This document shows positions 1 through 64,000 of a stretch of 64,000 nucleotides of DNA, in pieces. Each line of letters starts with the position of its first letter. Position 1 is the stretch's first letter. The notes under the pieces are model-generated. The model saw only the letters and a program-made list of their open reading frames with translations. It did no database searches and had not been told where the DNA came from. The stretch comes from Ascochyta rabiei (Eukaryota; Ascomycota; Dothideomycetes; Pleosporales; Didymellaceae): contig NC_082420.1 in the NCBI RefSeq assembly GCF_004011695.2, positions 1 to 64,000 of the forward strand, read 5' to 3'. A program made the translations under genes and the position numbers.

Positions 1-106
1 CCCTAACCCTAACCCTAACCCTAACCCTAACCCTAACCCTAACCCTAACCCTAACCCTAACCCTAACCCTAACCCTAACCCTAACCCTAACCCTAACCCT
101 AACCCT
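1..106. repeat. Telomere repeat array (CCCTAA)n
   Basis: About 17.7 uninterrupted copies of CCCTAA, the C-rich strand of the TTAGGG telomere, start at base 1 and end at base 106, where CTTCC breaks the period. The orientation (C-rich strand reading inward) is that of a left chromosome end, so the assembly appears to reach the true telomere. Confidence 0.98.
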
Positions 107-3100
107 CTTCCTACACTAAAACCCTAACACTTACTCTTACACTTTCTCTTCTTTACTCCTACTTTCTTTCTTCCTTCTTCTAACCCTTACTCTTACACCC
201 TCTCCTACTTCTAAACCCTCCCTCTTCCTTACCTTTACTTACACTTACTACTCCTTTTACACTCATCTCTACTCTTTCTCTTTTACCTCTACTCTTCTCT
301 TCTTTCTCTTCTTTTCTCTTACCCTACCCTCTTTCCATACACTAAAACCCTAAACCTTACTCTTACTTACACTCTCTTCTACTTTCACCTTAACCTCTTT
401 TTTTCTTACTCTTTCTTAACTCCTTCTTCTTAACTCTTTTTCTCTATCTTTTTCTTATCTCTTTTCTTTTTTACTCTTAACACTTACCTTCTCCTACCTA
501 CCTCTTTTTAACTCCTTACTCTCTTCTTCACCTTACACTTACCTTCTTTTTCCTTCTTTACAACTCTAAAACCTCCTTCCTTCTTTTTTTCTTTTCCTAC
601 TCTTTCCACTTACTTCTCTCTACTAACCTCTTTTCTAACACTAAAACCCTAACACTCTTCTTACTCTAAAACCCTAACCCTTTTCTCTACTACTACTACT
701 TCTACCTCTACTCCCTTTTTCCCTTTTCTTTTCTTTTCCTCTACTCTTTTCTATTCTTTCTTCTACTTTTCCTTCTATCCTTACTTCTCTTTCTACTACT
801 ACTTTTACTCTTACTTTCTTTTTCTTACTTTCTTCACACTCTACTTTACTTTTCTTCCCTCTCTTCTATTTTCACCTCCTTCTCTTCTACCCTTTTTTTC
901 CCCAACCCTTAAACTCCTCTAACTCTTCTTTCTAACTTAACCCTACCCCTTACCCTTACACTCTTCTTCTTTAACTCTCTTACTCTCTTTCTCCCTCACC
1001 CCTACATTTTCTCCCTCTTTTTCACCTTCACTTCTACTCTCTTCTTCTTAATTCTTCTTCTTAACTCTCCTTCTCTTTCTACTTTTTTACTCCTAACACT
1101 TACTTCCTTCTACTTACTTTTTTTTCACCTCTTACTTTCTTCTTTAACCTACACTCACCTTCTCCTTCTTTTTCTAAAACTTTACTACAAAACTCTCTTT
1201 CTTCTTTTTTCCTTTTCTCACCTTTCTTTTCCTCAACCTTTACCTACTCTTCCTACACCAAAACCCTAACACTTTTCCTACACTAAAACCCTAACCCTTT
1301 TACAATCTAAACTCCTTCTCTACTACTACCTCTTCTACTACTTCTACTACTTCTTTTCTCTTTTTACTTATTACCTCTACTTTCTTCTCCTTTTTCCTAC
1401 TTTCTTAACTCTTAAACACTACTTTTTCTTTAACTTATTCTACTTCTTCCTTCTCTTTCTTCTACTCTTTTCTACCACTTACTACATCTTTCTCTTTTCT
1501 TCTACTTTTACTTAAAACCCCAACCCTCTTCCTACACTAAAACCCTTATACTTACTCTTACACTCTTCTTTATTCTTACATTAAAACCTTTACACTTTCT
1601 CTTCCTTATCCCTACTTTCTTCCTTCTTCTAATCTTTACTCTCTACTTCTCTCCTTAACTCTTCCTCTTACACTCTACCCTCTCTTACTCTTAAATTCTT
1701 CTTTCCTCCTACTTTCTCTCCCTCACCCTTACCTTTACTTCTACTTATTTCTACTTTCACCCTCTTCTCTACTCTCTCTTTCCTACCTCTACTCTTCTCT
1801 TACACTTAAACCTTACTCCTTACTTTTACTTACACTCTTACCTCTACCTCTTCTCTTTCCACACTCTCTCCTACTTTAACCCTAACCTCTCTTCTTACAC
1901 TAAAACCCTAACCCTCTTTTTACTCTAAAACCCTAACCCTTACACTTATTCTCTCCTTCTTCCTTACTCTACTCTCTTCCTTACTTTACTCTTCTCTTTA
2001 TTCTACTCTCTCCTACTTCTTCTTCTCTTATCTTTTTCTTCCCTCTACTCTTCTACTCACAATACCTATTCTCTAATCCTTACTACTTTTCTCTATCCTT
2101 TCTACTTTTCTTATCCTTTCTACTTCCCTTATCCTTTCCTTTCCTTACTCTACTACTCCTAATCTTCTCTACTTTTAATAATCTTTCTTTAAACTACTAC
2201 TCTCTTTTCCTATTCTCCTTCTTCTCTCTTTTTTAAAACTTTAAATTTTACTCTTCTAACTTTTCTCCAAACCCTATCTCTCTTCTCACACTAAAACCTA
2301 ACTATTACTATTACTTTCTTCTCTACTTTCTCTCACTCTATTCCTTACCTTCTTCCTAACACATACACTTACTTTCTCACTTACCCTCTCTCTATCTTAC
2401 TTATTCTCTTTCTACCTTTCTCTTCTCTCTCTAATTTTTTACTCCTAATACTTACTCTCTTCTTCTTATCTTTTCTACTCATCTTTTCCACTTACTTTTC
2501 TCTACTACTCTCTTTTCTAACACCTTAACTTTCTTCCTTCTCTCTTTACACCTATATTTACTCTTTACTCTATCTTTTACTCTACTAACTTAATTTTTTT
2601 TTACTTTTCTCTCTAAAATTACACTTTCTTCCTATACTAATATTCCCACCTTTATCCTTACACCTTCTTTCTCTTACTCTTACTTCTTCTCCTACACTTA
2701 ACCCCTACTCTTCTCTTTTATTCTTACTCTCTTTCTTACAACTTACTTTCTTTATTTTTTAAAACCTTCTACTTTTATCTCTCTTTTTAACCTTCTTCTC
2801 TCTTCTTTTCTTTTATTTACACTACTTTTACTTCTTACCCTACTAACTTTTCTTTTCTAAACTTATACTCTCTTTCTATACTAACACCTACCTATTATTC
2901 TTACTCTCTTCTTAACCTACTTTACTCTCTTATCTTTCTTTCTTAAACATTATTTTCTTCTTAACTAACCTCTTTTAACTTCTTTTCCTTTTCTTCTACT
3001 TCTTTCTTCTATCCTTACCTCTTACTTTCTTTACTCTATTCTTATTCTTTCTACTTTTCTAAATTTTCTTCTTAATCTCTCTCTTCTTTCTATCTCTTAT

Positions 3101-3702
3101 CTCTTTCCCTAAACTCTTTATAAACTCTTTAAACATATACTCTCTACTTTTTACTTCTTTTTATACCTTTTCTCTTCTTTTCTCCTTATTTACTTCTTCC
3201 TTAACCTTTTTAAATTTCTAACAAACTACAACTTTCCTTTTTACTTTACTTTTTCCTTTCCTTCCTCTTTCTACACTTTTTCTCTTCAACCTTCTTTCTT
3301 TTCTCAACTTTTACTCTTTCTAATCTTTCTTTTCTTTTCACCTTCTATTTAACTACTCTTTTATTTCATACATCTTTTAATAAACTAACTTCTTCTTCTA
3401 CTTTCTTCTCTTCTTTTTAATTCTTTCTTTTCATCTTTCTCTATTTTCTACTCTTTTTTCTTCATTTACTATCTTTACATCTTAATCACTTTAAATATCT
3501 TTTCTAATACTTTTACACTCTCTCTTTATTAAATACTACATTTAACTATCTTTTCTATCCTACTAACACTCTTTTAACAATTTTTTACCTTTTTCTACTT
3601 CTCTTCTTACTTTATCCTCTCTACTATTCTCTTCTCTTAACAATTCTTTTATTTCTCTTTTCTTTCCTTTTCTTCTTTTATACATCTCTTAACCCTATCT
3701 CT
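107..3702. repeat. Subtelomeric tract without any G on the + strand
   Basis: Reading every line from 1 to 3702 I find only A, C and T; the first G is at 3703. The tract is mostly C/T with isolated A. Telomere-like motifs of the form ACACTAAAACCCTAAC recur near 111, 337, 638, 663, 1252, 1278, 1532, 1897 and 1921, with a weaker one near 2287, and none clear after that. The segments around 111 and 1521 resemble each other over about 35 bases. No gene is visible. Its opposite strand is C-free and purine/T-rich. Confidence 0.93.
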
Positions 3703-4722
3703 GCTACTTGCGCGCTGTTATACTGCTGCATGAACAACGCTACTCTAATTGCTACTACCATTGCGTTGCTGAAAAAAATTCGCCTTAAAACCGCTCTCTG
3801 TACCGCTTATCTATCTCTACAACTGCCTCTTCACTCTTGTGTAACACTTAACGGGCCTACCGCCCACCCACTTTCTCTTCTTCACCCTGCTTACCTGCTA
3901 CTCTTCTCTATCCCGCTTCACGGTCTTAAACACCTCCCCTCCTTCACTCTTAACCGCATCGCTCCGGGGGCACATCCACGGGCCCCCCCGCCCAACCCTC
4001 TACCCCCCTCTCCCGTGATACCTTATCACAGGCCCACCGCCCACCCTTATTCTACTCTCTTCTCTCCTTCATCCTTTGCTCGTGATGCCTTATCACGGCC
4101 CCACCCACCTCCCCTCTTTCTCCTTTACCCTCTACCGCCCTGCCCAACTGCTTTGTAACACCTGACGGGCCCTCCGCCCGCCCCTCTCTCACGCACTACG
4201 GCATCTACAGGTTCAGGAATGCCTTTCTAGGCTGCGGCACCACAATCGGATTTGCCAAACTTCCCCTAACTACTGTTCTATCTTGTGACAATACTATGTA
4301 AACGCCCAAAACACCTTGCTCCACGTCATTTTTATCCCGTTCTATCTTTCTAATCCACCTGATACCCTGTTCAAATGCCCTTTCCCTCTACCATTTATTC
4401 TTATACCCGATTTACAAAGCAACTAACCCTGCCTAATCTAAATTCGCGCGATTAACGCGATTGACGCCCTCTTGCACGAACAACTTCTTGTACCTCTCCT
4501 ATCCACCATCCTGCTGGCTCTTCTACCTATTGCGCATGTCTTTCTTAACTACTCTACTATCTATCCAAATTTACTTTGTCCTGACTCTCACTTTCTTCAA
4601 TACGCACGGCTGCTTTCGGATAGGGACTTACTTGGTTTGGTCTGCTCTCTCCGGATTGTGGGCTCTTCCTGGATCGGGGGCTCTTCTTAAATGATTGGCT
4701 CTTACTACTTGGGGGCACTGAT
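3703..4722. other. Subtelomeric transition sequence, no supported gene
   Basis: Base composition becomes normal abruptly at 3703. Several short open frames exist, but none has protein-like composition or a recognisable domain. Two near-identical interrupted inverted repeats of 15 bases, GTGATACCTTATCAC at 4015-4029 and GTGATGCCTTATCAC at 4082-4096, sit in similar C-rich surroundings with CCCACCGCCCACCC-like blocks. This suggests a degenerate subtelomeric repeat unit. Confidence 0.5.
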
Positions 4723-5320
4723 GTGGACTCCCTTGGCTTGCAGGGACCACTTTCGGGCCACTTTGGGGGACTACTTTCGGACCACTTAGGGTGGCGCACT
4801 ACTTGGCGCGCTACTTGGGGAACCACGTGGGGAACTACTTGGGAACCACTTGGATTGGGGGACCCACTCGGGTTGGACGTGCCACTCAGGTGGGGCAACC
4901 ACTTGGGTTGACGCACTACTTGTGGAACTACTCGGGGAACCACGCGGGTTTGTGCTAACTACGCGGCTTGATGCTGACCATGTGACTATGTGGATTGATG
5001 CTTACTGCGCGGTTGATGCTTACTAGCGGGTTAAGGTTAAGCTGACTATGCAGGTGGTGCTGACTACGTGGATTGGGGATCCGCATGGGTTGGGGGCTTC
5101 ACTTGTCGGGGCTCTACTTGGGTTGGGGGCTCTACTTGGTCGGGGGCTCTACTTGGGTTGGGGGATCCGCATGGGTTAGGGGCTCTACTTGGGTTGGGGG
5201 TTCTACTTGAGTTGGGGATCCGCATGGTTGGGGGCTCTACTTAGGTTAGGGGCTCTACTTGGGTTGGCGGGTATTACTCAGGTTGGCGGGTATCACTCGG
5301 GTTGTGGGGACTACTTTGGT
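4723..5320. repeat. G-rich subtelomeric minisatellites
   Basis: Two adjoining degenerate tandem arrays. From about 4730 to 4930 the unit is roughly 12 bp, variants of ACTACTTGGGGA / ACCACTTGGGGA. From about 5060 to 5310 the unit is about 20-25 bp, variants of GGGGCTCTACTTGGGTTG with interspersed GGGGATCCGCATGGGTT. The + strand is G/T-rich here, the reverse of the neighbouring C/T-rich G-free tract. Open frames crossing it are repeat translations, not genes. Confidence 0.8.
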
Positions 5321-5498
5321 CGGTGGCCCTTCTCTGGGTGTTTCTTTCTACGTCTCTGAAGTGTCTGTGTTGCTATTTGGCTGTTTTGCACTTTCTGACT
5401 TGTGATCACCGTGCAGTCGCAAGTCAGCCTACAGCACGTTTCTCCTGACTTCTCCTGACCTAAGGTTTCGGGTTACGGTTATATCAAACACATTCTTT

Positions 5499-8400
5499 CT
5501 AGTCTGCTAAATACGACTGCACATGCCCCTCCTCCCAAGCATATAGGAAACGACACATCTGGCTCGCGTCTCTCTGGCCCATCTTGATCTTTAATCCGAG
5601 CCACTTGTAAAGCCGGAGCTCATCGCTACGTGCACAATCGCGGCGTCTTGCATCTGCTGCTCCAGCCATGGCGTGCACATCAGTGGCTGGCAGGCAAGCA
5701 GCGCAGCTACTGCTCTCTGGAGCACTCTATCGTACTGGCAAGGCACATGCATCCCTTATGTCTTAAACGCACCCTGTATGCTTGTTTCCTCCCACTTGTT
5801 GCAGATGGCTTGGGGCGCCCAGCAGTAAAAACACCGCGCATACTTCTCCTACTTCACTTAGTGCATAGATTTCACCTTAGACTCCATTAATATCATCTGC
5901 GCTCCGCTGGCCTTTGAACAGTCCTTCCAGTCGTGGCGCGCCGGGTCAGCCTGAGTGGCTATGCAGATGGCGCACGCATTGCTCCAGCGCTGGAAGTGCT
6001 GCTCTAGCCGCTCCAGGTCATATACTTTTTGTTCCGTCCTTCGCTATTGCTAGATCTTAACCCTCTGCTCTTTAACGACTATAGCTCGCTCTATACATCT
6101 GCGCTGCTCCTCTGCTGCCACCGCCGCGGTGTCGGCCTGCGTCTCCTCTGGCTCTTCCTGCTCTTCTTCGACGGCTTGTTGCTTGGTACTACCGGGGTGT
6201 CGCTCGCATAGATCACACTTCGACTCTCCTATCTTGCATTGCTGCCTGTTCTGTCTGCCGTCCATGTGCTTGTCTATCGCGATTCGCCGACAGGATTCGA
6301 CTGTCATGAACTCCTTTGCAGGTCGCTCCAGCTTGTAGCCAAGCGCCTTCTCTACCCTCCCCTCTTTTGTTACATAGCACGCTCTTATAACAATAGACTT
6401 GCTGTCAAGCCCCGTTTGTCCCGCCCGGCGCTCTCTTGCACATATTGGAGCAGCAGGGGACACATGGCAACGTGGATCACCACCCGGACGCCTGCAGCGT
6501 CGAGCCTAAGACCTAGCATGTTCGTGGCTGTACAAAGCTTCTCTATGCCTAGGGTGAAGCTTCGCACTATGCGTGCCTTTTCCTCGTCTGAGCCCATCTG
6601 ACGGTAGTATGCAGAGCACTGCAGAAGCTTCGCAAGCCGTTTCGTCTCGTCCACAGTTGGACAATAGACGATGATCTGCGCCTTGGGTCCGTACCTACTC
6701 CTCTTCGCAGCCACAAGCTTAATAAGTACTTTTTCTAGCGTGCCACGTGTGTACTCTAGCACCTGGTACGCAATGTTTGTTCGCGTGGTGCGTTCATCGC
6801 AGCATATGGTTACGGTCTGGGCATCAAGCCCTGCAGTGTGCAAGAAGGCAGGCTGCAGCGTGGGCGGCAAGGTTGCAGTCAGGTAGACAACCTGTGTGCC
6901 CTTCTCCGTCATCTCCACCATCTTGAGGAGGTCTGGCCGCCAGTCCTGTGTCGACTCCAGCAGCACGTGGCACTCGTCTATCACGATACGATCTAGCTGA
7001 TGGAGCATGCGCTTTTCGTTAATGAACCTGCCGAACGCCTTCGTGACTGCGCTCTTAGGCGTCACCAGCACAATACGAGCCCAGTACGGCGGTCTTCTTC
7101 CATCCCACTTCGCGCAGGGGATGCCGAGCTGGTCGCAGCGATCTTGCAGATCGTCTCGCAAGGCATTCAACGGAGCCACGACCACGGAGACGCCGCCTGG
7201 CGAGACGGACGCGGGCAGCATGAACAGCATACTCTTGCCGGTGCCGGTAGCCATAACAACTAGCACGCGCAGCCGTCGCTGCATCACAGCCTCGAGGCTT
7301 TCTTCTTGCTTGCCACGATACTCGGCGTCCGGCCGTCCAGCGAGTCGCCTGAACTCTGCCTTGAGGTCCACCATCGCGAGCGACGACCAGCGCTGGAGCG
7401 CCTGCTTCTCTTGCTGCGCTACCATCTCCGCGCGAACACCGGGGTGCATGCGGCCGTCCTCCCAGGCAGATGCAAACTCCAGCACGCGATGCCAGTCCAT
7501 GCTCACCCGCCGGAACTCCTCCCGCTCAGCCATGGTCTGAAAGGGAGACTCCATCATGGAGCGGCCGTAGTTGCCCTCCTCTGTTTTAAGGCTGTGGCCG
7601 GACTGCAACGCTTGCGCGTTGCTCTTCGCCGGCGCTTTGTTCCAGTAGAGCACTTCCAACCAGTCGCGTGCTTGTCCATCTCTTGCCAGCTCTCAGTGGA
7701 TGGCTGGGTAGGCATGCCGCCAGGCGCGGGTGCCGAGAGCGGTGTTCATGTACTGAAAGGTCTGCTCGCGCAGGACACAGCGTATGCGATCGGTGCCCCA
7801 GTACCCGTCTGGGTTAGCGGATCGTGCCTTCTCACGGTCGGCTTCGCCGTACTCGTCTCTGTTGTCGCTCTCTTCGCTATCGCTCTCGTCGCCCCACTGC
7901 TCCTCCGGCTCTGGCTCCCAGATGAAAGCGGTAGGGCGGGCAACGCCATTGTGCAGCATCTGGAGATCATCTATGAACGGTCGACCGAGCCTGAGGAAGT
8001 ACACCACCAGCTCACCCACCTCCTGGGGAACATAGCGGTGGATTGTCTTAACACGCTTGCTAAAGCTATACCCCTTGTGGTACGTAGTAGTGAAGGATAC
8101 CAGGCCACCCTCTACAAACACCCCCTGATACCCCACCCCGTCTGCACTGTTCTCGCACTGTATCGAGGTAATCTCTGTCCCGCGACCAGGCCCGCCGCCA
8201 GACATGTAAACAAGCGTGAAGAGGCCTTCTTTAAACCGACGCACTCCTTTCATGTACCTAGCTACAGCGTTATTGCGCCATAGCGTCCGTTCCGGCCGTT
8301 GTGTGCTATCTATCCCACGAATGAATCTCTCCCTTAGCGGAGCCTCGTCCAACACCCGGTCTAGAAGCCAGTCTTGCCATCTATCTAGCTGGTTGTCAGG

Positions 8401-10143
8401 GTGCTTCAGAAAGCTCCAGCCCGTAGCCAGCTCGGCTGGCTGATCGACGAGTTTGTCCACAGACACCTCTGGAAGCGGGGTAGTCCCAGGTCGCACGCAA
8501 CCCCTTTCGTCTAGATCCAAGAGTAGGACGTCCTTAAATAGCTGCAACCGCACCGTCTCGCAGAGTCCCTTTACCATCGACCGGAGATCGGCTAGCAAAA
8601 AGCTCTGCTTGTCAATGAGAAGCCGATCTCCATCCCACGACACGATACCGGGAGTATTACGTCGCTTTGCCTGTGTTCTAGCTAGCGTACGCAAGCGGAG
8701 CATTCGATTCATAGGACTGGGTGTGCCTTTGAAGTTGGACAGCGTCATAAACCGTTTAGACATGTCTTTAACTAGCTCATACGCAGTAGGTGCTGTACAA
8801 GGGTCTTTCTGAAGCGCTTTATCTCGCTGGCAGCGGGCATGATGCACTACGAGCGCTTTCGAGGTAGTGATCAAAGCAGACAGCGTTGGCGAGAACTCGT
8901 GCGCCGGAACCCACCCACCGCCATGGTGATCAGGCTTGAGGCCGAGGACAGCCACTCCGCTCAGCAGTGCGCTCTCGTGCTTGTCGCCAGTCAGGCTGTG
9001 GTTGAGCAAGGCGATCCAAAAGCGCAGGCATCGCTCTTCCAGTTTCTCTTTCTTCGCAGCGTCGTCTGAGCGGGCTATTTGCTGGAGTGACACTAAGAGG
9101 GCGTCTTGCGTGCTGGTAAGTTTGTATGGCGGCCGCTCGACCTGGTCATATATGCGCCACAGGTAGCAGAGGATGCTTACCAGCTTCTGGCTGTACTTCT
9201 TGATCGTACCGACTCGATGCCTAGCGTAGAAGGGCCGCTCGTTCGATTCTGCGCCTGCCTCACGTCGCTCGATAATCTCCAGTGCGAGTCTGCCAACAAC
9301 CTCAGCTTGGCTGCTATTGAACGCTTTTTGTATCAGCCGCTCTATAGCTTTGCAAACATCGCGTAAGCCCGTGTTGTCAAACGCCACTTCTTCCTTCCCA
9401 CGCGCGTCTACCTCCCCACCAGCTAGCTGTTTAGCGCGCAGAAGTGCCGCCCTTGGGATACCTTGTAGGTGCGGGACCCATTCTGTGAGCTCTAGCCACG
9501 GATCAGCCTGCGAACGGATGCCCTCTTTAATCTTATCCTGCGCTGCTGCTGCCTCACGCTCTTCTCGCTGATGCTGGCGATCTGCCTTCACTCTCTGGGA
9601 GATGTCTGCTAGAGTCGCAGCTCCAACGCTCGTCTCGACTGCAACATACGCCGGCCAGCCAACAGCTCTGAACAAGCGCTGGCAGGATTGGCTGTCTCGC
9701 CATACTCGGTTGCGCGAGTGCTTGCTCTTTTGCCTCATATCTCCCCCTCGCTTTTGTTCGTTCACCTAGCCATGCTTATCCTTACAATGTTTCTGCATGC
9801 CCTGCAGCGAGATGCAGGTATACCAACAACGCTCCGACAAGCATACCAGCCCGTCTTCTCGGCTTTTTAGACCAAAGACGGGCTCCTTAGCCGGCCTTGG
9901 TACACGCACGTCTCCTAGACTCCACGCAAGGTTTGGTAGCGCGCGTACAGCTGCCGCCAGGCTCTTGCGCGTAGCGACTGTGACCTTGGGATGGCGCTCT
10001 TTGAGGTGCGTAACGATCTGCGCTGGTGGAATAGCGGTGGCACATGGTTTACAAACTACGACTCGAAGTTCAGGCTGGTGTTTAAACAGCTGCGCAAATA
10101 GTTCTATAGTGTAAGGAGCAGAAGGGACATAAGTGGGCGCTAT
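5499..10143 (-). pseudogene. Telomere-linked RecQ-family helicase (TLH), inactivated
   Basis: RecQ-type DEAD/DExH helicases of this kind sit next to telomeres in many fungi. Reading leftward, the product has four parts. First is a DUF3505/OrsD-like Cys/His zinc segment (10140-9770, with CKPC and a C2H2-like end). Next is a long conserved middle region with SGGGPGRGTE (9765-7693). Then come the helicase motifs ATGTGKS (Walker A, about 7251-7231), IDECH and TATLPP. Last is a Cys-rich C-terminus with CAIC and CFYCWAPQAIC, ending at TAG 5499-5501. All three reading frames are used. In-frame stops lie at 9766 (TAG for expected TGG), 7693 (TGA), 6050, 6044, 5858, 5849 and 5756, and frame changes near 6440 (inside motif VI, QESGRAGR) and near 5610. 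The expected start is ATA at 10141-10143. The stops fit C:G to T:A change. Full length would be about 1,545 codons, usual for TLH. The domain calls are recognition; loss of function is inferred. Confidence 0.9.
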
Positions 10144-10404
10144 GCAACACGTCCGTTAGCCTAGTGTTTGCTATCCCCCAGCATATTGATCGACAGACTG
10201 TGTATCAATCTTGCTTTTGGTTTGATTGCGCTCCCAGCTCTGCTAACGCTGGTTGGTGAGGGCGTCGTGGTACATCCGTGCGCGGCCTGACTTTCGGTGC
10301 CGCGGTGTGACCGCGTCAGAACCTTAACAACACCCAACCCCCTTTCCGCACAACCTTTGTCTGAACTTCTGCTTGCAACCTCATTTGCAGTACATAAGTT
10401 GATA

Positions 10405-12129
10405 ATGCACTGGTTAGCAGCATTAGACAGCGCCGCAGAGCGGTTTGATGGCGGTCGTCGGAGCTTTCCTCTGGCCAGCGAAGCTGACTTTGTTCGCAAC
10501 TACGCGTACGAGCCGCCGAATGAGGACTACAAGAAGCTCTTCTTCTGCCGAGCGACCATCTCACGCTCGCAGCGTGATCCAGGTGCTCGTCCGCACAGCG
10601 CAGGATGGCTGATCCCCACCCGTGACGATGCCAGCGTCTGCAAGCCCGTCTTCATTGCCTACTCCGTCTTGTCAGCGATCTGGCTTCTGCGCGAGACGCT
10701 CGCCGACGACGTCCTGCCTGACAATATCTGGGATCGTCTGGTCTGCGCGGCCGAGTCGCTTGCGGAGGACGGGATGGAAGAGCCGCCGTCTGCGCAGAAG
10801 CCCTTTGCTTCCCCTTCACAACAGGCCTCTGCTCCACCCCCGCAACAAAAGAAGCGGCCACACCTATCTGCGCCGGCCCCTACACCAAAGCGCGCTTGAA
10901 CAACCACCAATAAGACACATCCAGCCAGCCCTCAGCTGTCACAGCCTAGCGAACTGGATGAGCAGCTGAAAGACTCCCCTCTGCACATCACTACTATCTC
11001 CAACAACAACCGCTGTGCGGAGCAAAAACGCAGCAGGACACTCGCCACTTCGCGTGCGAAGAAGCGGCTTGCCCTTGGTCTGGTAGCACCTGGCGACAAG
11101 GCTCCTCTTCTAGAGCAGGCTGCCTACACCTCTATTGTGCAAAAGGACAAGTCCGTCGTTGCCTGGATCATTAAGCAGCCAGTCTCTGATGATACGGACT
11201 TCTACAGCTCCACCTAAACTCCCTACCTCACGGCCTGCACCCTTCTAGAGAAAGCGCGCGTGCTTGGAAACCAGTCCTCTCGGTACCACGCTGCCCAGTT
11301 CCTGCAGGCTTGGCGAGAACGTGGCTCACCCTTCAGAGGTAGCGGCGAGCTCGCTGGCAGCCAGAGCAGGACCGGTGCGGGAGCTAAGCGCTTGCAGCTG
11401 CTGAGTGTGCGCAACGATGCTGACAGGGATTTCTGCTTTGCCTGGAACATGTGCACACGTTACGAAGCAGAGCTAGCAGCTGTCTATATCGAGTCTTGAT
11501 GGGCGTCAGCTCTCCTAGGTCAAGCATACTCTAACAAGATAGCGCAGATCCAGCATAACAACTTTGTATCTAGCAATAACAGGACGCGAAATCAATACAG
11601 AAAGGGACAGATCTGCACAGAGGCAGTTGCAGCGCTAGTAGAGTTAGTTAGTCCCAACGCTACTAAGAAGGACAAGCAGGTGTTTAGACGACGGTTAGGC
11701 CAAGCCATGCGCTAGTACTCCATTAGTCAGGAGCTAGGCTGGGGCATTCTGACCCTGATACCACACGACGAGATTACGAATTGCTGGATAGAACGCACCT
11801 TCTGTGTAGGCCAGCTGCATGTCTGGATTAAGCTACTTAAGAAGGAGTGTCCAGACATTTGTGCAGCTAGCAAGGCACTTAAGAACTGGTTAGGGCCAGA
11901 GGGAATTGCTGGCGGGCCCATCAACGAGAAGAAAACGCTAAGCATTGAGGCGGAGGCGCCAGCAACCATCTACGAGGTGGAAGAGATTTAAGACAGCGAA
12001 GACGACGAAACTGACAACAGCGTTAACGACAGCACCAGAGAGCAAAGTCATGCTTCGCTGAAGAGTCCTACGCCAGCTCCGCGGTTGCGTCAGCTAACTT
12101 TGCTTGAATTGTTCCATCCTGTAGAGTAG
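10405..12129 (+). pseudogene. Unrecognised 574-codon frame divergent from the TLH, broken by five stops
   Basis: From ATG 10405 one reading frame runs without any frame change to TAG 12127-12129, interrupted only by TGA 10897, TAA 11215, TGA 11497, TAG 11713 and TAA 11989. Codon-like composition persists through every interval. Each stop is one C-to-T step from CGA, CAA or CAG, so point mutation rather than indels silenced it. The first block (about 164 residues) has a hydrophobic/aromatic half and a Pro/Gln/Lys-rich tail. Later blocks are basic with Trp and paired Cys (ERTFCVGQLHVWIKLLKKEC), followed by an acidic region. The last residues, RQLTLLELFHP, loosely resemble a PCNA-binding (PIP) box. 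I do not recognise the family. It starts only 260 bp from the TLH start, head to head, suggesting a shared promoter and a linked role at chromosome ends. Confidence 0.7.
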
Positions 12130-12440
12130 ATGTTACCTGCGCTTAACTCTGAACATTGTGCTACATACCTTATTAATACTGCCCTACAACATTACGAACA
12201 TTAATATTGAAACATCTACTATATTCCACTCACGTACCGTATGCTTGATTCTTCTAGAAATTCAACATACAATTGGGACGCACTTTGTACACGTTCCGCA
12301 ATCGTTGCAGCAATATTTGACTTCAGGAACAGCGAACAAATTCACGCTGAAAAAGCGAACAAATACAGTCGAGTGTCTGTGCTCACGCTAAAATTTACAT
12401 AGGCAAAGCGAACAAATACACTGTCTTTGTTCGTATAATC
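12130..12440. other. AT-rich gap with a short iterated motif
   Basis: No gene is visible. The 12-mer GCGAACAAATAC or a close variant occurs three times (near 12336, 12355 and 12404), and the complementary TTTGTTCG occurs near 12425. This could be a worn transposon end, but no partner end was found. Confidence 0.35.
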
Positions 12441-13435
12441 ACTGGGAGGCATACAAAGGAGCGTACTGTTAGCACCTACTATTTGCTTATTATTAATAGT
12501 TATAAGAGCCACAACTCTCTTAAATTCCAGCAGTACTGCAAGGATAGCAAGATAATTACTCTTTGCTTGCCTTTCTACTTATCACACCTTACACAGCCTC
12601 TTAATATGGCTTGTTTTACTGCTTTAAAGAAGGCGTATAGGTGCTAAGCCAAAATACTTATACGTAACTAGATTAACTATATTACAAAGACAGAGTTCCT
12701 ACCATGCTTTATACGCGCCTACAACGCTGCAATTACTTCTAGGAATATCTAGGGAGGGTTCTGAGGCGCTGGACTGGTCCTGTTTGACCTATAACAGGTT
12801 ATAAGCAGCCTTAATATAAAGCTGCGCACGCTATCACCACCACTACCCGTTAACAACGAGCTCTGGCAGTCGCAAACCCTAAGCAACACCCTTAAACTAG
12901 GGTCGCAATTAACGCTTGTGAAGACAAGGATTCAGAGGTATATAGATAGCTCGCCTACCTCTATAGTTAAAGCGTTTAAGAAGGTCTTAAAGGGGGCAGC
13001 TATAATTGCGCACAAGCTAGTGTTAGCGCAACAGGAGATTGCTAAGCTTTAAGCTGCTAATAAGGCAGCTACACAACAAAAATCACACAAAAGAAAGCAG
13101 GTTAAGAAAGAAGGTACTCTAGTAGTTAAAGAGGGCTAGCAATTAACAGCCCTAAAAGAGTTTGGGGCGCGTTGTAATAGTAAGAAGGCAAAGAAGCAGG
13201 TGCGTGCTAAAGTGGGTGAGCCTTCCTAAAGGCGCTGTGGACGGTGCAGTAAGACTAGACATAACGCGCGAACGTGTAAGAAAGAGGTAGAAGTAGTTTC
13301 TAAATAATATTACAGACTGTACTGCAGTTTGCAGTGTTAATTTAGGTTGTTTTAGGTTATAATGGGGTGGAGTTTGGTGGGGGCTTGGCAAAAGTGACTG
13401 ACTCGTCCGGTGACCGGCTCGTCCGTGGGGTACGT
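12441..13435 (+). mobile_element. Pogo/Fot-like DNA transposon, left-truncated and RIP-mutated
   Basis: Translation of 12450-12790 shows the DDE_1 (pogo) transposase core with many stops: a LLIINSYKSH-like second catalytic segment, then LTQPLNMACF. Past 13200 a C-terminal CGRCSKTRHNARTC knuckle (Cys-x2-Cys-x4-His-x4-Cys) is readable. The right terminus, read inward from 13435, begins ACGTACCCCACGGACGAGCC, followed by a second CGAGT unit, and is flanked by TA at 13436-13437. The matching left terminus is absent, so the element is truncated on that side. It interrupts the pogo fragment that follows. Confidence 0.75.
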
Positions 13436-13555
13436 TATCTCTGCAAGGGCAGCCTCTATTAACATTGTAGCGTTAAGTTATGGTATTAAGGAGATTGGTG
13501 TATTTTGGTGATTGTGTGTATCACGCGAATCTGTGCATTACGCGCACGGACATGG
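13436..13555 (-). mobile_element. 5' end fragment of a second pogo family
   Basis: These 120 bases match 62127-62246 almost exactly, differing only by transitions. They contain the transposase N-terminus on the minus strand (an ATG followed by IEAALAEI-like residues) and the terminal repeat ending in CGCGCACGGACATGG, followed by TA at 13556-13557. The rest of the element is missing, cut by the element to the left, which inserted at TA. Confidence 0.8.
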
Positions 13556-13557
13556 TA

Positions 13558-14883
13558 GTTCCGCGCTAGCGTCCCTCCGACGCGTCAACCTAGCCACCCA
13601 TACTTTTTAACCACCTACAACTTCACTACTACTACTCTGTTTCCCTTACATTCTTAACTATTAGATGTAGAAACGCTGTTGCTTAAATTCTATAGAGCAG
13701 GATTAGGTAATTAGGTAGCTACACGCAGGTGCAGGTACCTATAAAGTTACTAGTTACTTTAGCTATTATAAGCGTACTATCTAAAATCTTTATAAACGTT
13801 TTAACACTATAGGAACTATACGTAATAGACCTTGCTTAGGCAGACCTAAGATACTATCTAATACGCAGAAGAAGCTTCTACACCACACAACACAAAAGAA
13901 TCCCTAGATTACCTACTCTAAGCTGGCTAAAGTTGCCTAGATTATTCTACCTAACAATACTACTACCTATAAGCTAAGTAAGTTAACTATCTATTATACA
14001 CTTAAGTAATACTATATAACCTGTTAGAGGAGTAAAAAGAGGCCTAAACTTACTTATAGACATACTCTCTAGCGTCTTTAGTTTACCTAAAAGTATTAGA
14101 CGTTTAATTAGCGTTAGCATATAGTTAAGTTTAGTAATAAGTGCTCTGTTTAGAAGGGCTCTGGCTATAAACAGCAGTAGGTGTTTTGCTACAATAATAA
14201 GAGATAGAAGCTAAGAATGATTACTGGGATCTCTACTAGTCGTCTACCTGCTTAGATGGTGTAGGGAGCTATATAGCTAGATGCACATAGTAGACTACAG
14301 TAGAGTCTACTTATTATAGAAAGGGATCCTAATGCTCTACGTGGTGGCTATAGCAGCTAAAGTTACATTAAAACACTTAAGTAAGGTCTCTTACCTTACT
14401 ATTATAAGTCTTAGTTTTTTATGCGGGAAAACGCGCGTATACACACCTCTTACGCTATACAGACGTTTATAGCAGATTACAACATTACAACTCTCCTATA
14501 GCTAGCTTACTTACCTAATCTTAACCTAATTAAACACCTCTAGTAGCGCCTTAAACAGATAAAGCATAAGCTCTACCTACAGTTTAACAACTATAGCAAG
14601 GTAGAAGAGCATTAGGATAAGTTTTGTAAGGCGTTAAAGGAGTGCTGGCGTTGTATCCTAAACTTACTTATTAAGAAACTTATTAGTAGTATGCCAGCAC
14701 GCCTAAGTGCCTGCAGGAAGGCAAAAGGCTAGTAAACAAAATACTAGTATAGAACAGTACAACCTTAAAATTTAGAGCGTTTTAACTATGTGTAGCTATC
14801 TTAATTGCCTTACAAAGTGGGGTGGTAGGCGTGGTGATGATGCGGGGATTCGCTTAGTGGAACTAACTTTTAACGTAGTACTG
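13558..14883 (+). mobile_element. Tc1/mariner-like element, copy 1 (RIP-mutated)
   Basis: The sequence is homologous to 62249-63577. Despite stops it still translates to a DDE_3 Tc1-type transposase. The PYSPDLNPIE-like catalytic segment is near 14500, and the C-terminus reads like the ACRKAKGWQTKY tail common in fungal Tc1 elements near 14710-14740. The right end is ...GACG-like sequence then TAGTACTG, followed by TA 14884-14885. It lies inside a Gypsy reverse-transcriptase region. The proper left end is hidden because a pogo element inserted in its terminal repeat. Confidence 0.8.
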
Positions 14884-14885
14884 TA

Positions 14886-17800
14886 GCAAACTTGTTTAAA
14901 TAGACTGCTTAATACTAATCTAAGTTTTAAAAGCTTAAAAGAGGCACTATTATCTATACCTACTCTATACTACTTTAACCCTAAGTATAACACAAAGATT
15001 AAAACTAATACATCTAATAGAGTTATTGCAGGAGTTATGTCCTAGTAACACCTACACAATAAATAGTACCTAGTAGCTTTCTACAGCAAAGTACTCTCTA
15101 GTACTAAGCTTAACTAGGAGATACATAACAAGGAACTATTTGCTATTTTATAAGCATTCTACAAGTAGAGATCTAAACTTACCTCTACTATAAAACAGAT
15201 CTGTGTCTACTCTAACTATTAATCCTTAGAATATTTTACAACTACTAAAGTTTTAAACGCTTAGTAAGCACAATAGGCTAAAGCTCTTACTCTGTTTGAC
15301 TTCCGTATTAAATATACCCTAGGAAAGAACAACAAGCGTGCTAATATCCTTAGTTAATATGAGCAAGATCTAATAAACCTTAAATCTGCCTAGAAAGATT
15401 ACTAATCATAAGTACTATTAGGACTACAGCAGTTACACAAACAGATTGTTTCTAATTTAGCTTAGAAATACCTAGCTAAAACTAACCTAGCTGTATCTAC
15501 TATCTAATTAATACAACATGTTATAGACCAAGATTTACTTAAATTAATCTAGCCCTTATTAAAGAAAATCAGAAATCCTTTAAGTAAGAACGCTTATCTC
15601 TAGTATCGCCATATTAGATCTATAGTAGACTCCTACTCTATTAGGATTAACTATATATGTCTGCTAACTCCACCTTATACACCTACCTAATTAAAGAAGC
15701 CTATAACTAGCTAGTAACTGCTTATCCTAGTGCTAAGAAGACTTATTAGCTGCTGTTACAACAGTACTACTAGAAGGGGATAAGTGCTACTTATGAACGG
15801 TATAGTTGGAATTACATTCCTTCTTATAAACGTTACCTAAAACAGACCTAACTCTATAGATACTTGCATCCTTTACTAGTACCTAATAAACTAATGCAAT
15901 ATCTATATATTAACTTTAAAGACTTCTCTAAAAACAAATTAGGCTATAACTAGATTATAGTTATTATTAGTTACTTAACTAAATAAGCTATAATAATCCT
16001 GTACTATAAAACAATTACAGTATATAGGATAGTAAACTTGTTTATAAAATAGGTATTTTAATTTAGACACACCCTAAAACTATTATAAGTAACTAAGGAC
16101 TACAATTTATATTAACCTTTTAGTTAGAATTCTGCTAAATTATAGGCGTAAAGGTTAAACTATCTACAGCCTATTATAAGGAATTCAACAGCTAAACAGA
16201 AATTATAAATAAGTACATAGATTAGCAACTTCGCCTGTTTATCTTGTACTACTAAGATAACTAGTCTAAACTCCTCCTAATTATTAATTATACCTAGCTT
16301 ACTCTGCTACATTCCTTTATTAGAATATTGCCTTACTAAACTATCTATAGTAGTAAGCCTAAACAAAGTTAGGATTAGAACAGGGCTAGTTTAGGTACAA
16401 ACCTAGTTAAGAAACTTAATTATAAGGATGCCTTAGTATTAGCTACCTATATACATAACGCCTAGAAGGTAGCTAAAGAAAATATAGAGAACGCTTAAGA
16501 CTGTATGCGCTCTGTAGTTAATAGCTACTATTACCCTATAAACTAGACTGTTAGTAATAAGGTGTATCTTTCTACCTAGAACTTAAAAATAGAGCAACTA
16601 AGCTAGAAGCTATCTAACAAATAGGAAGGTCCCTTTAAAGTCTTAGAGCAAGTAAGTTACTTATATTATTTAAAACTCCTAATAGGCTTAAAAATATATA
16701 ATGTGTTTGCACTAAACGTCTTGTGTAAGGATCTAAATAACCCCTTACCTAGACAAGAAGCCCTAAAACCTGCAGGTATCCCCATCTAAGGCGTAGAAGA
16801 ATAGGAAGTTTAAGATATTTTAGCTAGTAAGATTATCTGCTAAAAGCTTAAGTACTGTATAAGCTAGGTTAGCTACAACCTAGACCTAACCTAGTATTCT
16901 GCAGAGAACTTTACAGGAGCTCTATATAAGCTAAGGTTGTACTACAACAAGTACCCTAATTAACCTAGGCCTCTATAGGCACTAACTAAGTAGATTAAAG
17001 CATAGGAAGAAGGCTAGGAGATTTAGTAAGCATAAAGACATCTTAATTTAGAAAAGGATAAAAGAAATCTATTAAATCTAAAATGCCTCTAATTGCGTTG
17101 TATATTAGAAAGGTAAGAAAAAAAGAATAAGAGAAAAAACCCTTCTTACTATACAAATAAGGAAACCCTCTTATAGGCCCTTAATGTTACTTATAACAGA
17201 GGTACTGTTAGCTAGGATATCTAGCTTATTAGCACTACCCTTCTTCTTAGGAGATAGAGCAGGTGCTAGCGTTGCTAACACCTTTCTAACTCTAGTGCCT
17301 TAACAGACTATCTCTTGTTGCAGCTTAACCACCTCCCTAGTTAACACTCCTACATTCTCTTCTAACTCCGCCATCCTCCTCCTCTCTAATACCCCTTCCT
17401 TAGTTAGGCTAACATAGTACTAGTATAGCATTACGTTAGCAGCAGAGACTCCTTTAAGCTAGGTAGTTGCTACCTACACTACACTTACTAGATCCTTTAC
17501 TAACTCTGTAACAACACGCTAGGCATCCTACCTTAACTCTGCTGCCTTTACTACTAACTCTGTATCCTCACCTTCTTCCCTTACCTCTTACCTCTACATA
17601 GTAAGGTTACCTAAAAAAGTTGCGTATTCTAGACTAGCGTAAACTAGAACCTAGAAACTATTAGTATTAGGTAAGAACAGGGAAAGATTATACTTACTAG
17701 GTAATACTTCTTATTTTTAAGTGTGTAATAAGTACACTTAGACAATAACGCCTTAACGAAGCTGTAGTTTACCTCTCTTACTCTTGTATAGGCGTAAACT

Positions 17801-18562
17801 AAATAAATACAGATAACCCTATAGGCCTCTGCAAGAGCTCTAGGTAGGACTAGTATTAGTATAGTAACTAAGTAACAAAACGTATAATTATTTAGTATAA
17901 ATGTAAGGCAGCGTAGTAGGTGTACTTACAGCAAGAAATAGTATCTATTAGAGCAAGGAAAGGTATAGGAATTGTCTGTTTATATACACACGCAACGCGC
18001 CTAGACAATAACAATAATTATAAACAGATAGTATACTAAATAACAAAGGAAACAGCTTATTTTTACCTCAAAATTAGGTTATAATGTTACAGGCAAGAAA
18101 GAGTTGTATTTACCTTAGACAAAAATAATAACACAAAATTAAAATAACATAACACTAAGCTACTAATACCCTAAAAAAAGGCTAAATAGGTATAATCCTG
18201 CTAGAGGATATTAATATAGATTTTTATGCGTATTAGGATAATCTCCCTATATAAGAGGGGGGGTAGTGTAACATACTAGTTGCCTAAAGCCTTGTCTAAT
18301 TCCTCTCTAACTTATTACTAACTTAGTGCTGTTACATCCGTGTCCACCCTACACCCTAGGCTAGTACTCTAATTCTTCTTAACTCTTATAAGGTATAAAA
18401 GGCACAAGGTTAACAGGTATAGAGAGCTAGTTTTTAAGCATTCTTTTGTATAAGACCTATAGGAATAGAACAATTCTCTATGTAAACTATCCTAGTGCTC
18501 CCATACACCTCGTAGCGGATACCCACATCTTTTAGAGACTTCTATCATCCTGCGTCGTTACA
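14886..18562 (+). mobile_element. Ty3/Gypsy chromovirus-type LTR retrotransposon, 5'-truncated, RIP-mutated
   Basis: Right of the Tc1 copy the + strand translates, with many stops, to the end of a Gypsy reverse transcriptase and RNase H (SNRVIAGVMSQ near 15010; HNKELFAIL and YFTTTKVLNA further on; YTLGKNNKRANIL near 15320). Integrase-like sequence and a chromodomain-like tail (about 16850-17020) follow. 17050-18240 is non-coding or holds only degenerate frames. A polypurine tract (AGAGGGGGGG, about 18254-18263) directly precedes the 3' LTR. The gag and protease regions and the 5' LTR are not present in the window. Confidence 0.8.
18267..18562 (+). repeat. 3' LTR of the Gypsy element
   Basis: The LTR starts TGTAACATAC right after the polypurine tract and ends GCGTCGTTACA, giving the usual TG...CA ends over about 296 bp. 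A TATA box (TATAAAA, 18394-18400) lies in the expected place. An inverted, diverged copy is at 19136-19398. Confidence 0.75.
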
Positions 18563-19135
18563 GAGGACCTACAGATCCTCTTAAGGCACTATAGACACTT
18601 AGTGTCTGTTAAGGTATCTCCTTATCTGTAGAGGGAGGTGTTACCTTATACTCTACTAGCTCTCCTATAGGTAGGTTGTCTTAGTCCCTCTCTAAGGACA
18701 GCGAGCCTAGATAATTTAGTTTAAGACTTATAGTAGCTTAGGTCTATCTTTAATTGTAATATAAGAGTAATTAGAATATAAAGAGTGTATAAGGTAATTA
18801 TAAGGGAGGATAGGGTTAAAGAGGATAGCAGGTATATTAAGGTACGTAGTGTGTAGTAACAAGACTAATTACTAGAGTATTAGCAATAACCTCTAACACC
18901 TTTATATAGTCTGGGCTAACTAGCCCTATGGTAGCTCGCTAAGACTGGCAGAGGTACCCCCGGACCTAGCGCCTAACAGTGGTACTAATAAGTACTGTTC
19001 TGGCCGCAGTCTCACTATCAAAGTGAGCATTGTTACCTTTTTAGCATCCTTGGCACAGTAGGCAGAGCCATGGCCTTAACACCTAGAAAAGCTAGCTAAC
19101 AAAGCAGAATAGTAGCTAGTAGCTAGTGGAGTAAG

Positions 19136-19398
19136 TATAACGACGCAGGATAATAGAAGTCTCTAATAGGCGTGGGTATCCGCTATAAGGTGTATAGGAG
19201 CGCTAGAATAGTTACGTAGAGAATTGTTCTATTCCTATAGGTCTTATACAAAAGAATACTTAAAAACTAACTATCTAGACCTACTGTTCCTAGTGTCTTT
19301 ATTCCTTTTAAGTAATAAGAGAAAATTAGAGTACTAACCTAGATGTAGAATAGGAACAGGATATAAAAGTACTAAGTTAGAGATAAGTTAGGTATTAA
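19136..19398 (-). repeat. Inverted, truncated solo LTR of the same Gypsy family
   Basis: Read on the minus strand this matches 18267-18562 over most of its length, for example around the shared TAGAGAATTGTTCTATTCCT. Differences are mainly transitions. The terminus is TATAACGACGC instead of TGTAACGACGC. The promoter-side end is truncated where the next repeat begins. Together with the + strand LTR it makes a long inverted repeat with a 570-bp spacer. Confidence 0.7.
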
Positions 19399-19556
19399 GG
19401 CCACAGCTCTGCCTACTGTGCTAAGCATGCCTTAAAAAGGTAACAATGCTCACTTTAATAGTGAGGCTGCGGCCAGAACAGTACTTATTAGTATTACAGG
19501 TTAGAGGTGGACGCATCCACATGCCTGAGGCTAAGAGTAAGGCTAAGAGCCTAACA

Positions 19557-19829
19557 ATATCTCCCCTCTTAACAAGGGCCTGACCCAGGCCAGACAACCC
19601 CTGGTTACAGGTTCTGACGTGCCACTACACTTAGAAGGATCTCTCTTATCCCAAGTACTAGACCTTCCAGCAGCAACGGCACTAGCCTACGTGGGACTGT
19701 GCCTTAGCTCACGGATAAGCCGGCTTAGCTAAGACTAGACCTGTGCAGGGTCAACTATCTGTTAGGTAGGCTAGGTCTACTAGCATAATTTAAACCTATA
19801 CTATACTATAGCTATTAAAGTAAGTATAA
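19557..19829. other. GC-richer island between repeat copies
   Basis: Sequence between the second and third repeat copies is less AT-rich at 19557-19740 (for example GGCCTGACCCAGGCCAGACA) than its surroundings, as if it had escaped RIP or inserted later. No coding signal was found. Confidence 0.35.
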
Positions 19830-20111
19830 TATTAAGGCTATAGCTCTACCTACTATACTAAGCATGCTAAATAGGTAATAATGCTTACTTTAATAGTAAG
19901 ACTGTAGCTAGAACAGTACTTATTGCTATTACAGGTTAGAGGTGGACGCGCTACATGCCTAAGGCTAAGAGTAAGGCTAAGAGCCTAACATTAGGTATAA
20001 GTTAGGACAGAGACCGTTAGAAGGACTAGTGCTTTATAGTAAGTGTATATACCTTATACACCTTCTAGCTAGCTTTAGTATTGTCTCTATAGCTTTTAAC
20101 CTGTTTATTAA

Positions 20112-20275
20112 CCTAAACCTATTCTTTATCCTATTCTTTAACCCCCCCTAGAAAAGCTAGCTAATCAAGCAGGATAGCAGCTAGCTAGCTAGGGTTGTCC
20201 CTAGGGTTTTCTACCTGTTCTTTAACTTGAACCTGTTCTTTAACGTGAACCTGTTCTTTAACCTAATCTGCATAT
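20112..20275. repeat. Tandem repeat of an 18-bp unit
   Basis: Units of the form GAACCTGTTCTTTAACNT recur: three clear copies at 20214-20263 and degenerate ones from 20100, interrupted by a GCTAGCTAGC-rich stretch. Non-coding. Confidence 0.65.
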
Positions 20276-20887
20276 AGGGTAGAAAAGCTGTTTAAGGAGA
20301 AGGTGGTAGGGCTAAAGCAGCGTGAGAAGTGGTCGTTAAGGTCTAAGGAGCTTAAGGATGCTAATAACAACCTTAAGACAGATAAGAAGGTTGTAGCAGC
20401 ATTTAAAGCAGCCGGAGCAAGTATTAAGAATTCAAGATGCTAGCAGTGGTTTGTAAGAAGGAAATTTCAGAGGTCAGCGTTTAAAGAGTGAAAAGAATAA
20501 AGAATTGCAAAGCATGATTACCCTTAACTAAACCTGCCGTAGAAGGATCCTGCAATGACTCTTCCTTTAAAGACTATAGATTAGACGCTAGGTATTATAA
20601 ACTTTTGCGCGCTGTTATATAGAGACTTAACAAAACCTTTGTAAACACTATAGAGAGCAGGACATGGTTACAATATTAAAAATCAGTTAGGCCACTACTG
20701 CCAAAACGACAACAACTAGATAAGCCGAATTTATGGATTATATAGAGCACTCAATTTAGAGAGCTTAAGGTTGTAAACTTCCTGAGCCCTACAACCTACT
20801 GATCGTCACTAATTTATTTGCGGAGCAGTTGCAACCTTAAGAGACTAAAGTTCGGCAGCACCTGAAAGATCGGTCCGACTCCCAGTT
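20276..20887 (+). other. Degenerate coding-like remnant left of the LINE
   Basis: From about 20279 to 20445 the + strand has a lysine-rich open reading (KLFKEKVVGLKQREKW, then VVAAFKAAGASIKNSR). It then breaks into stops. I do not recognise it; it could be a broken gene or part of another transposon. The sequence runs directly to the LINE target site. Confidence 0.35.
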
Positions 20888-20900
20888 TCAAAGCGTTACC
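20888..20900. repeat. Left target-site duplication of the LINE
   Basis: TCAAAGCGTTACC here recurs at 26086-26098, directly after the LINE tail. A 13-bp direct repeat at both borders is what target-primed reverse transcription leaves. The first few bases may belong to the ATCA tail. Confidence 0.85.
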
Positions 20901-22822
20901 TGTTAGCAACCAAAGCATACCTGCTATACAAGGCCCTAGGGGAATAGAGAACTCCTTTTAAGGCAAATGCTTCGCACTAAGAGATACCCTCTTCCCTAGC
21001 CCACCTACCTCTCAACCTATAGAGTGGAGCACCTACCAGGAGGGTAGCTAGAAATAGCCACCTCTTACTAAAGAAGAGCTAGAACACGCCTGCTCCTCAC
21101 AAATCTAAAGTAGCTCCCTAGGACTAGATGTAATAAACTAGGAGATTATTACTACAGCATATAAAGCAGAAACAGACATATACTTCTATATATTCTCTAC
21201 CCTATTTAACTATAGGTACTATCCTTAAATCTAGAAAAGAGCAACAGGAATTATCCTAAAAAAGCTAAATAAACTAGACTACTTAGCCCCTAAAGCCTAC
21301 AGGGTAATTACTCTTCTAAGCTGCCTAGGCAAAGTAGTAGAAAGACTAGTAGCTAAACGGCTTAGCATACTAGCAGAAACAACTACCCTACTCTACCCTT
21401 TACAACTAGGTAGAAGAGTATAAAAATTAGCTATAGACGCTTCTATACTACTACTAAACTAAGTATAAGAATAAAGGAAACTAAAGCGCATAACAACTAC
21501 AGTGTTCCTAGACATTAAAGGAGCCTTTAACTACGTCTCCCTAGGCTAACTACTTACTATCCTGTAACAACTAAAGCTACCATGCAGCCTAATAGCCTAG
21601 ATCTAATTATTCCTCTCTAGACGCTAACTATAACTGTCCTTTAATAGAGAAATAGAAGAATTTAGTAACATAAACGCTAGAATCCTATAAGGAAGCCCTG
21701 TTATACCTATTCTCTTCCTAATATATATTAGACCTCTATTCTAGTTAATTACAAACTACTTGCTATCCTACCTAGATAACCTGGCTATTACAGTATTATC
21801 TACTAGCCTAAAGAAAAACATCTACCTACTAGAAAGAGATATACCTAGCCTATCTATAAAAGGATCTAGCTGTGTAATTTAGTTTAATACGCTAAAAACT
21901 AAGCTTATCTACTTTACTATAAGCTAGAAAGCAGAAACCTATACTCTTATACTTCTAGACATGTCTATAATAACCCTAAAAAAGACAGTTAAATAGCTAG
22001 GAATCTACTTTAACAACAGGCTCTCTTTTAAGGAGCATGCTGCTACTAGGATTAGCTAGGTAAGAAACACCTTCTATAGAATGTGCAGACTAGTAAACAG
22101 TAGTAAAGGCCTTACACCTACTGCCCTTTAATAAATATACTTAGCATGTGTTACTAGCATAGCAGACTATAGATGCTAGGTCTTCTAGAAGTAACAAGCT
22201 AGAATAGCAAAACAACTACAAGGACTACAGAACCTAGTACTTAGGAAAATCTTAGGCACCTTCTAAACCTTACCTATAATACCCTAAGAGGTAGAGGCAG
22301 TACTAGCCCCTCCTACTATAAGGCTAAACTCTGTAATAAGAAAGTACGCCTTTAGAGCTAGGATACTTCTAAAGAACTACCCTATCTACACTGCTATAAC
22401 ACAGCTAAAGTCTACCCTACAAAACATAGACCTAGACTCTAGCATAGAGCAAAGAGAGGTTAACTATACTAGGCTAAGAATAGGACCTCCTATACAGCTT
22501 ATGCAAATTATATAGTCTATAGAAAAGGCTATACCTAGTATAAGAGAAGAAAAACTAAAAGACTTCTACTTCTGCCCCTAGAACAAGGCTATAGCATACT
22601 AAACTGAAATCTTTAGACTACTAAAAGAAGAAGAAGTAAAAGTATATAAAACATAGATGCTATAAAAAGTAGGAAGTAATATACTAGCTATCTACACAGA
22701 CGCTTCTTCTATAGAGGAAGGCCTAGGTATAGGAGTAGGAATTACAGTCCTAGACTACAAACAAGAGCCTAAGGATATCTACGCTATAAACTATAATATT
22801 AGTAAAGGCTAAATTATGTATA

Positions 22823-24669
22823 ACGTGTTTCACCACCGAGCGGTCACCACCACCGAGCGGTCACCCCTTACTAACATTGCGACTATTACAGACTATTACA
22901 ACAATGCCACCACAACACAACGCGCAATTAACCTACAACAAAGGCACACTCTACCTTGCTATCCAGGCTACCTAAGCTACCCCTCCTAATACTACAAAAA
23001 ATGCGTCTAGAGCATTTAACATCCTCTAAACAACGCTAATATAACAACGTGCTAGAAAGCGCGCCTAACGCAACTGTTAATCTAACTTAAGCAAGCTAGA
23101 CAAGATAGAGGAGGAGGTAATAGTAGTACGTATACTTAAGCTAGATATATAAGAAATAGGCGCTATAAAGACTATAGTGTAAGAAATAGCTAATAATCTC
23201 CTTACTGCACACAGTAAAGGACCTATTAGTAAGAACTAGGTAGACAGGTTTAGGACACGTACTAAGGAGGTTAAGCTTTAACACAGTTACTTATATAATT
23301 ATTAACAAGCCCTAAACAAAGATTTACGTATTATAGAGCCCTAGTTTAAGCTAGTTAGGAATATAAAGGAGAAGTACAGGATCTTAGATAAAGACACATA
23401 TAACTTTAATAAGTCTAGCTTTATAAGAGGCATAATTGCTGCTTAGATAGTCTTTATAGGCTCTAAGAAGCAAAGTAATCCTAAGAAGATACAGCTAGGT
23501 AATTATAACTAGGTTATAATTATCTAGGGCATCTGCGCTAGTAGGTAGGCTATCCTACCCTTTATTATCTTTAGTAGTAAGGTCCTTATATTAAGCTGGT
23601 ATACAGGACTACCTTATAACTAGGTAATTAAGACTAGCGCTAACAGCTAGATAACAAATAAGCTTAGTGTAAAGTAGCTAAAGCACTTTAATGCGCATAT
23701 AAAGGAGCGTACTATAGGCGTGTACTATCTACTAATTATAGACAGCTATAAGAGCTACTAGAGCTACAAATTCTATAAGTACTGTAAGGAGCAGAAGATT
23801 ATTACTTTCTATATGCCTTCTTACTTGTTACACCTACTATAGCTGCTTAATGTAGGCTGTTTTGCCCCTTTAAAGCAGGCGTACTCTACTAAGATTAACA
23901 GCTAGGTAAGGTACTCTGTTATGCAAGTTAAGAAAGAGACGTTCTTACTAGCCTTTTATATTACTTTTAATAAGGCAATTATAAAGGAAAATATCCTAGT
24001 AAGCTTTAGAGGCTCTATTTTAGTACCCTACAACCTAGAGCAAGTGCTATTAAAGCTTAATGTAGTGCTTTGCACGCTAATACCTCTACTACTAGAGGCT
24101 ACCCTATAGGAGTTAAAAACGCTAGCTACCCTAAAGGAGATAGAGGCGCAATTAACGCTAGTTTATAAGCATATACAAAGGTATAGAGAATTACTAGTCT
24201 CTCCTCGTCTATAGGCTGTTAATTTGCTTATAAAAGGCATAGCTATTATAGGTCACAATTTAGTATTGCAGGCGCAGGAACTAGCTAGTATTTGTAAGGC
24301 AATAGCTACTCTAATAGAGTAGCGCAGTTGTAAAAGAAAGTATATTTAAACAGAGGAGAGTCTTACAGTAGGTGACTTACAGGATTTAATAGCTAAGAAG
24401 GACTGTAGTAGTAGGGAGGCAGCTAAACAGCCTGCAAAGAGGGTACGTAAGGAAAGGCACTATAGGCGTTATAGTAAGACTAGCTACAACACACATACCT
24501 GTACAGCAGAAATTATAGATATAGATAATAGCAACGCTTCTAAATAGTATATTAGGCTAGAGTAATTATTAGTGCAGTGTTGTGGTGTAGTGGTAATAGT
24601 CTGTAATAGTCGCGATTTTAGTGAGGGGTGACCGCTTAGTAGTAGTGACCGCTCGGTGGTGAAACACGT
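22823..24669 (+). mobile_element. Complete pogo-like transposon inserted in the LINE
   Basis: Both ends are present. The left reads ACGTGTTTCACCACCGAGCG with a second CGAGCGGTCAC unit 17 bp on; the right is its inverted copy with one unit changed to TAAGC. TA flanks both sides (22821-22822 and 24670-24671). The + strand encodes a DDE_1 transposase with stops (LLIIDSYKSY near 23740, LLNVGCFAPLKQAY near 23850) and a basic C-terminal region. The LINE RNase H reading frame resumes after it, so it is the younger insertion. Length 1,847 bp. Confidence 0.9.
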
Positions 24670-25043
24670 TATCAGAGAACTAGAAGGCATAATAAGAGGC
24701 TTTAAAATTGCAGCTACTATAGCTACTACAGCACAGGACGTCTAAGTCTTTACAGACAACCAGGCAGCTATCCTAAGACTAAAAACTCCTTTAAATAAGC
24801 CTAGACAGGCTTAGCAAATATGCTGTATAAAGGCAGCTAAAACTATTAAAGATAAAGGAGCCACAATTAGCCTTAAATAGGCCCCTAGCCACTAGGACAT
24901 TACAGGAAATAGGAAAGCAGACTCTCTAGTAAAAGAAGTAATAAAAAAGAGGCCTACATCTAACTTTATTAGCATTGCTATAACTAGAATTTAAGTTAAA
25001 GCTATTATAACAGATAAATAGGATTATAAACTAGTTACCTATA

Positions 25044-25512
25044 ACGTACTCCACAAGCGAGCTGCCCACCCAAGCGAGCTGCCCACCCAAGCGAGCTGCC
25101 CACCCAAGCGAGCTGCCCACTTGATTTTACACCAAAAATCATGATTTTTACACCTTAATAACTTCTTCACTACAAGGTAACATTCTCTAAAAATTTTAAT
25201 ATTACGCTGCACCTATATACTCTATATAGCGTTAAAACTACTAAGCTCTAGCTATTAAAATATAGAAGTTATTAAGCCAAAGCTAAAATACAGGGACTAA
25301 TTAGACACACTTCTCTATATCTCAATAGATTGCAAAGGTAGAGCTTTAATATCTTTAAGAAATAAAACATTAGACCTCTATAATAGGAATATTAAAACTA
25401 TAGGAAATTCTGTAATATAATTAAGAAGTTATTAAGGTGTAAAAACCACGATTTTTGGTGTAAACTCAAGTGGGCAGCTCGCTTAGGTGGGCAGCTCGCT
25501 TGTGGAGTACGT
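25044..25512. mobile_element. MITE (non-autonomous pogo relative) in the LINE
   Basis: A 469-bp element with inverted ends ACGTACTCCACAAGCGAGCT, flanked by TA (25042-25043 and 25513-25514). The left arm has four 17-bp units AAGCGAGCTGCCCACCC, the right arm only two. A further inverted segment (TTTTACACC...GGTGTAAAA type) extends inward. It has no coding capacity and splits the LINE between its RNase H and its zinc knuckle. Confidence 0.9.
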
Positions 25513-26229
25513 TACAGCTAAAGCAATCTTAAGAAAAACAGACACCTACGCAGCAAAATACTAGCTAGGACTAAGAAATAGGATAAAACTACCTAAAAAC
25601 ACTAAAAGAGAGGTAGCAAGTGCCTACTACTAACTAAAACTAGGATATAGATATAATAAAGCATACCTATATAATATATAGAAGGTAGATAATAATAGAT
25701 GTATCTGTAGCTACGCATAAACAATATAATACCTTTAACTTAGCTGTAAGGAATATAGATATATAAGGAAAATAATATAGGACAGCCTATAAGGATAATA
25801 ACTTTTAATACAACTACTACTACATATAACCTAGGGAATTCTAGATACTTTAGCTTTTATTTTAGACACTAGAATAGGTACCTGTAAGTAGTACCTATAA
25901 CAAACAACAGACACCTAAAAACTGCTGTTAACTCCCTAGAGCATAGGCTCTTACTATAGGACTTTGAACACACATTTACTATCCCCTTTTACAAACACGC
26001 TCCTTAAATTACTAAAGTAGCTTAACTGCTCTCGTCTTATATAGTCTTAGACTCACACAGGACGTTAAACTTATCAATCAATCAATCAAAGCGTTACCCG
26101 AGACGTGAATTTACCTAGAAAGTCACTCAAGCACCTGAACGAGGGCACAGTTACTACCATGCTTTGAATAGATACAGAGAGGAATGGAAGATCTTGTAGT
26201 TAGCTTTTAGTAGTTAACCTGTAAAGCTT

Positions 26230-27647
26230 TGACTCCTGGGCCAAAGAGTCTACGTGATCAACGATCCACAGCTCGTCAGCGTCGTCTAAAACAATCCAAA
26301 TCACTCACTTTTCAATTTGTTGAAGATGGCATGTCACACAAGATGTGAAATCTGAGCGCTGTTGGAAGAAAACATCAGAATCGAAACGCCGATGCTTGGT
26401 GCAATGCTCATCCAGTCCCGCGCATGTACAATTTTAAACTTCAGCACCTAGAGAAGACCTAGATCGCATGAACAAAGTCAGGCTCAGTGCTTTAGAGGAC
26501 AGTATCGAAGGATGGGTACCTTAAGGCTCACAGTCCCGCAGAACGCCGCTCTTCGAATGGGTCAAAGAGGCCCTCATTGTGCCCACCACTAATGGCGTCT
26601 ACGGCCCACAAAATCCGTATCGCAATAGTGCAGCTTATGAAGACAACTGGTGCCCTACTTCCTCGTGAAGTACCATGTTACGGCATTGACTTATACTAGG
26701 ACCTTCTTCACTGGAGTACCGACGAAGATCAAGGGAGGACGTTGGCTTGTGAAAGACAGTGTTGCAGCTATTGATTCTCTGGGACTGTCCTGGCAGGAAC
26801 ACTTTCAGCTAAACGGCCATAAACCTTACTCTGGAATCGTGCAGAAGTTGTATGAGTACTACACTGACCAAGAATACCCCCCCCCCCCCCCCCCCAAGGA
26901 TGTCTCCTAGCTTATCGTTATAATCTCTGTCGCGGCTCTTAGCAGACCCTACCTGCCGTTTTTCTGGTATATCATACGCCTCTACTTATATATTAAAGTG
27001 TTTAAAGCATGCCGGGAAGATACACTTGCCTAATTTGTGCGCAGTAAAGACGAAAATGGGGATCATGTGCCTACGCTCGACGTTACTGCGCTGAAAGTGT
27101 CCTGTCCGCTACTTAACTCTGCATTCAAAGAGGTCCTTAGACTGGACGCGATTGGCACCGGCGTTCGCAGAGTCGAAGAAGACTACAGGCTTGATGGTGA
27201 GTATCTTCTACGGAAAGACGCACTTATGTTCATGTCTCTGGTGTCTTAGCACTATGACCATGAGCTGTGGGGTGCGGATGCAGAAGAATACTGCTACGAT
27301 CGCTTCACAGACAATGCTCGCCCACGGGTCAGTAACGTCTCGCTCCGCTCATATGAGGACGTATAACACTTTGTTCCGGTCGCCACTTTGTGATTTTAGA
27401 AGTGTTTGCTTTCGCCGTCATGCTGCTGCTGCGGTTCGATATTATGCCGACAGCCGAAAACTGGACCATTCCAAGCTCAGTAAAGGCCAAAATGACCACC
27501 AACATGCCCGAACCAGATTTTGATGTCGATTTTGAAGTAAGGGGGACGTCAGACGATAGAGACGTCAAGTGGATCTGGACGTCGAGCAATAGCGAGGATC
27601 TGGTAATGCTTGGAAGTCAGGATGAGCATGGCAACGAAACATCTTAA
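26230..27647 (+). pseudogene. Cytochrome P450 pseudogene
   Basis: Pieces of one P450 appear in order but in several frames. They are GQRVYVINDPQLVSVV (about 26240), an NPYRNSAAYED-like substrate-region segment (26600-26640), FFTGVPTKIKGG... (26700-26890), the helix K SAFKEVLRLDAIGTGVRR (27119-27172), the heme loop GRITLCSGRHF (27357-27390) and a C-terminal FAVMLLLRFDI segment ending at 27647. The Cys of the heme loop survives, but the preceding glycines are poor, and stops or shifts separate the blocks (for example TGA at 27354-27356). A run of 19 C at 26877-26895 lies inside. This resembles the CYP7/8-like P450s of fungal accessory clusters; substrate unknown. Confidence 0.8.
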
Positions 27648-28169
27648 ACGAGTATATGGTTTGTTGTTTGCCATATGGCTTCGGAACCTCATACAGGCCT
27701 AGTTTGTGGGAGCATTATCGTGCTGACTCGCACGTTTTTCACGTCCTCCTACAAGCATAGGCTCAACATGGTCCGCTAGTCTCAGGCTACCCACCACGTA
27801 ACGTTTTTTGAACTTCTCGTGACCCTGAGCCATGTTTAGGGGCCCTGGTTGAGTCTACTAACCTTTGTAGTGGATGGTACAGTAGTAGACGTTTTTCAAC
27901 GAAACACCACGAACAACAACAATACGGACACTGTTTAGTGCTATGCTTCTGTGTAGCTACGTGAATTGTCAAGGCACAGGCGGCAGAAGAGACCCAGTAT
28001 CAACCCCTGAACACTAAACTTCTAATATTGTCACGAGCGCACGCGCCGATGAATAACCCTGTAAAGCTCGTTGCGCTACTTTACTCTACCCTCGTCGCAG
28101 CTCCACCTTATAGAGTCGTTCCTAGTGCCTTACGGTTGAGCCACTTGATCATCTAGTCACGTCTATTGC
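27648..28169. other. Intergenic, nothing recognised
   Basis: No open frame with protein-like composition, no RNA gene and no repeat was seen between the P450 pseudogene and the receptor gene. Confidence 0.5.
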
Positions 28170-29227
28170 TTACGCGACATTTGCCTTTGGTTGCTCAGAG
28201 TATCGATCCTCCTCAGTTGTAGACCCGGTCCTGCTTGCTTTCGAGTTGTTAAAAAGAGGCTTAAGCCCAGGCAATGACACAACGATAATTGACAACGTCA
28301 TCTCCACCATACTAAGAGGATCTACCAAAAAGCAGTTAGCGCATCGCTCCTACATGACAGGGTAGTCGAGAATTTCAAGCACATAAACTTACAAACAAGG
28401 TTTTCTTGACCAGTTCCAACCTTTAAGCATACAAAGCGCACGATACCGGAGATGATGGTCAGCCCACCGAGGACAAAGGTAAGCATGACGCCAGACGAGC
28501 TCCTGAGTATACCACGAGCCAACAGTATGGCTGGGATAGCGTAAACTACAAGGTAACAAGCAAGGTTGAGAGTGAAGTTAAGGATAAAGGGCTCTGGTGC
28601 ATAAAATACTGAGCATGCCCCTTCCTCTTGACTCCATTGCACTGACACGTTACTGCCGCAGAAGAATGTGTCGTCAAATAGGATAGTCAGGTAGCATGCG
28701 ACGACAAAGCCTGTCATACCGTAGAGCATCTTGCGCATGCCAGGGTGGGCAGAAAGGTTGAAAAACGCCCAGTAGAAGGCAAGCATGCTTAGCTTGGGAA
28801 AGCCCATACCGAAGTCGTAGAAGTAATTTGAGGCGAACGAGATCTGTAGTATATCGCGTCAGTACGACGGTGTGATCGGACTCGAGCAAAGGGTCCGACC
28901 TTTGACAGCCTCACGCTGGTCTCGTAGTCATCCAAAACACCCATTTGGTATGTCGTCGTGTCACAAATGATAAGGCCCAACGCATCAAGTGCGGAAGCAA
29001 TCAACAGGTAATCCGACCAGTCCAGTTTCTGGCGGAGGCGAAAGAGGCGCGTGTAGACGCGCGCAGCGACAAAAATATATGCCAGTACGAGGAGAATCCA
29101 TTCTGAGATCTGTTTCAATCAGCAGTGTTAACATTGTTGGGAGTTGTAGGGACCTGCGACAGCGCAGTGCGCTGCTCTGGAGAGATTCACTTACCATGCA
29201 ATCTTTGCCATCAATGAAGTACGCCAT
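28170..29227 (-). CDS. Rhodopsin-domain (PTH11-like) seven-helix membrane protein A
   Basis: My spliced model is complement(28170-28321, 28393-28843, 28900-29109, 29195-29227), 281 residues. It has several hydrophobic helices and the fungal rhodopsin-domain landmarks FASNYFYDFGMGFPKLSML, a DDTFFCG motif, CSVFY and VEMTLSIIVVSLPGLKPL near the end. Such proteins sit in the plasma membrane and are thought to sense surface or chemical cues. All joins keep frame; the second intron has a weak GTCGGA donor but a good CTGAC branch site. An in-frame ATG at 29263 would add 12 residues. It is the neighbour and paralogue of the gene at 30411-31720, with a much shorter C-terminal tail. It lacks one intron that the paralogue has. 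Confidence 0.8.
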
Positions 29228-30410
29228 ACTATCCAGCTTGACGACCAGGGCGGAAAAACGCAAAACTGTGAGAAGTGTAAGTGGAGAGGAAAGAAGAAAC
29301 TACTAGAGATGGGAAGGGGGGTTTTCACATATGTAATTCTATCTATTCGGTGTATCGGAACCGACGAATCAGGAGGATCGGCCGGCTATGTGGTACAGAT
29401 TCAGAAGGCAGTTAGCAGCGTGCATGTATATCATACCACCTTAGGTGTCATTACACTGCCAACAATGAGTCTGCATATGCCTTAGAAGGCATCTGATCCT
29501 ACAAGAGAGTAGTTCCTTCGTGCCAATGACCGCAAGGGCTTGTACGAGACACTAGTCTGTGGCGTAGTTCAAATAGCGTGTTGGATGACAGATAGGTATG
29601 CCGTACAACTTTGGTCAGCTTAATGAGCTGGTGCCCGCTCGATACTAGGGTTAGAAATTGATCACGAACTACTCTCGACCAGCCCTCCTACAGAGCTCTA
29701 CTTTGAAAAGAAACGCTGGCAAAGCTCACCGGGCAAGCTTCGGGATGAACCGATTGAGACAAAAATTTCAAACCTGCAGGGGGCGGGTCGGTTATACGGC
29801 TGATACAACACGGCAGGCGAAGGATGCGGGACTGTGGGTACTATGCACAGTGATTTCGCTTGTACAAATCGCTAGCCCAGCTTGGCACGACATGGCGACA
29901 AGCTGTACTCTGTGTCTTGGCTGACAATTCCAGTCTCTTGTCACCGAACTGCATGCTCACGATACGTCCGCGGACATGTGCAGTGCCACACAGGATCCGA
30001 CGAAACGGCTCACTTGGAGCCGTAAACCACTAGAATTGGGTTGTTAACCATCGCAAAATCCTGGTACAGGGCTAGGAAAACACAAAATTCAACAGGATGA
30101 AGCGTAGTTGCATTAAACTTGCGTGCATCGCTACGGGAAAGATAAAATTAATGGATGCAGCGCGTATGGCATTGGCATCTCAGCAAGTTTCAGAGCCCTG
30201 CTCATATATCTTCAGTAATCGATTCAGGACATTCTTGACTGTGAAACGCATGCATTTTGCCCTGTTGTATTTTGCCAAGATGAAAGTTCCACAGGGTTTT
30301 GTGGTTTCGCAGTGATGGCTACACGTCCATCTGAATTGCGACAGTCGCAATCTAGACGGTCGCTACCCGAGCTTTCATTGTGTTGTTTCAATAGTCCTCC
30401 ACACTGTACA
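29228..30410. other. Intergenic, nothing recognised
   Basis: Several short open frames exist on both strands (for example 29658-29924), but none has a recognisable domain or plausible splice partners. No RNA gene was seen. It probably holds the promoter of receptor A and the 3' region of receptor B. Confidence 0.5.
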
Positions 30411-31720
30411 CTAAAAAAGTTTCTTGCTATGCGTAACCTCAGCTTCATTCGATTCAGAGAACTGTACGCTGACCCGTCGGGTCTCGTAGATAACATCTTT
30501 TCTGCCTAAGACATTCAGCTCAACTTCACTCCCTGAGTCTTCTTCTTCCAAGCGCGAGCGAGCACTCGTCTTGCTTCTGTCGTTGGACGAGAGTTTGAGA
30601 TGCTCTGATCGAGAAACTGGCGTTCGATGAGGATTGGAAGACGACGAGCCGTACCTTCGTCTTGACGCGAAAATGCCGCCTCGTCTGATATATGCTCTCA
30701 TTGACGGTAGAGACACCACCATGATAGCAACAGCAATCTCTGCCATGGAAAGCACAACTGTAATGGAGTTGGTACTGCATCATCCGGGGAGTCGCGGAAA
30801 GCGAAATCTTCTTTGGTACTTACAGACGTTGGTCCAAGCCTGAATGACCTCTATCGTAGCGAAACGAGCGACGCTCACAGCGATGGTGACGGCGCCCAGA
30901 GAGAAGGTTGCGACTAGACCCCATATCTGACGCCGGTTAAGTCGTAGCTGGTAGAGCATTGGGAATGGTAGTACAGAGACTCAATGATTCTGTTAGCATG
31001 CATGACACCAGATTTGAGTAAATTGGCAATACTTACTGAGCACGTCCGTCACGACATTCATCACCCAGTCGACTCTGAACACGATTTTCGAGCTGAACGT
31101 ACTGCAAGCATCCCCATCAAGAGACCAGTTGACGGAGACTTTCTGGCCACACCAGAAGGTATCCAGAAGGCACGTCGTGATCATTGCGGATGCTGTGAAG
31201 ACCGATATGGTATACAGGGCTTTCCGCAGCCATGGCATTGTAGGAGGGAAGAGCCGGAAGTAGAGCGAGAGGATCGCAAGCTTCGGTAGGTATATACCTG
31301 TGTCGTAAAAGTAGTTGCCTGCAAATTGTACCTGATGCACGCAGTCAATGCCTATTGCATTTGCCAACGATTATATTCCAACCTTCTTCAGAGCAGTTGC
31401 CTGAGCTATCGATGGCTCCGGTCCTTCTATGTCATCTGACATACCACCCAGCTTGTACGTAATTACATCAGTGGTGAAGAGTGCGACCGCATTGAAAATT
31501 GAGGCAATCAAAAACTGGTCGCTGATTGTAAGGTGGTGGTGCTGAACGAGTTGAGGAACCAAACGGCCGGACGCTATGACGACAGCAAGAGCTAGAAGGG
31601 TTGCTTCAACAGGCTTTACGAGTAGATGTCAGCATGGACTAAAAATTGAGAGTGCAATATGAAAACAAGTGAGGGGTCATCACATACGATTACAGCCTCT
31701 GGGACGATACTGTGCTCCAT
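30411..31720 (-). CDS. Rhodopsin-domain (PTH11-like) seven-helix membrane protein B
   Basis: Spliced model complement(30411-30757, 30824-30979, 31037-31331, 31383-31613, 31688-31720) encodes 353 residues with every junction in frame. Landmarks are FAGNYFYDTGIYLPKLAILS, LLDTFWCG, CSTF, PFPMLYQLRLNRRQIWGL and EIAVAIMVVSLPSMRAY, followed by a Ser/Arg/Glu-rich cytoplasmic tail of about 90 residues suited to phosphorylation. The family is plasma-membrane and receptor-like; ligand unknown. The first exon is 33 nt, the same as in receptor A. Exons three plus four total 451 nt, equal to the single third exon of A, so the two are tandem paralogues. No disabling change was seen. Confidence 0.85.
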
Positions 31721-32529
31721 GTCTTAGATCATGAGTGTGTGGTTGTTGAGAGTCAGTGCCAAAGAAAAGAATAAGAACGACTATGTCCCTGAGACGAATG
31801 TACAGGATAAATACTTGCCGTCACATTACTGGCTTGCGTGTCTGCGTGTAGATGCAAAGCGGGAGGTACCTGTAGACGAGTCGGTCAGAGCGAACAGAAC
31901 AAGCGCGACCAAGGTGCTCTGCCACACGCCATTAACAGCCATGCCTAGACTGGGTCTGGTCGAGTATGAGCCATCATTCCTTCAGTACAGGCCAACGCAA
32001 AGCTGACGAACGCACGTCCAGATGTCCCCGACCCGTTCTGGGAGTAGCCGTGCATGGTCCATGCAAGCGGCCCGAAAGTACTCTTCCTTCGCGCCACTTA
32101 TGAGTAATCAACCCACAGTGCTGGAATAGTCTTTAGCCTAGCACGCCTAGTGTCACATCATGTCAGCCGCTTAAAGTGGATCTATGCCAGAGTTTGATTG
32201 TCTTCGCTCCCGTGCTAGCGAGATGCAGCACGACCCGCTTTTCTGATCTCCAGGCGTGCGCCAGGTCAGCTGCACTGAGCTTCTGTATGTACAAGGAAGC
32301 CTCTATAAGCACAAAGCACCTTTTGAACACCGGATCAATAGACTCTGAATTAAATTCATATTGAGTTACTAGAAGAGGAGCTACGTAAAAGATTACTGAA
32401 TTCTCAAGAGTCGTGAACTTCCTTGATAAGCTAATATAAACCGATATTTTACTTGGGACAATTGCACTTATAACACGCAATAAGAGGTTCAAGACAAGAT
32501 TCTGTAGGCGCCGGTTGCTCGCATGTAAT
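31721..32529. other. Intergenic, nothing recognised
   Basis: Upstream region of receptor B and of the hydrolase gene. Short frames on both strands look random. No repeat or RNA gene was identified. Confidence 0.5.
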
Positions 32530-32766
32530 TACTATGGTATCCGGCGAAAGTAGAGTCCCATGGTCAGTGCAATAGGGGGGAAAAGTACCAGGCTTGGCAA
32601 GTTCCACTTCCGAGGTTTTCTTGGTCTTACACCAATTAGCAAGCGCTTCCTCTCTTTGTTATATGCTTAAGCATCCGTGCACGCTTGTTATAAACACCAA
32701 TGGGCATTTCTGCACAACAGCCACCGCACTGGCCATGGGACTCTACTTTCGCCGGATACCATAGTA
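32530..32766. mobile_element. 237-bp MITE with 41-bp terminal inverted repeats
   Basis: 32530-32570 (TACTATGGTATCCGGCGAAA...) and 32726-32766 are inverted copies with about one mismatch over 41 bases, 155 bp apart. Ends TA-CTATGG...CCATAG-TA fit insertion at TA with a CTATGG terminus, as for Tc1/mariner-derived MITEs. It shares no sequence with the other MITEs here and shows little RIP. It lies about 160 bp upstream of the hydrolase start codon and could affect that promoter. Confidence 0.8.
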
Positions 32767-32929
32767 GGTAGCACACGTGGGTAACTCGGCGCCGTTCTCG
32801 TCATGAGTGGTTAGTGCCCCGCAGGAGACCGCGTGTGGGGCTTGGACCACACAAGTAACGGCTCTTGAAACGATGCATAAATCCCAGACGCATTCATCCG
32901 GTGCAACAGCTTCTCAACTTCACAGCATC

Positions 32930-34053
32930 ATGTCGAATACGACTCTAGAGTGGTTTGGTTCGTGTTCATATCGTCTTATTCGAAGTTCTAAGACTCAACT
33001 CCACAGGGAACACGACATTTCGGCTTCGTGCTGCCGATATCACTGTCTTTCTAGACACCTGGCTTGACCGACCATCCGTACTGCCAAAGTACTTAGCGAT
33101 CAGTGATGTGACTGAGGCGGATTACATCTTCATCTCCCACGCGCACTTCGATCATCTTCCTGGAGCCGATCGCATCGCTATTCAAACAGGCGCCATTGTT
33201 GTTGCTAATTGTGAAGCAATTAACCTTCTTCGACTAGCCGGTGTACCTGAGGAACAACTTCTACCAGTATCTGGTGGCGAGCGTATACCACTCTTCACAC
33301 GTACCATAAGAGAGCAAGCCAAGCGCGGTGAAGTCTCCGTTGCTGCAGCGCTCCCAGATCAACCTAGGATGCCCCACCACTCTCTTGCATCGTTTTCTGT
33401 GCATGTATGGCCATCGCTACACGCGTTCCTGCCGAAGCCTCACCCTGACGTGATGGATACCAAGACTGTCTACACGGGCGGTACCACTCCTTATGCCTGC
33501 ACTTTGGACATTACCCATGGTATGAAATATGGCCTTCTGCAGTTACATAAGCTCGTCCCTGAGGAGCAAATGAACAACGGAATGCGTTCGTTTCTCAACT
33601 ACGTCAACGATCGGAAGACAAACGTTTTATCGCACTGTGACGGAGGCCAGCTGATGTTCAACTTCATCATCAATGGCAGCGGCCTGCTCTGGAATGCTCA
33701 TTTAGGAGCTTATGAGGGCATTCTTTCGAGAATAGAGCCAAAACCAAAAATTGCAATACTCGGCATCGCGGGACGAGCAAACCATGATGGGCGGCCGTTC
33801 GACGGATCTGCTGCACAATTTGCCGTGAAGCAAATTCACTGGCTTAACCAACCAGAAACTGTAATCTGGTGTATGCACGACGAAAGGTACGTCGATCCTA
33901 CCATGCAGAAGTCTCTCATTTACTAACGTTCCGTTCAGTTGTATCGCGCCCTACAGGGTTGACATTGAGGGAGCTGTGAATAGTGTTGAACAAGAGACCA
34001 CCTCGAGTGTATTGTCTCTGATACCGGGACGACAAACCAACTTGAATATATAG
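32930..34053 (+). CDS. Metallo-beta-lactamase-fold hydrolase
   Basis: Spliced model join(32930-32957, 33007-33886, 33939-34053) gives 340 residues, every junction in frame. The zinc-binding HxHxDH signature reads SHAHFDHLPG at about residue 60; a further conserved His/Asp region (LSHCDGGQ) and a C-terminal GIAGRANHDGRPFDG segment follow. The small first exon supplies MSNTTLEWFG, giving the beta-strand start seen in this family (W-F-G-x-T-x-F-R). No signal peptide is visible, so it is probably cytosolic. Related fungal proteins hydrolyse lactone or amide bonds in detoxification or secondary metabolism; the substrate cannot be told. It is followed at 740 bp by an FAD monooxygenase on the same strand, and a regulator gene lies beyond that. 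Confidence 0.88.
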
Positions 34054-34795
34054 TTTTGTACTGTAGCTCTCATAGCGTATGTAAGGGCTGAATGCCAGCA
34101 GGTCATGTGCCTCTATGTGCGCCGTGTATCTATCGGTATCCAGAAAATCGTATGCACCTGCCGTGGATCTGCGTGACTACAGTTGTGACTGTACGAACAA
34201 GCATGAGATTCCGACCAGCTAGTTGTATCTAGTTGACTGTAGGAGAGGCAGATTGGGTGACAGGAGCAGGGCAAAACGTGACAAGTATCGCAACCAGGTA
34301 GCTTACTTACATCTATGAGTTCTTGGTCCTTATAAAAAAATGTTTCTAGGGAGCAGCAGTTGTGATCAATTAAATATTCAGTCGCTACATCGCGCCTAAG
34401 CACCCAATTGGAACCCTCGACTAATATCGCATCGTGGAGTTTGAGAGTATCAGCAAAAGCTGCTGACCTTTGATTCTAGTCATGACTTCAGAATCTGGGG
34501 CTTCACTATCGGCCAGATTTCGTTGCAAGCACATGGCATCCGGAACTCCCGTGTGGCCGTCGAAGCCGGCGGACACACTCTGGCGGGGCCGGCGGGGCCG
34601 GCTGTGGGACCAATCAGAATAGCCCATGAAGCAAGTAACCCAGCACCGTGCTACATATTATGAGATCGTGGCATCCCTATTGATAAGCCCTCAAGCTTAC
34701 CTGTGTGTATACTCGCGGCTCTACTCTTGAGCCATTTTCTACTGTTAAAACTACGCACGGCGAGTCCGACTCTCAGCCCCAGGCGAATCAATATC
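34054..34795. other. Intergenic with a short direct duplication
   Basis: No gene recognised. GGGGCCGGCG is directly repeated near 34585-34604 (GGCGGGGCCGGCGGGGCCGG). An in-frame ATG at 34703 could give the downstream monooxygenase a hydrophobic 31-residue extension, but the FAD-fold start at 34796 is more usual. Confidence 0.4.
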
Positions 34796-36215
34796 ATGGG
34801 CAGCTTCAAGGTCATCATCGCGGGTGGCGGCCTTGCAGGTGCCCTTTTGGCGAATGGACTCAGCAACAATGGTGTTGAGTTCATGATATACGAGCGCGAT
34901 GAAGCTGACTCTAAGCGAGAAGGCTACCAGATTCGACTTGGCCCCGGTGCGCAGGCTGGCTTCCGTGCCTGTTTGACCAGCGCCCATATTGACAAGATCA
35001 CCGCCAAGCTTGGAAAATCATCTGGTTCGCAGGCAACAGCGCCGTCCATCTACAATACGCATTTCGAGGAGATCGTCGATCTGGCCCTTGTACCGACGTA
35101 CTCGAAGTCTGCGGCCATAAACAGGGTTGTACTGAGGGACATACTGTTGGATCCGATCAAGAAGAGCGGAAAGATAAGCTATGGCAAGAATGTGCATTCT
35201 TACGAAATTCTATCTCAAACAAACGGCGCAGAGAAAGTGAAGGTGTTCTTCTCTGATGGTTCTCACGATGTCTGCGATGTGCTTGTGGGCGCCGACGGAG
35301 CAAATTCCCAAGTAAGTGAAATATGGCTGGATCGCCTCATGAGACTGATAGTTGGCCTAGATAAACAAACAACTTGGCTTGGACAACATTCGTCTTCTCG
35401 ATAGTCATTGGTGTTTCTGTTCGAAAGGAAGTCTACCCTTTGACCGAATGATGAATTTGCCCCCCAAATTGCGTGAAGGACCTATTATGGTACTCTCCAA
35501 GCGCAGCATTTTGTATTATGCTCTCTATCTTCCTGAGGAACAGACAAAAGGTAACATTTCTGAGGCGGCTGATTCCACGGAATCATTGCGATACGATGAA
35601 TCGGCGGCGTCTTTCTACTGGGCCCTCAATGTTCCAGTCAGTGCACTGCCCTACAGGAAAGCTTCGGAAATCCAGGATCACAGACTAGTTTGTCTCGAAG
35701 CAATCAAAGACTGGGCGCCCGAATTTCACAACATGCTCAGCGTTGGAGGAGATGACCCCGAGCATACTGACATGCTCGTGACTCAATTCCGTGCGAGTAC
35801 GCAGCCCAGGGCGGATTGGCGAGCAGAGGCGCGGAAGATTGGGAAGGACAAGGGACATCCCCGGGTGTGGGTCATCGGGGACGCCATTCATGCTATGCAA
35901 CCAACCCGCGGTCAAGGAGGTAACCAGGCGTTAGCTGATTGCGCCGACATTCTTCCTCAGTTACTTCGCCTCGATTCTTTGGCCAGTATCGATCCGGTAC
36001 GTCCGACTTTCGAGGAGGTGGAAACTGCGTGTAATAGCTACGAAAGTACAATGACAGCACGAGCATTCCCTTGGGTAAAGAAGAGCGGAGGTGTTAGCTT
36101 TCCAAGCGTCAATCTCGATGGTCTTTTGGGTATTGCCATACGCTCCTTGGCTAAACTAATCGTGCCACTGCTCAAGTCATACTACAGCTTATTCGGCCAG
36201 AAAAAAGAAGGATAG
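34796..36215 (+). CDS. FAD-dependent aromatic-type monooxygenase
   Basis: Join(34796-35311, 35361-36215) encodes 456 residues; the 49-nt intron is phase 0. Residues 4-20 are the Rossmann FAD site (KVIIAGGGLAGALLANGL, GxGxxG type with E/R partner in YERD). The middle carries GADGANSQ. The C-terminal half has the second FAD signature WVIGDAIHAMQPTRGQGGNQ (GDxxHxxxP). This is the PF01494 group, which hydroxylates or epoxidises aromatic or polyketide-type substrates with NAD(P)H. The length is typical. An upstream in-frame ATG (34703) would add a hydrophobic leader. The stop at 36213-36215 is two bases from the stop of the convergent regulator, so the 3' UTRs must overlap. With the adjacent hydrolase and regulator it suggests a small pathway module. 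Confidence 0.9.
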
Positions 36216-36217
36216 AC

Positions 36218-38890
36218 CTAGCTTATAACATCGTGTGGATGATCACCTACGTTTGGTTTTTGACCTTGACCCATCAGTGAGAAGCAATGCGCGAGTGCTT
36301 GCGCCATGCCTCGCCAGGGCCTTTGAGACCGCAAGGCCTTTTCCGCATCAACAAGTAACCTACGACTACTGTCGATACTATCTAGTATTCCTATGCCTGT
36401 GATATGTAGTTTGAATTCCCCTACACCTTTGACCCAAGCATCTAGAGTGGATTTGTCAGAGACTTTGTCCAGACGGAGTAGACTTCCCTGCGGTTTTGGG
36501 CGTTGTACAATCTGGTCGTAAAGGAGAATATAAGTGAAAGCAATCGCAAACGATAGTGAAGAATAGTATACAGGGTAGCGAAGGCTTCTTGAGAACGAAT
36601 ATATCCGGGCTGCGTGCCAGAGACAAATCCTGGCCGTGTTCTGATTGCTTTGCAGGTATCCATTTAACTTTTTTCTGGATCGTTGCATCTCGGTGTCGTT
36701 TGCTTGCCAACCCACAGAGGCGTAGATCATTCGCAACGGAATCTCCCTTATTATAGCGATAAGGTGTGCGATGGGGTCGTTCCTACCGCAATCTATCTGC
36801 GAGTGTCCACAAGACCCAGTCTTGATGGCGTCGTCGATTACCGCGTCCAAGAACCTGACGTCTTCGATCGAGGTTCCGGAAGATAACAGCTTCTCTCGAG
36901 CAGAGTATGTACTCTGTTCTTGTAGTCTAGTTCCCGACTCAGATCTTATGAGTGCTTTCAAGCGCCGTGATGATTGTAAATGGTCCAGAATTGCTCTCTC
37001 GTCCGCATATAAGCTCAGAATACTGCTTTTAGTCGAGAAATCTTCATGTTGTTGTGCGAGTTCTTCCGAGGATCCTCTTTGCTTCTCTTCGATCCACTGT
37101 TTAGCATGACGACATCTCCAAATGTTACTGTTGCAAGGTAGTCGTTGCGTAAAGTCCGTGAGCCTGAAATGTGGACGCAAGTCAAAGAATACCAGCTGAA
37201 GGCACTCCATTACTGTGAGACACATCAGCATTAGCTTGAGATAGAAACTGTGTCTTGACTTACAATACACGCAATGCACCAACCGGACAACTTCTTCCTT
37301 CTGTAACCAAGCCAGCCATCTATCATCTAGCTCCTGGTCACCCATGTATTCTTCTGTGTCAGGGAACTCAATGAGAGTAGCCAGACCGCGACACAATGTT
37401 ATGAGCACGTTCTTCTCCTGCTGCAACACGGTCTGGTCCAATATAGAGCCAGAGAACATGAGCCCGACATCTCGCAGGAGCACACTCTGTACTAGTGATG
37501 TTTCGGACTTTTTGGCGATAGTTTGAAGATTCTGATCCGTCAGCCATCTTCGCGTCACCTAGAAGGAAAAATCTTACCGTAGTTGGCAAAGCTTTCGATA
37601 GGATATACTGCAAGACTATAGTAAACTTAGAAGCGTCTCTGACGTCCGAGTATTGACTTCCAATTGCGGCGACCGCTGTGAGGAGTGTCCAAGAGAGGTC
37701 TTCTGTCTGCACTCTCATGGGATGTAGGAATGGAAGGTGAGGGTCGAAGTACTCGAAGCACAGCTCCACGAACGAATGAAGTAATCTGCTGTGAGGGAAA
37801 GACATGTCATCAAATCCATGTTTCGAGATGTAGAACTTGCGTAGCGCAGTATAGGCCGTTTCCGGAATCTGGTTGACATAACCAAAGAGCTCAGCGCTAG
37901 TGCTGTGCAGCTCCTCTTCTTGAAGCATAGGGAAAGATGGGCAGACGTCTGCCGTGGGAATGAGGGTCGCTTCCAGACTTTCGCAAGTCCTTGATTCGCC
38001 GCGGTCAGTGGGACCACCAGTAGTACCTGTTAAAGGTTCACAGGTCTGCAGAGCGGCTAGATTGTCATTGTGGAGCATGGAGAGGTCCGATATACCCTGG
38101 CCTAAGATATGAGGACCCCGAGAAGGACTTTCGAACGGCTGCGTCATCCACGCGAATGGGAAACCATAGTTCAAGGTCATATCATTGGCCCAACGCATGT
38201 CGTGCGGAAGATAGTCCGAGAACAAGCCTTGGTCCTCTGTAACGATGGAATCCGTCAAGGGAAAAAGAACAGGCCAGCTTGCACTGTTCGTCTCTTCTGG
38301 TAAGGAATCGCCCAATGAAGTTGAAATAGACATAGGATCTGGAGGAGGCGTGGTGAAGACTTGTGTATACGGTTCAGTAGGTGTAGACTCGGACACTGGA
38401 ACTAGCGGGAGAGAAGGCGAACACACGATCGAACCTTGTCTTTCAGGACCTCCAGGCAGATTTCCGTTTGTCGGCGAGCTTCCTGTCTGCGGCGCAGAGG
38501 AGACCGAGCTATTGTTCTGCTCAACCCTGCTCTCGCAGAAAGAACGCTTTTGCTCGCATCGTGCACAGGGATTCCCACCATAGCAGCGCTGTTTAGCTTG
38601 AACACAAGGAGCGCAAGCTTTCAAAGGCTTTCTGCTATCGTTTTGATGTGAACCGAGCCGGTCGTGAGTGGCTTCGTGCCGAAGTAATGTATCTCTACGC
38701 ACAGTGAGCAGTGCACTCAAACACACGTTTGGCAATGCGCTACTCACTTTCTTGAGAAAGACTTCGGGCAAGCTCTACAAGCAAAAGGCTTTGCGCCTGA
38801 GTGCCGAAGCAAATGACGCTGAAGGTGGCCGCTACGCTGAAACGTGTCGTTACAATACATGCATCTCAGTACCCCCGACTGATTCGGCAT
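36218..38890 (-). CDS. Transcription factor with two C2H2 fingers plus a Zn2Cys6 cluster
   Basis: Model complement(36218-37212, 37264-37558, 37578-38694, 38748-38890), 849 residues. Residues 10-30 and 38-58 are C2H2 fingers (first CMYCNDTFQRSGHLQRH); the 53-nt first intron cuts the second finger exactly. A fungal Zn2Cys6 cluster follows at about residues 72-98 (C-x2-C-x6-C-x5-C-x2-C-x6-C). The rest is a fungal-specific TF middle-homology region (HPMRVQTEDLSWTLLTAVAA...). Such dual-finger proteins are nuclear activators, often beside secondary-metabolite or catabolic genes. One oddity: frame is kept only if 37559-37577, a 19-nt segment with GTAAG start and CTTCTAG end, is removed. That is too short for a normal intron, so either it is a shrunken intron or the gene is frameshifted. 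Confidence 0.8.
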
Positions 38891-39639
38891 AGCTTCGTGG
38901 CTCTAAAAGATATTTCCGATCTTATCGCGTATTTGTCCAACGAATGCGGTCGGGTTGCGGGGCCTACGATTGGGGACTCTGTTGTATCACTCCACGAAGT
39001 TTGTGAGTAATTGTAAACTGGTTTCGGATTTGGTACGTGTGGGCATTTGCGGCAGCTGACGTGAAACGGCGGGCTTCTAGCCGTATCGAGATCGTGTACA
39101 GTGGAGTTAACTTCACCACTTCATAAATAGTAAGAACGTAGTACTTCTAGAGAACGATTGCACGCGACTGCCGTCACCAGGCGCACAGGTTGCATGGCGG
39201 TCAGGACTTGCCGATCAGCTCCGCTTCCTTAGTCAGCATCGTTTCGTGTGTCGTGCTAGGCGAATGCGGGGTATTATATAGGCGTTAACGAAAGACCCTT
39301 TATACCTTATAGCAGAGATATCTACAGCTAATTAAATTTAACAGAGTAAGACTGGGTTAGATATATAAAAGATACCCAGAAAATTAACATAGTTTATAAA
39401 AGGGAAAGTTTCATTAAGAGCTAACACTTCTACTTTCAAAGCAAAGGTGTGCTCAATATAAGAGGTATTATTCTTTAACATGAGCGCTAAACTTTTGTAT
39501 TAAATAAAAACACGTAGGCAGTGTATAAACTACAGTACTGATCCTTAGTCATAGAGTAGGTGTAAATAGTTCCTAGTTAACATCCCACAACTACTGGTAC
39601 CGAAAAAATACCCTTTTTAACCGTTAGCTGGCATGGATA
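38891..39639. other. Intergenic with an AT-rich RIP-like relic
   Basis: 38891-39260 is ordinary sequence and must hold the regulator promoter. 39260-39620 is sharply AT- and TA-rich (TATATAGG, TATAAAAGATACCC) like the worn transposons elsewhere, but no family is recognisable. No gene was seen. Confidence 0.5.
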
Positions 39640-39970
39640 TACTGTGGGGAGACCAAAACGATCCAAGAATGGAGTGGGGAGACGCATCGGAAGCATTTCG
39701 ACGTGACAATGACTTACAACAGGGTATGTTGTAGTGCTTTATTGGACATGCTCCTTGTCCAGCCGTCCGAGCACGTGTCGGTCTCACCCCAACACATCAA
39801 TGCTGTGATCGAACGTGTAGTTGAAGATAAGAAGGGCTTCAGCTATGTTCAGGGGCCATGGCTGCCACATCTTGTAGCCAAATTTCATGCAACCGATGAT
39901 GACTTGAGAGACTTCGAGCCCTGACTTTCCGACCCTTGAATGTGGTCGGTATCGATTGCAAAAAGGGACT
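39640..39970 (-). pseudogene. Aldo-keto reductase N-terminal fragment
   Basis: On the minus strand 39960-39785 reads YRPHSRVGKSGLEVSQVIIG, then CMKFGYKMWQPWPL and a helix ending FDHSIDVLG, then TGA. This matches the N-terminal beta/alpha unit of aldo-keto reductases (LGKSGLxVSxxxLGxMxFG...WVLxExEAL). The catalytic Asp/Tyr region does not follow; the frame breaks and nothing more is recognisable. It is a gene remnant. Confidence 0.6.
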
Positions 39971-40454
39971 TTGTCACCCACAGTACGTGTCTCACCTGTG
40001 AGGCTATTCCTAGGGACAAAATGCTTGCAGTGACCGACAAGACCGAGTGTAGATCTAGGGCAATGTAGAAACAGCGGATTGTCCATGAGTTTGGCCGGGT
40101 GTGCGCTGGTTCCGGTATGGAGTAACACAGAATGGTGAACAATCTGGTCCTCTGGTGTCGGTATCAGGTTGCCACATCTATCGTTCCTGTCGCTCACCAC
40201 AATTGCAGAAGCCTTCTGAGGCCCTAAAAAAACTTTGAAGGTACAGTAGCTTTCTGTAACGGAAGACGAATGTGAAAGTTGGTAATTGACTGTGGTATGT
40301 TAATATCGGCAGTTTCGGTTTGCAGACCACATTTCAGACGTTCCGCATGTGCACACAACTGCTGGTGGTGTTTCCTCATCTTCAACGTTATATTCGAAGG
40401 CTGAAGCGCATTTTGCCTTTCGTCCACGATCGTGTGGAGCCAATTTACTGGTAC

Positions 40455-42274
40455 TCAATGCGGATGTTGGTACATGTATGCCCTCGGCAAAGCCGTAATC
40501 TCATCTCCATCGTTTGTCCAATGACTAGATTCAGAAAGTCGAAGCAGTTCCACCTCCCCATCCATACTGGATTTACCCGCGACTTCTGCAACGCCGTTCC
40601 GCGACGACATGGCCGGGAAGCCAGTGACGTGCGGGGGGTGGTTAGATTGCTTTTGCGTAGAGAAGCTGTCCTGCCGATCCACCGATGACCAGAAAGAGGT
40701 CCGCATGGAACGTGACCCGCTTTGAAACAGGGCTCGAAGGGGGAGCCACGAATCACTGTTTTTCTCTTCGATAGGTATGCGGCCGCGTTCGAGGTCTTTC
40801 AAACTCTCTGCTTGTGAGTTGATCCATGCTGATGATGAAATATCCGTTGTCACCCCGTATGACCTTTTGCTGTTGTATGAAATCGAGGGTAGCGGGAACA
40901 ATGAGTGAACCTTTCGCTGCCTGTGGGCATCTGGCGGATGGCCTTGATCCGGCATCGGTGCATTTCGGCTTCGTGATCGATTTGTGAGCAGGGAAGACCA
41001 TCGTTTCGGTAATATTAGAGTGAGTAGTTGGCGTACAGCGGGCAATGACGCACAGACGATCCCCGCGGCGAGTTCAGCACCAGTCCAAATAGCTACATCT
41101 GTATAGTCCCACGTTGGATCGAGCGAGATCCTGAAACCGGAAAGAGCTCGAAGCCGTAACATTGTTGTTATACAACCGCTGGAAGGCTGTCAGAATATGT
41201 GTATGAATACATTTAGCTGTGGGACAACTTACAAAGCTCCGACCGCAAACATGAAAGTCACTGCTAACTTGCGCCAGTTATTCATATGGAGCCTGAAAAG
41301 GCTAGGCATGGGCATAACCAATATGATCAGATCCTGCAAGATGGCGTTCGCACTGTTCGCGAAACCGATTGCGCCAACATCCAAACACTTTCCCTTGATG
41401 TCTCGATCCCAGAAGGACTGGACAGGAGTACAGGCGAATATAGTCAAGAACTGAATGACGAGCGTCGAAATGACAATGTAGCCCAGAAAAACGTAGCAAA
41501 ATACGCGGAATCGGCGATCAAGGAACACCTGCAGGTAGAACGCTATCAACGACACCTTCACAAGACCGAGCGTGATGACGTATAGGTTCCAGCAGACATA
41601 GACTTTGAAGCGTCAGTAGCTGTAGGTAAGACTGGATGAACTCTTACAATACTTCAGCGCTGCTTGCAGCTGCCCGGGCTCAAGATCCCACAGATGCTTT
41701 CCGAAATTGTGCTGCACCACTGCTTCAATGTTAGCCGCCAATCTCATGGAAAGATCCTGACTTACTCGCGTAGGCAGACGCATACGTTGCTGTTGCCAAA
41801 AGCAAAGTCGCCAGGATGATCCAGTCGTCAGGTCGAGCGCGTTTCGTAAGCACTCTGGTTGCGAATCTCAACGCAACAAACAGACAAACGGTTGCATATA
41901 CAGTCGTCAAGGACGCCAGCAGTATGCCAGACCTCGATTCATGAGATAGGTTGCAAAGCTCAGCCTGAACCTTTGCCGTGCCGAGGGAGTCGGCCATGGT
42001 GCAGTTGGCAAGTATACATGCTGCCGTGCTGAAGGTTAGGTCCTGGCTTTTACACTGGCACTCGGTATCCAAAAGGCTACAGCCAGCCGCGGGGACGGTT
42101 TCCAGGAGGCATGCAAGCTGCAAAAGTCAACTCTGTTCATGCGAGAAGCTGGCAACATACACCGCAAGGGGGAATATCTGCAATTCCAAGCGCTCGTTCC
42201 TGTACTTTTGATACTGTTGCATTGCTAACGAAAGCGGTGGATATGAGGAAGAACAAACTGGTACGGAAACGCAT
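40455..42274 (-). CDS. CFEM-domain PTH11-type membrane receptor
   Basis: Model complement(40455-41178, 41233-41602, 41648-41719, 41766-42117, 42161-42274), 543 residues, all junctions in frame. Residues 1-20 are a signal peptide (MRFRTSLFFLISTAFVSNAT). A CFEM domain follows with all eight cysteines, running from PPC through GC, TEC, QC, AAC, NC to ELC. Then comes a seven-helix rhodopsin-type region (DDWIILATLLL, VSLIAFYLQVFLDRR, FACTPVQSFWDRDIKGKCLD, ILVMPMPSLFRL, DYTDVAIWTGAELAAGIVC). The C-terminal tail of about 150 residues is Ser/Arg-rich and cytoplasmic. This is the PTH11 class, which in plant pathogens helps surface sensing. Ligand unknown. An earlier in-frame ATG at 42325 would spoil the signal peptide. 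It looks intact, unlike its neighbours on both sides. Confidence 0.9.
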
Positions 42275-43380
42275 ATTCAGATGATGCTCCTGGTTCGAGC
42301 CAGCAAGAGCCCATGCATTTAACAATCTAGCAGTACCGGGTGATCTTCGAGGATTTGCAAGTGAAAGAAAACAGGATTTTGTTCATGGTAGAGCTCGCGA
42401 CCAAACTTCACGCACGTTGTTGTGTGCGGACGGCAAGTTATCGTTGAAACTATCATGCCCCGGCATGTCATTGAAGCACACTACCATGAACCTAGGGAAA
42501 CCTAGAATTTGCGCTAGTGGTAAGGAGGCGGACCGCGCTCTGACTGCCGATAATCATCTACACATGCGCTCCATAACCCCGGCGCCATTAAGCTGTTCGC
42601 ATGGTTGCTTGGTAAACTGCAGCTGTTTCTGGGAAACAGACCAACCAAAACGGGGTGCGAGTAATCGAATGGTATGCACCTATCGTGGAAGCGCGACAGA
42701 GCAATGTAATTGCAAATCCCCAGGAAGATCAACGGTATCTGCCGGATCATTGTGAGTCTCGTGATGCCGCTCAGGATCCTGGGGCAAATCATGGCCCAAC
42801 AACGTGCTTGAACTTGGCGCATTAACCAAGCGTTGCTTGCATGTCGGGTGAGCTAACTGAAAGAGGTGCCGAAAACGGAGTGATCATCCGGTTTCCAGTG
42901 TTTCGGCTTCCACGCCGCGTGGTGGCGTTGACTAGTAACGTTGTAGTACGAGGATGTGCATACTTCGAACATGCAGGCACGCGAGGGTTGGAGTTGGTCT
43001 GGGCTCAGGACGCAAGCTCGTGGCGGATTACGTTTAGGAACCACCTGTAAAAGGGGCTAGAATTACACGGAGCGGTAGCGAAGGAGATGGGCCGGCTGCT
43101 CTGATGCATTGTCAGAGCGATAACATGCGCGGTTAGTCCAAGGCTGCAACGAACGAGCATTAGATTGTGTTCACGTTGCTTTACATCTGTCAAGCGGTAC
43201 TTGTTTTTTCCGCAATACGTCATCGTCCGAGGGGGTGACAACAGCGACCATGGCACACCTGAATCACCAGAGATGTATCGTCACAGTAGATTGTATCCCG
43301 ACACCGTCTTATCTAGGAAGCTATCTGAATTTTTCTTCACGAATAAGAATCAAGCACATCTCATCTCGTCCAACATCACG
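42275..43380. other. Intergenic, nothing recognised
   Basis: Receptor promoter region plus unannotated sequence. Short frames such as 42841-43050 have no recognisable domain. No tRNA or repeat was seen. Confidence 0.5.
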
Positions 43381-43382
43381 GA

Positions 43383-44355
43383 TTGCCCGTGTATCCTTCC
43401 TCCGTCTCAGAGCTCCCAGCGATCATCACGGGCGCAAATGGGATCTCGGGAAACTACATGCTACGGGTGCTTGCGGAAGCGTCAGAGCGATGGAAGATGA
43501 TACACTGCCTTTCCCGGCGCCCACCAGCGATTCCTGACGGACTAGCAGCCCAGGCTGTGCATATCGCCCTCGACTTTCTGAGGAACCTGAAGAGATTGCC
43601 AAAGTGCTTAGAGAGAAGGGTGTCAAGTCTGACTACGTTTTCTTCTACAGCTATGTGCAGGTCAAGCCCAAAGAAGGCGGGGGGTTGTGGAGTGACGCAG
43701 AAGAAATGTGCAAGGTGAACGGTACGTCTTTTGTCAACAATCCTCGAATCAACACAGCGTGCCTCAGCACCTTGGCGAGACGTTGGTATTCCCGTGCGAT
43801 CTGCAAGCATGGGAGGTCAGCAGGTGCATGAGCAGCAGCAAGCTGAACGGGTACATGGAAGAGTAGGCTGTACTGACGGATGGAGCCAAGAACGACAAGT
43901 TCAACATCAACGGACGGACCCACGTTCACGTCGGGGGAACCACTGGCCCAAGCTTGCAAACTCTTATAGAATTCAGTACGAACGTCCGAGTACGGACGAG
44001 GGTATTTACTCGAGTGTCAAAGAGGAAGCACGATCCACCACCGCGGGGTTTTGAACCGCCAGCAACCTATCGCAGTAGGTTCAGACCAGTGGACTGGGCA
44101 AGACAGGAAAAGGTGCAGAAAGCATGGGCAGAGCCCACGGCAGAGCACAGTCTTGCCGCTGGCAGGCTGCAAGAGATGGACATTGATCGGACCTTCAGCT
44201 TCACAGATGGGAGCCTGATGGGCAGCGCTCTGGATCTCACGATGAGCAAAGCCAAGAAATTGGGGCGGCATGGGTTCGTTGACTCGAACGATGCGATCAG
44301 AGAAGTGCTTGGAGAGTTTACAGACCTCAAGATGCTGCCGCCGATGCTGAACTAG
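43383..44355 (+). pseudogene. PRISE-type NAD-dependent epimerase/reductase pseudogene
   Basis: The N-terminus has the Rossmann motif ITGANGISGNYMLRVLAE, then LSRRPPAIPD, matching fungal progesterone-5-beta-reductase/iridoid-synthase-like (PRISE) SDRs. Near 43577 the frame shifts, after which SEEPEEIAKVLREKGVKSDY, VFFYSYVQ and EGGGLWSDAEEMCKVN follow. The family's central 150 or so residues, with its catalytic Tyr/Lys, are missing around 43740-43770. Sequence resumes with LGETLVFPCDLQAWE, a TAG after SKLNGYMEE, further shifts, then PPATYRSRFRPVDWA and SKAKKLGRHGFVDS to a proper C-terminus at 44355. It is thus an internally deleted, frameshifted copy. It lacks the heavy C-to-T load of the repeats, so it decayed by deletion rather than RIP. 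Confidence 0.85.
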
Positions 44356-44897
44356 CGGATCAAAGCACTTTTGAGACATACCATCTCTCTTCACACTGAT
44401 GTTCTATCTCAGCTTTAGCGTGACCATGTTCAGTTCCATTATCTTGTATATTCCGCGACGTTGATTGAGGTGACGGTTCTGTTCCCAAGAGAGGGAAAGC
44501 CCCATGCATGGACGAGTGTGAGGAAGTCAAACACACCAAGGGAGAATGAATGTTGGATCCAACGTGTCCAACGGCGCGCTGTTGCGAGATGACTAAGCGG
44601 CGCCGGCTCGGGCAACAACCGAGACCATCACGTCTTGCATCGAGCAGACAGCGAACTTTCGGTACGATGAACAGTGTGCGAGCACTGGGATTCTCGAGTC
44701 GGATTGCCCACATCAGTGCACGAGGAAGAATATCGAAGCCATTGGCGACGTTGCTGATCACGAGAATCGGCATCCACGGAGGTTCAATGCAGAGGCGGCA
44801 TCCATATCACGTTACCCATCTCGAGGAAGGCCACGAATCTCAACACCACAAGCAACAAAAGCGACATCCCAGCACCTCCACCGAAGCCAATCAAACC

Positions 44898-45626
44898 ATG
44901 TCCTCGCCCGAAGCACCGCAAGTCCGCCAAGACCTCTCCGCGCTCTTCACCGCGCTAGAGCAAAGCTTCACCGCGACCAAGCTAGGCAGCGAGAGATGGT
45001 ACCTCGCAACGCTGGCCGCGCTGGTCGGGGGCACAGAGCCTGAGTTTGCAGACCAACTGTACCTGCACCTAACCCAGCAGGCGGGGTACGCGAGCACGGA
45101 AGCGCGGCAAGCGCTAGTGCGGCGTCTGCGCGAGGGGCTGGTGAAACTGACATCGATTGTCGGCGTATGTAAGCCTTTGGAGGCGGTGCTCGCGATATCC
45201 AAAGTTGAGCGGGCCGAGGATAGGGATTTTTCCTTCACCAGGCGCGCATGGACGGCGGATGCGGAGAATCATCAGCGCGGCGCGGAGTGGCTGGGCAAGA
45301 TTTACGCGGGGAATACAGAGGATACGCTGGCACTGTTCGATGCACATCGAGATTTTAGGTGGATCTCGACGGAGATTACGTATGGCCTTTACTTGTCAGA
45401 TCGTCAGGTGCTGGATGATTGGGATACGGAGGTCGTGGTGCTGGCGGGTATCATGGTTCAGAATTTGAGGCTAGAGACGAAGTGGCATATCAGGGGGGCA
45501 CGGAGGGTGGGTATGAGTATGGAGGATGTGAAGGCGGTGATGGCGTGTGTGAGGACGGTGGCGCAGTTTACGGATGTGAAGCTCAGTCGGATACCGAGTG
45601 TGGAGGAGGTGGAACATGAGGTTTGA
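44898..45626 (+). CDS. AhpD-like / carboxymuconolactone-decarboxylase-family protein
   Basis: From ATG 44898 an uninterrupted 242-residue helical protein carries ERWYLATLAALVGGTEPEFA, VGVCKPLEAVLAIS, ENHQRGAEWLGKIY and a C-terminal ETKWHIRGARRVGMSMEDV. These match the fungal CMD/AhpD-like group of all-alpha proteins. The AhpD Cys-x2-Cys redox pair is absent, so peroxidase activity is unlikely and the role is open. The frame is open further upstream. An ATG at 44676 would add a 74-residue Arg/Ser-rich leader that could serve as a mitochondrial presequence, but start 44898 matches the family's usual N-terminus. A TTG microsatellite begins three bases after the stop. Confidence 0.8.
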   Translation: MSSPEAPQVRQDLSALFTALEQSFTATKLGSERWYLATLAALVGGTEPEFADQLYLHLTQQAGYASTEARQALVRRLREGLVKLTSIVGVCKPLEAVLAISKVERAEDRDFSFTRRAWTADAENHQRGAEWLGKIYAGNTEDTLALFDAHRDFRWISTEITYGLYLSDRQVLDDWDTEVVVLAGIMVQNLRLETKWHIRGARRVGMSMEDVKAVMACVRTVAQFTDVKLSRIPSVEEVEHEV

Positions 45627-45628
45627 GC

Positions 45629-45629
45629 G

Positions 45630-45675
<46 letters not shown>
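45629..45675. repeat. (TTG)n microsatellite
   Basis: About 15-16 perfect TTG/GTT triplets directly after the stop codon of the CMD-like gene, so it lies in that gene's 3' UTR. Frames crossing it give poly-Gln or poly-Asn and are not genes. Confidence 0.95.
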
Positions 45676-45894
45676 ACGAGTGTGAGCAAGCCAGCTGGTT
45701 TGGTGAGGTGGCTCTGTTGGCTTGTTCTGTGAACACCTCACGGAGCAGTGGGTCCCTCGGGCACCCCTGAGACGGGAGCCTTGCAAGCTGCACGAGCAAA
45801 GGGTTGCATTTGTATAGATGCAGAGCGTGGAAACCATGCTGTGCGGTAGTCACAACCCTCATTCTCGATGTGCATGGAGACCGCTGGTCATCTG

Positions 45895-45914
45895 ATAGAG
45901 AGAGAGAGAGAGAG
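45895..45914. repeat. (GA)n microsatellite
   Basis: About nine GA dinucleotides. Confidence 0.9.
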
Positions 45915-46200
45915 GTCAGAGCTGGTTGTCGAATCAACACTGTTGACGACATGACATCTGGTTGAGGCAGTGGCACCCATCTGCCTCATCGTGACTTCCT
46001 CACATTGCGTCTGCCTGCAGCTGACTCCTCTCATTTCACCTCGCTCGCTTCACCTCCTTTTAAACATCACACCACAATCCCAACCGCCCTAATCACACTA
46101 CAAGACCACCACACGAACATCCTCCAACGCCCCAGCACCACCCAAGTAAGCGACCTCCCTTCCCCCTCCCTCCCCTTCACTGACCCTCCCTCGAGACAAA

Positions 46201-46734
46201 ATGTGCCAATACTGGAAGAAGCGCCACACATGCGCGCACACGAGCGACCGCCCGTACATTGAAATGTGCTGCGCAGGCTACGTCAGCAATACCGTGTGCG
46301 CAGACATAACGACGAACCTGGTTCCACGGCCCTCGCACTTCCCCTGCTATCCGTGCATCAGGGACGAGGTGATTGTTGAGGCGCGCGAGAAGCACGAGCG
46401 TGCTGCTGAGGCGGCGGTCAGGGCGGTGCGGGATGTGGCTGCGCGGAAGAGGGAGGGGGAGAGGGTGGGGAGGGAGGAGCGTGGGATGGGGGAGGGTGGG
46501 GCGTGGATGCTTGCTGAGGGTGGCAGTGGGAAGAGCAAGAAGAAGGGCAAGGGGGGAGCGGGAGGTGGTGTGTTGGCGAGTCCGGGTTCGCAGGCGAAGC
46601 AGGGCGCGTTGGAGGAGAGTGAGAAGGGTGGGAAGATGGGGGGTAGGGCGGGGAGCTGGGGACCGAAGAAGATTCTGAGTAGGGGCGAGACGGAGGTGGT
46701 GCTGGCGGATGTTAGCAACGGTGTGGAGAAGTGA
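46201..46734 (+). CDS. Small protein with Cys-rich N-terminus, unknown function
   Basis: 177 residues from ATG 46201 to TGA 46732-46734. The first 60 residues hold nine cysteines and several histidines (MCQYWKKRHTCAHTSDRP, EMCCAGY, CYPCIRDE), a pattern suggestive of metal binding. Residues 60-95 form a charged Arg/Glu/Ala helix. The remaining 80 are low-complexity Gly/Lys/Ser. A GTAAGCG donor near 46146 and an acceptor shortly before the ATG suggest a 5' UTR intron; the leader is CT/CA-rich like many fungal promoters. The strand opposite is also open but very Pro/Leu-rich, as expected from GC-rich complement, so I reject it. I do not recognise the family. Confidence 0.7.
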   Translation: MCQYWKKRHTCAHTSDRPYIEMCCAGYVSNTVCADITTNLVPRPSHFPCYPCIRDEVIVEAREKHERAAEAAVRAVRDVAARKREGERVGREERGMGEGGAWMLAEGGSGKSKKKGKGGAGGGVLASPGSQAKQGALEESEKGGKMGGRAGSWGPKKILSRGETEVVLADVSNGVEK

Positions 46735-47088
46735 GGGAGTGGTGGGCAGTAGGTCTAGCCAGAGGGCAGAGGTACGGATATGACTTTGGACGGCGTGCAA
46801 TGGAGGAAGGGGACGAGTGATACAGCCGGCAAGCAGACTCGGGAGCATGATGAAGACGATAGGGAGCAGCACATTGCATGACATGTTGAAGAAAGCACCT
46901 CTTATACGCAAAGTCAGCGAAGCTCGTTCTGATCAACTATCAAGGGTATATCCATGCCTGTGCGCAAATTAACCAAAGCCACATGCAAAAGACGTAATCG
47001 AGCAGCGGCATCGTGCCAAGAATCAAAATAGACAAGAAGATGCCCGTCACCGCTCGCACTCCAGACCTGCACGTGCCATCATCGCGCG
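46735..47088. other. 3' regions of two convergent genes, nothing else seen
   Basis: Sequence between the stops of the Cys-rich protein gene and the glutaredoxin gene. No repeat or RNA gene was recognised. Confidence 0.5.
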
Positions 47089-47933
47089 CTAAGCCCTGCG
47101 CCTGCGCCTGCGCATGGCGGGATCAGCAGCCTTGGCAGGGCGCGCGCCGTTGTGGACGACGTCCTGGATCCTGCTGCCGCCCAAGGCCTTGAAGGTCTCG
47201 ATGAGCTTGTCGGTGTCGTCGAGGTGCTGCATGTCGTCGCCGCCGCCGATGCTCTTGCCCTGGATCAGGACGTTGGGGACGGTGCGGCGGCCTGTCATCT
47301 GCGCGAGCGTGTCTTGCAGCTTGGCGCCCAGTGGGTGCTGGTCCAGCTCGACGACGTAGGGCGCGGGCGTGATTGTGTACTTGGCGAGCAGGATGTGCTT
47401 GGCGCGGGCGGAGAAGGGGCAGTAGGATTTGGAGAAGATGATGGCTGTGTTGCGTTAGTGTGGGGCCGACACAGCGAGAGGAAGAACGTACTTGGACTCT
47501 TCTTGAGGATGGCGTTGAGCTCCATCTCGACGTCGTGGTCCTCGGGCGTCTCGTGCTCCTTCATGGCCGTCTGGTCGCGCGGACGGCCGCCGTGGGCTGC
47601 GACGCCGGGGACGGGCGTGGGCTTGTCGCCCTCGATCTTGACGCGCCCAGCGACCGACTTGTCCTTGCCCTCGACGGCCTTGTGGTACTCGGCGCTCTTT
47701 TCCGAGGCGGCCTTCTTGGCGGCGTCTTCGGCGGCCTTGAGGCGGGTGCCTACGCTGTCTGCGTCGCGCTGCTTGGCGGCCTCGGCGAAGTCGTGCTGCT
47801 GCAGCGCCTCCTGCGTCTTGGTGTAGAAGTCGGAGACGTGTGTCTGGGTGCCCGAGCGCGTCACGTAGAGGATGACGACGACGGTGACGAGGAAGAGCAC
47901 GCCGAAGAGCCTCGTTCGGCGCTGCGACGGCAT
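47089..47933 (-). CDS. Signal-anchored monothiol glutaredoxin (Grx6/Grx7-like)
   Basis: Model complement(47089-47444, 47492-47933), 265 residues. Residues 8-25 are a hydrophobic anchor (LFGVLFLVTVVVILYVT) after a short basic start, placing the protein in the ER/Golgi membrane facing the lumen, as for yeast Grx6/7. Residues 35-140 are a charged Lys/Ala/Glu linker. The second exon holds the glutaredoxin fold: IIFSKSYCPFSARAK with the single active-site Cys (CPFS), the TVPNVLI cis-proline strand and GGGDDMQHLD for glutathione binding. It ends in a basic run of arginines. Monothiol Grx proteins reduce glutathione mixed disulphides or bind Fe-S clusters. The single 47-nt intron is phase 1. Confidence 0.92.
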
Positions 47934-48174
47934 GGTGTTGTGGTGTGTGGTGGTGGTGTTGTGGCGTGTGGTGGTCTAGTATGTGGTGGTGTTGTGCCGG
48001 TGGATGTTTGGCAAACAGGCCCTCTATACAGCGAGGGGCCAATTCGACTGTGGATGCAAGGCGGTGCTCAAGACGGCTGCCGGCTGGTCAGGCGAGCAGG
48101 TGCAGGATGCGGGCAGGATGCAGTGTTCGTCCGAGGATGCAGAGCGCGCCGGTAAGGAGCGTCTGGTGGGCGTG

Positions 48175-48242
48175 AAGTGTGAATTGTGAATGGTGAATTG
48201 TGAATGGTGAATGGTGAATGGTGAATGGTGAATGGTGAATTC
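48175..48242. repeat. Tandem repeat of a 7-bp unit (TGAATGG/TGAATTG)
   Basis: About nine 7-mers GTGAATG/GTGAATT in a row. Confidence 0.9.
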
Positions 48243-48306
48243 GTGTCTTCACAAAAGAAAAACACGCTTGCTGGGTGCTGGAGACGGACAAAAAGCAGCA
48301 AGGGCG

Positions 48307-48342
48307 CAACGTCCACGTCCACGTCCAAGTCCACGTCCACAC
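48307..48342. repeat. Hexanucleotide repeat (GTCCAC)n
   Basis: About six copies of GTCCAC with one GTCCAA variant. Confidence 0.85.
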
Positions 48343-49090
48343 TTCAATGGGTCGAGCGTGGAGCGTCGACGGCCTGGGACGTGGAATGCGCCGGTGCTTG
48401 GCAGTGAACGCATGTGCGAGCTGAGCTTTGGCCTCTCCACTTTTCCCCTGCCAGCCCTCAGCGGCCCATGCTGCTGCTGACCAACGTGTCCCGCTCGTCA
48501 TCGATGCCTGATGTGCGACGCACTCGCGACACGGCCCTGCATGAGGACCGAGGCGCACCACACACACTACCGGTAGGACATGGCGCCTGTCGCCGGCACG
48601 TGACAGCGTTGTTTGGAATCTTGTCCTTTTGGATGACGGAAAAAGTGGTCTACTGGTCTGCTGTCCATGCAGCAGCGCACCGTCGTCACAGAGCCTTCTC
48701 AACATCCACAGACGCCAGCCATGAACAGCACGCGTCTAGCTCACGCTCGAGCTTCCCCACAGTCGATCCCCGCAGCACGCTTGGCCGGTCCTGGATGGCT
48801 GCAAATCCCAGCAGGTGACTGGCCAACTCGAGCCTAGCCCGGCTCTAACCCTCTTTCGAATTCGCCCTACCTCCCGTCGCCATGTCCACCATCACCGCAT
48901 CTCGAGGCGATGGCGAGAGATAAATACAGGCGAACCGAGGCTTCGAGCATGATTCTCTTTTTGTGTCTGATCCTTTTTGTCTCTGCTGCGTAATGAGAAA
49001 AGGGCCGGGGTGCTTACGAGATCCACCAGCCGAGAACAAAACGCTGGGCTGGGGAAAGGGGGAGTAGAGGCGCCGGGCGTTGCTTAACCA

Positions 49091-49160
49091 TGCAAGTGTG
49101 CTATAGAGGTGCGAGTGTGCTATCGAGGTGCAAGTGTTATCAAGGTGCGAGTGTGTCTAT
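49091..49160. repeat. Short minisatellite, GAGGTGC(A/G)AGTGT unit
   Basis: Four degenerate units of 16-21 bp around AGGTGCGAGTGTGCTAT. Confidence 0.75.
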
Positions 49161-49571
49161 CCACTCCCAACAGCTGTGTACGCAGCGCAGCGCTGTGGCG
49201 TTGTACGGGGAGGGAGGATTTCCTTCGCCGGCTGGATGGCTGGACGCCGGCTTGGATGCCTGCATAGACAGTCCCAGATAGCTAGCTAGCGCGGGGAGAG
49301 CGTAAGCGCGGGGAAAGCGTAAGCGCGGGGTAAGCTGCAGGGTCAGCAGCAGAAGGCGGTGGATGGCGACGGGGTGTGCAGCAGCCGGTGTCCGCTCCCG
49401 TAAGCCGGCAGGCAGTAGCTGACGGAGCGGGGAGCGTGGTAGGTATATAGGGTAAGGATGGGGTTGCGCAGGCTTTAGCTTTCGGCTACCTTGCTCTGTG
49501 TATACGCTAAAGATATTCTGGTGGTTTGACAGTGTGTTTGTGGAAAGATAGACAGACAGATATCTACATAC

Positions 49572-51504
49572 ATGGCGGATACATACGACTTTGTGGTTGT
49601 CGGAGGTGTGTTTCTCTGCCCTTTCGCTACATGGCCTTGCCTCTCCTTTCTCTGCTCTGCTCTGCTCTACTCGTTGCGCCACTTCCCAGCGTAGAAACCG
49701 CAGCCCAGACTCGCAGCCGCACACCCAACTAACCCGCCACAGCCGGGACCTCGGGCTGCTTGCTCGCGCACCACCTCTCCCACGCGCCGAGCAAGCCGTC
49801 GGTGCTGGTGCTGGAGGCCGGCGGACAACCGTCGGGCGACTTCCTCAACGCGCCCGCGCACCGTTACCACGCCGCGCTGTTCCGCCCCGACCTCGACCAC
49901 GGCTACGTCTCGGAGCCTGAACGCGCGCTCGGCGGCCGCTCGATCGCGTACACGCGCGGCAAAGGACTCGGCGGGTCCTCGCTGCTGAATTTCGGCGTCT
50001 ACCTCAAGGGCAGCGCGGCGGATTACGAGGCGTGGGCGGAGCGCGTGGGCGACGAGGCCTGGCGCTGGGAGACGGTCCGCAAAGACTATGCGGCCATGGA
50101 GACGTATGAGTTCGACGGCGCCGCGGCGTATCAGCACCTCTCGCGGCCGCGGCCGGGCGTGCATGGCGTGTCTGGGAAGGTCAAGGTCGGGCTGCCGCCG
50201 GTGCTGGAGAAGGGCGTGCTGGAGACGATGCAGGCGCTGGTGGGTGCGGGCGAGAAGGTCAACCTCGATCCCAACTCGGGAGACCCTGTGGGCATGAGCG
50301 TGTTTCCGTATAGCTACAGCAAGGACGGGCGGTCGACGAGTGCGACTGCGCATCTGCAGGATGCGGGGAGCCATCTGAAGGTCTGGACGGATGCGAGCGT
50401 GACCAGGTTTGTGTGGAGCGATGGCGGGGAGAGAGTGACGGGGGTGGAGGTGGCCGATGGGCGGAGAGGCATGTATGGATCGCTGCGGTCGCTTCCCCTC
50501 ACTGACAAGTACCAGCCTACGCTTCCAAAGAGGTCATTCTCTGCGCCGGCGCAATTGACTCGCCGCGACTCCTCCTTGTCAACGGCATTGGTCCCAAGTC
50601 CGAGCTGGAGAGCGTTGGTGTGGCGGTCAAGAAAGACCTGCCCGGCGTGGGCAAGCACCTCCAGGATCACGTGCTGGCCTTCATGAGCGTGGAAGTCGAC
50701 GGTGCCTTGAACGATCGATGGGCGTTTGAATCCAACGAGAAGCGCACGAGCGAGGCTGCGGCGCTGTGGGAAAAGGACAGGACAGGAGCGTTTGCGCTAC
50801 AGCAGTCGTGCTTGTGGGGAGGCTTTCTCAAACACCCCGAGCTGACCTCGTTTCCCGAGTTCGCCGCGCTTCCGGCCGCGACACAGCGGTTCCTCGCAAA
50901 AGACGATGTGCCGACGTACGAGTTCATCAACAACTGCCTGGCCTGGCCGCCGGGTGTGCAGATCGAGGAGGGCAACAGCTACATGACGTGCGTTGCGTTC
51001 CTGATGAACCCCCAAAGCGAAGGGTCCGTCACGCTGCGCTCGTCTGATCCCAAGGAAAAGCCCGTCATCCAGCTCAACTTCCTCAGCCACGCCTACGACG
51101 CGCGCATCATGCGCGAGGCCGTGCGGTCGGTGTGGGCCAAGATCGCACACAACCAAGTGCTCAAGGCGTCCATCAAGCGGACGCTCTGCGGACCAGCCAG
51201 TCTGTCTGACGCCGACGTCGACGCTTTTGTGCGCGACAACGCGAGCACCGTGTGGCACGCGAACGGGTCCGTCATGATGGGGAGGCCGGGCGAGCAGGGC
51301 GCCTGTGTAGACAAGGACTACCGAGTGCTGGGCGTCGAGGGGCTACGGGTCGCCGACTTGAGCGTCTGCCCGCTCTCGACGAACAACCACACACAGCCCA
51401 CGGCGTACCTGATTGGCTACAAGGCGGCGCAGAGACTGATTCAGGCATATGGGCTAGACGCAGCGAGACAGACGAAAGAAGGCGCGATTCTGGCCAGGAT
51501 GTAG
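49572..51504 (+). CDS. GMC-family FAD oxidoreductase
   Basis: Join(49572-49605, 49743-50468, 50516-51504) encodes 582 residues, the usual GMC length. The start is MADTYDFVVVGAGTSGCLLA (FAD GxGxxG), split by the 137-nt first intron. The GMC signature RGKGLGGSSLLNFGVYLKG follows; then KEVILCAGAIDSPRLLLVNG; and near the C-terminus VWHANGSVMMG with the catalytic His and LSTNNHTQPTAYLIGYKAA with the second active-site His. The family oxidises alcohols (glucose, choline, aryl alcohols); the substrate is not evident. No signal peptide is seen, so it is likely intracellular. The second intron (50469-50515) keeps frame only with a GC donor (GCATGT...CCAG), a rarer GC-AG intron; the nearby GT at 50473 would break the frame. 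No damage seen. Confidence 0.92.
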
Positions 51505-51558
51505 CTCACGATGGTGTGGCTCTGCAGCAGAAATCGAGGCAGAGGTGCGCAACAGCGA

Positions 51559-51725
51559 GTGATGATGAGCGATTAGTGTTATAACAATGATGAGCGATCA
51601 GTGTTATAACAATGACGGCCAAATTAGTGTTGATTAACAATGACGGCTGACTCGGTGGTGGTTGACAATGACGAGTGATTATTGTTAATTGACAATGACG
51701 AGCGATCAGTGTTGATTGACAATGA
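51559..51725. repeat. Degenerate tandem array, about 28-bp unit
   Basis: Six units resembling GATGAGCGATCAGTGTTATAACAAT, some with GTTGATTGACAATGAC instead. Confidence 0.85.
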
Positions 51726-51772
51726 CGCACAACACGGTTAGCCAGGTACAAGCGCTTGGTGCTGGCCAGGGA

Positions 51773-51816
51773 TGTTGCAGGATGTTGCAGGATGTTGCAG
51801 GATGTTGCAGGATGGA
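51773..51816. repeat. 10-bp tandem repeat GATGTTGCAG
   Basis: Four perfect units followed by GATGGATGG. Confidence 0.92.
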
Positions 51817-52361
51817 TGGACAGCGGGATGATGTGGTCGAAGTTCGAACGGTGGCGGCGTAGCGCCGGTTGCTGGGTACAACAGGAGCACGAGCCTTTTG
51901 TACACACGGTGACGCTGTGCAGAGCTGAGCTCACCGTCTGCACACCGAATGCCGAATGTCCAAATAGACTCCCACTTGCACCACCGTCCTCTGCACCGCT
52001 CCTGCTGCGATTGCTCGATCCATCGCGACCCAGTTCCCAGATTCTGATCCAGCGCACCTGGTTGGCCCAGTGGCAGACGCTCCCAACCTCCCCCAACCCC
52101 CCCAGCCCAAAGCGCGGCTCCCAGCCCCAACCAAATCTAAGTGCCCTCCTCCCTTGCTTTGTAGCACCTCGACCCTTCTCTCCACGTTCACCCACGAGCC
52201 TCCTTGTCCTGCTGCATTCCCGAGAACAACACTCGCTGACTCTGCCCGCACATTCCCTCTGTCGAAGCATCGAAGCCCTGCACGCTCGCTACGGCTCCGT
52301 GCAGATACGCTAAGACAGTAACCCCGCATCGCATTACCACTACAGCACTCCACCCTGGTCG

Positions 52362-52544
52362 ACGACGACAACAATAACGACGACGACAATAACGACGACG
52401 ACAACAACGACGACAACAATAACGACGACAACCACAATAATAACGACAACGACAATAAAAACAAAAAGAACCATATAAACGACAACCACAACAACCATCA
52501 CGACGACGACGACAACAATAACGACAACAACAACAATAAAATCG

Positions 52545-52599
<55 letters not shown>

Positions 52600-52602
52600 C
52601 GA
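52362..52602. repeat. AAC/GAC trinucleotide-rich leader
   Basis: Almost only AAC, GAC, AAT and AAA triplets, ending in about 18 AAC/CAA triplets (52545-52600). It stops 20 bases before the start of the next gene and so forms its 5' UTR or core promoter. Minus-strand frames through it give poly-Val and are artefacts. Confidence 0.9.
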
Positions 52603-52624
52603 CAATCGACACCTCGCCACCTCC

Positions 52625-53770
52625 ATGGGCTTCCTCCGCAGTCTTGCGCTCGTGGCGCTCACCACGTCGACGGCCTGGGCAAAGCCGCATCCCGTGCATG
52701 ACGAGGCGCTCATGCAACTGCACAATGCCACGCAGATGGACAGGCGCGCTGCCTGCGACGGCGTGAGCTGCGGCTGGGACGACTGGCTCTGCTGTCCCTC
52801 GGGCTCGTCGTGCATCACCGATGCGAGCAATCAGGCCCAGTGCGGCCCTGCTGGCGCCGCAGCAACCGGCGGCGGCTGGGTCTACTACACCACCACCTAC
52901 GTCGAGACCGTCGGCGCCGTGACCAAGACCAGCGTGGGATCCTCGTACGCCGGCGGCTCCGGCGGGCCCACGGCGGCGGCGTGCGGCAGCAGCCAGAGCC
53001 CGTGTGGGAGCGTGTGCTGCGACTCGGGCCTGTACTGCAAGAATAGCGACTCGGGCACCTGCGCCGTCATCGCTGGTGGCTCCTCGGGCGGCATCCTCCC
53101 CACCGCCTCTGCCTCTGCCCCCGTCCGGCCCACGTCGTCGACGCTGGTCGTCATCACCTACACCGGCACCCCCACCGCCACGGTGCCCTTCCAGTCCCCC
53201 ATCCCCACCGGCGCAAGCGGCGCCCTCACCGAGACCGAAGCCTCGTCTGGCCTCTCCGCCGGCGCCATCGCCGGCATCGTCATCGGCGTGATCCTCGGCA
53301 TCCTGCTGCTCCTGCTGCTCTGCCTCTTCTGCTGCGCCCGCGCCCTCTTCGACACGCTGCTCGGCATCTTGGGCATCGGCGGCAAGAAGCGCACGCACAC
53401 GCACGAAGAGACGACGTACATCGAAGACCACTACTCGGGCGGCGCCGCTGCAGCCGGCGGACGCTGGTACGGCCAAGGCGCCAGCCGGCCCATGAGCGAG
53501 AAGAAGCACGGCATCGGCAAGGGCCTGGGCGTCGCGGCCGCGTTGGGCGGGCTGGCCCTCGCGCTCGGACTGAAGCGGAAGCACGACCGCAAGGAGGACC
53601 AGAGCACCGTCATCTCCGGCTCCTCGTACTACTACTCCGACTACACATCCAGCAGTGCGTTTCCCCCTTCCCCTCCTTACGCTGCAGAGCACCTCGCTAA
53701 CCATCCCCCAGGCAGCGCAAGCTCGTCAGACCGCCAAACACGGCAAACAAGGCATTCCAGCAGACGCTGA
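52625..53770 (+). CDS. Secreted/type-I membrane protein with two Cys-rich segments
   Basis: A signal peptide (MGFLRSLALVALTTSTAWA) is followed by two Cys-rich blocks (CDGVSCGWDDWLCCPSG and CGSVCCDSGLYCKN), a Ser/Thr/Pro/Gly-rich stretch suited to O-glycosylation, one transmembrane helix near residues 217-245 (GAIAGIVIGVILGILLLLLL) with a Cys-rich inner edge, and a basic cytoplasmic tail with Gly/Ala and a poly-Tyr/Ser end. The layout resembles fungal wall-stress sensor-like proteins (WSC/Mid2 style), but I recognise no named domain. A 57-nt segment (53655-53711) with GTGCGT donor, CTAAC branch and CAG acceptor is a likely intron. Removing it keeps frame and gives 362 residues; retaining it gives 381. 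Confidence 0.8.
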   Translation: MGFLRSLALVALTTSTAWAKPHPVHDEALMQLHNATQMDRRAACDGVSCGWDDWLCCPSGSSCITDASNQAQCGPAGAAATGGGWVYYTTTYVETVGAVTKTSVGSSYAGGSGGPTAAACGSSQSPCGSVCCDSGLYCKNSDSGTCAVIAGGSSGGILPTASASAPVRPTSSTLVVITYTGTPTATVPFQSPIPTGASGALTETEASSGLSAGAIAGIVIGVILGILLLLLLCLFCCARALFDTLLGILGIGGKKRTHTHEETTYIEDHYSGGAAAAGGRWYGQGASRPMSEKKHGIGKGLGVAAALGGLALALGLKRKHDRKEDQSTVISGSSYYYSDYTSSSAFPPSPPYAAEHLANHPPGSASSSDRQTRQTRHSSRR

Positions 53771-54693
53771 CCTGCTTTCGACTCGGCTTCGCTGAACCTT
53801 GTACACAAACTCGTTTCTGTCCTTTTTTTTCTTTTAGACGCCCACGCGTCGCTGCTCTTCCACTCTGGGCGATGGGTTTCTGCGCAGCTGCCCACGGGCC
53901 TGCTTTGGCGTTTGGCGTGGGGGCCCTGTTTTACGAATTATGAGGAAATGCAATGAGAGGGCATGGATGGATGGGGTAATGACATGAGGATAATCACGAC
54001 GATACTCGACATGATGAGATGCGTGAGATGCAAAATGTGACGGCATGGGATGGGATGAATGGGACGAGATGAATGGGATGGGATGAATGGGATGAGATGA
54101 ATGGGATGAGATGAATGGGATGAGATGAATGGGATGAGATGGATGCGATGAGATGAATGGGATGAGATGAATGGGATGAGATGAATGGGATGAGATGAAT
54201 GGGATGAGATGAATGGGATGAGATGGATGCGATGAGATAATGGAATGAGTAGATGTGTAGACCCGTGGCTATGCACACGAGACACCAATATGATAACGCA
54301 CAGTCACGCACGCGCGCACGCCGTGTACAAACCAAACAATCTTACTCATCACGCTGAGTCGTGTCATTTACCATCGTACGGGCGTTGTACACGCCTCTGC
54401 GACTCAAGTTAAGATAGTCAGTCATTGCTCATGCTAACACCGTTGGCCAGCAGCGTTCAAGTCACATCGCTGAGGCAATGGATGCGCTTTCTCGTCACAT
54501 CGCTGATGATATGGATACGCTTATTCGCACCCTGCAACGCCACACAAGAATCCAGTACCCAACGCCAGCTACCTAGCATCACGAAACCCCAGAACCACCC
54601 CCTCTCTGGCCCCGGTGTCTGCCATCCCCCACCATCCTTCCCTACCCTTTCCATCCCACGAACCAGGGCTCCCTCTACACTCCACACCTTTAC
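53771..54693. other. Intergenic with a pentadecamer array, no gene
   Basis: No gene recognised apart from the tandem repeat listed next. Confidence 0.5.
54040..54243. repeat. 15-bp tandem repeat (GATGAGATGAATGGG)n
   Basis: About 13 units, some changed to GATGAGATGGATGCG, which recurs at two places about 75 bp apart, suggesting a higher-order unit of five. Frames across it give Ile/Pro/His/Ser repeats and are not genes. Confidence 0.92.
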
Positions 54694-54942
54694 ATGAAAC
54701 TGGCGTCCGAGTCTGCTATCCGCCTCGGTCTAATCGGTTCCCTCCCCTATCTCGACGCAGACACACAGCAATCGTTCTTCGATCTCGAGTTCCTCTGCTT
54801 CTTCCGCGGGAGCGTAAGCGCACCTGGGATAGGTACCGGTACAGCCGCACGATCCCTCCCCGCACGACGGCCGAGGAACATGGTGGATTCCAGTTCTCTG
54901 ATGCTGGAATTCAGCGCCCTCGTTGATGCAGAATACCGGTAG
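54694..54942 (+). CDS. Hypothetical 82-residue frame ending in a tandem repeat
   Basis: An ATG-started frame with reasonably protein-like content (MKLASESAIRLGLIGSLPYL, then DADTQQSFFDLEFLCFF). Its last 17 codons lie in the first unit of the 184-bp repeat that follows. I do not recognise it; it may be a gene truncated by the repeat. The repeat unit may in turn derive from this coding end, since every unit starts at its MLEFSALVDAEY codons. Confidence 0.3.
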   Translation: MKLASESAIRLGLIGSLPYLDADTQQSFFDLEFLCFFRGSVSAPGIGTGTAARSLPARRPRNMVDSSSLMLEFSALVDAEYR

Positions 54943-55432
54943 CCTTTTTGTTTAGTGCACCTTTTTATGTAAGAGTGGAGGAGTTTACTCTTAATAGAAC
55001 TTTCTTCTCTTGCTGATACGTACTGTTGTTTAAATCCTTTTAGGTATCTTATAAAGATGTGTAATATGTTTATTCTAGTTCTCTATTACATGCTGGGGTT
55101 TAGTGCCCTTGTTGTTGCAGATTAAACTTTGTTAATAGTGGACCTTTTTATTTAAGAGTAGAGGAGTTTACTCTTAATAGATATTCTTTCTCTTACGAAT
55201 ATATACTGCTGTTTTAATCCTTATAAGTATCTTATAGGGCTGTGTAATATATCAATTCTAGTTCTCTATCTTATGCTAGGATTTAGCGCCCTTATTAATG
55301 TAGAATAACTTTTATTAATAGTGCACTTCTTTATGTGGGAGTAAGAGATATTACTCTTAATAGAACTTCTTTCTCTTGCTGATACGTACTGCTATTCAAA
55401 TCCTTATGAGTATCTCACAAGGCCGCACTCCG
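54892..55432. repeat. Three tandem units of about 184 bp, RIP-like decay in units 2 and 3
   Basis: Units begin at 54892, 55077 and 55260 with AGTTCTCT. They share AGAGTGGAGGAGTTTACTCTTAATAGA (with small changes) and TTGCTGATACGTACTG. Differences are mostly C/T and G/A, and units 2 and 3 are more AT-rich than the start of unit 1. The array ends where normal sequence resumes at about 55433. Confidence 0.88.
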
Positions 55433-55560
55433 TTAGAATGGATCGGCTGCTAACACCCCTCTGTCCCGTGGTAAAAAACACCCTTCGTCAACGACCACGA
55501 GGAAAGTGGCGCTCGCGCATCTGGTAGAGCAAGAGGTGGAGACAATGCCGTACATCCTGA

Positions 55561-56565
55561 TCAATTGGATTGTTCAAGAGCGCGGCAATGTGATCGGCGA
55601 CTTGTATCAGACGCCTCGTCGGATGCTGTCTCTGTTGTGTTGTAGTTTGCGGTCCACACTTCGTCCTTGGCGCTCAGATCGGGGGGCTGCTGATGGACAC
55701 GTTGACGTTCGGATGGGATGGAAACTTGCATTGCAACGCTGTTTTCGTTCATAAGTGGCCCGAACGTGGCAGCGGCGTGTGCGTTCCCCATGGCGTGGTG
55801 ATTCCTGCGGATGTGATCTGGAAACATCTTTAGCAACTTTTTGTTGAGTCGCGGCTTGTACTTTTTTGCATCATATTTCTGCAACTTCTTTGCTTGCGCC
55901 TTGTCTTCCTGGTCGTTGACCGCTGCGACGCATCTCGTGCTTTTCGACTCCATGGCGAGATATCGACACGTTCTACTATAGCCCTCGAACGTCTCTCCAC
56001 TTTTCTGTCGCTCTGCGGCCCACGCATCGAAACCTGCGCTGTCAAATTCTACGGACACAAACACTGGGCTCTCCACACCAGGACATGAGCACAACTCTCT
56101 CGCTACGCTCTCGGGCATGTCACTCTGGAGTATTTGCCGCCTTGGGTGCTCAGGCGCATGCATGGTAGTCCTGTAGCATGGCGCGCAAACAGCGGAGGGT
56201 TTCCAATGTGGTGTAATCTTCATGCGCACATCCAACGGAGCATTCGTAGCATTGCGCACGGAACACCTTGTCGCAGTCTTTGCATGTCCAAGATATGAAT
56301 CGGACGTCCTTGGCCCTGTTCTGGTGCTGGGCCTGGTCACCAAAAACTGCCAGCTGAGGATCGCCGCATTGTGACGGGTATTGTGGAGTCCGTTACGCAA
56401 CGATCTTACAGATGTCCAGGACTCCCAAAGTGGTGAGCAAAGCTCTCGCTATGCGATGCTCGGTGGGTTTATTTTGGTGTGCGCGTGCTCCATCCTCCCC
56501 ATCAACGCTATCTGGTGCTTCACGTGCTAGACGGACATCGAAATCGTCGGACTCTGGCGATTGAG
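55561..56565 (-). CDS. Hypothetical Cys/His-containing protein, model uncertain
   Basis: An upstream reading (56565-56411, SPESDDFDVRLAREAPDSVD to ALLTTLGVLDI) can splice by a GTAAGATC...GGCAG intron (about 56346-56410) to FGDQAQHQNRAKDVRFISWT, then CKDCDKVFRAQCYECSVGCA, a four-Cys zinc-like segment. A different frame, open from 56400 to 55561, carries the rest (SPVFVSVEFDSAGFDAWAAE, then KKLLKMFPDHIRRNHHAMGN) and ends at 55561. Joining the two blocks near 56160 needs a shift that I cannot explain by a good intron, so the gene may be broken. No start codon was fixed. I do not recognise the family. Confidence 0.4.
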
Positions 56566-57948
56566 GGAAGGGCCACTAGTCTTGACGTGTGGAATTATGC
56601 GGATGGATAGTCGTTGTTATATAGATGTGTATGCTGTCTTACTCGTCCAGCTCGGGGATAAGACTCTTGATCAAGAGGACGGATCGTAGGCTGGAACTTA
56701 GGGGGACCAGTTCGAAGCGCACAGACAGCCAGTACATGCCCTCTGCATTATCGAGAAGTAGAGAAGAAGAAAGCCCAAGATAAGAGAAAACTCGTGGATA
56801 TTGTTTCATCCTTTGCCTGAATCCCACTCGACAAATGGTAAGATGCGATCCCAGATGTGTTCATCGACCTAGCCAAGTGGGCCAGATAAGACTGATATCG
56901 AGCTTTAGCAGGCCGAGCGTGATGGTGACTGCAACACCAGGTATTTAAAGGTCTAAGGAAATAACTGGAATTAAAGCATAATCATCGGGCACGAAACCAC
57001 GACCTCCCTACACCGCCTCACGTGTCTATCTGCACGCTACTGACCCCGCTTGTGGCTTACGACACCACACCCTAGAACAGCACCCCTCATAAATACCTCT
57101 CATGTCTCACTGTCTGCCCTGCGCACTAAGCATTCTTGTGACTCGCAGCTTTCGGGATCCTGTCAGACTTGTCTAGACCTAAGGGGCGGCTTGCACAGGC
57201 TTCAGCCTAGTCCCAGTCAGTTCAAGTCATCAGCAACTTAACACAGCTAGTGGAGAGATTCAGATTTCCTGGACCCTTTCAAACACACTGTTATATCTCC
57301 CATGAATTCTCTGAGCAAAGCGGAATGTGCCTTCCGCAAGTCTCACACCTCACGCACAGCAGCAGCAACAGGTATCCGCGGATCTGCTACTTCAGCAAAC
57401 TCTTCTGGTACTACTGAGACGCGGGAGCAATGGGTGCCTGCATCTAGAAACACTGTTGAACTGATCGAAGGATGGGATTGGGTGTTGACAGCCATCGATC
57501 CAAGTTAGTAAAACCTTCGACGGTTATGTGTGCGACAAGAAGGCCGCCACGATCGATGTGTAGACAAACAAGTGAGAAGATACAAACCAACTACGCGACG
57601 AGACGATGGTAAAATCTTTGAGATATTGAAAATCATCTTTCGCAAAGCAAACTCTCTCCGCCCGATGACTTTATCACGTATGAACCTTAGGATTACCTTC
57701 ATTCATATTCACCTGTTGATTGATGATACGGGGTTTATGATATTGACTCTTTACAGTGATAACGATACAAGGCATTTGCTCTTACTTTGTGCCCACGCTC
57801 CGAAAATAGTTTATGGTACAAGTCCAGGCACCGAGTCAGCTTTCTTGCGACAGCAATCAGTCCACCTGCTCTCGCAGCATGACTTCCTTACTTACTTCGC
57901 CGGTAGCATGAATCATCTGCACCTCTCGACTTTTTTTCGAGAAGGAGG
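56566..57948. other. Mostly unannotated, one short frame
   Basis: An ATG frame at 57302-57508 (68 residues, Ser/Thr/Ala-rich) is followed by no convincing splice partner. The stretch 57700-57948 may be the worn N-terminal part of the lipase pseudogene. No RNA gene or repeat was seen. Confidence 0.4.
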
Positions 57949-58755
57949 GTGGTAGAACAGCCCTGGTAGCGATAAAAGGATCTTCAGCTATGGTTGGCTG
58001 GTGGGTGAACTTTACTTAGGGGATCGGACAGATCAATGAACCGAGCTAATCAGGTCCGATGAGAGGATAGTGGCACAGAAGAGTCTGAAGGGCGAGAAAA
58101 GCACACAGAGGCTTGTTGAGGGTGGCAGAGAGCATGGCGTCTGTCTTGACAGACGCCATCAACACACTAGCAGCTGAATGCGATCGCATTATTTTGACAG
58201 GACATTCGACAGGTGCCGGCGTCGCTGCACTCTTGTTCTTGCGTTATCTCAAACACGGTGCCTTTGCGAGTCAGTTGCCGGCCAAATTACAAGATGATGT
58301 TACAAATAGAGGGCTGACGAATCTCAGGTATAATCCTCTCATGCATAACCGCTCCACCGGTCGTGTCGAATCCTGTGACCACCCCTATTCCGCATCCCTC
58401 GGCCACGTTTCTTTCTGTCGTGAATGAAAATGATCCCGTGCCCCGCACAGATATGTCATACATCTCGTCTCTTGCCGACTTGTACGCCGGATACGCATCT
58501 GGCATCGCTACGCTCAGTGAGTGGAGTCCGCCGACTCCAGATTTGCACATACCAAAAGAGAGCACGATCGTATTGTTACAACCAACGCAGGAGAACGAAG
58601 AGATGCGTGCCAAGATGCACGAAATTGATATTGTGCAATACGAGAAACCCGTAGCGTTGGTTGCGGAGATGCATCGGATACAATGGTATGTGGAGCAATC
58701 AGAGACATTAAATCAGGAGGATTATTCTACACACACATGTTCAGCCACATTCTAG
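57949..58755 (+). pseudogene. Class-3 lipase-domain pseudogene
   Basis: Pieces follow in order: RTALVAIKGSSAMVGWWVNF (57952-58013), then a stop; HRGLLRVAESMASVLTDAIN (58104 on); the nucleophile elbow IILTGHSTGAGVAALLFLRY (58189 on, GHSxG); then, after a one-base frame change near 58325, ILSCITAPPVVSNPV and NENDPVPRTD (with the catalytic-type Asp); and a 120-residue tail to TAG 58753-58755. The order and motifs match fungal lipase_3 proteins. The stop and frame change, and the poor N-terminus, indicate a broken gene, although an unusual intron could explain one of them. Confidence 0.7.
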
Positions 58756-59662
58756 ACTTGACTTATTTTGTATGGTATTACACCTCAGACATGGTTGCTT
58801 TAGCTTTGGACCTTTGAACTCTTTGTCACATCGATGTGCTTAATGCGGACTCCGTGCTGCCAACAGAAGCATGTTACCTACAAAAGCATGGTAACGTAGT
58901 GCGTAAGACGGCACGAATCAAACAACGCTTCTGCAGTGTGAGAGTATGGATATTTCTCTTGAGATGGTAGCCCATCTCTTAGTCTAGATCGTCGCAAACG
59001 ATACTCGTGTTTTGTGGTTGCGTGGAAACCAACTTTTGAAGTTATGTCTCAAGCTCTTCTGCACGGATTTGGAGGCAGTTTCTTCACTTTCGATAGTGTA
59101 GTGAAATGTGCGGCACCTACAACGCCAATTCGTAAATATGAGGCAGCCCATCAGCTGCCTTGAGGCGCCAAGTTGGGAAGCAATCTTGGCTGAGAGGCAG
59201 CTGTATGCGACTCAAAAGAACGCGCAGCCTCGGAATCTCCTTGGTACGGTTAAAGGGTGGTGGGGGGTAAGTATCGCATAGTGAACAAGCTTCAATCTTT
59301 AATTAGATCCCTAGATGTACGTGGATATGGTACTGCCTTCTAAATGTTCTGCAGTTTCTAGTTGAAAAGCCCATCCCATGGTCAGAATAGCATTCTTCTT
59401 TGCTCCAATCGACTTCCCTTTACCAAGCGAACAGTACGAAGAACTAAGTACATGCCGACAAAATCTTCTTTCAGGTCTGCCAGGACTTTATTGAGTCCAG
59501 GTTTCGCGATGGCGATGTACTCCTAATCCCGAACTCAACGACAGACCTTTGCACACTCAATGGCTCCTGAATATGGCTGGATGCGGACGGAAACTTTTTA
59601 ACCTCTCTTGGGTGCTATACATGGAGGTGCTGCTCCAAAAAACTGCGAGGATAAACTTGGTA
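58756..59662. other. Intergenic, left flank of the nested transposon
   Basis: No gene or RNA recognised. The sequence has normal composition up to TA 59661-59662, where the Tc1-like element begins. It would join directly to 63580 in an empty site. Confidence 0.5.
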
Positions 59663-59682
59663 CAGTCGCGCGTCAAAAGTTA

Positions 59683-62246
59683 CCATGTCCGTGCGCGTGA
59701 TGCACGGATTCGCGTGATGCACGCCAGCACCAAATCACACCAAAACAGGGTGAGGCTATTAAGCCACCTACAACAGCTATTATTACAAGAAACTAAGGTG
59801 TTATAGTAATTAATTGCTTATAAAAAAGATGTACTATTTGAATTTTGCTAGTAGTCTAACGTTGTAGCTATGTGTTGTGGTTTTAGGTAGAGGAGATAGG
59901 GGCTGCGCCGCAGGACTACTAACGTACTCCACGGTCGAGCGGATCACACGATCGAGCGGATCACTCAAAACCCCACCAAAATTGTCCAAAACTACAACCC
60001 TTTATTTCAACAACCACGCAATAAAATCTTCTTAAAATTTCAGAATAGTATTGCATAGTTATTGGTAAGTACATATCTAGATTTCAGCTTTATAGCTATA
60101 ATAGTTATAGAAATAGCCTGCAAATAGTGCTAAACACCCCTGTAAAACAGTAATCGCTCAATAACGTCTGTGTTATAGATTCTAGCACTCTAAGACTTTT
60201 AAATACTCTTATTTATATTAGTGCAGCCCTGTCCTGAAAATTTTAGAAGATTTTATTGCGTGGTTGTTGAGATAAAGGGTTGTGGTTTTAGGCAATTTTG
60301 GTGGGGTTTTGAGTGATCCGCTCGATCGTGTGATCCGCTCGACCGTGGAGTACGTTATTACTAACATTACTATTTTAACTATGTTTTTAACACTTTTTTA
60401 GCTAGGTTGCTTATAAAGCTTTTTTCTTCTTTTTTTAGGACAGTTGTATAGCTTTTACAGTGTTATGCTCTTATTATTAATATTACTTTTTAGCCTGCTG
60501 TTTAGCTTTTTAGATTGCTGCCTTATCCTTCTTCTTCTCTTACACCTCCTTAGCCACCTCTCTTGCTACACACTTCTCCTCCTTCTCCTTCTCCTTAATA
60601 AGCTTCTTAGCGGCTGCTACTTCCTTATTAGTCGCTTTTCTAAGCCTCTCCTCTCTCTCCTCTTGTTGTTTTATCCTTTTACAGAAGCGTGCTTCTCTTA
60701 CTTTTAAAAGAGACTAAAATACAGCACTACTATAGTATTCCTCCTGTTGTTATAAATCTAAGGTTTTGTTCTTCTTCTTATACTTCTTCTATATCTTTAA
60801 TGTCTTTTTAAGGCTATCTACCTTATATTAGAAGAGTAAGGCTTTAACTAAAATATAGTAGATTAATTATCCTATCTTTTTAGCGTTACTGCTGCCCTAA
60901 TCTTTAGCAACACGCCGCAACAACAACTCTATTTTAAGCTAATCTTTGTTACTATAAACAGAGGATAAGCTCTTATCTAAATCTAAGGTTTCTAGTATTT
61001 TAACAAAGTAGTAGAGGATAATGTTAGGTTTAAGTAGTTCTATACCTGTTGTTTTAAAGGACTTAAGTATTAGCTTTTCTATAAAGCTACTTACCTACGC
61101 CTACTAGAATAGTTAAAAGAAGTCTACTCTTGTAATTAATAACTTGTTTTAAGACTTATAGATCTATATTGTAAGTGCTTTTAAGTATACTATTAATAGA
61201 GGTTTAAACAGCACTACATTAAGTAGTTAAAGCGTCTAAGTTAAGTAAGGAGGTAACACAGCTAGGAGTATCCTGTTGTTGTTATAATAGTTAATAAAAT
61301 CTATTGTAACGTGTGATCTATAGCTATCTAAGATTAATAGCCGCTATTAGCTTTGTGCCTTGTCCTTAGTGTAGCAATTAAACACCTATTTAAGCCAGGC
61401 AAGGCCTATATCCCCATTTAACCACCCTAAGGCAGATAATGTAACTATTACAAAGTGTACCCCTGGTTTAATTTTAGCTACCTAGCCTAATTTAATAGTG
61501 TTTTTAGAGGACTTGTAGATAAGGCCTAGTAGCACTACTAATCTATTAGTATATACACATGCTATAAGCGTCTACTAATCCTAATTACTATCTTAGATAG
61601 ATAATTTAACCTTTCCCTTTATCTACATACGCTTACTAAAGAGGTATTTTATTCTACCTGTAACCCTAATTATAAAGCCCTTCTTATCTATATTGTATGT
61701 GTAGCAACTCTTAATAGAGTATTTAGAGATTTTGTGCTGCAGCAGTTTAAAATAGAGCTTGTATTTATTGTAGGAATCTGCGTTATAACGTTAGTAATCT
61801 ATCCTAGTTAAGTAATGTAAGATAAGATAGATAGAGTACTTGTTAATAAAGCGCGTAACCTAGCTCTCAGAGACTAGATTTTAGGCTATTAGTAACGCAA
61901 AATTCTGGATTATCTCTTATATAGGTAGTAAGTAATAGGTAGTAAGCAATTCTATGTACTTTATAAGCTCTATCTCCTGTTATAGCGTTAACTGTTGCTA
62001 GTTAATATTCTTATTAATAGGAGCTGCGCAAATAGCTTAGTGCCTTTGTAATAACGTAGATCTTATAATACTGTGTTTTTTTGCAACTGCTATATATGTA
62101 AATTGTTTGCCTGGCTTTAGAGCATCTATCTCTGCAAGGGCAGCCTCTATTGACATTGTAGCGTTAAGTTATGGTATTAAGGAGATTGGTGTATTTTGGT
62201 GATTGTGTGCATCACGCGAATCCGTGCATTACGCGCACGGACATGG
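59683..62246 (-). mobile_element. Pogo-like transposon nested in the Tc1 copy
   Basis: Terminal repeats CCATGTCCGTGCGCGTGATG (left) and its inverted copy (right) have TA on both sides (59681-59682 and 62247-62248). Within them CGCGTGATGCAC recurs 17 bp apart. The minus strand translates, with stops, from an ATG near 62152 (SIEAALAEIDALKPGKQFTY), then GFIIRVTGRIKYLF, GDIGLAWL, LLILDSYRSH: a pogo DDE_1 transposase with a psq-type N-terminal helix-turn-helix. The C-terminal region is Lys/Glu-rich. A MITE (59922-60355) sits in its 3' part. Confidence 0.88.
59922..60355. mobile_element. MITE nested in the pogo element
   Basis: Inverted ends of more than 90 bp begin ACGTACTCCACGGTCGAGCG, with a second CGAGCGGATCAC unit 17 bp on, and extend through AAAACCCCACCAAAATTG and CAACCACGCAATAAAATCTTC. 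TA flanks both sides (59920-59921 and 60356-60357). Length 434 bp, non-coding, arms nearly identical and so little decayed. Confidence 0.92.
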
Positions 62247-63579
62247 TAGTTCCGCGCTAGCGTCCCTCCGACGCGTCAACCTAGCCACCCATACTTTTTA
62301 ACCACCTACAACTTCACTACTACTACTCTGTTTCCCTTACATTCTTAACTATTAGATGTAGAAACGCTGTTGCTTAAATTCTATAGAGCAGGATTAGGTA
62401 ATTAGGTAGCTACACGCAGGTGCAGGTACCTATAAAGTTACTAGTTACTTTAGCTATTATAAGCGTACTATCTAAAATCTTTACAAACGTTTTAACACTA
62501 TAGGAACTATACGTAATAGACCTTGCTTAGGCAGACCTAAGATACTATCTAATACGCAGAAGAAGCTTCTACACCACACAACACAAAAGAATCCCTAGAT
62601 TACCTACTCTAAGCTGGCTAAAGTTGCCTAGATTATTCTACCTAACAATACTACTACCTATAAGCTAAGTAAGTTAACTATCTATTATACACTTAAGTAA
62701 TACTATATAACCTGTTAGAGGAGTAAAAAGAGGCCTAAACTTACTTATAGACATGCTCTCTAGCGTCTTTAGTTTACTTAAAAGTATTAGACGTTTAATT
62801 AGCGTTAGCATATAGTTAAGTTTAGTAATAAGTGCTCTATTTAGAAGGGCTCTAGCTATAAACAGTAGTAGGTGTTTTGCTATAATAATAAGAGATAGAA
62901 GCTAAGGATAATTACTAGGATCTCTACTAGTTATTTACCTGCTTAGATAGTGTAGGGAGCTATATAGCTAGATGCATAGGGTAGACTACAGCAGAGTCTA
63001 CTTATTATTATAGAGAGGGATCCTAATACTCTATATAGTAGCTATAGCAGCTAAAGTTACATTAAAACACTTAAGTAAGGTCTCTTACCTTACTATTATA
63101 AGTCTTAGTTTTTTATGTAGGAAAACGCGCGTATACACACCTCTTACGCTATACAGACGTTTATAGCAGATTACAACATTACAACTCTCCTATAGCTAGC
63201 TTACTTACCTAATCTTAACCTAATTAAACACCTCTAGTGGCGCCTTAAACAGATAATATATAAGCTCTACCTACAGTTTAATAACTATAGTAGGGCAGAA
63301 GAGTATTAGGATAAGTTTTGTAAGGCGTTAAAGGAGTGCTAGCGTTGTATCCTAAACTTACTTATTAAGAAATTTATTAGTAGTATGCTAGCACGCCTAA
63401 GTGCCTACAGGAAGGTAAAAGGCTAGCAAACAAAATACTAGTATAGAACAGTACAACCTTAAAATTTAGAGCGTTTTAACTATGTGTAGCTATCTTAATT
63501 GCCTTACAAAGTGGGGTGGTGGGCGTGGTGATGATGCGGGGATTCGCTTAGTGGAACTAACTTTTGACGTAGTACTGTA

Positions 63580-64000
63580 TCAGAATCACCCGCGTGGTAG
63601 TCCCATTCGCCTCATTTTCCCGGGAACTCCAGCACACCTGGGCTGGAGAACGAAACATTTTGCCGCGCGTTGGCTTCAATCGTCGAGTTACTACGATGAG
63701 TCTGTGCACAAAAGTCTTTAGTGCTTTCAAGGAAGGGGTTGAGGTGACTGGTTTAGTGCAACTGTGGATTCTCGATGCCGCTGTACGACTAAGATCGTGT
63801 TCCAGATTGTATCTAAGGCGAGACATCCGTAGTGTCAAGTTACTTGCATTCATACTCTTTATGCTGATACTATTATGTAACCTCGTTGTCTACATTGAGC
63901 TTCAGTAGCTGTCTGTAAGGGTGAGTGCGAAACCCTGGCTCTGGCCCACCTAGCTAGAATAACAAAACATATTCCAGTGATCTCTCAGATAGTCATCGCA
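63580..64000. other. Right flank of the nested transposon, nothing recognised
   Basis: Normal-composition host sequence. A frame at 63594-63908 ends in a hydrophobic segment (LLAFILFMLILLCNLVVYIE) that could be a membrane helix, but no family or start is supported. The window ends here. Confidence 0.35.

Follow-up and report, generated by a model that had tools for sequence, protein, structure and literature searches.

Kluyveromyces lactis offers the closest known precedent for strand-biased DNA beside telomeres: Nickles and McEachern reportedly described, in 2004, an R element of 1 to 2 kb that adjoins the telomere at nearly all chromosome ends, has a strong purine/pyrimidine strand bias and is homogenised between ends. 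Yeast Y′ elements and type I survivors provide a second point of comparison, since they involve helicase-bearing subtelomeric blocks that are spread by recombination and retain short telomere remnants at their seams; to our knowledge, neither includes a base-free tract. Telomere-associated retrotransposons such as MoTeR occupy a terminal position, have telomeric motifs and adjoin telomere-linked helicase (TLH) genes; the same is described for FoTeR (PMC12857005). TLH elements of Colletotrichum higginsianum occupy all 24 subtelomeres in one orientation to the telomere (PMC5576322), and X26 of Stagonospora nodorum is a RecQ repeat mutated by RIP (PMC3017866). For the Ascochyta rabiei ArME14 assembly, a size of 40.9 Mb and TTAGGG telomeres about 100 bp long are given (PMC7341154). 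The base composition of chromosome ends is unmentioned in the available portions of the reports on A. rabiei (PMC7341154) and A. lentis (PMC8022934), and a search of an open-access collection, outside which most subscription papers fall, gave no account of base-free chromosome ends.

We analysed the left end of contig 16 of the A. rabiei assembly (23 contigs, chromosome-scale, 40,901,820 bases), a stretch of 64 kb hereafter called the window. One protein, encoded at 32949 to 33926, matches an A. rabiei protein at 99% identity over 92%; the top A. lentis match reaches 83%. The window opens with a C-strand telomere (positions 1 to 106, + strand; 17.7 perfect CCCTAA copies, the last unit closing at 102), followed by a tract (107 to 3702, + strand) that contains no G, such that the 3′ overhang strand contains no C. 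Like the K. lactis R element, this tract is strand-biased and telomere-adjacent at most ends. It differs from that element in lacking one base over 3.6 kb while having all three others, and in its host, which is a filamentous ascomycete, has RIP and carries TTAGGG telomeres; the likeness is one of description. As regards a likeness to MoTeR and FoTeR, no reverse transcriptase domain was identified among the ten open frames of the window that were scanned. TLH cassettes are already known, as is the strand-biased, telomere-adjacent element of K. lactis; neither the complete lack of a base nor its retention as copies diverge is described in the sources consulted. The locus shares with TLH cassettes a RecQ-type helicase and long, highly similar blocks at many ends; its single orientation is shared with C. 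higginsianum and its RIP damage with X26. Neither of those two reports, in the portions available, describes a tract free of G or of C that separates the helicase from the telomere (PMC5576322, PMC3017866).

The preliminary description of this DNA stated that no G occurs on the + strand between the telomere and base 3702. This statement is exact and holds for the whole of positions 1 to 3702, the first G being base 3703. Base counts for 107 to 3702 were T 1778 (49%), C 1162 (32%), A 656 (18%), and G 0. Assuming independence, the probability of zero G in 3596 bases at the G frequency of the flank is about 10^-451, and the longest other G-free run in the window is 56 bases. The inner edge in the window is sharp, with 0 G through 3702 and then 17 G in 3703 to 3800. 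Within the tract, C/(C+T) is 0.41 to 0.46 over the outer 2 kb and declines to 0.31 at the inner end. An assembly or basecalling artefact is an unlikely source, because the property appears at many ends and in both contig orientations. Searches of the window found no tRNA gene and nothing that reached the Rfam gathering score, and an 18-base tract motif had no match in viral contigs.

Base composition at other chromosome ends, a check that the preliminary description proposed, shows the same property at most of the left ends read. At 14 of the 20 readable left ends (the window plus 19 contigs; the left end of contig 4 is N, and contigs 22 and 23 were left out), the G-free run from the end spans 3445 to 3706 bases, with the first G at 3446 to 3707. 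Shorter runs were observed at the left ends of contig 6 (1500 bases), contig 11 (2047), contig 12 (1013), and contig 13 (1651), and the tract is degraded at contig 18. At contig 19 the telomere is joined straight to the G-rich minisatellite described below, and the tract is thus absent from that left end. Telomere arrays stop between bases 47 and 117 across the 20 left ends tabulated. At the right ends, contigs 1, 2, and 3 have no C across the outer ~3.4 kb examined; contig 4 is imperfect (6 exception bases in 3394, four among the innermost 94). Tract segments 1880 to 2600 and 2600 to 3702 each have at least 30 full-length terminal copies at 97 to 100% identity, window included, and diverged and internal copies of both were also found genome-wide. 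Among the tract and flank matches listed, all are on the + strand at low and the − strand at high contig coordinates, so every listed copy points to its own end. The same description would have been refuted by the G-free tract at internal loci unrelated to telomeres, and no such locus is among the matches listed: internal copies do exist, but every tract or flank place there has this polarity and is at most about 80 kb from an end (~78 kb for the innermost copy of the tract).

A subtelomeric cassette consisting of telomere, tract, pyrimidine-rich flank, G-rich minisatellite, and RecQ-like helicase is common to most chromosome ends of this fungus and has uniform polarity wherever polarity is visible; the tract is its outermost module. 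The flank (3703 to 4640, + strand) contains G, and RIP-like C>T and G>A changes begin here; it was found at 32 genome places at 97 to 100% identity, window included. The strand skew persists in weaker form past the tract (C 364, G 144 in 3703 to 4700). G-rich minisatellites (TGGGTTGGGGGCTCTACT and relatives) occupy 4644 to 5304 on the + strand. The telomere-linked RecQ-like helicase (6385 to 9765, − strand) reads telomere-ward in two abutting frames, 7692 to 6385 and 9765 to 7693. Helicase domains (Pfam DEAD and Helicase_C, both above cut-off) are confined to the 7692-6385 frame, a Pfam scan of the 9765-7693 frame gave no family, and the best solved-structure matches are RECQ5, BLM, RECQ1, and RecQ helicases. 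Longer open frames occur at other ends, including an uninterrupted one of 1359 aa at the left end of contig 5. Close helicase copies (97 of 121 candidates scored) lie ~4.4 to 7.7 kb from at least 32 of 46 contig ends, 16 left ends on the − strand and 16 right ends on the + strand, five of them in pieces. The locus has three features of a TLH cassette, namely RecQ-type domains, one orientation beside telomeres at many ends, and an intact frame in some copies.

Main-family left ends are ~98% identical across the full 10 kb compared, and the junction between telomere and tract is identical at 12 of 14 of them; in contigs 1 and 20 the first patch is one base shorter. An alignment of these 14 copies, whose counts are restricted to left ends of the main family (contig 13 was included but uncounted; contigs 6, 11, 12, 18, 19, 22, and 23 and the N left end of contig 4 were outside it), contained 20 variable sites among 3583 in the tract versus 439 among 6094 in the flank. 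Variable-site rates were 0.1% for the outer half of the tract (2/1783), 1.0% for its inner half, and 7.2% for the flank. Thus the telomere-facing half is nearly identical between ends, and the tract as a whole varies less than the RIP-mutated flank. The greater uniformity of the outer half would fit recombination starting at the chromosome end. Only one of the 20 variable sites involves G (A>G in contig 14, at window position 3464, the single G in that tract), and with so few events selection and mutation are indistinguishable. On contig 2, an internal copy begins at 12444 with AACCCTAACCCT, a telomere remnant comparable to the seams of yeast Y′ elements, as expected if this copy is a former end since buried.

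Older copies were more informative about how the tract changes. We compared the window with 18 chosen segment pairs of paralogous tracts, taken from stricter matches; very permissive BLAST rows were dropped, since three-letter DNA aligns to itself and gives many chance matches near 60%. These pairs are not every match, were picked for their resemblance to the G-free window, a choice biased toward pieces poor in G, and are partly non-independent (contigs 11 and 12 are sister copies; contigs 15, 17, and 6 look alike). Within them, 34 of 818 substitutions at 12,672 aligned sites involve G (C/T 554, A/T 139, A/C 91, A/G 16, G/T 14, C/G 4). In contrast, 61 of 146 substitutions in six homologous flank pairs involve G, RIP-type changes included. 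G is scarcest toward the telomere: it accounts for 1 of 158 substitutions in the telomere-side half and for 1/4469 aligned sites in 108 to 1862, against 26/6830 in 1863 to 2620 and 7/1373 in 2621 to 3702 (0.02% outer versus 0.4 to 0.5% inner). Of 101 isolated changes in unambiguous context, each bordered to left and right by six matching bases, 3 involve G. Internal copies have 138 T>C changes versus 10 A>G, which are the same mutation on opposite strands; assuming strand symmetry, ~51 A>G would be expected from 656 A and 1778 T sites. Some internal copies 12 to 15 kb from an end retain 0.8 to 2.1 kb without G. G does appear in degraded copies, chiefly following T or C, in line with base composition alone; the contig 18 copy has 10 G in 901 bases (TG 6, AG 3, CG 1).

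Together, these comparisons demonstrate that the sequence of the tract drifts within A, C, and T over long times while G stays excluded from the + strand. Recent homogenisation does not appear to account for the absence of G, because diverged copies hold many substitutions yet few with G. The view in the preliminary description that a process confined to A, C, and T is required is supported on the same grounds, since diverged copies exchange C with T and A with pyrimidines while G is very rare. Judged by these substitutions, the tract is clearly not conserved letter by letter, and composition, rather than sequence, would be the thing maintained while one base stays absent over 3.6 kb at many ends during divergence. 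Diverged copies graded by end distance and age, together with the RIP-mutated flank, form a built-in comparison, and the question of why telomere repeats rarely have C on the overhang strand becomes testable. Whether the tract also evolves faster than the flank is unproven on these alignments, because differing tract and flank genealogies could give the same pattern. Pyrimidine-pyrimidine differences were more frequent in the tract for the internal copy on contig 21 versus the window (39/641; adjoining flank, 1/214), contig 6 versus 11 (31/420; flank, 15/779), and contig 6 versus 12 (31/416; flank, 19/785). The relation is reversed for contig 11 versus 12 (tract, 0/725; flank, 6/906), and isolated changes between the window and contig 6 did not differ (tract, 15/692; flank, 6/318).

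Telomere-like patches (CTAAAACCCTAAC and variants) recur along the tract. Three of them, all on the + strand, are doublets spaced ~615 to 630 bases apart: the first (CTAAAACCCTAAC, period 25) at 633 to 691, the second, ~615 bases farther inward, at 1246 to 1301, and the third at 1878 to 1940. CCCTAA occurs 10 times in the tract (2.2 expected under an order-2 Markov model), mostly within repeated patches, and 9 of the 10 occurrences fall in the outer 1.9 kb. The outer half shows strong autocorrelation at lag 6 (z = 5.4 versus an order-3 Markov model) and the inner half none; the signal persists at z = 4.5 after telomere-like patches are masked, although masking itself shifts the control, and five other tract pieces gave z = 1.3 to 4.0. 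The earlier remark that telomere-like motifs thin out inward is thus borne out by both measures. The suggestion that sloppy telomerase was the source fared less well: T 49%, C 32%, and A 18% compare with 17/50/33 for CCCTAA, and a cyclic model trained with patches removed did not prefer period 6 on held-out tracts. Copying by telomerase would leave the overhang strand free of C, but here that strand is rich in purines and its grammar differs from TTAGGG. Because this model did not single out 6, we do not claim telomeric ancestry for the bulk of the tract, nor do we exclude it; period 6 is only hinted at in these sequences. A plain tandem-repeat origin was also considered and is partly supported. 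The tract has short imperfect repeats, and local aligners detected similarity at an offset of ~617 bases (e.g., 419 to 834 versus 1036 to 1457), and this similarity and the repeated doublets stand; 617-base units compared globally scored 0.87 to 0.91, not above random tract pieces (0.885).

Either strand of the tract is predicted to fold very little. The mean single-strand folding energies of the two strands were −0.0007 and −0.0030 kcal/mol per base; the flank gave −0.12 and random DNA matched for G+C gave −0.07. As in the telomere, the overhang strand is without C, and neither strand therefore folds much on itself; telomere repeats likewise have little self-pairing. Our favoured, though tentative, reading is that the tract could be a telomere-like, non-self-pairing extension that end recombination spreads and in which a constraint on the overhang strand maintains the composition. 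In such an extension either strand would barely fold when single-stranded or copied into RNA. As telomeres here span only ~100 bp, exposure of the outer kilobases may be frequent. The telomere-like patches may be docking sites where an eroded short telomere is copied, and copying from them would spread the cassette between ends. Composition would be kept by selection, or by competition between copies, against C on the overhang strand, and not by sequence conservation, by RIP alone, or by telomerase copying. Little self-pairing and possibly frequent exposure of the outer kilobases are our reasons for favouring a constraint on the exposed strand, and strand-specific deamination is its main rival. 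Several points weigh against the favoured reading. Per-site selection, spread over 3,600 sites and dozens of ends, seems weak for so absolute a rule. The left end of contig 19 has no tract and that of contig 18 a degraded one, so the tract is dispensable at some ends. Finally, the G-free internal copies lie 12 to 15 kb inward, where a telomeric role should have ceased, although they may be recent arrivals. In a broader form, which we offer as a speculative possibility, an active strand-specific process (exposed-strand selection, R-loop or overhang deamination, or three-letter synthesis) would bar C from the overhang strand over kilobases while the sequence drifts, and the tract would then be a second type of telomere, one that is sequence-free and in which composition alone is conserved.

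Strand-specific mutation is the strongest of the rivals, and we consider it unlikely. Here the overhang strand would often be single-stranded, through resection, lagging-strand gaps, or an R-loop from telomere-ward transcription, and its C would be deaminated to T while the cytosines of the other strand are protected. Such a process would cover G loss in all contexts, ApG and GpG included. It is also consistent with the weaker skew of the next kilobase and with the scarcity of G closest to the telomere in diverged copies. Because the helicase reads telomere-ward, read-through RNA would be the C-free strand; its hybrid is estimated to be more stable than the DNA duplex by 0.12 kcal/mol per bp, and that of the opposite RNA less stable by 0.17. 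This result is suggestive only, because in the flank the hybrids with either RNA are favoured (0.11 and 0.05 kcal/mol per bp). Deamination does not readily explain why the edge at 3702 is sharp rather than graded, and it requires the rate of G>A to exceed that of A>G by a factor in the hundreds. Moreover, outside RIP contexts the flank has G>A at 2/666 and C>T at 11/1103, with no excess of G>A.

Under passive inheritance, a low-complexity, G-free founder would have been enlarged by slippage and tandem duplication and spread recently by recombination, leaving too little time for G to return. Recent homogenisation is indeed plain, the short imperfect repeats and the ~617-base offset similarity are of the expected kind, and older and inner copies do acquire G. 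The account is strained by copies that are 1 to 13% diverged and hold hundreds of C/T and A/pyrimidine changes with several-fold too few Gs, and we regard it as distinctly unlikely.

That the tract is a product or a survivor of RIP, with G loss having removed TpG and CpG targets, is improbable. In the flank, C>T and G>A changes are concentrated at CpA (83/386; complementary CpA, 92/435) and CpG (116/435 and 85/435), with 13/1769 at CpC and CpT together, and this pattern on both strands has the signature of RIP. In agreement with an escape from RIP, the tract offers just 100 targets, all CpA on one strand only, with CA at 0.46 of expectation, and 4 of the 100 are changed, all in the inner half. 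Fewer are changed than would be expected from the flank (p about 8e-6 over the full tract; only about 0.05 when its inner half is taken separately). The RIP pattern found in the flank is lacking in the tract. RIP also spares ApG and GpG and so alone cannot yield zero G: in the AT-rich stretch at 14 to 26 kb of the window, 2053 G remain, 1569 of them as AG or GG, whereas the tract, from which AG and GG are absent, keeps none. In addition, RIP here is two-stranded and cannot produce a loss on one strand. The missing AG and GG and the one-strand loss rule out RIP as the sole cause of the tract, to which it may still contribute.

Least probable is three-letter synthesis, in which telomerase or another reverse transcriptase copied a G-free RNA and the tract ages inward: the outer-to-inner gradients of C content, telomere-like patches, lag-6, and G content, the outer-half lag-6 signal that survives masking, and the pairs whose tract differs 3 to 13 times more than the flank at pyrimidine-pyrimidine sites, nearly all within A, C, and T, are as it would predict, but composition and local grammar are unlike CCCTAA, the held-out cyclic model has no period-6 preference, faster divergence is absent in contig 11 versus 12 and in the window versus contig 6, and 18 of 20 isolated changes between the window and the internal copy on contig 2 are C/T, as ordinary point mutation gives.

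The tract is not simple sequence: every one of the 27 trinucleotides and 81 tetranucleotides that three letters allow is present. TAC and TAAC interrupt its pyrimidine runs, and relative to expectation AT is at 0.33 and AC at 1.77.

The telomere-linked RecQ-like helicase lies on the minus strand of the window at 6385-9765, where it is split into two abutting open frames, whereas copies at other chromosome ends have stop-free frames of up to 1359 amino acids. Many additional helicase relatives (27 to 77% identity) were detected along the contig arms of the whole assembly, about 1.5 to 150 kb inward of the ends and in the majority of cases within less than 40 kb. These deeper relatives share the orientation of the terminal copies, and many contain stops. 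They look as if they were layers of older, buried terminal cassettes, the cassette being the series of telomere, G-free tract, pyrimidine-rich flank, G-rich minisatellite, and helicase common to most chromosome ends.

Within the window, the G-rich minisatellite arrays of the cassette (4644-5304; periods of 11 to 71 bp) carry a base skew that is the reverse of that of the tract. The left telomere of contig 19 is attached directly onto G-rich sequence of this kind.

An AT-rich stretch occupies 12000-26000. Most of its G, counted over 14 to 26 kb, is held in AG or GG context, a bias typical of old RIP. Open frames of ordinary fungal genes follow at 32949-51504, namely FAD-binding, Zn2Cys6 regulator, and GMC oxidoreductase frames and a metallo-beta-lactamase-like frame that scored under the Pfam cut-off yet has many named relatives.

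A plus-strand open frame at 52322-53770 has a long run of Asn and Asp codons followed by a cysteine-bearing protein that, judged by eye, seems to have both a signal peptide and a membrane span; a Pfam search of this frame returned no match. Farther inward, a 14-bp minisatellite (ATGGGATGAGATGA; 54045-54249, 14.7 copies) sits close to a tandem repeat with a 183-bp unit (54953-55415; 2.5 copies, 79% matches).
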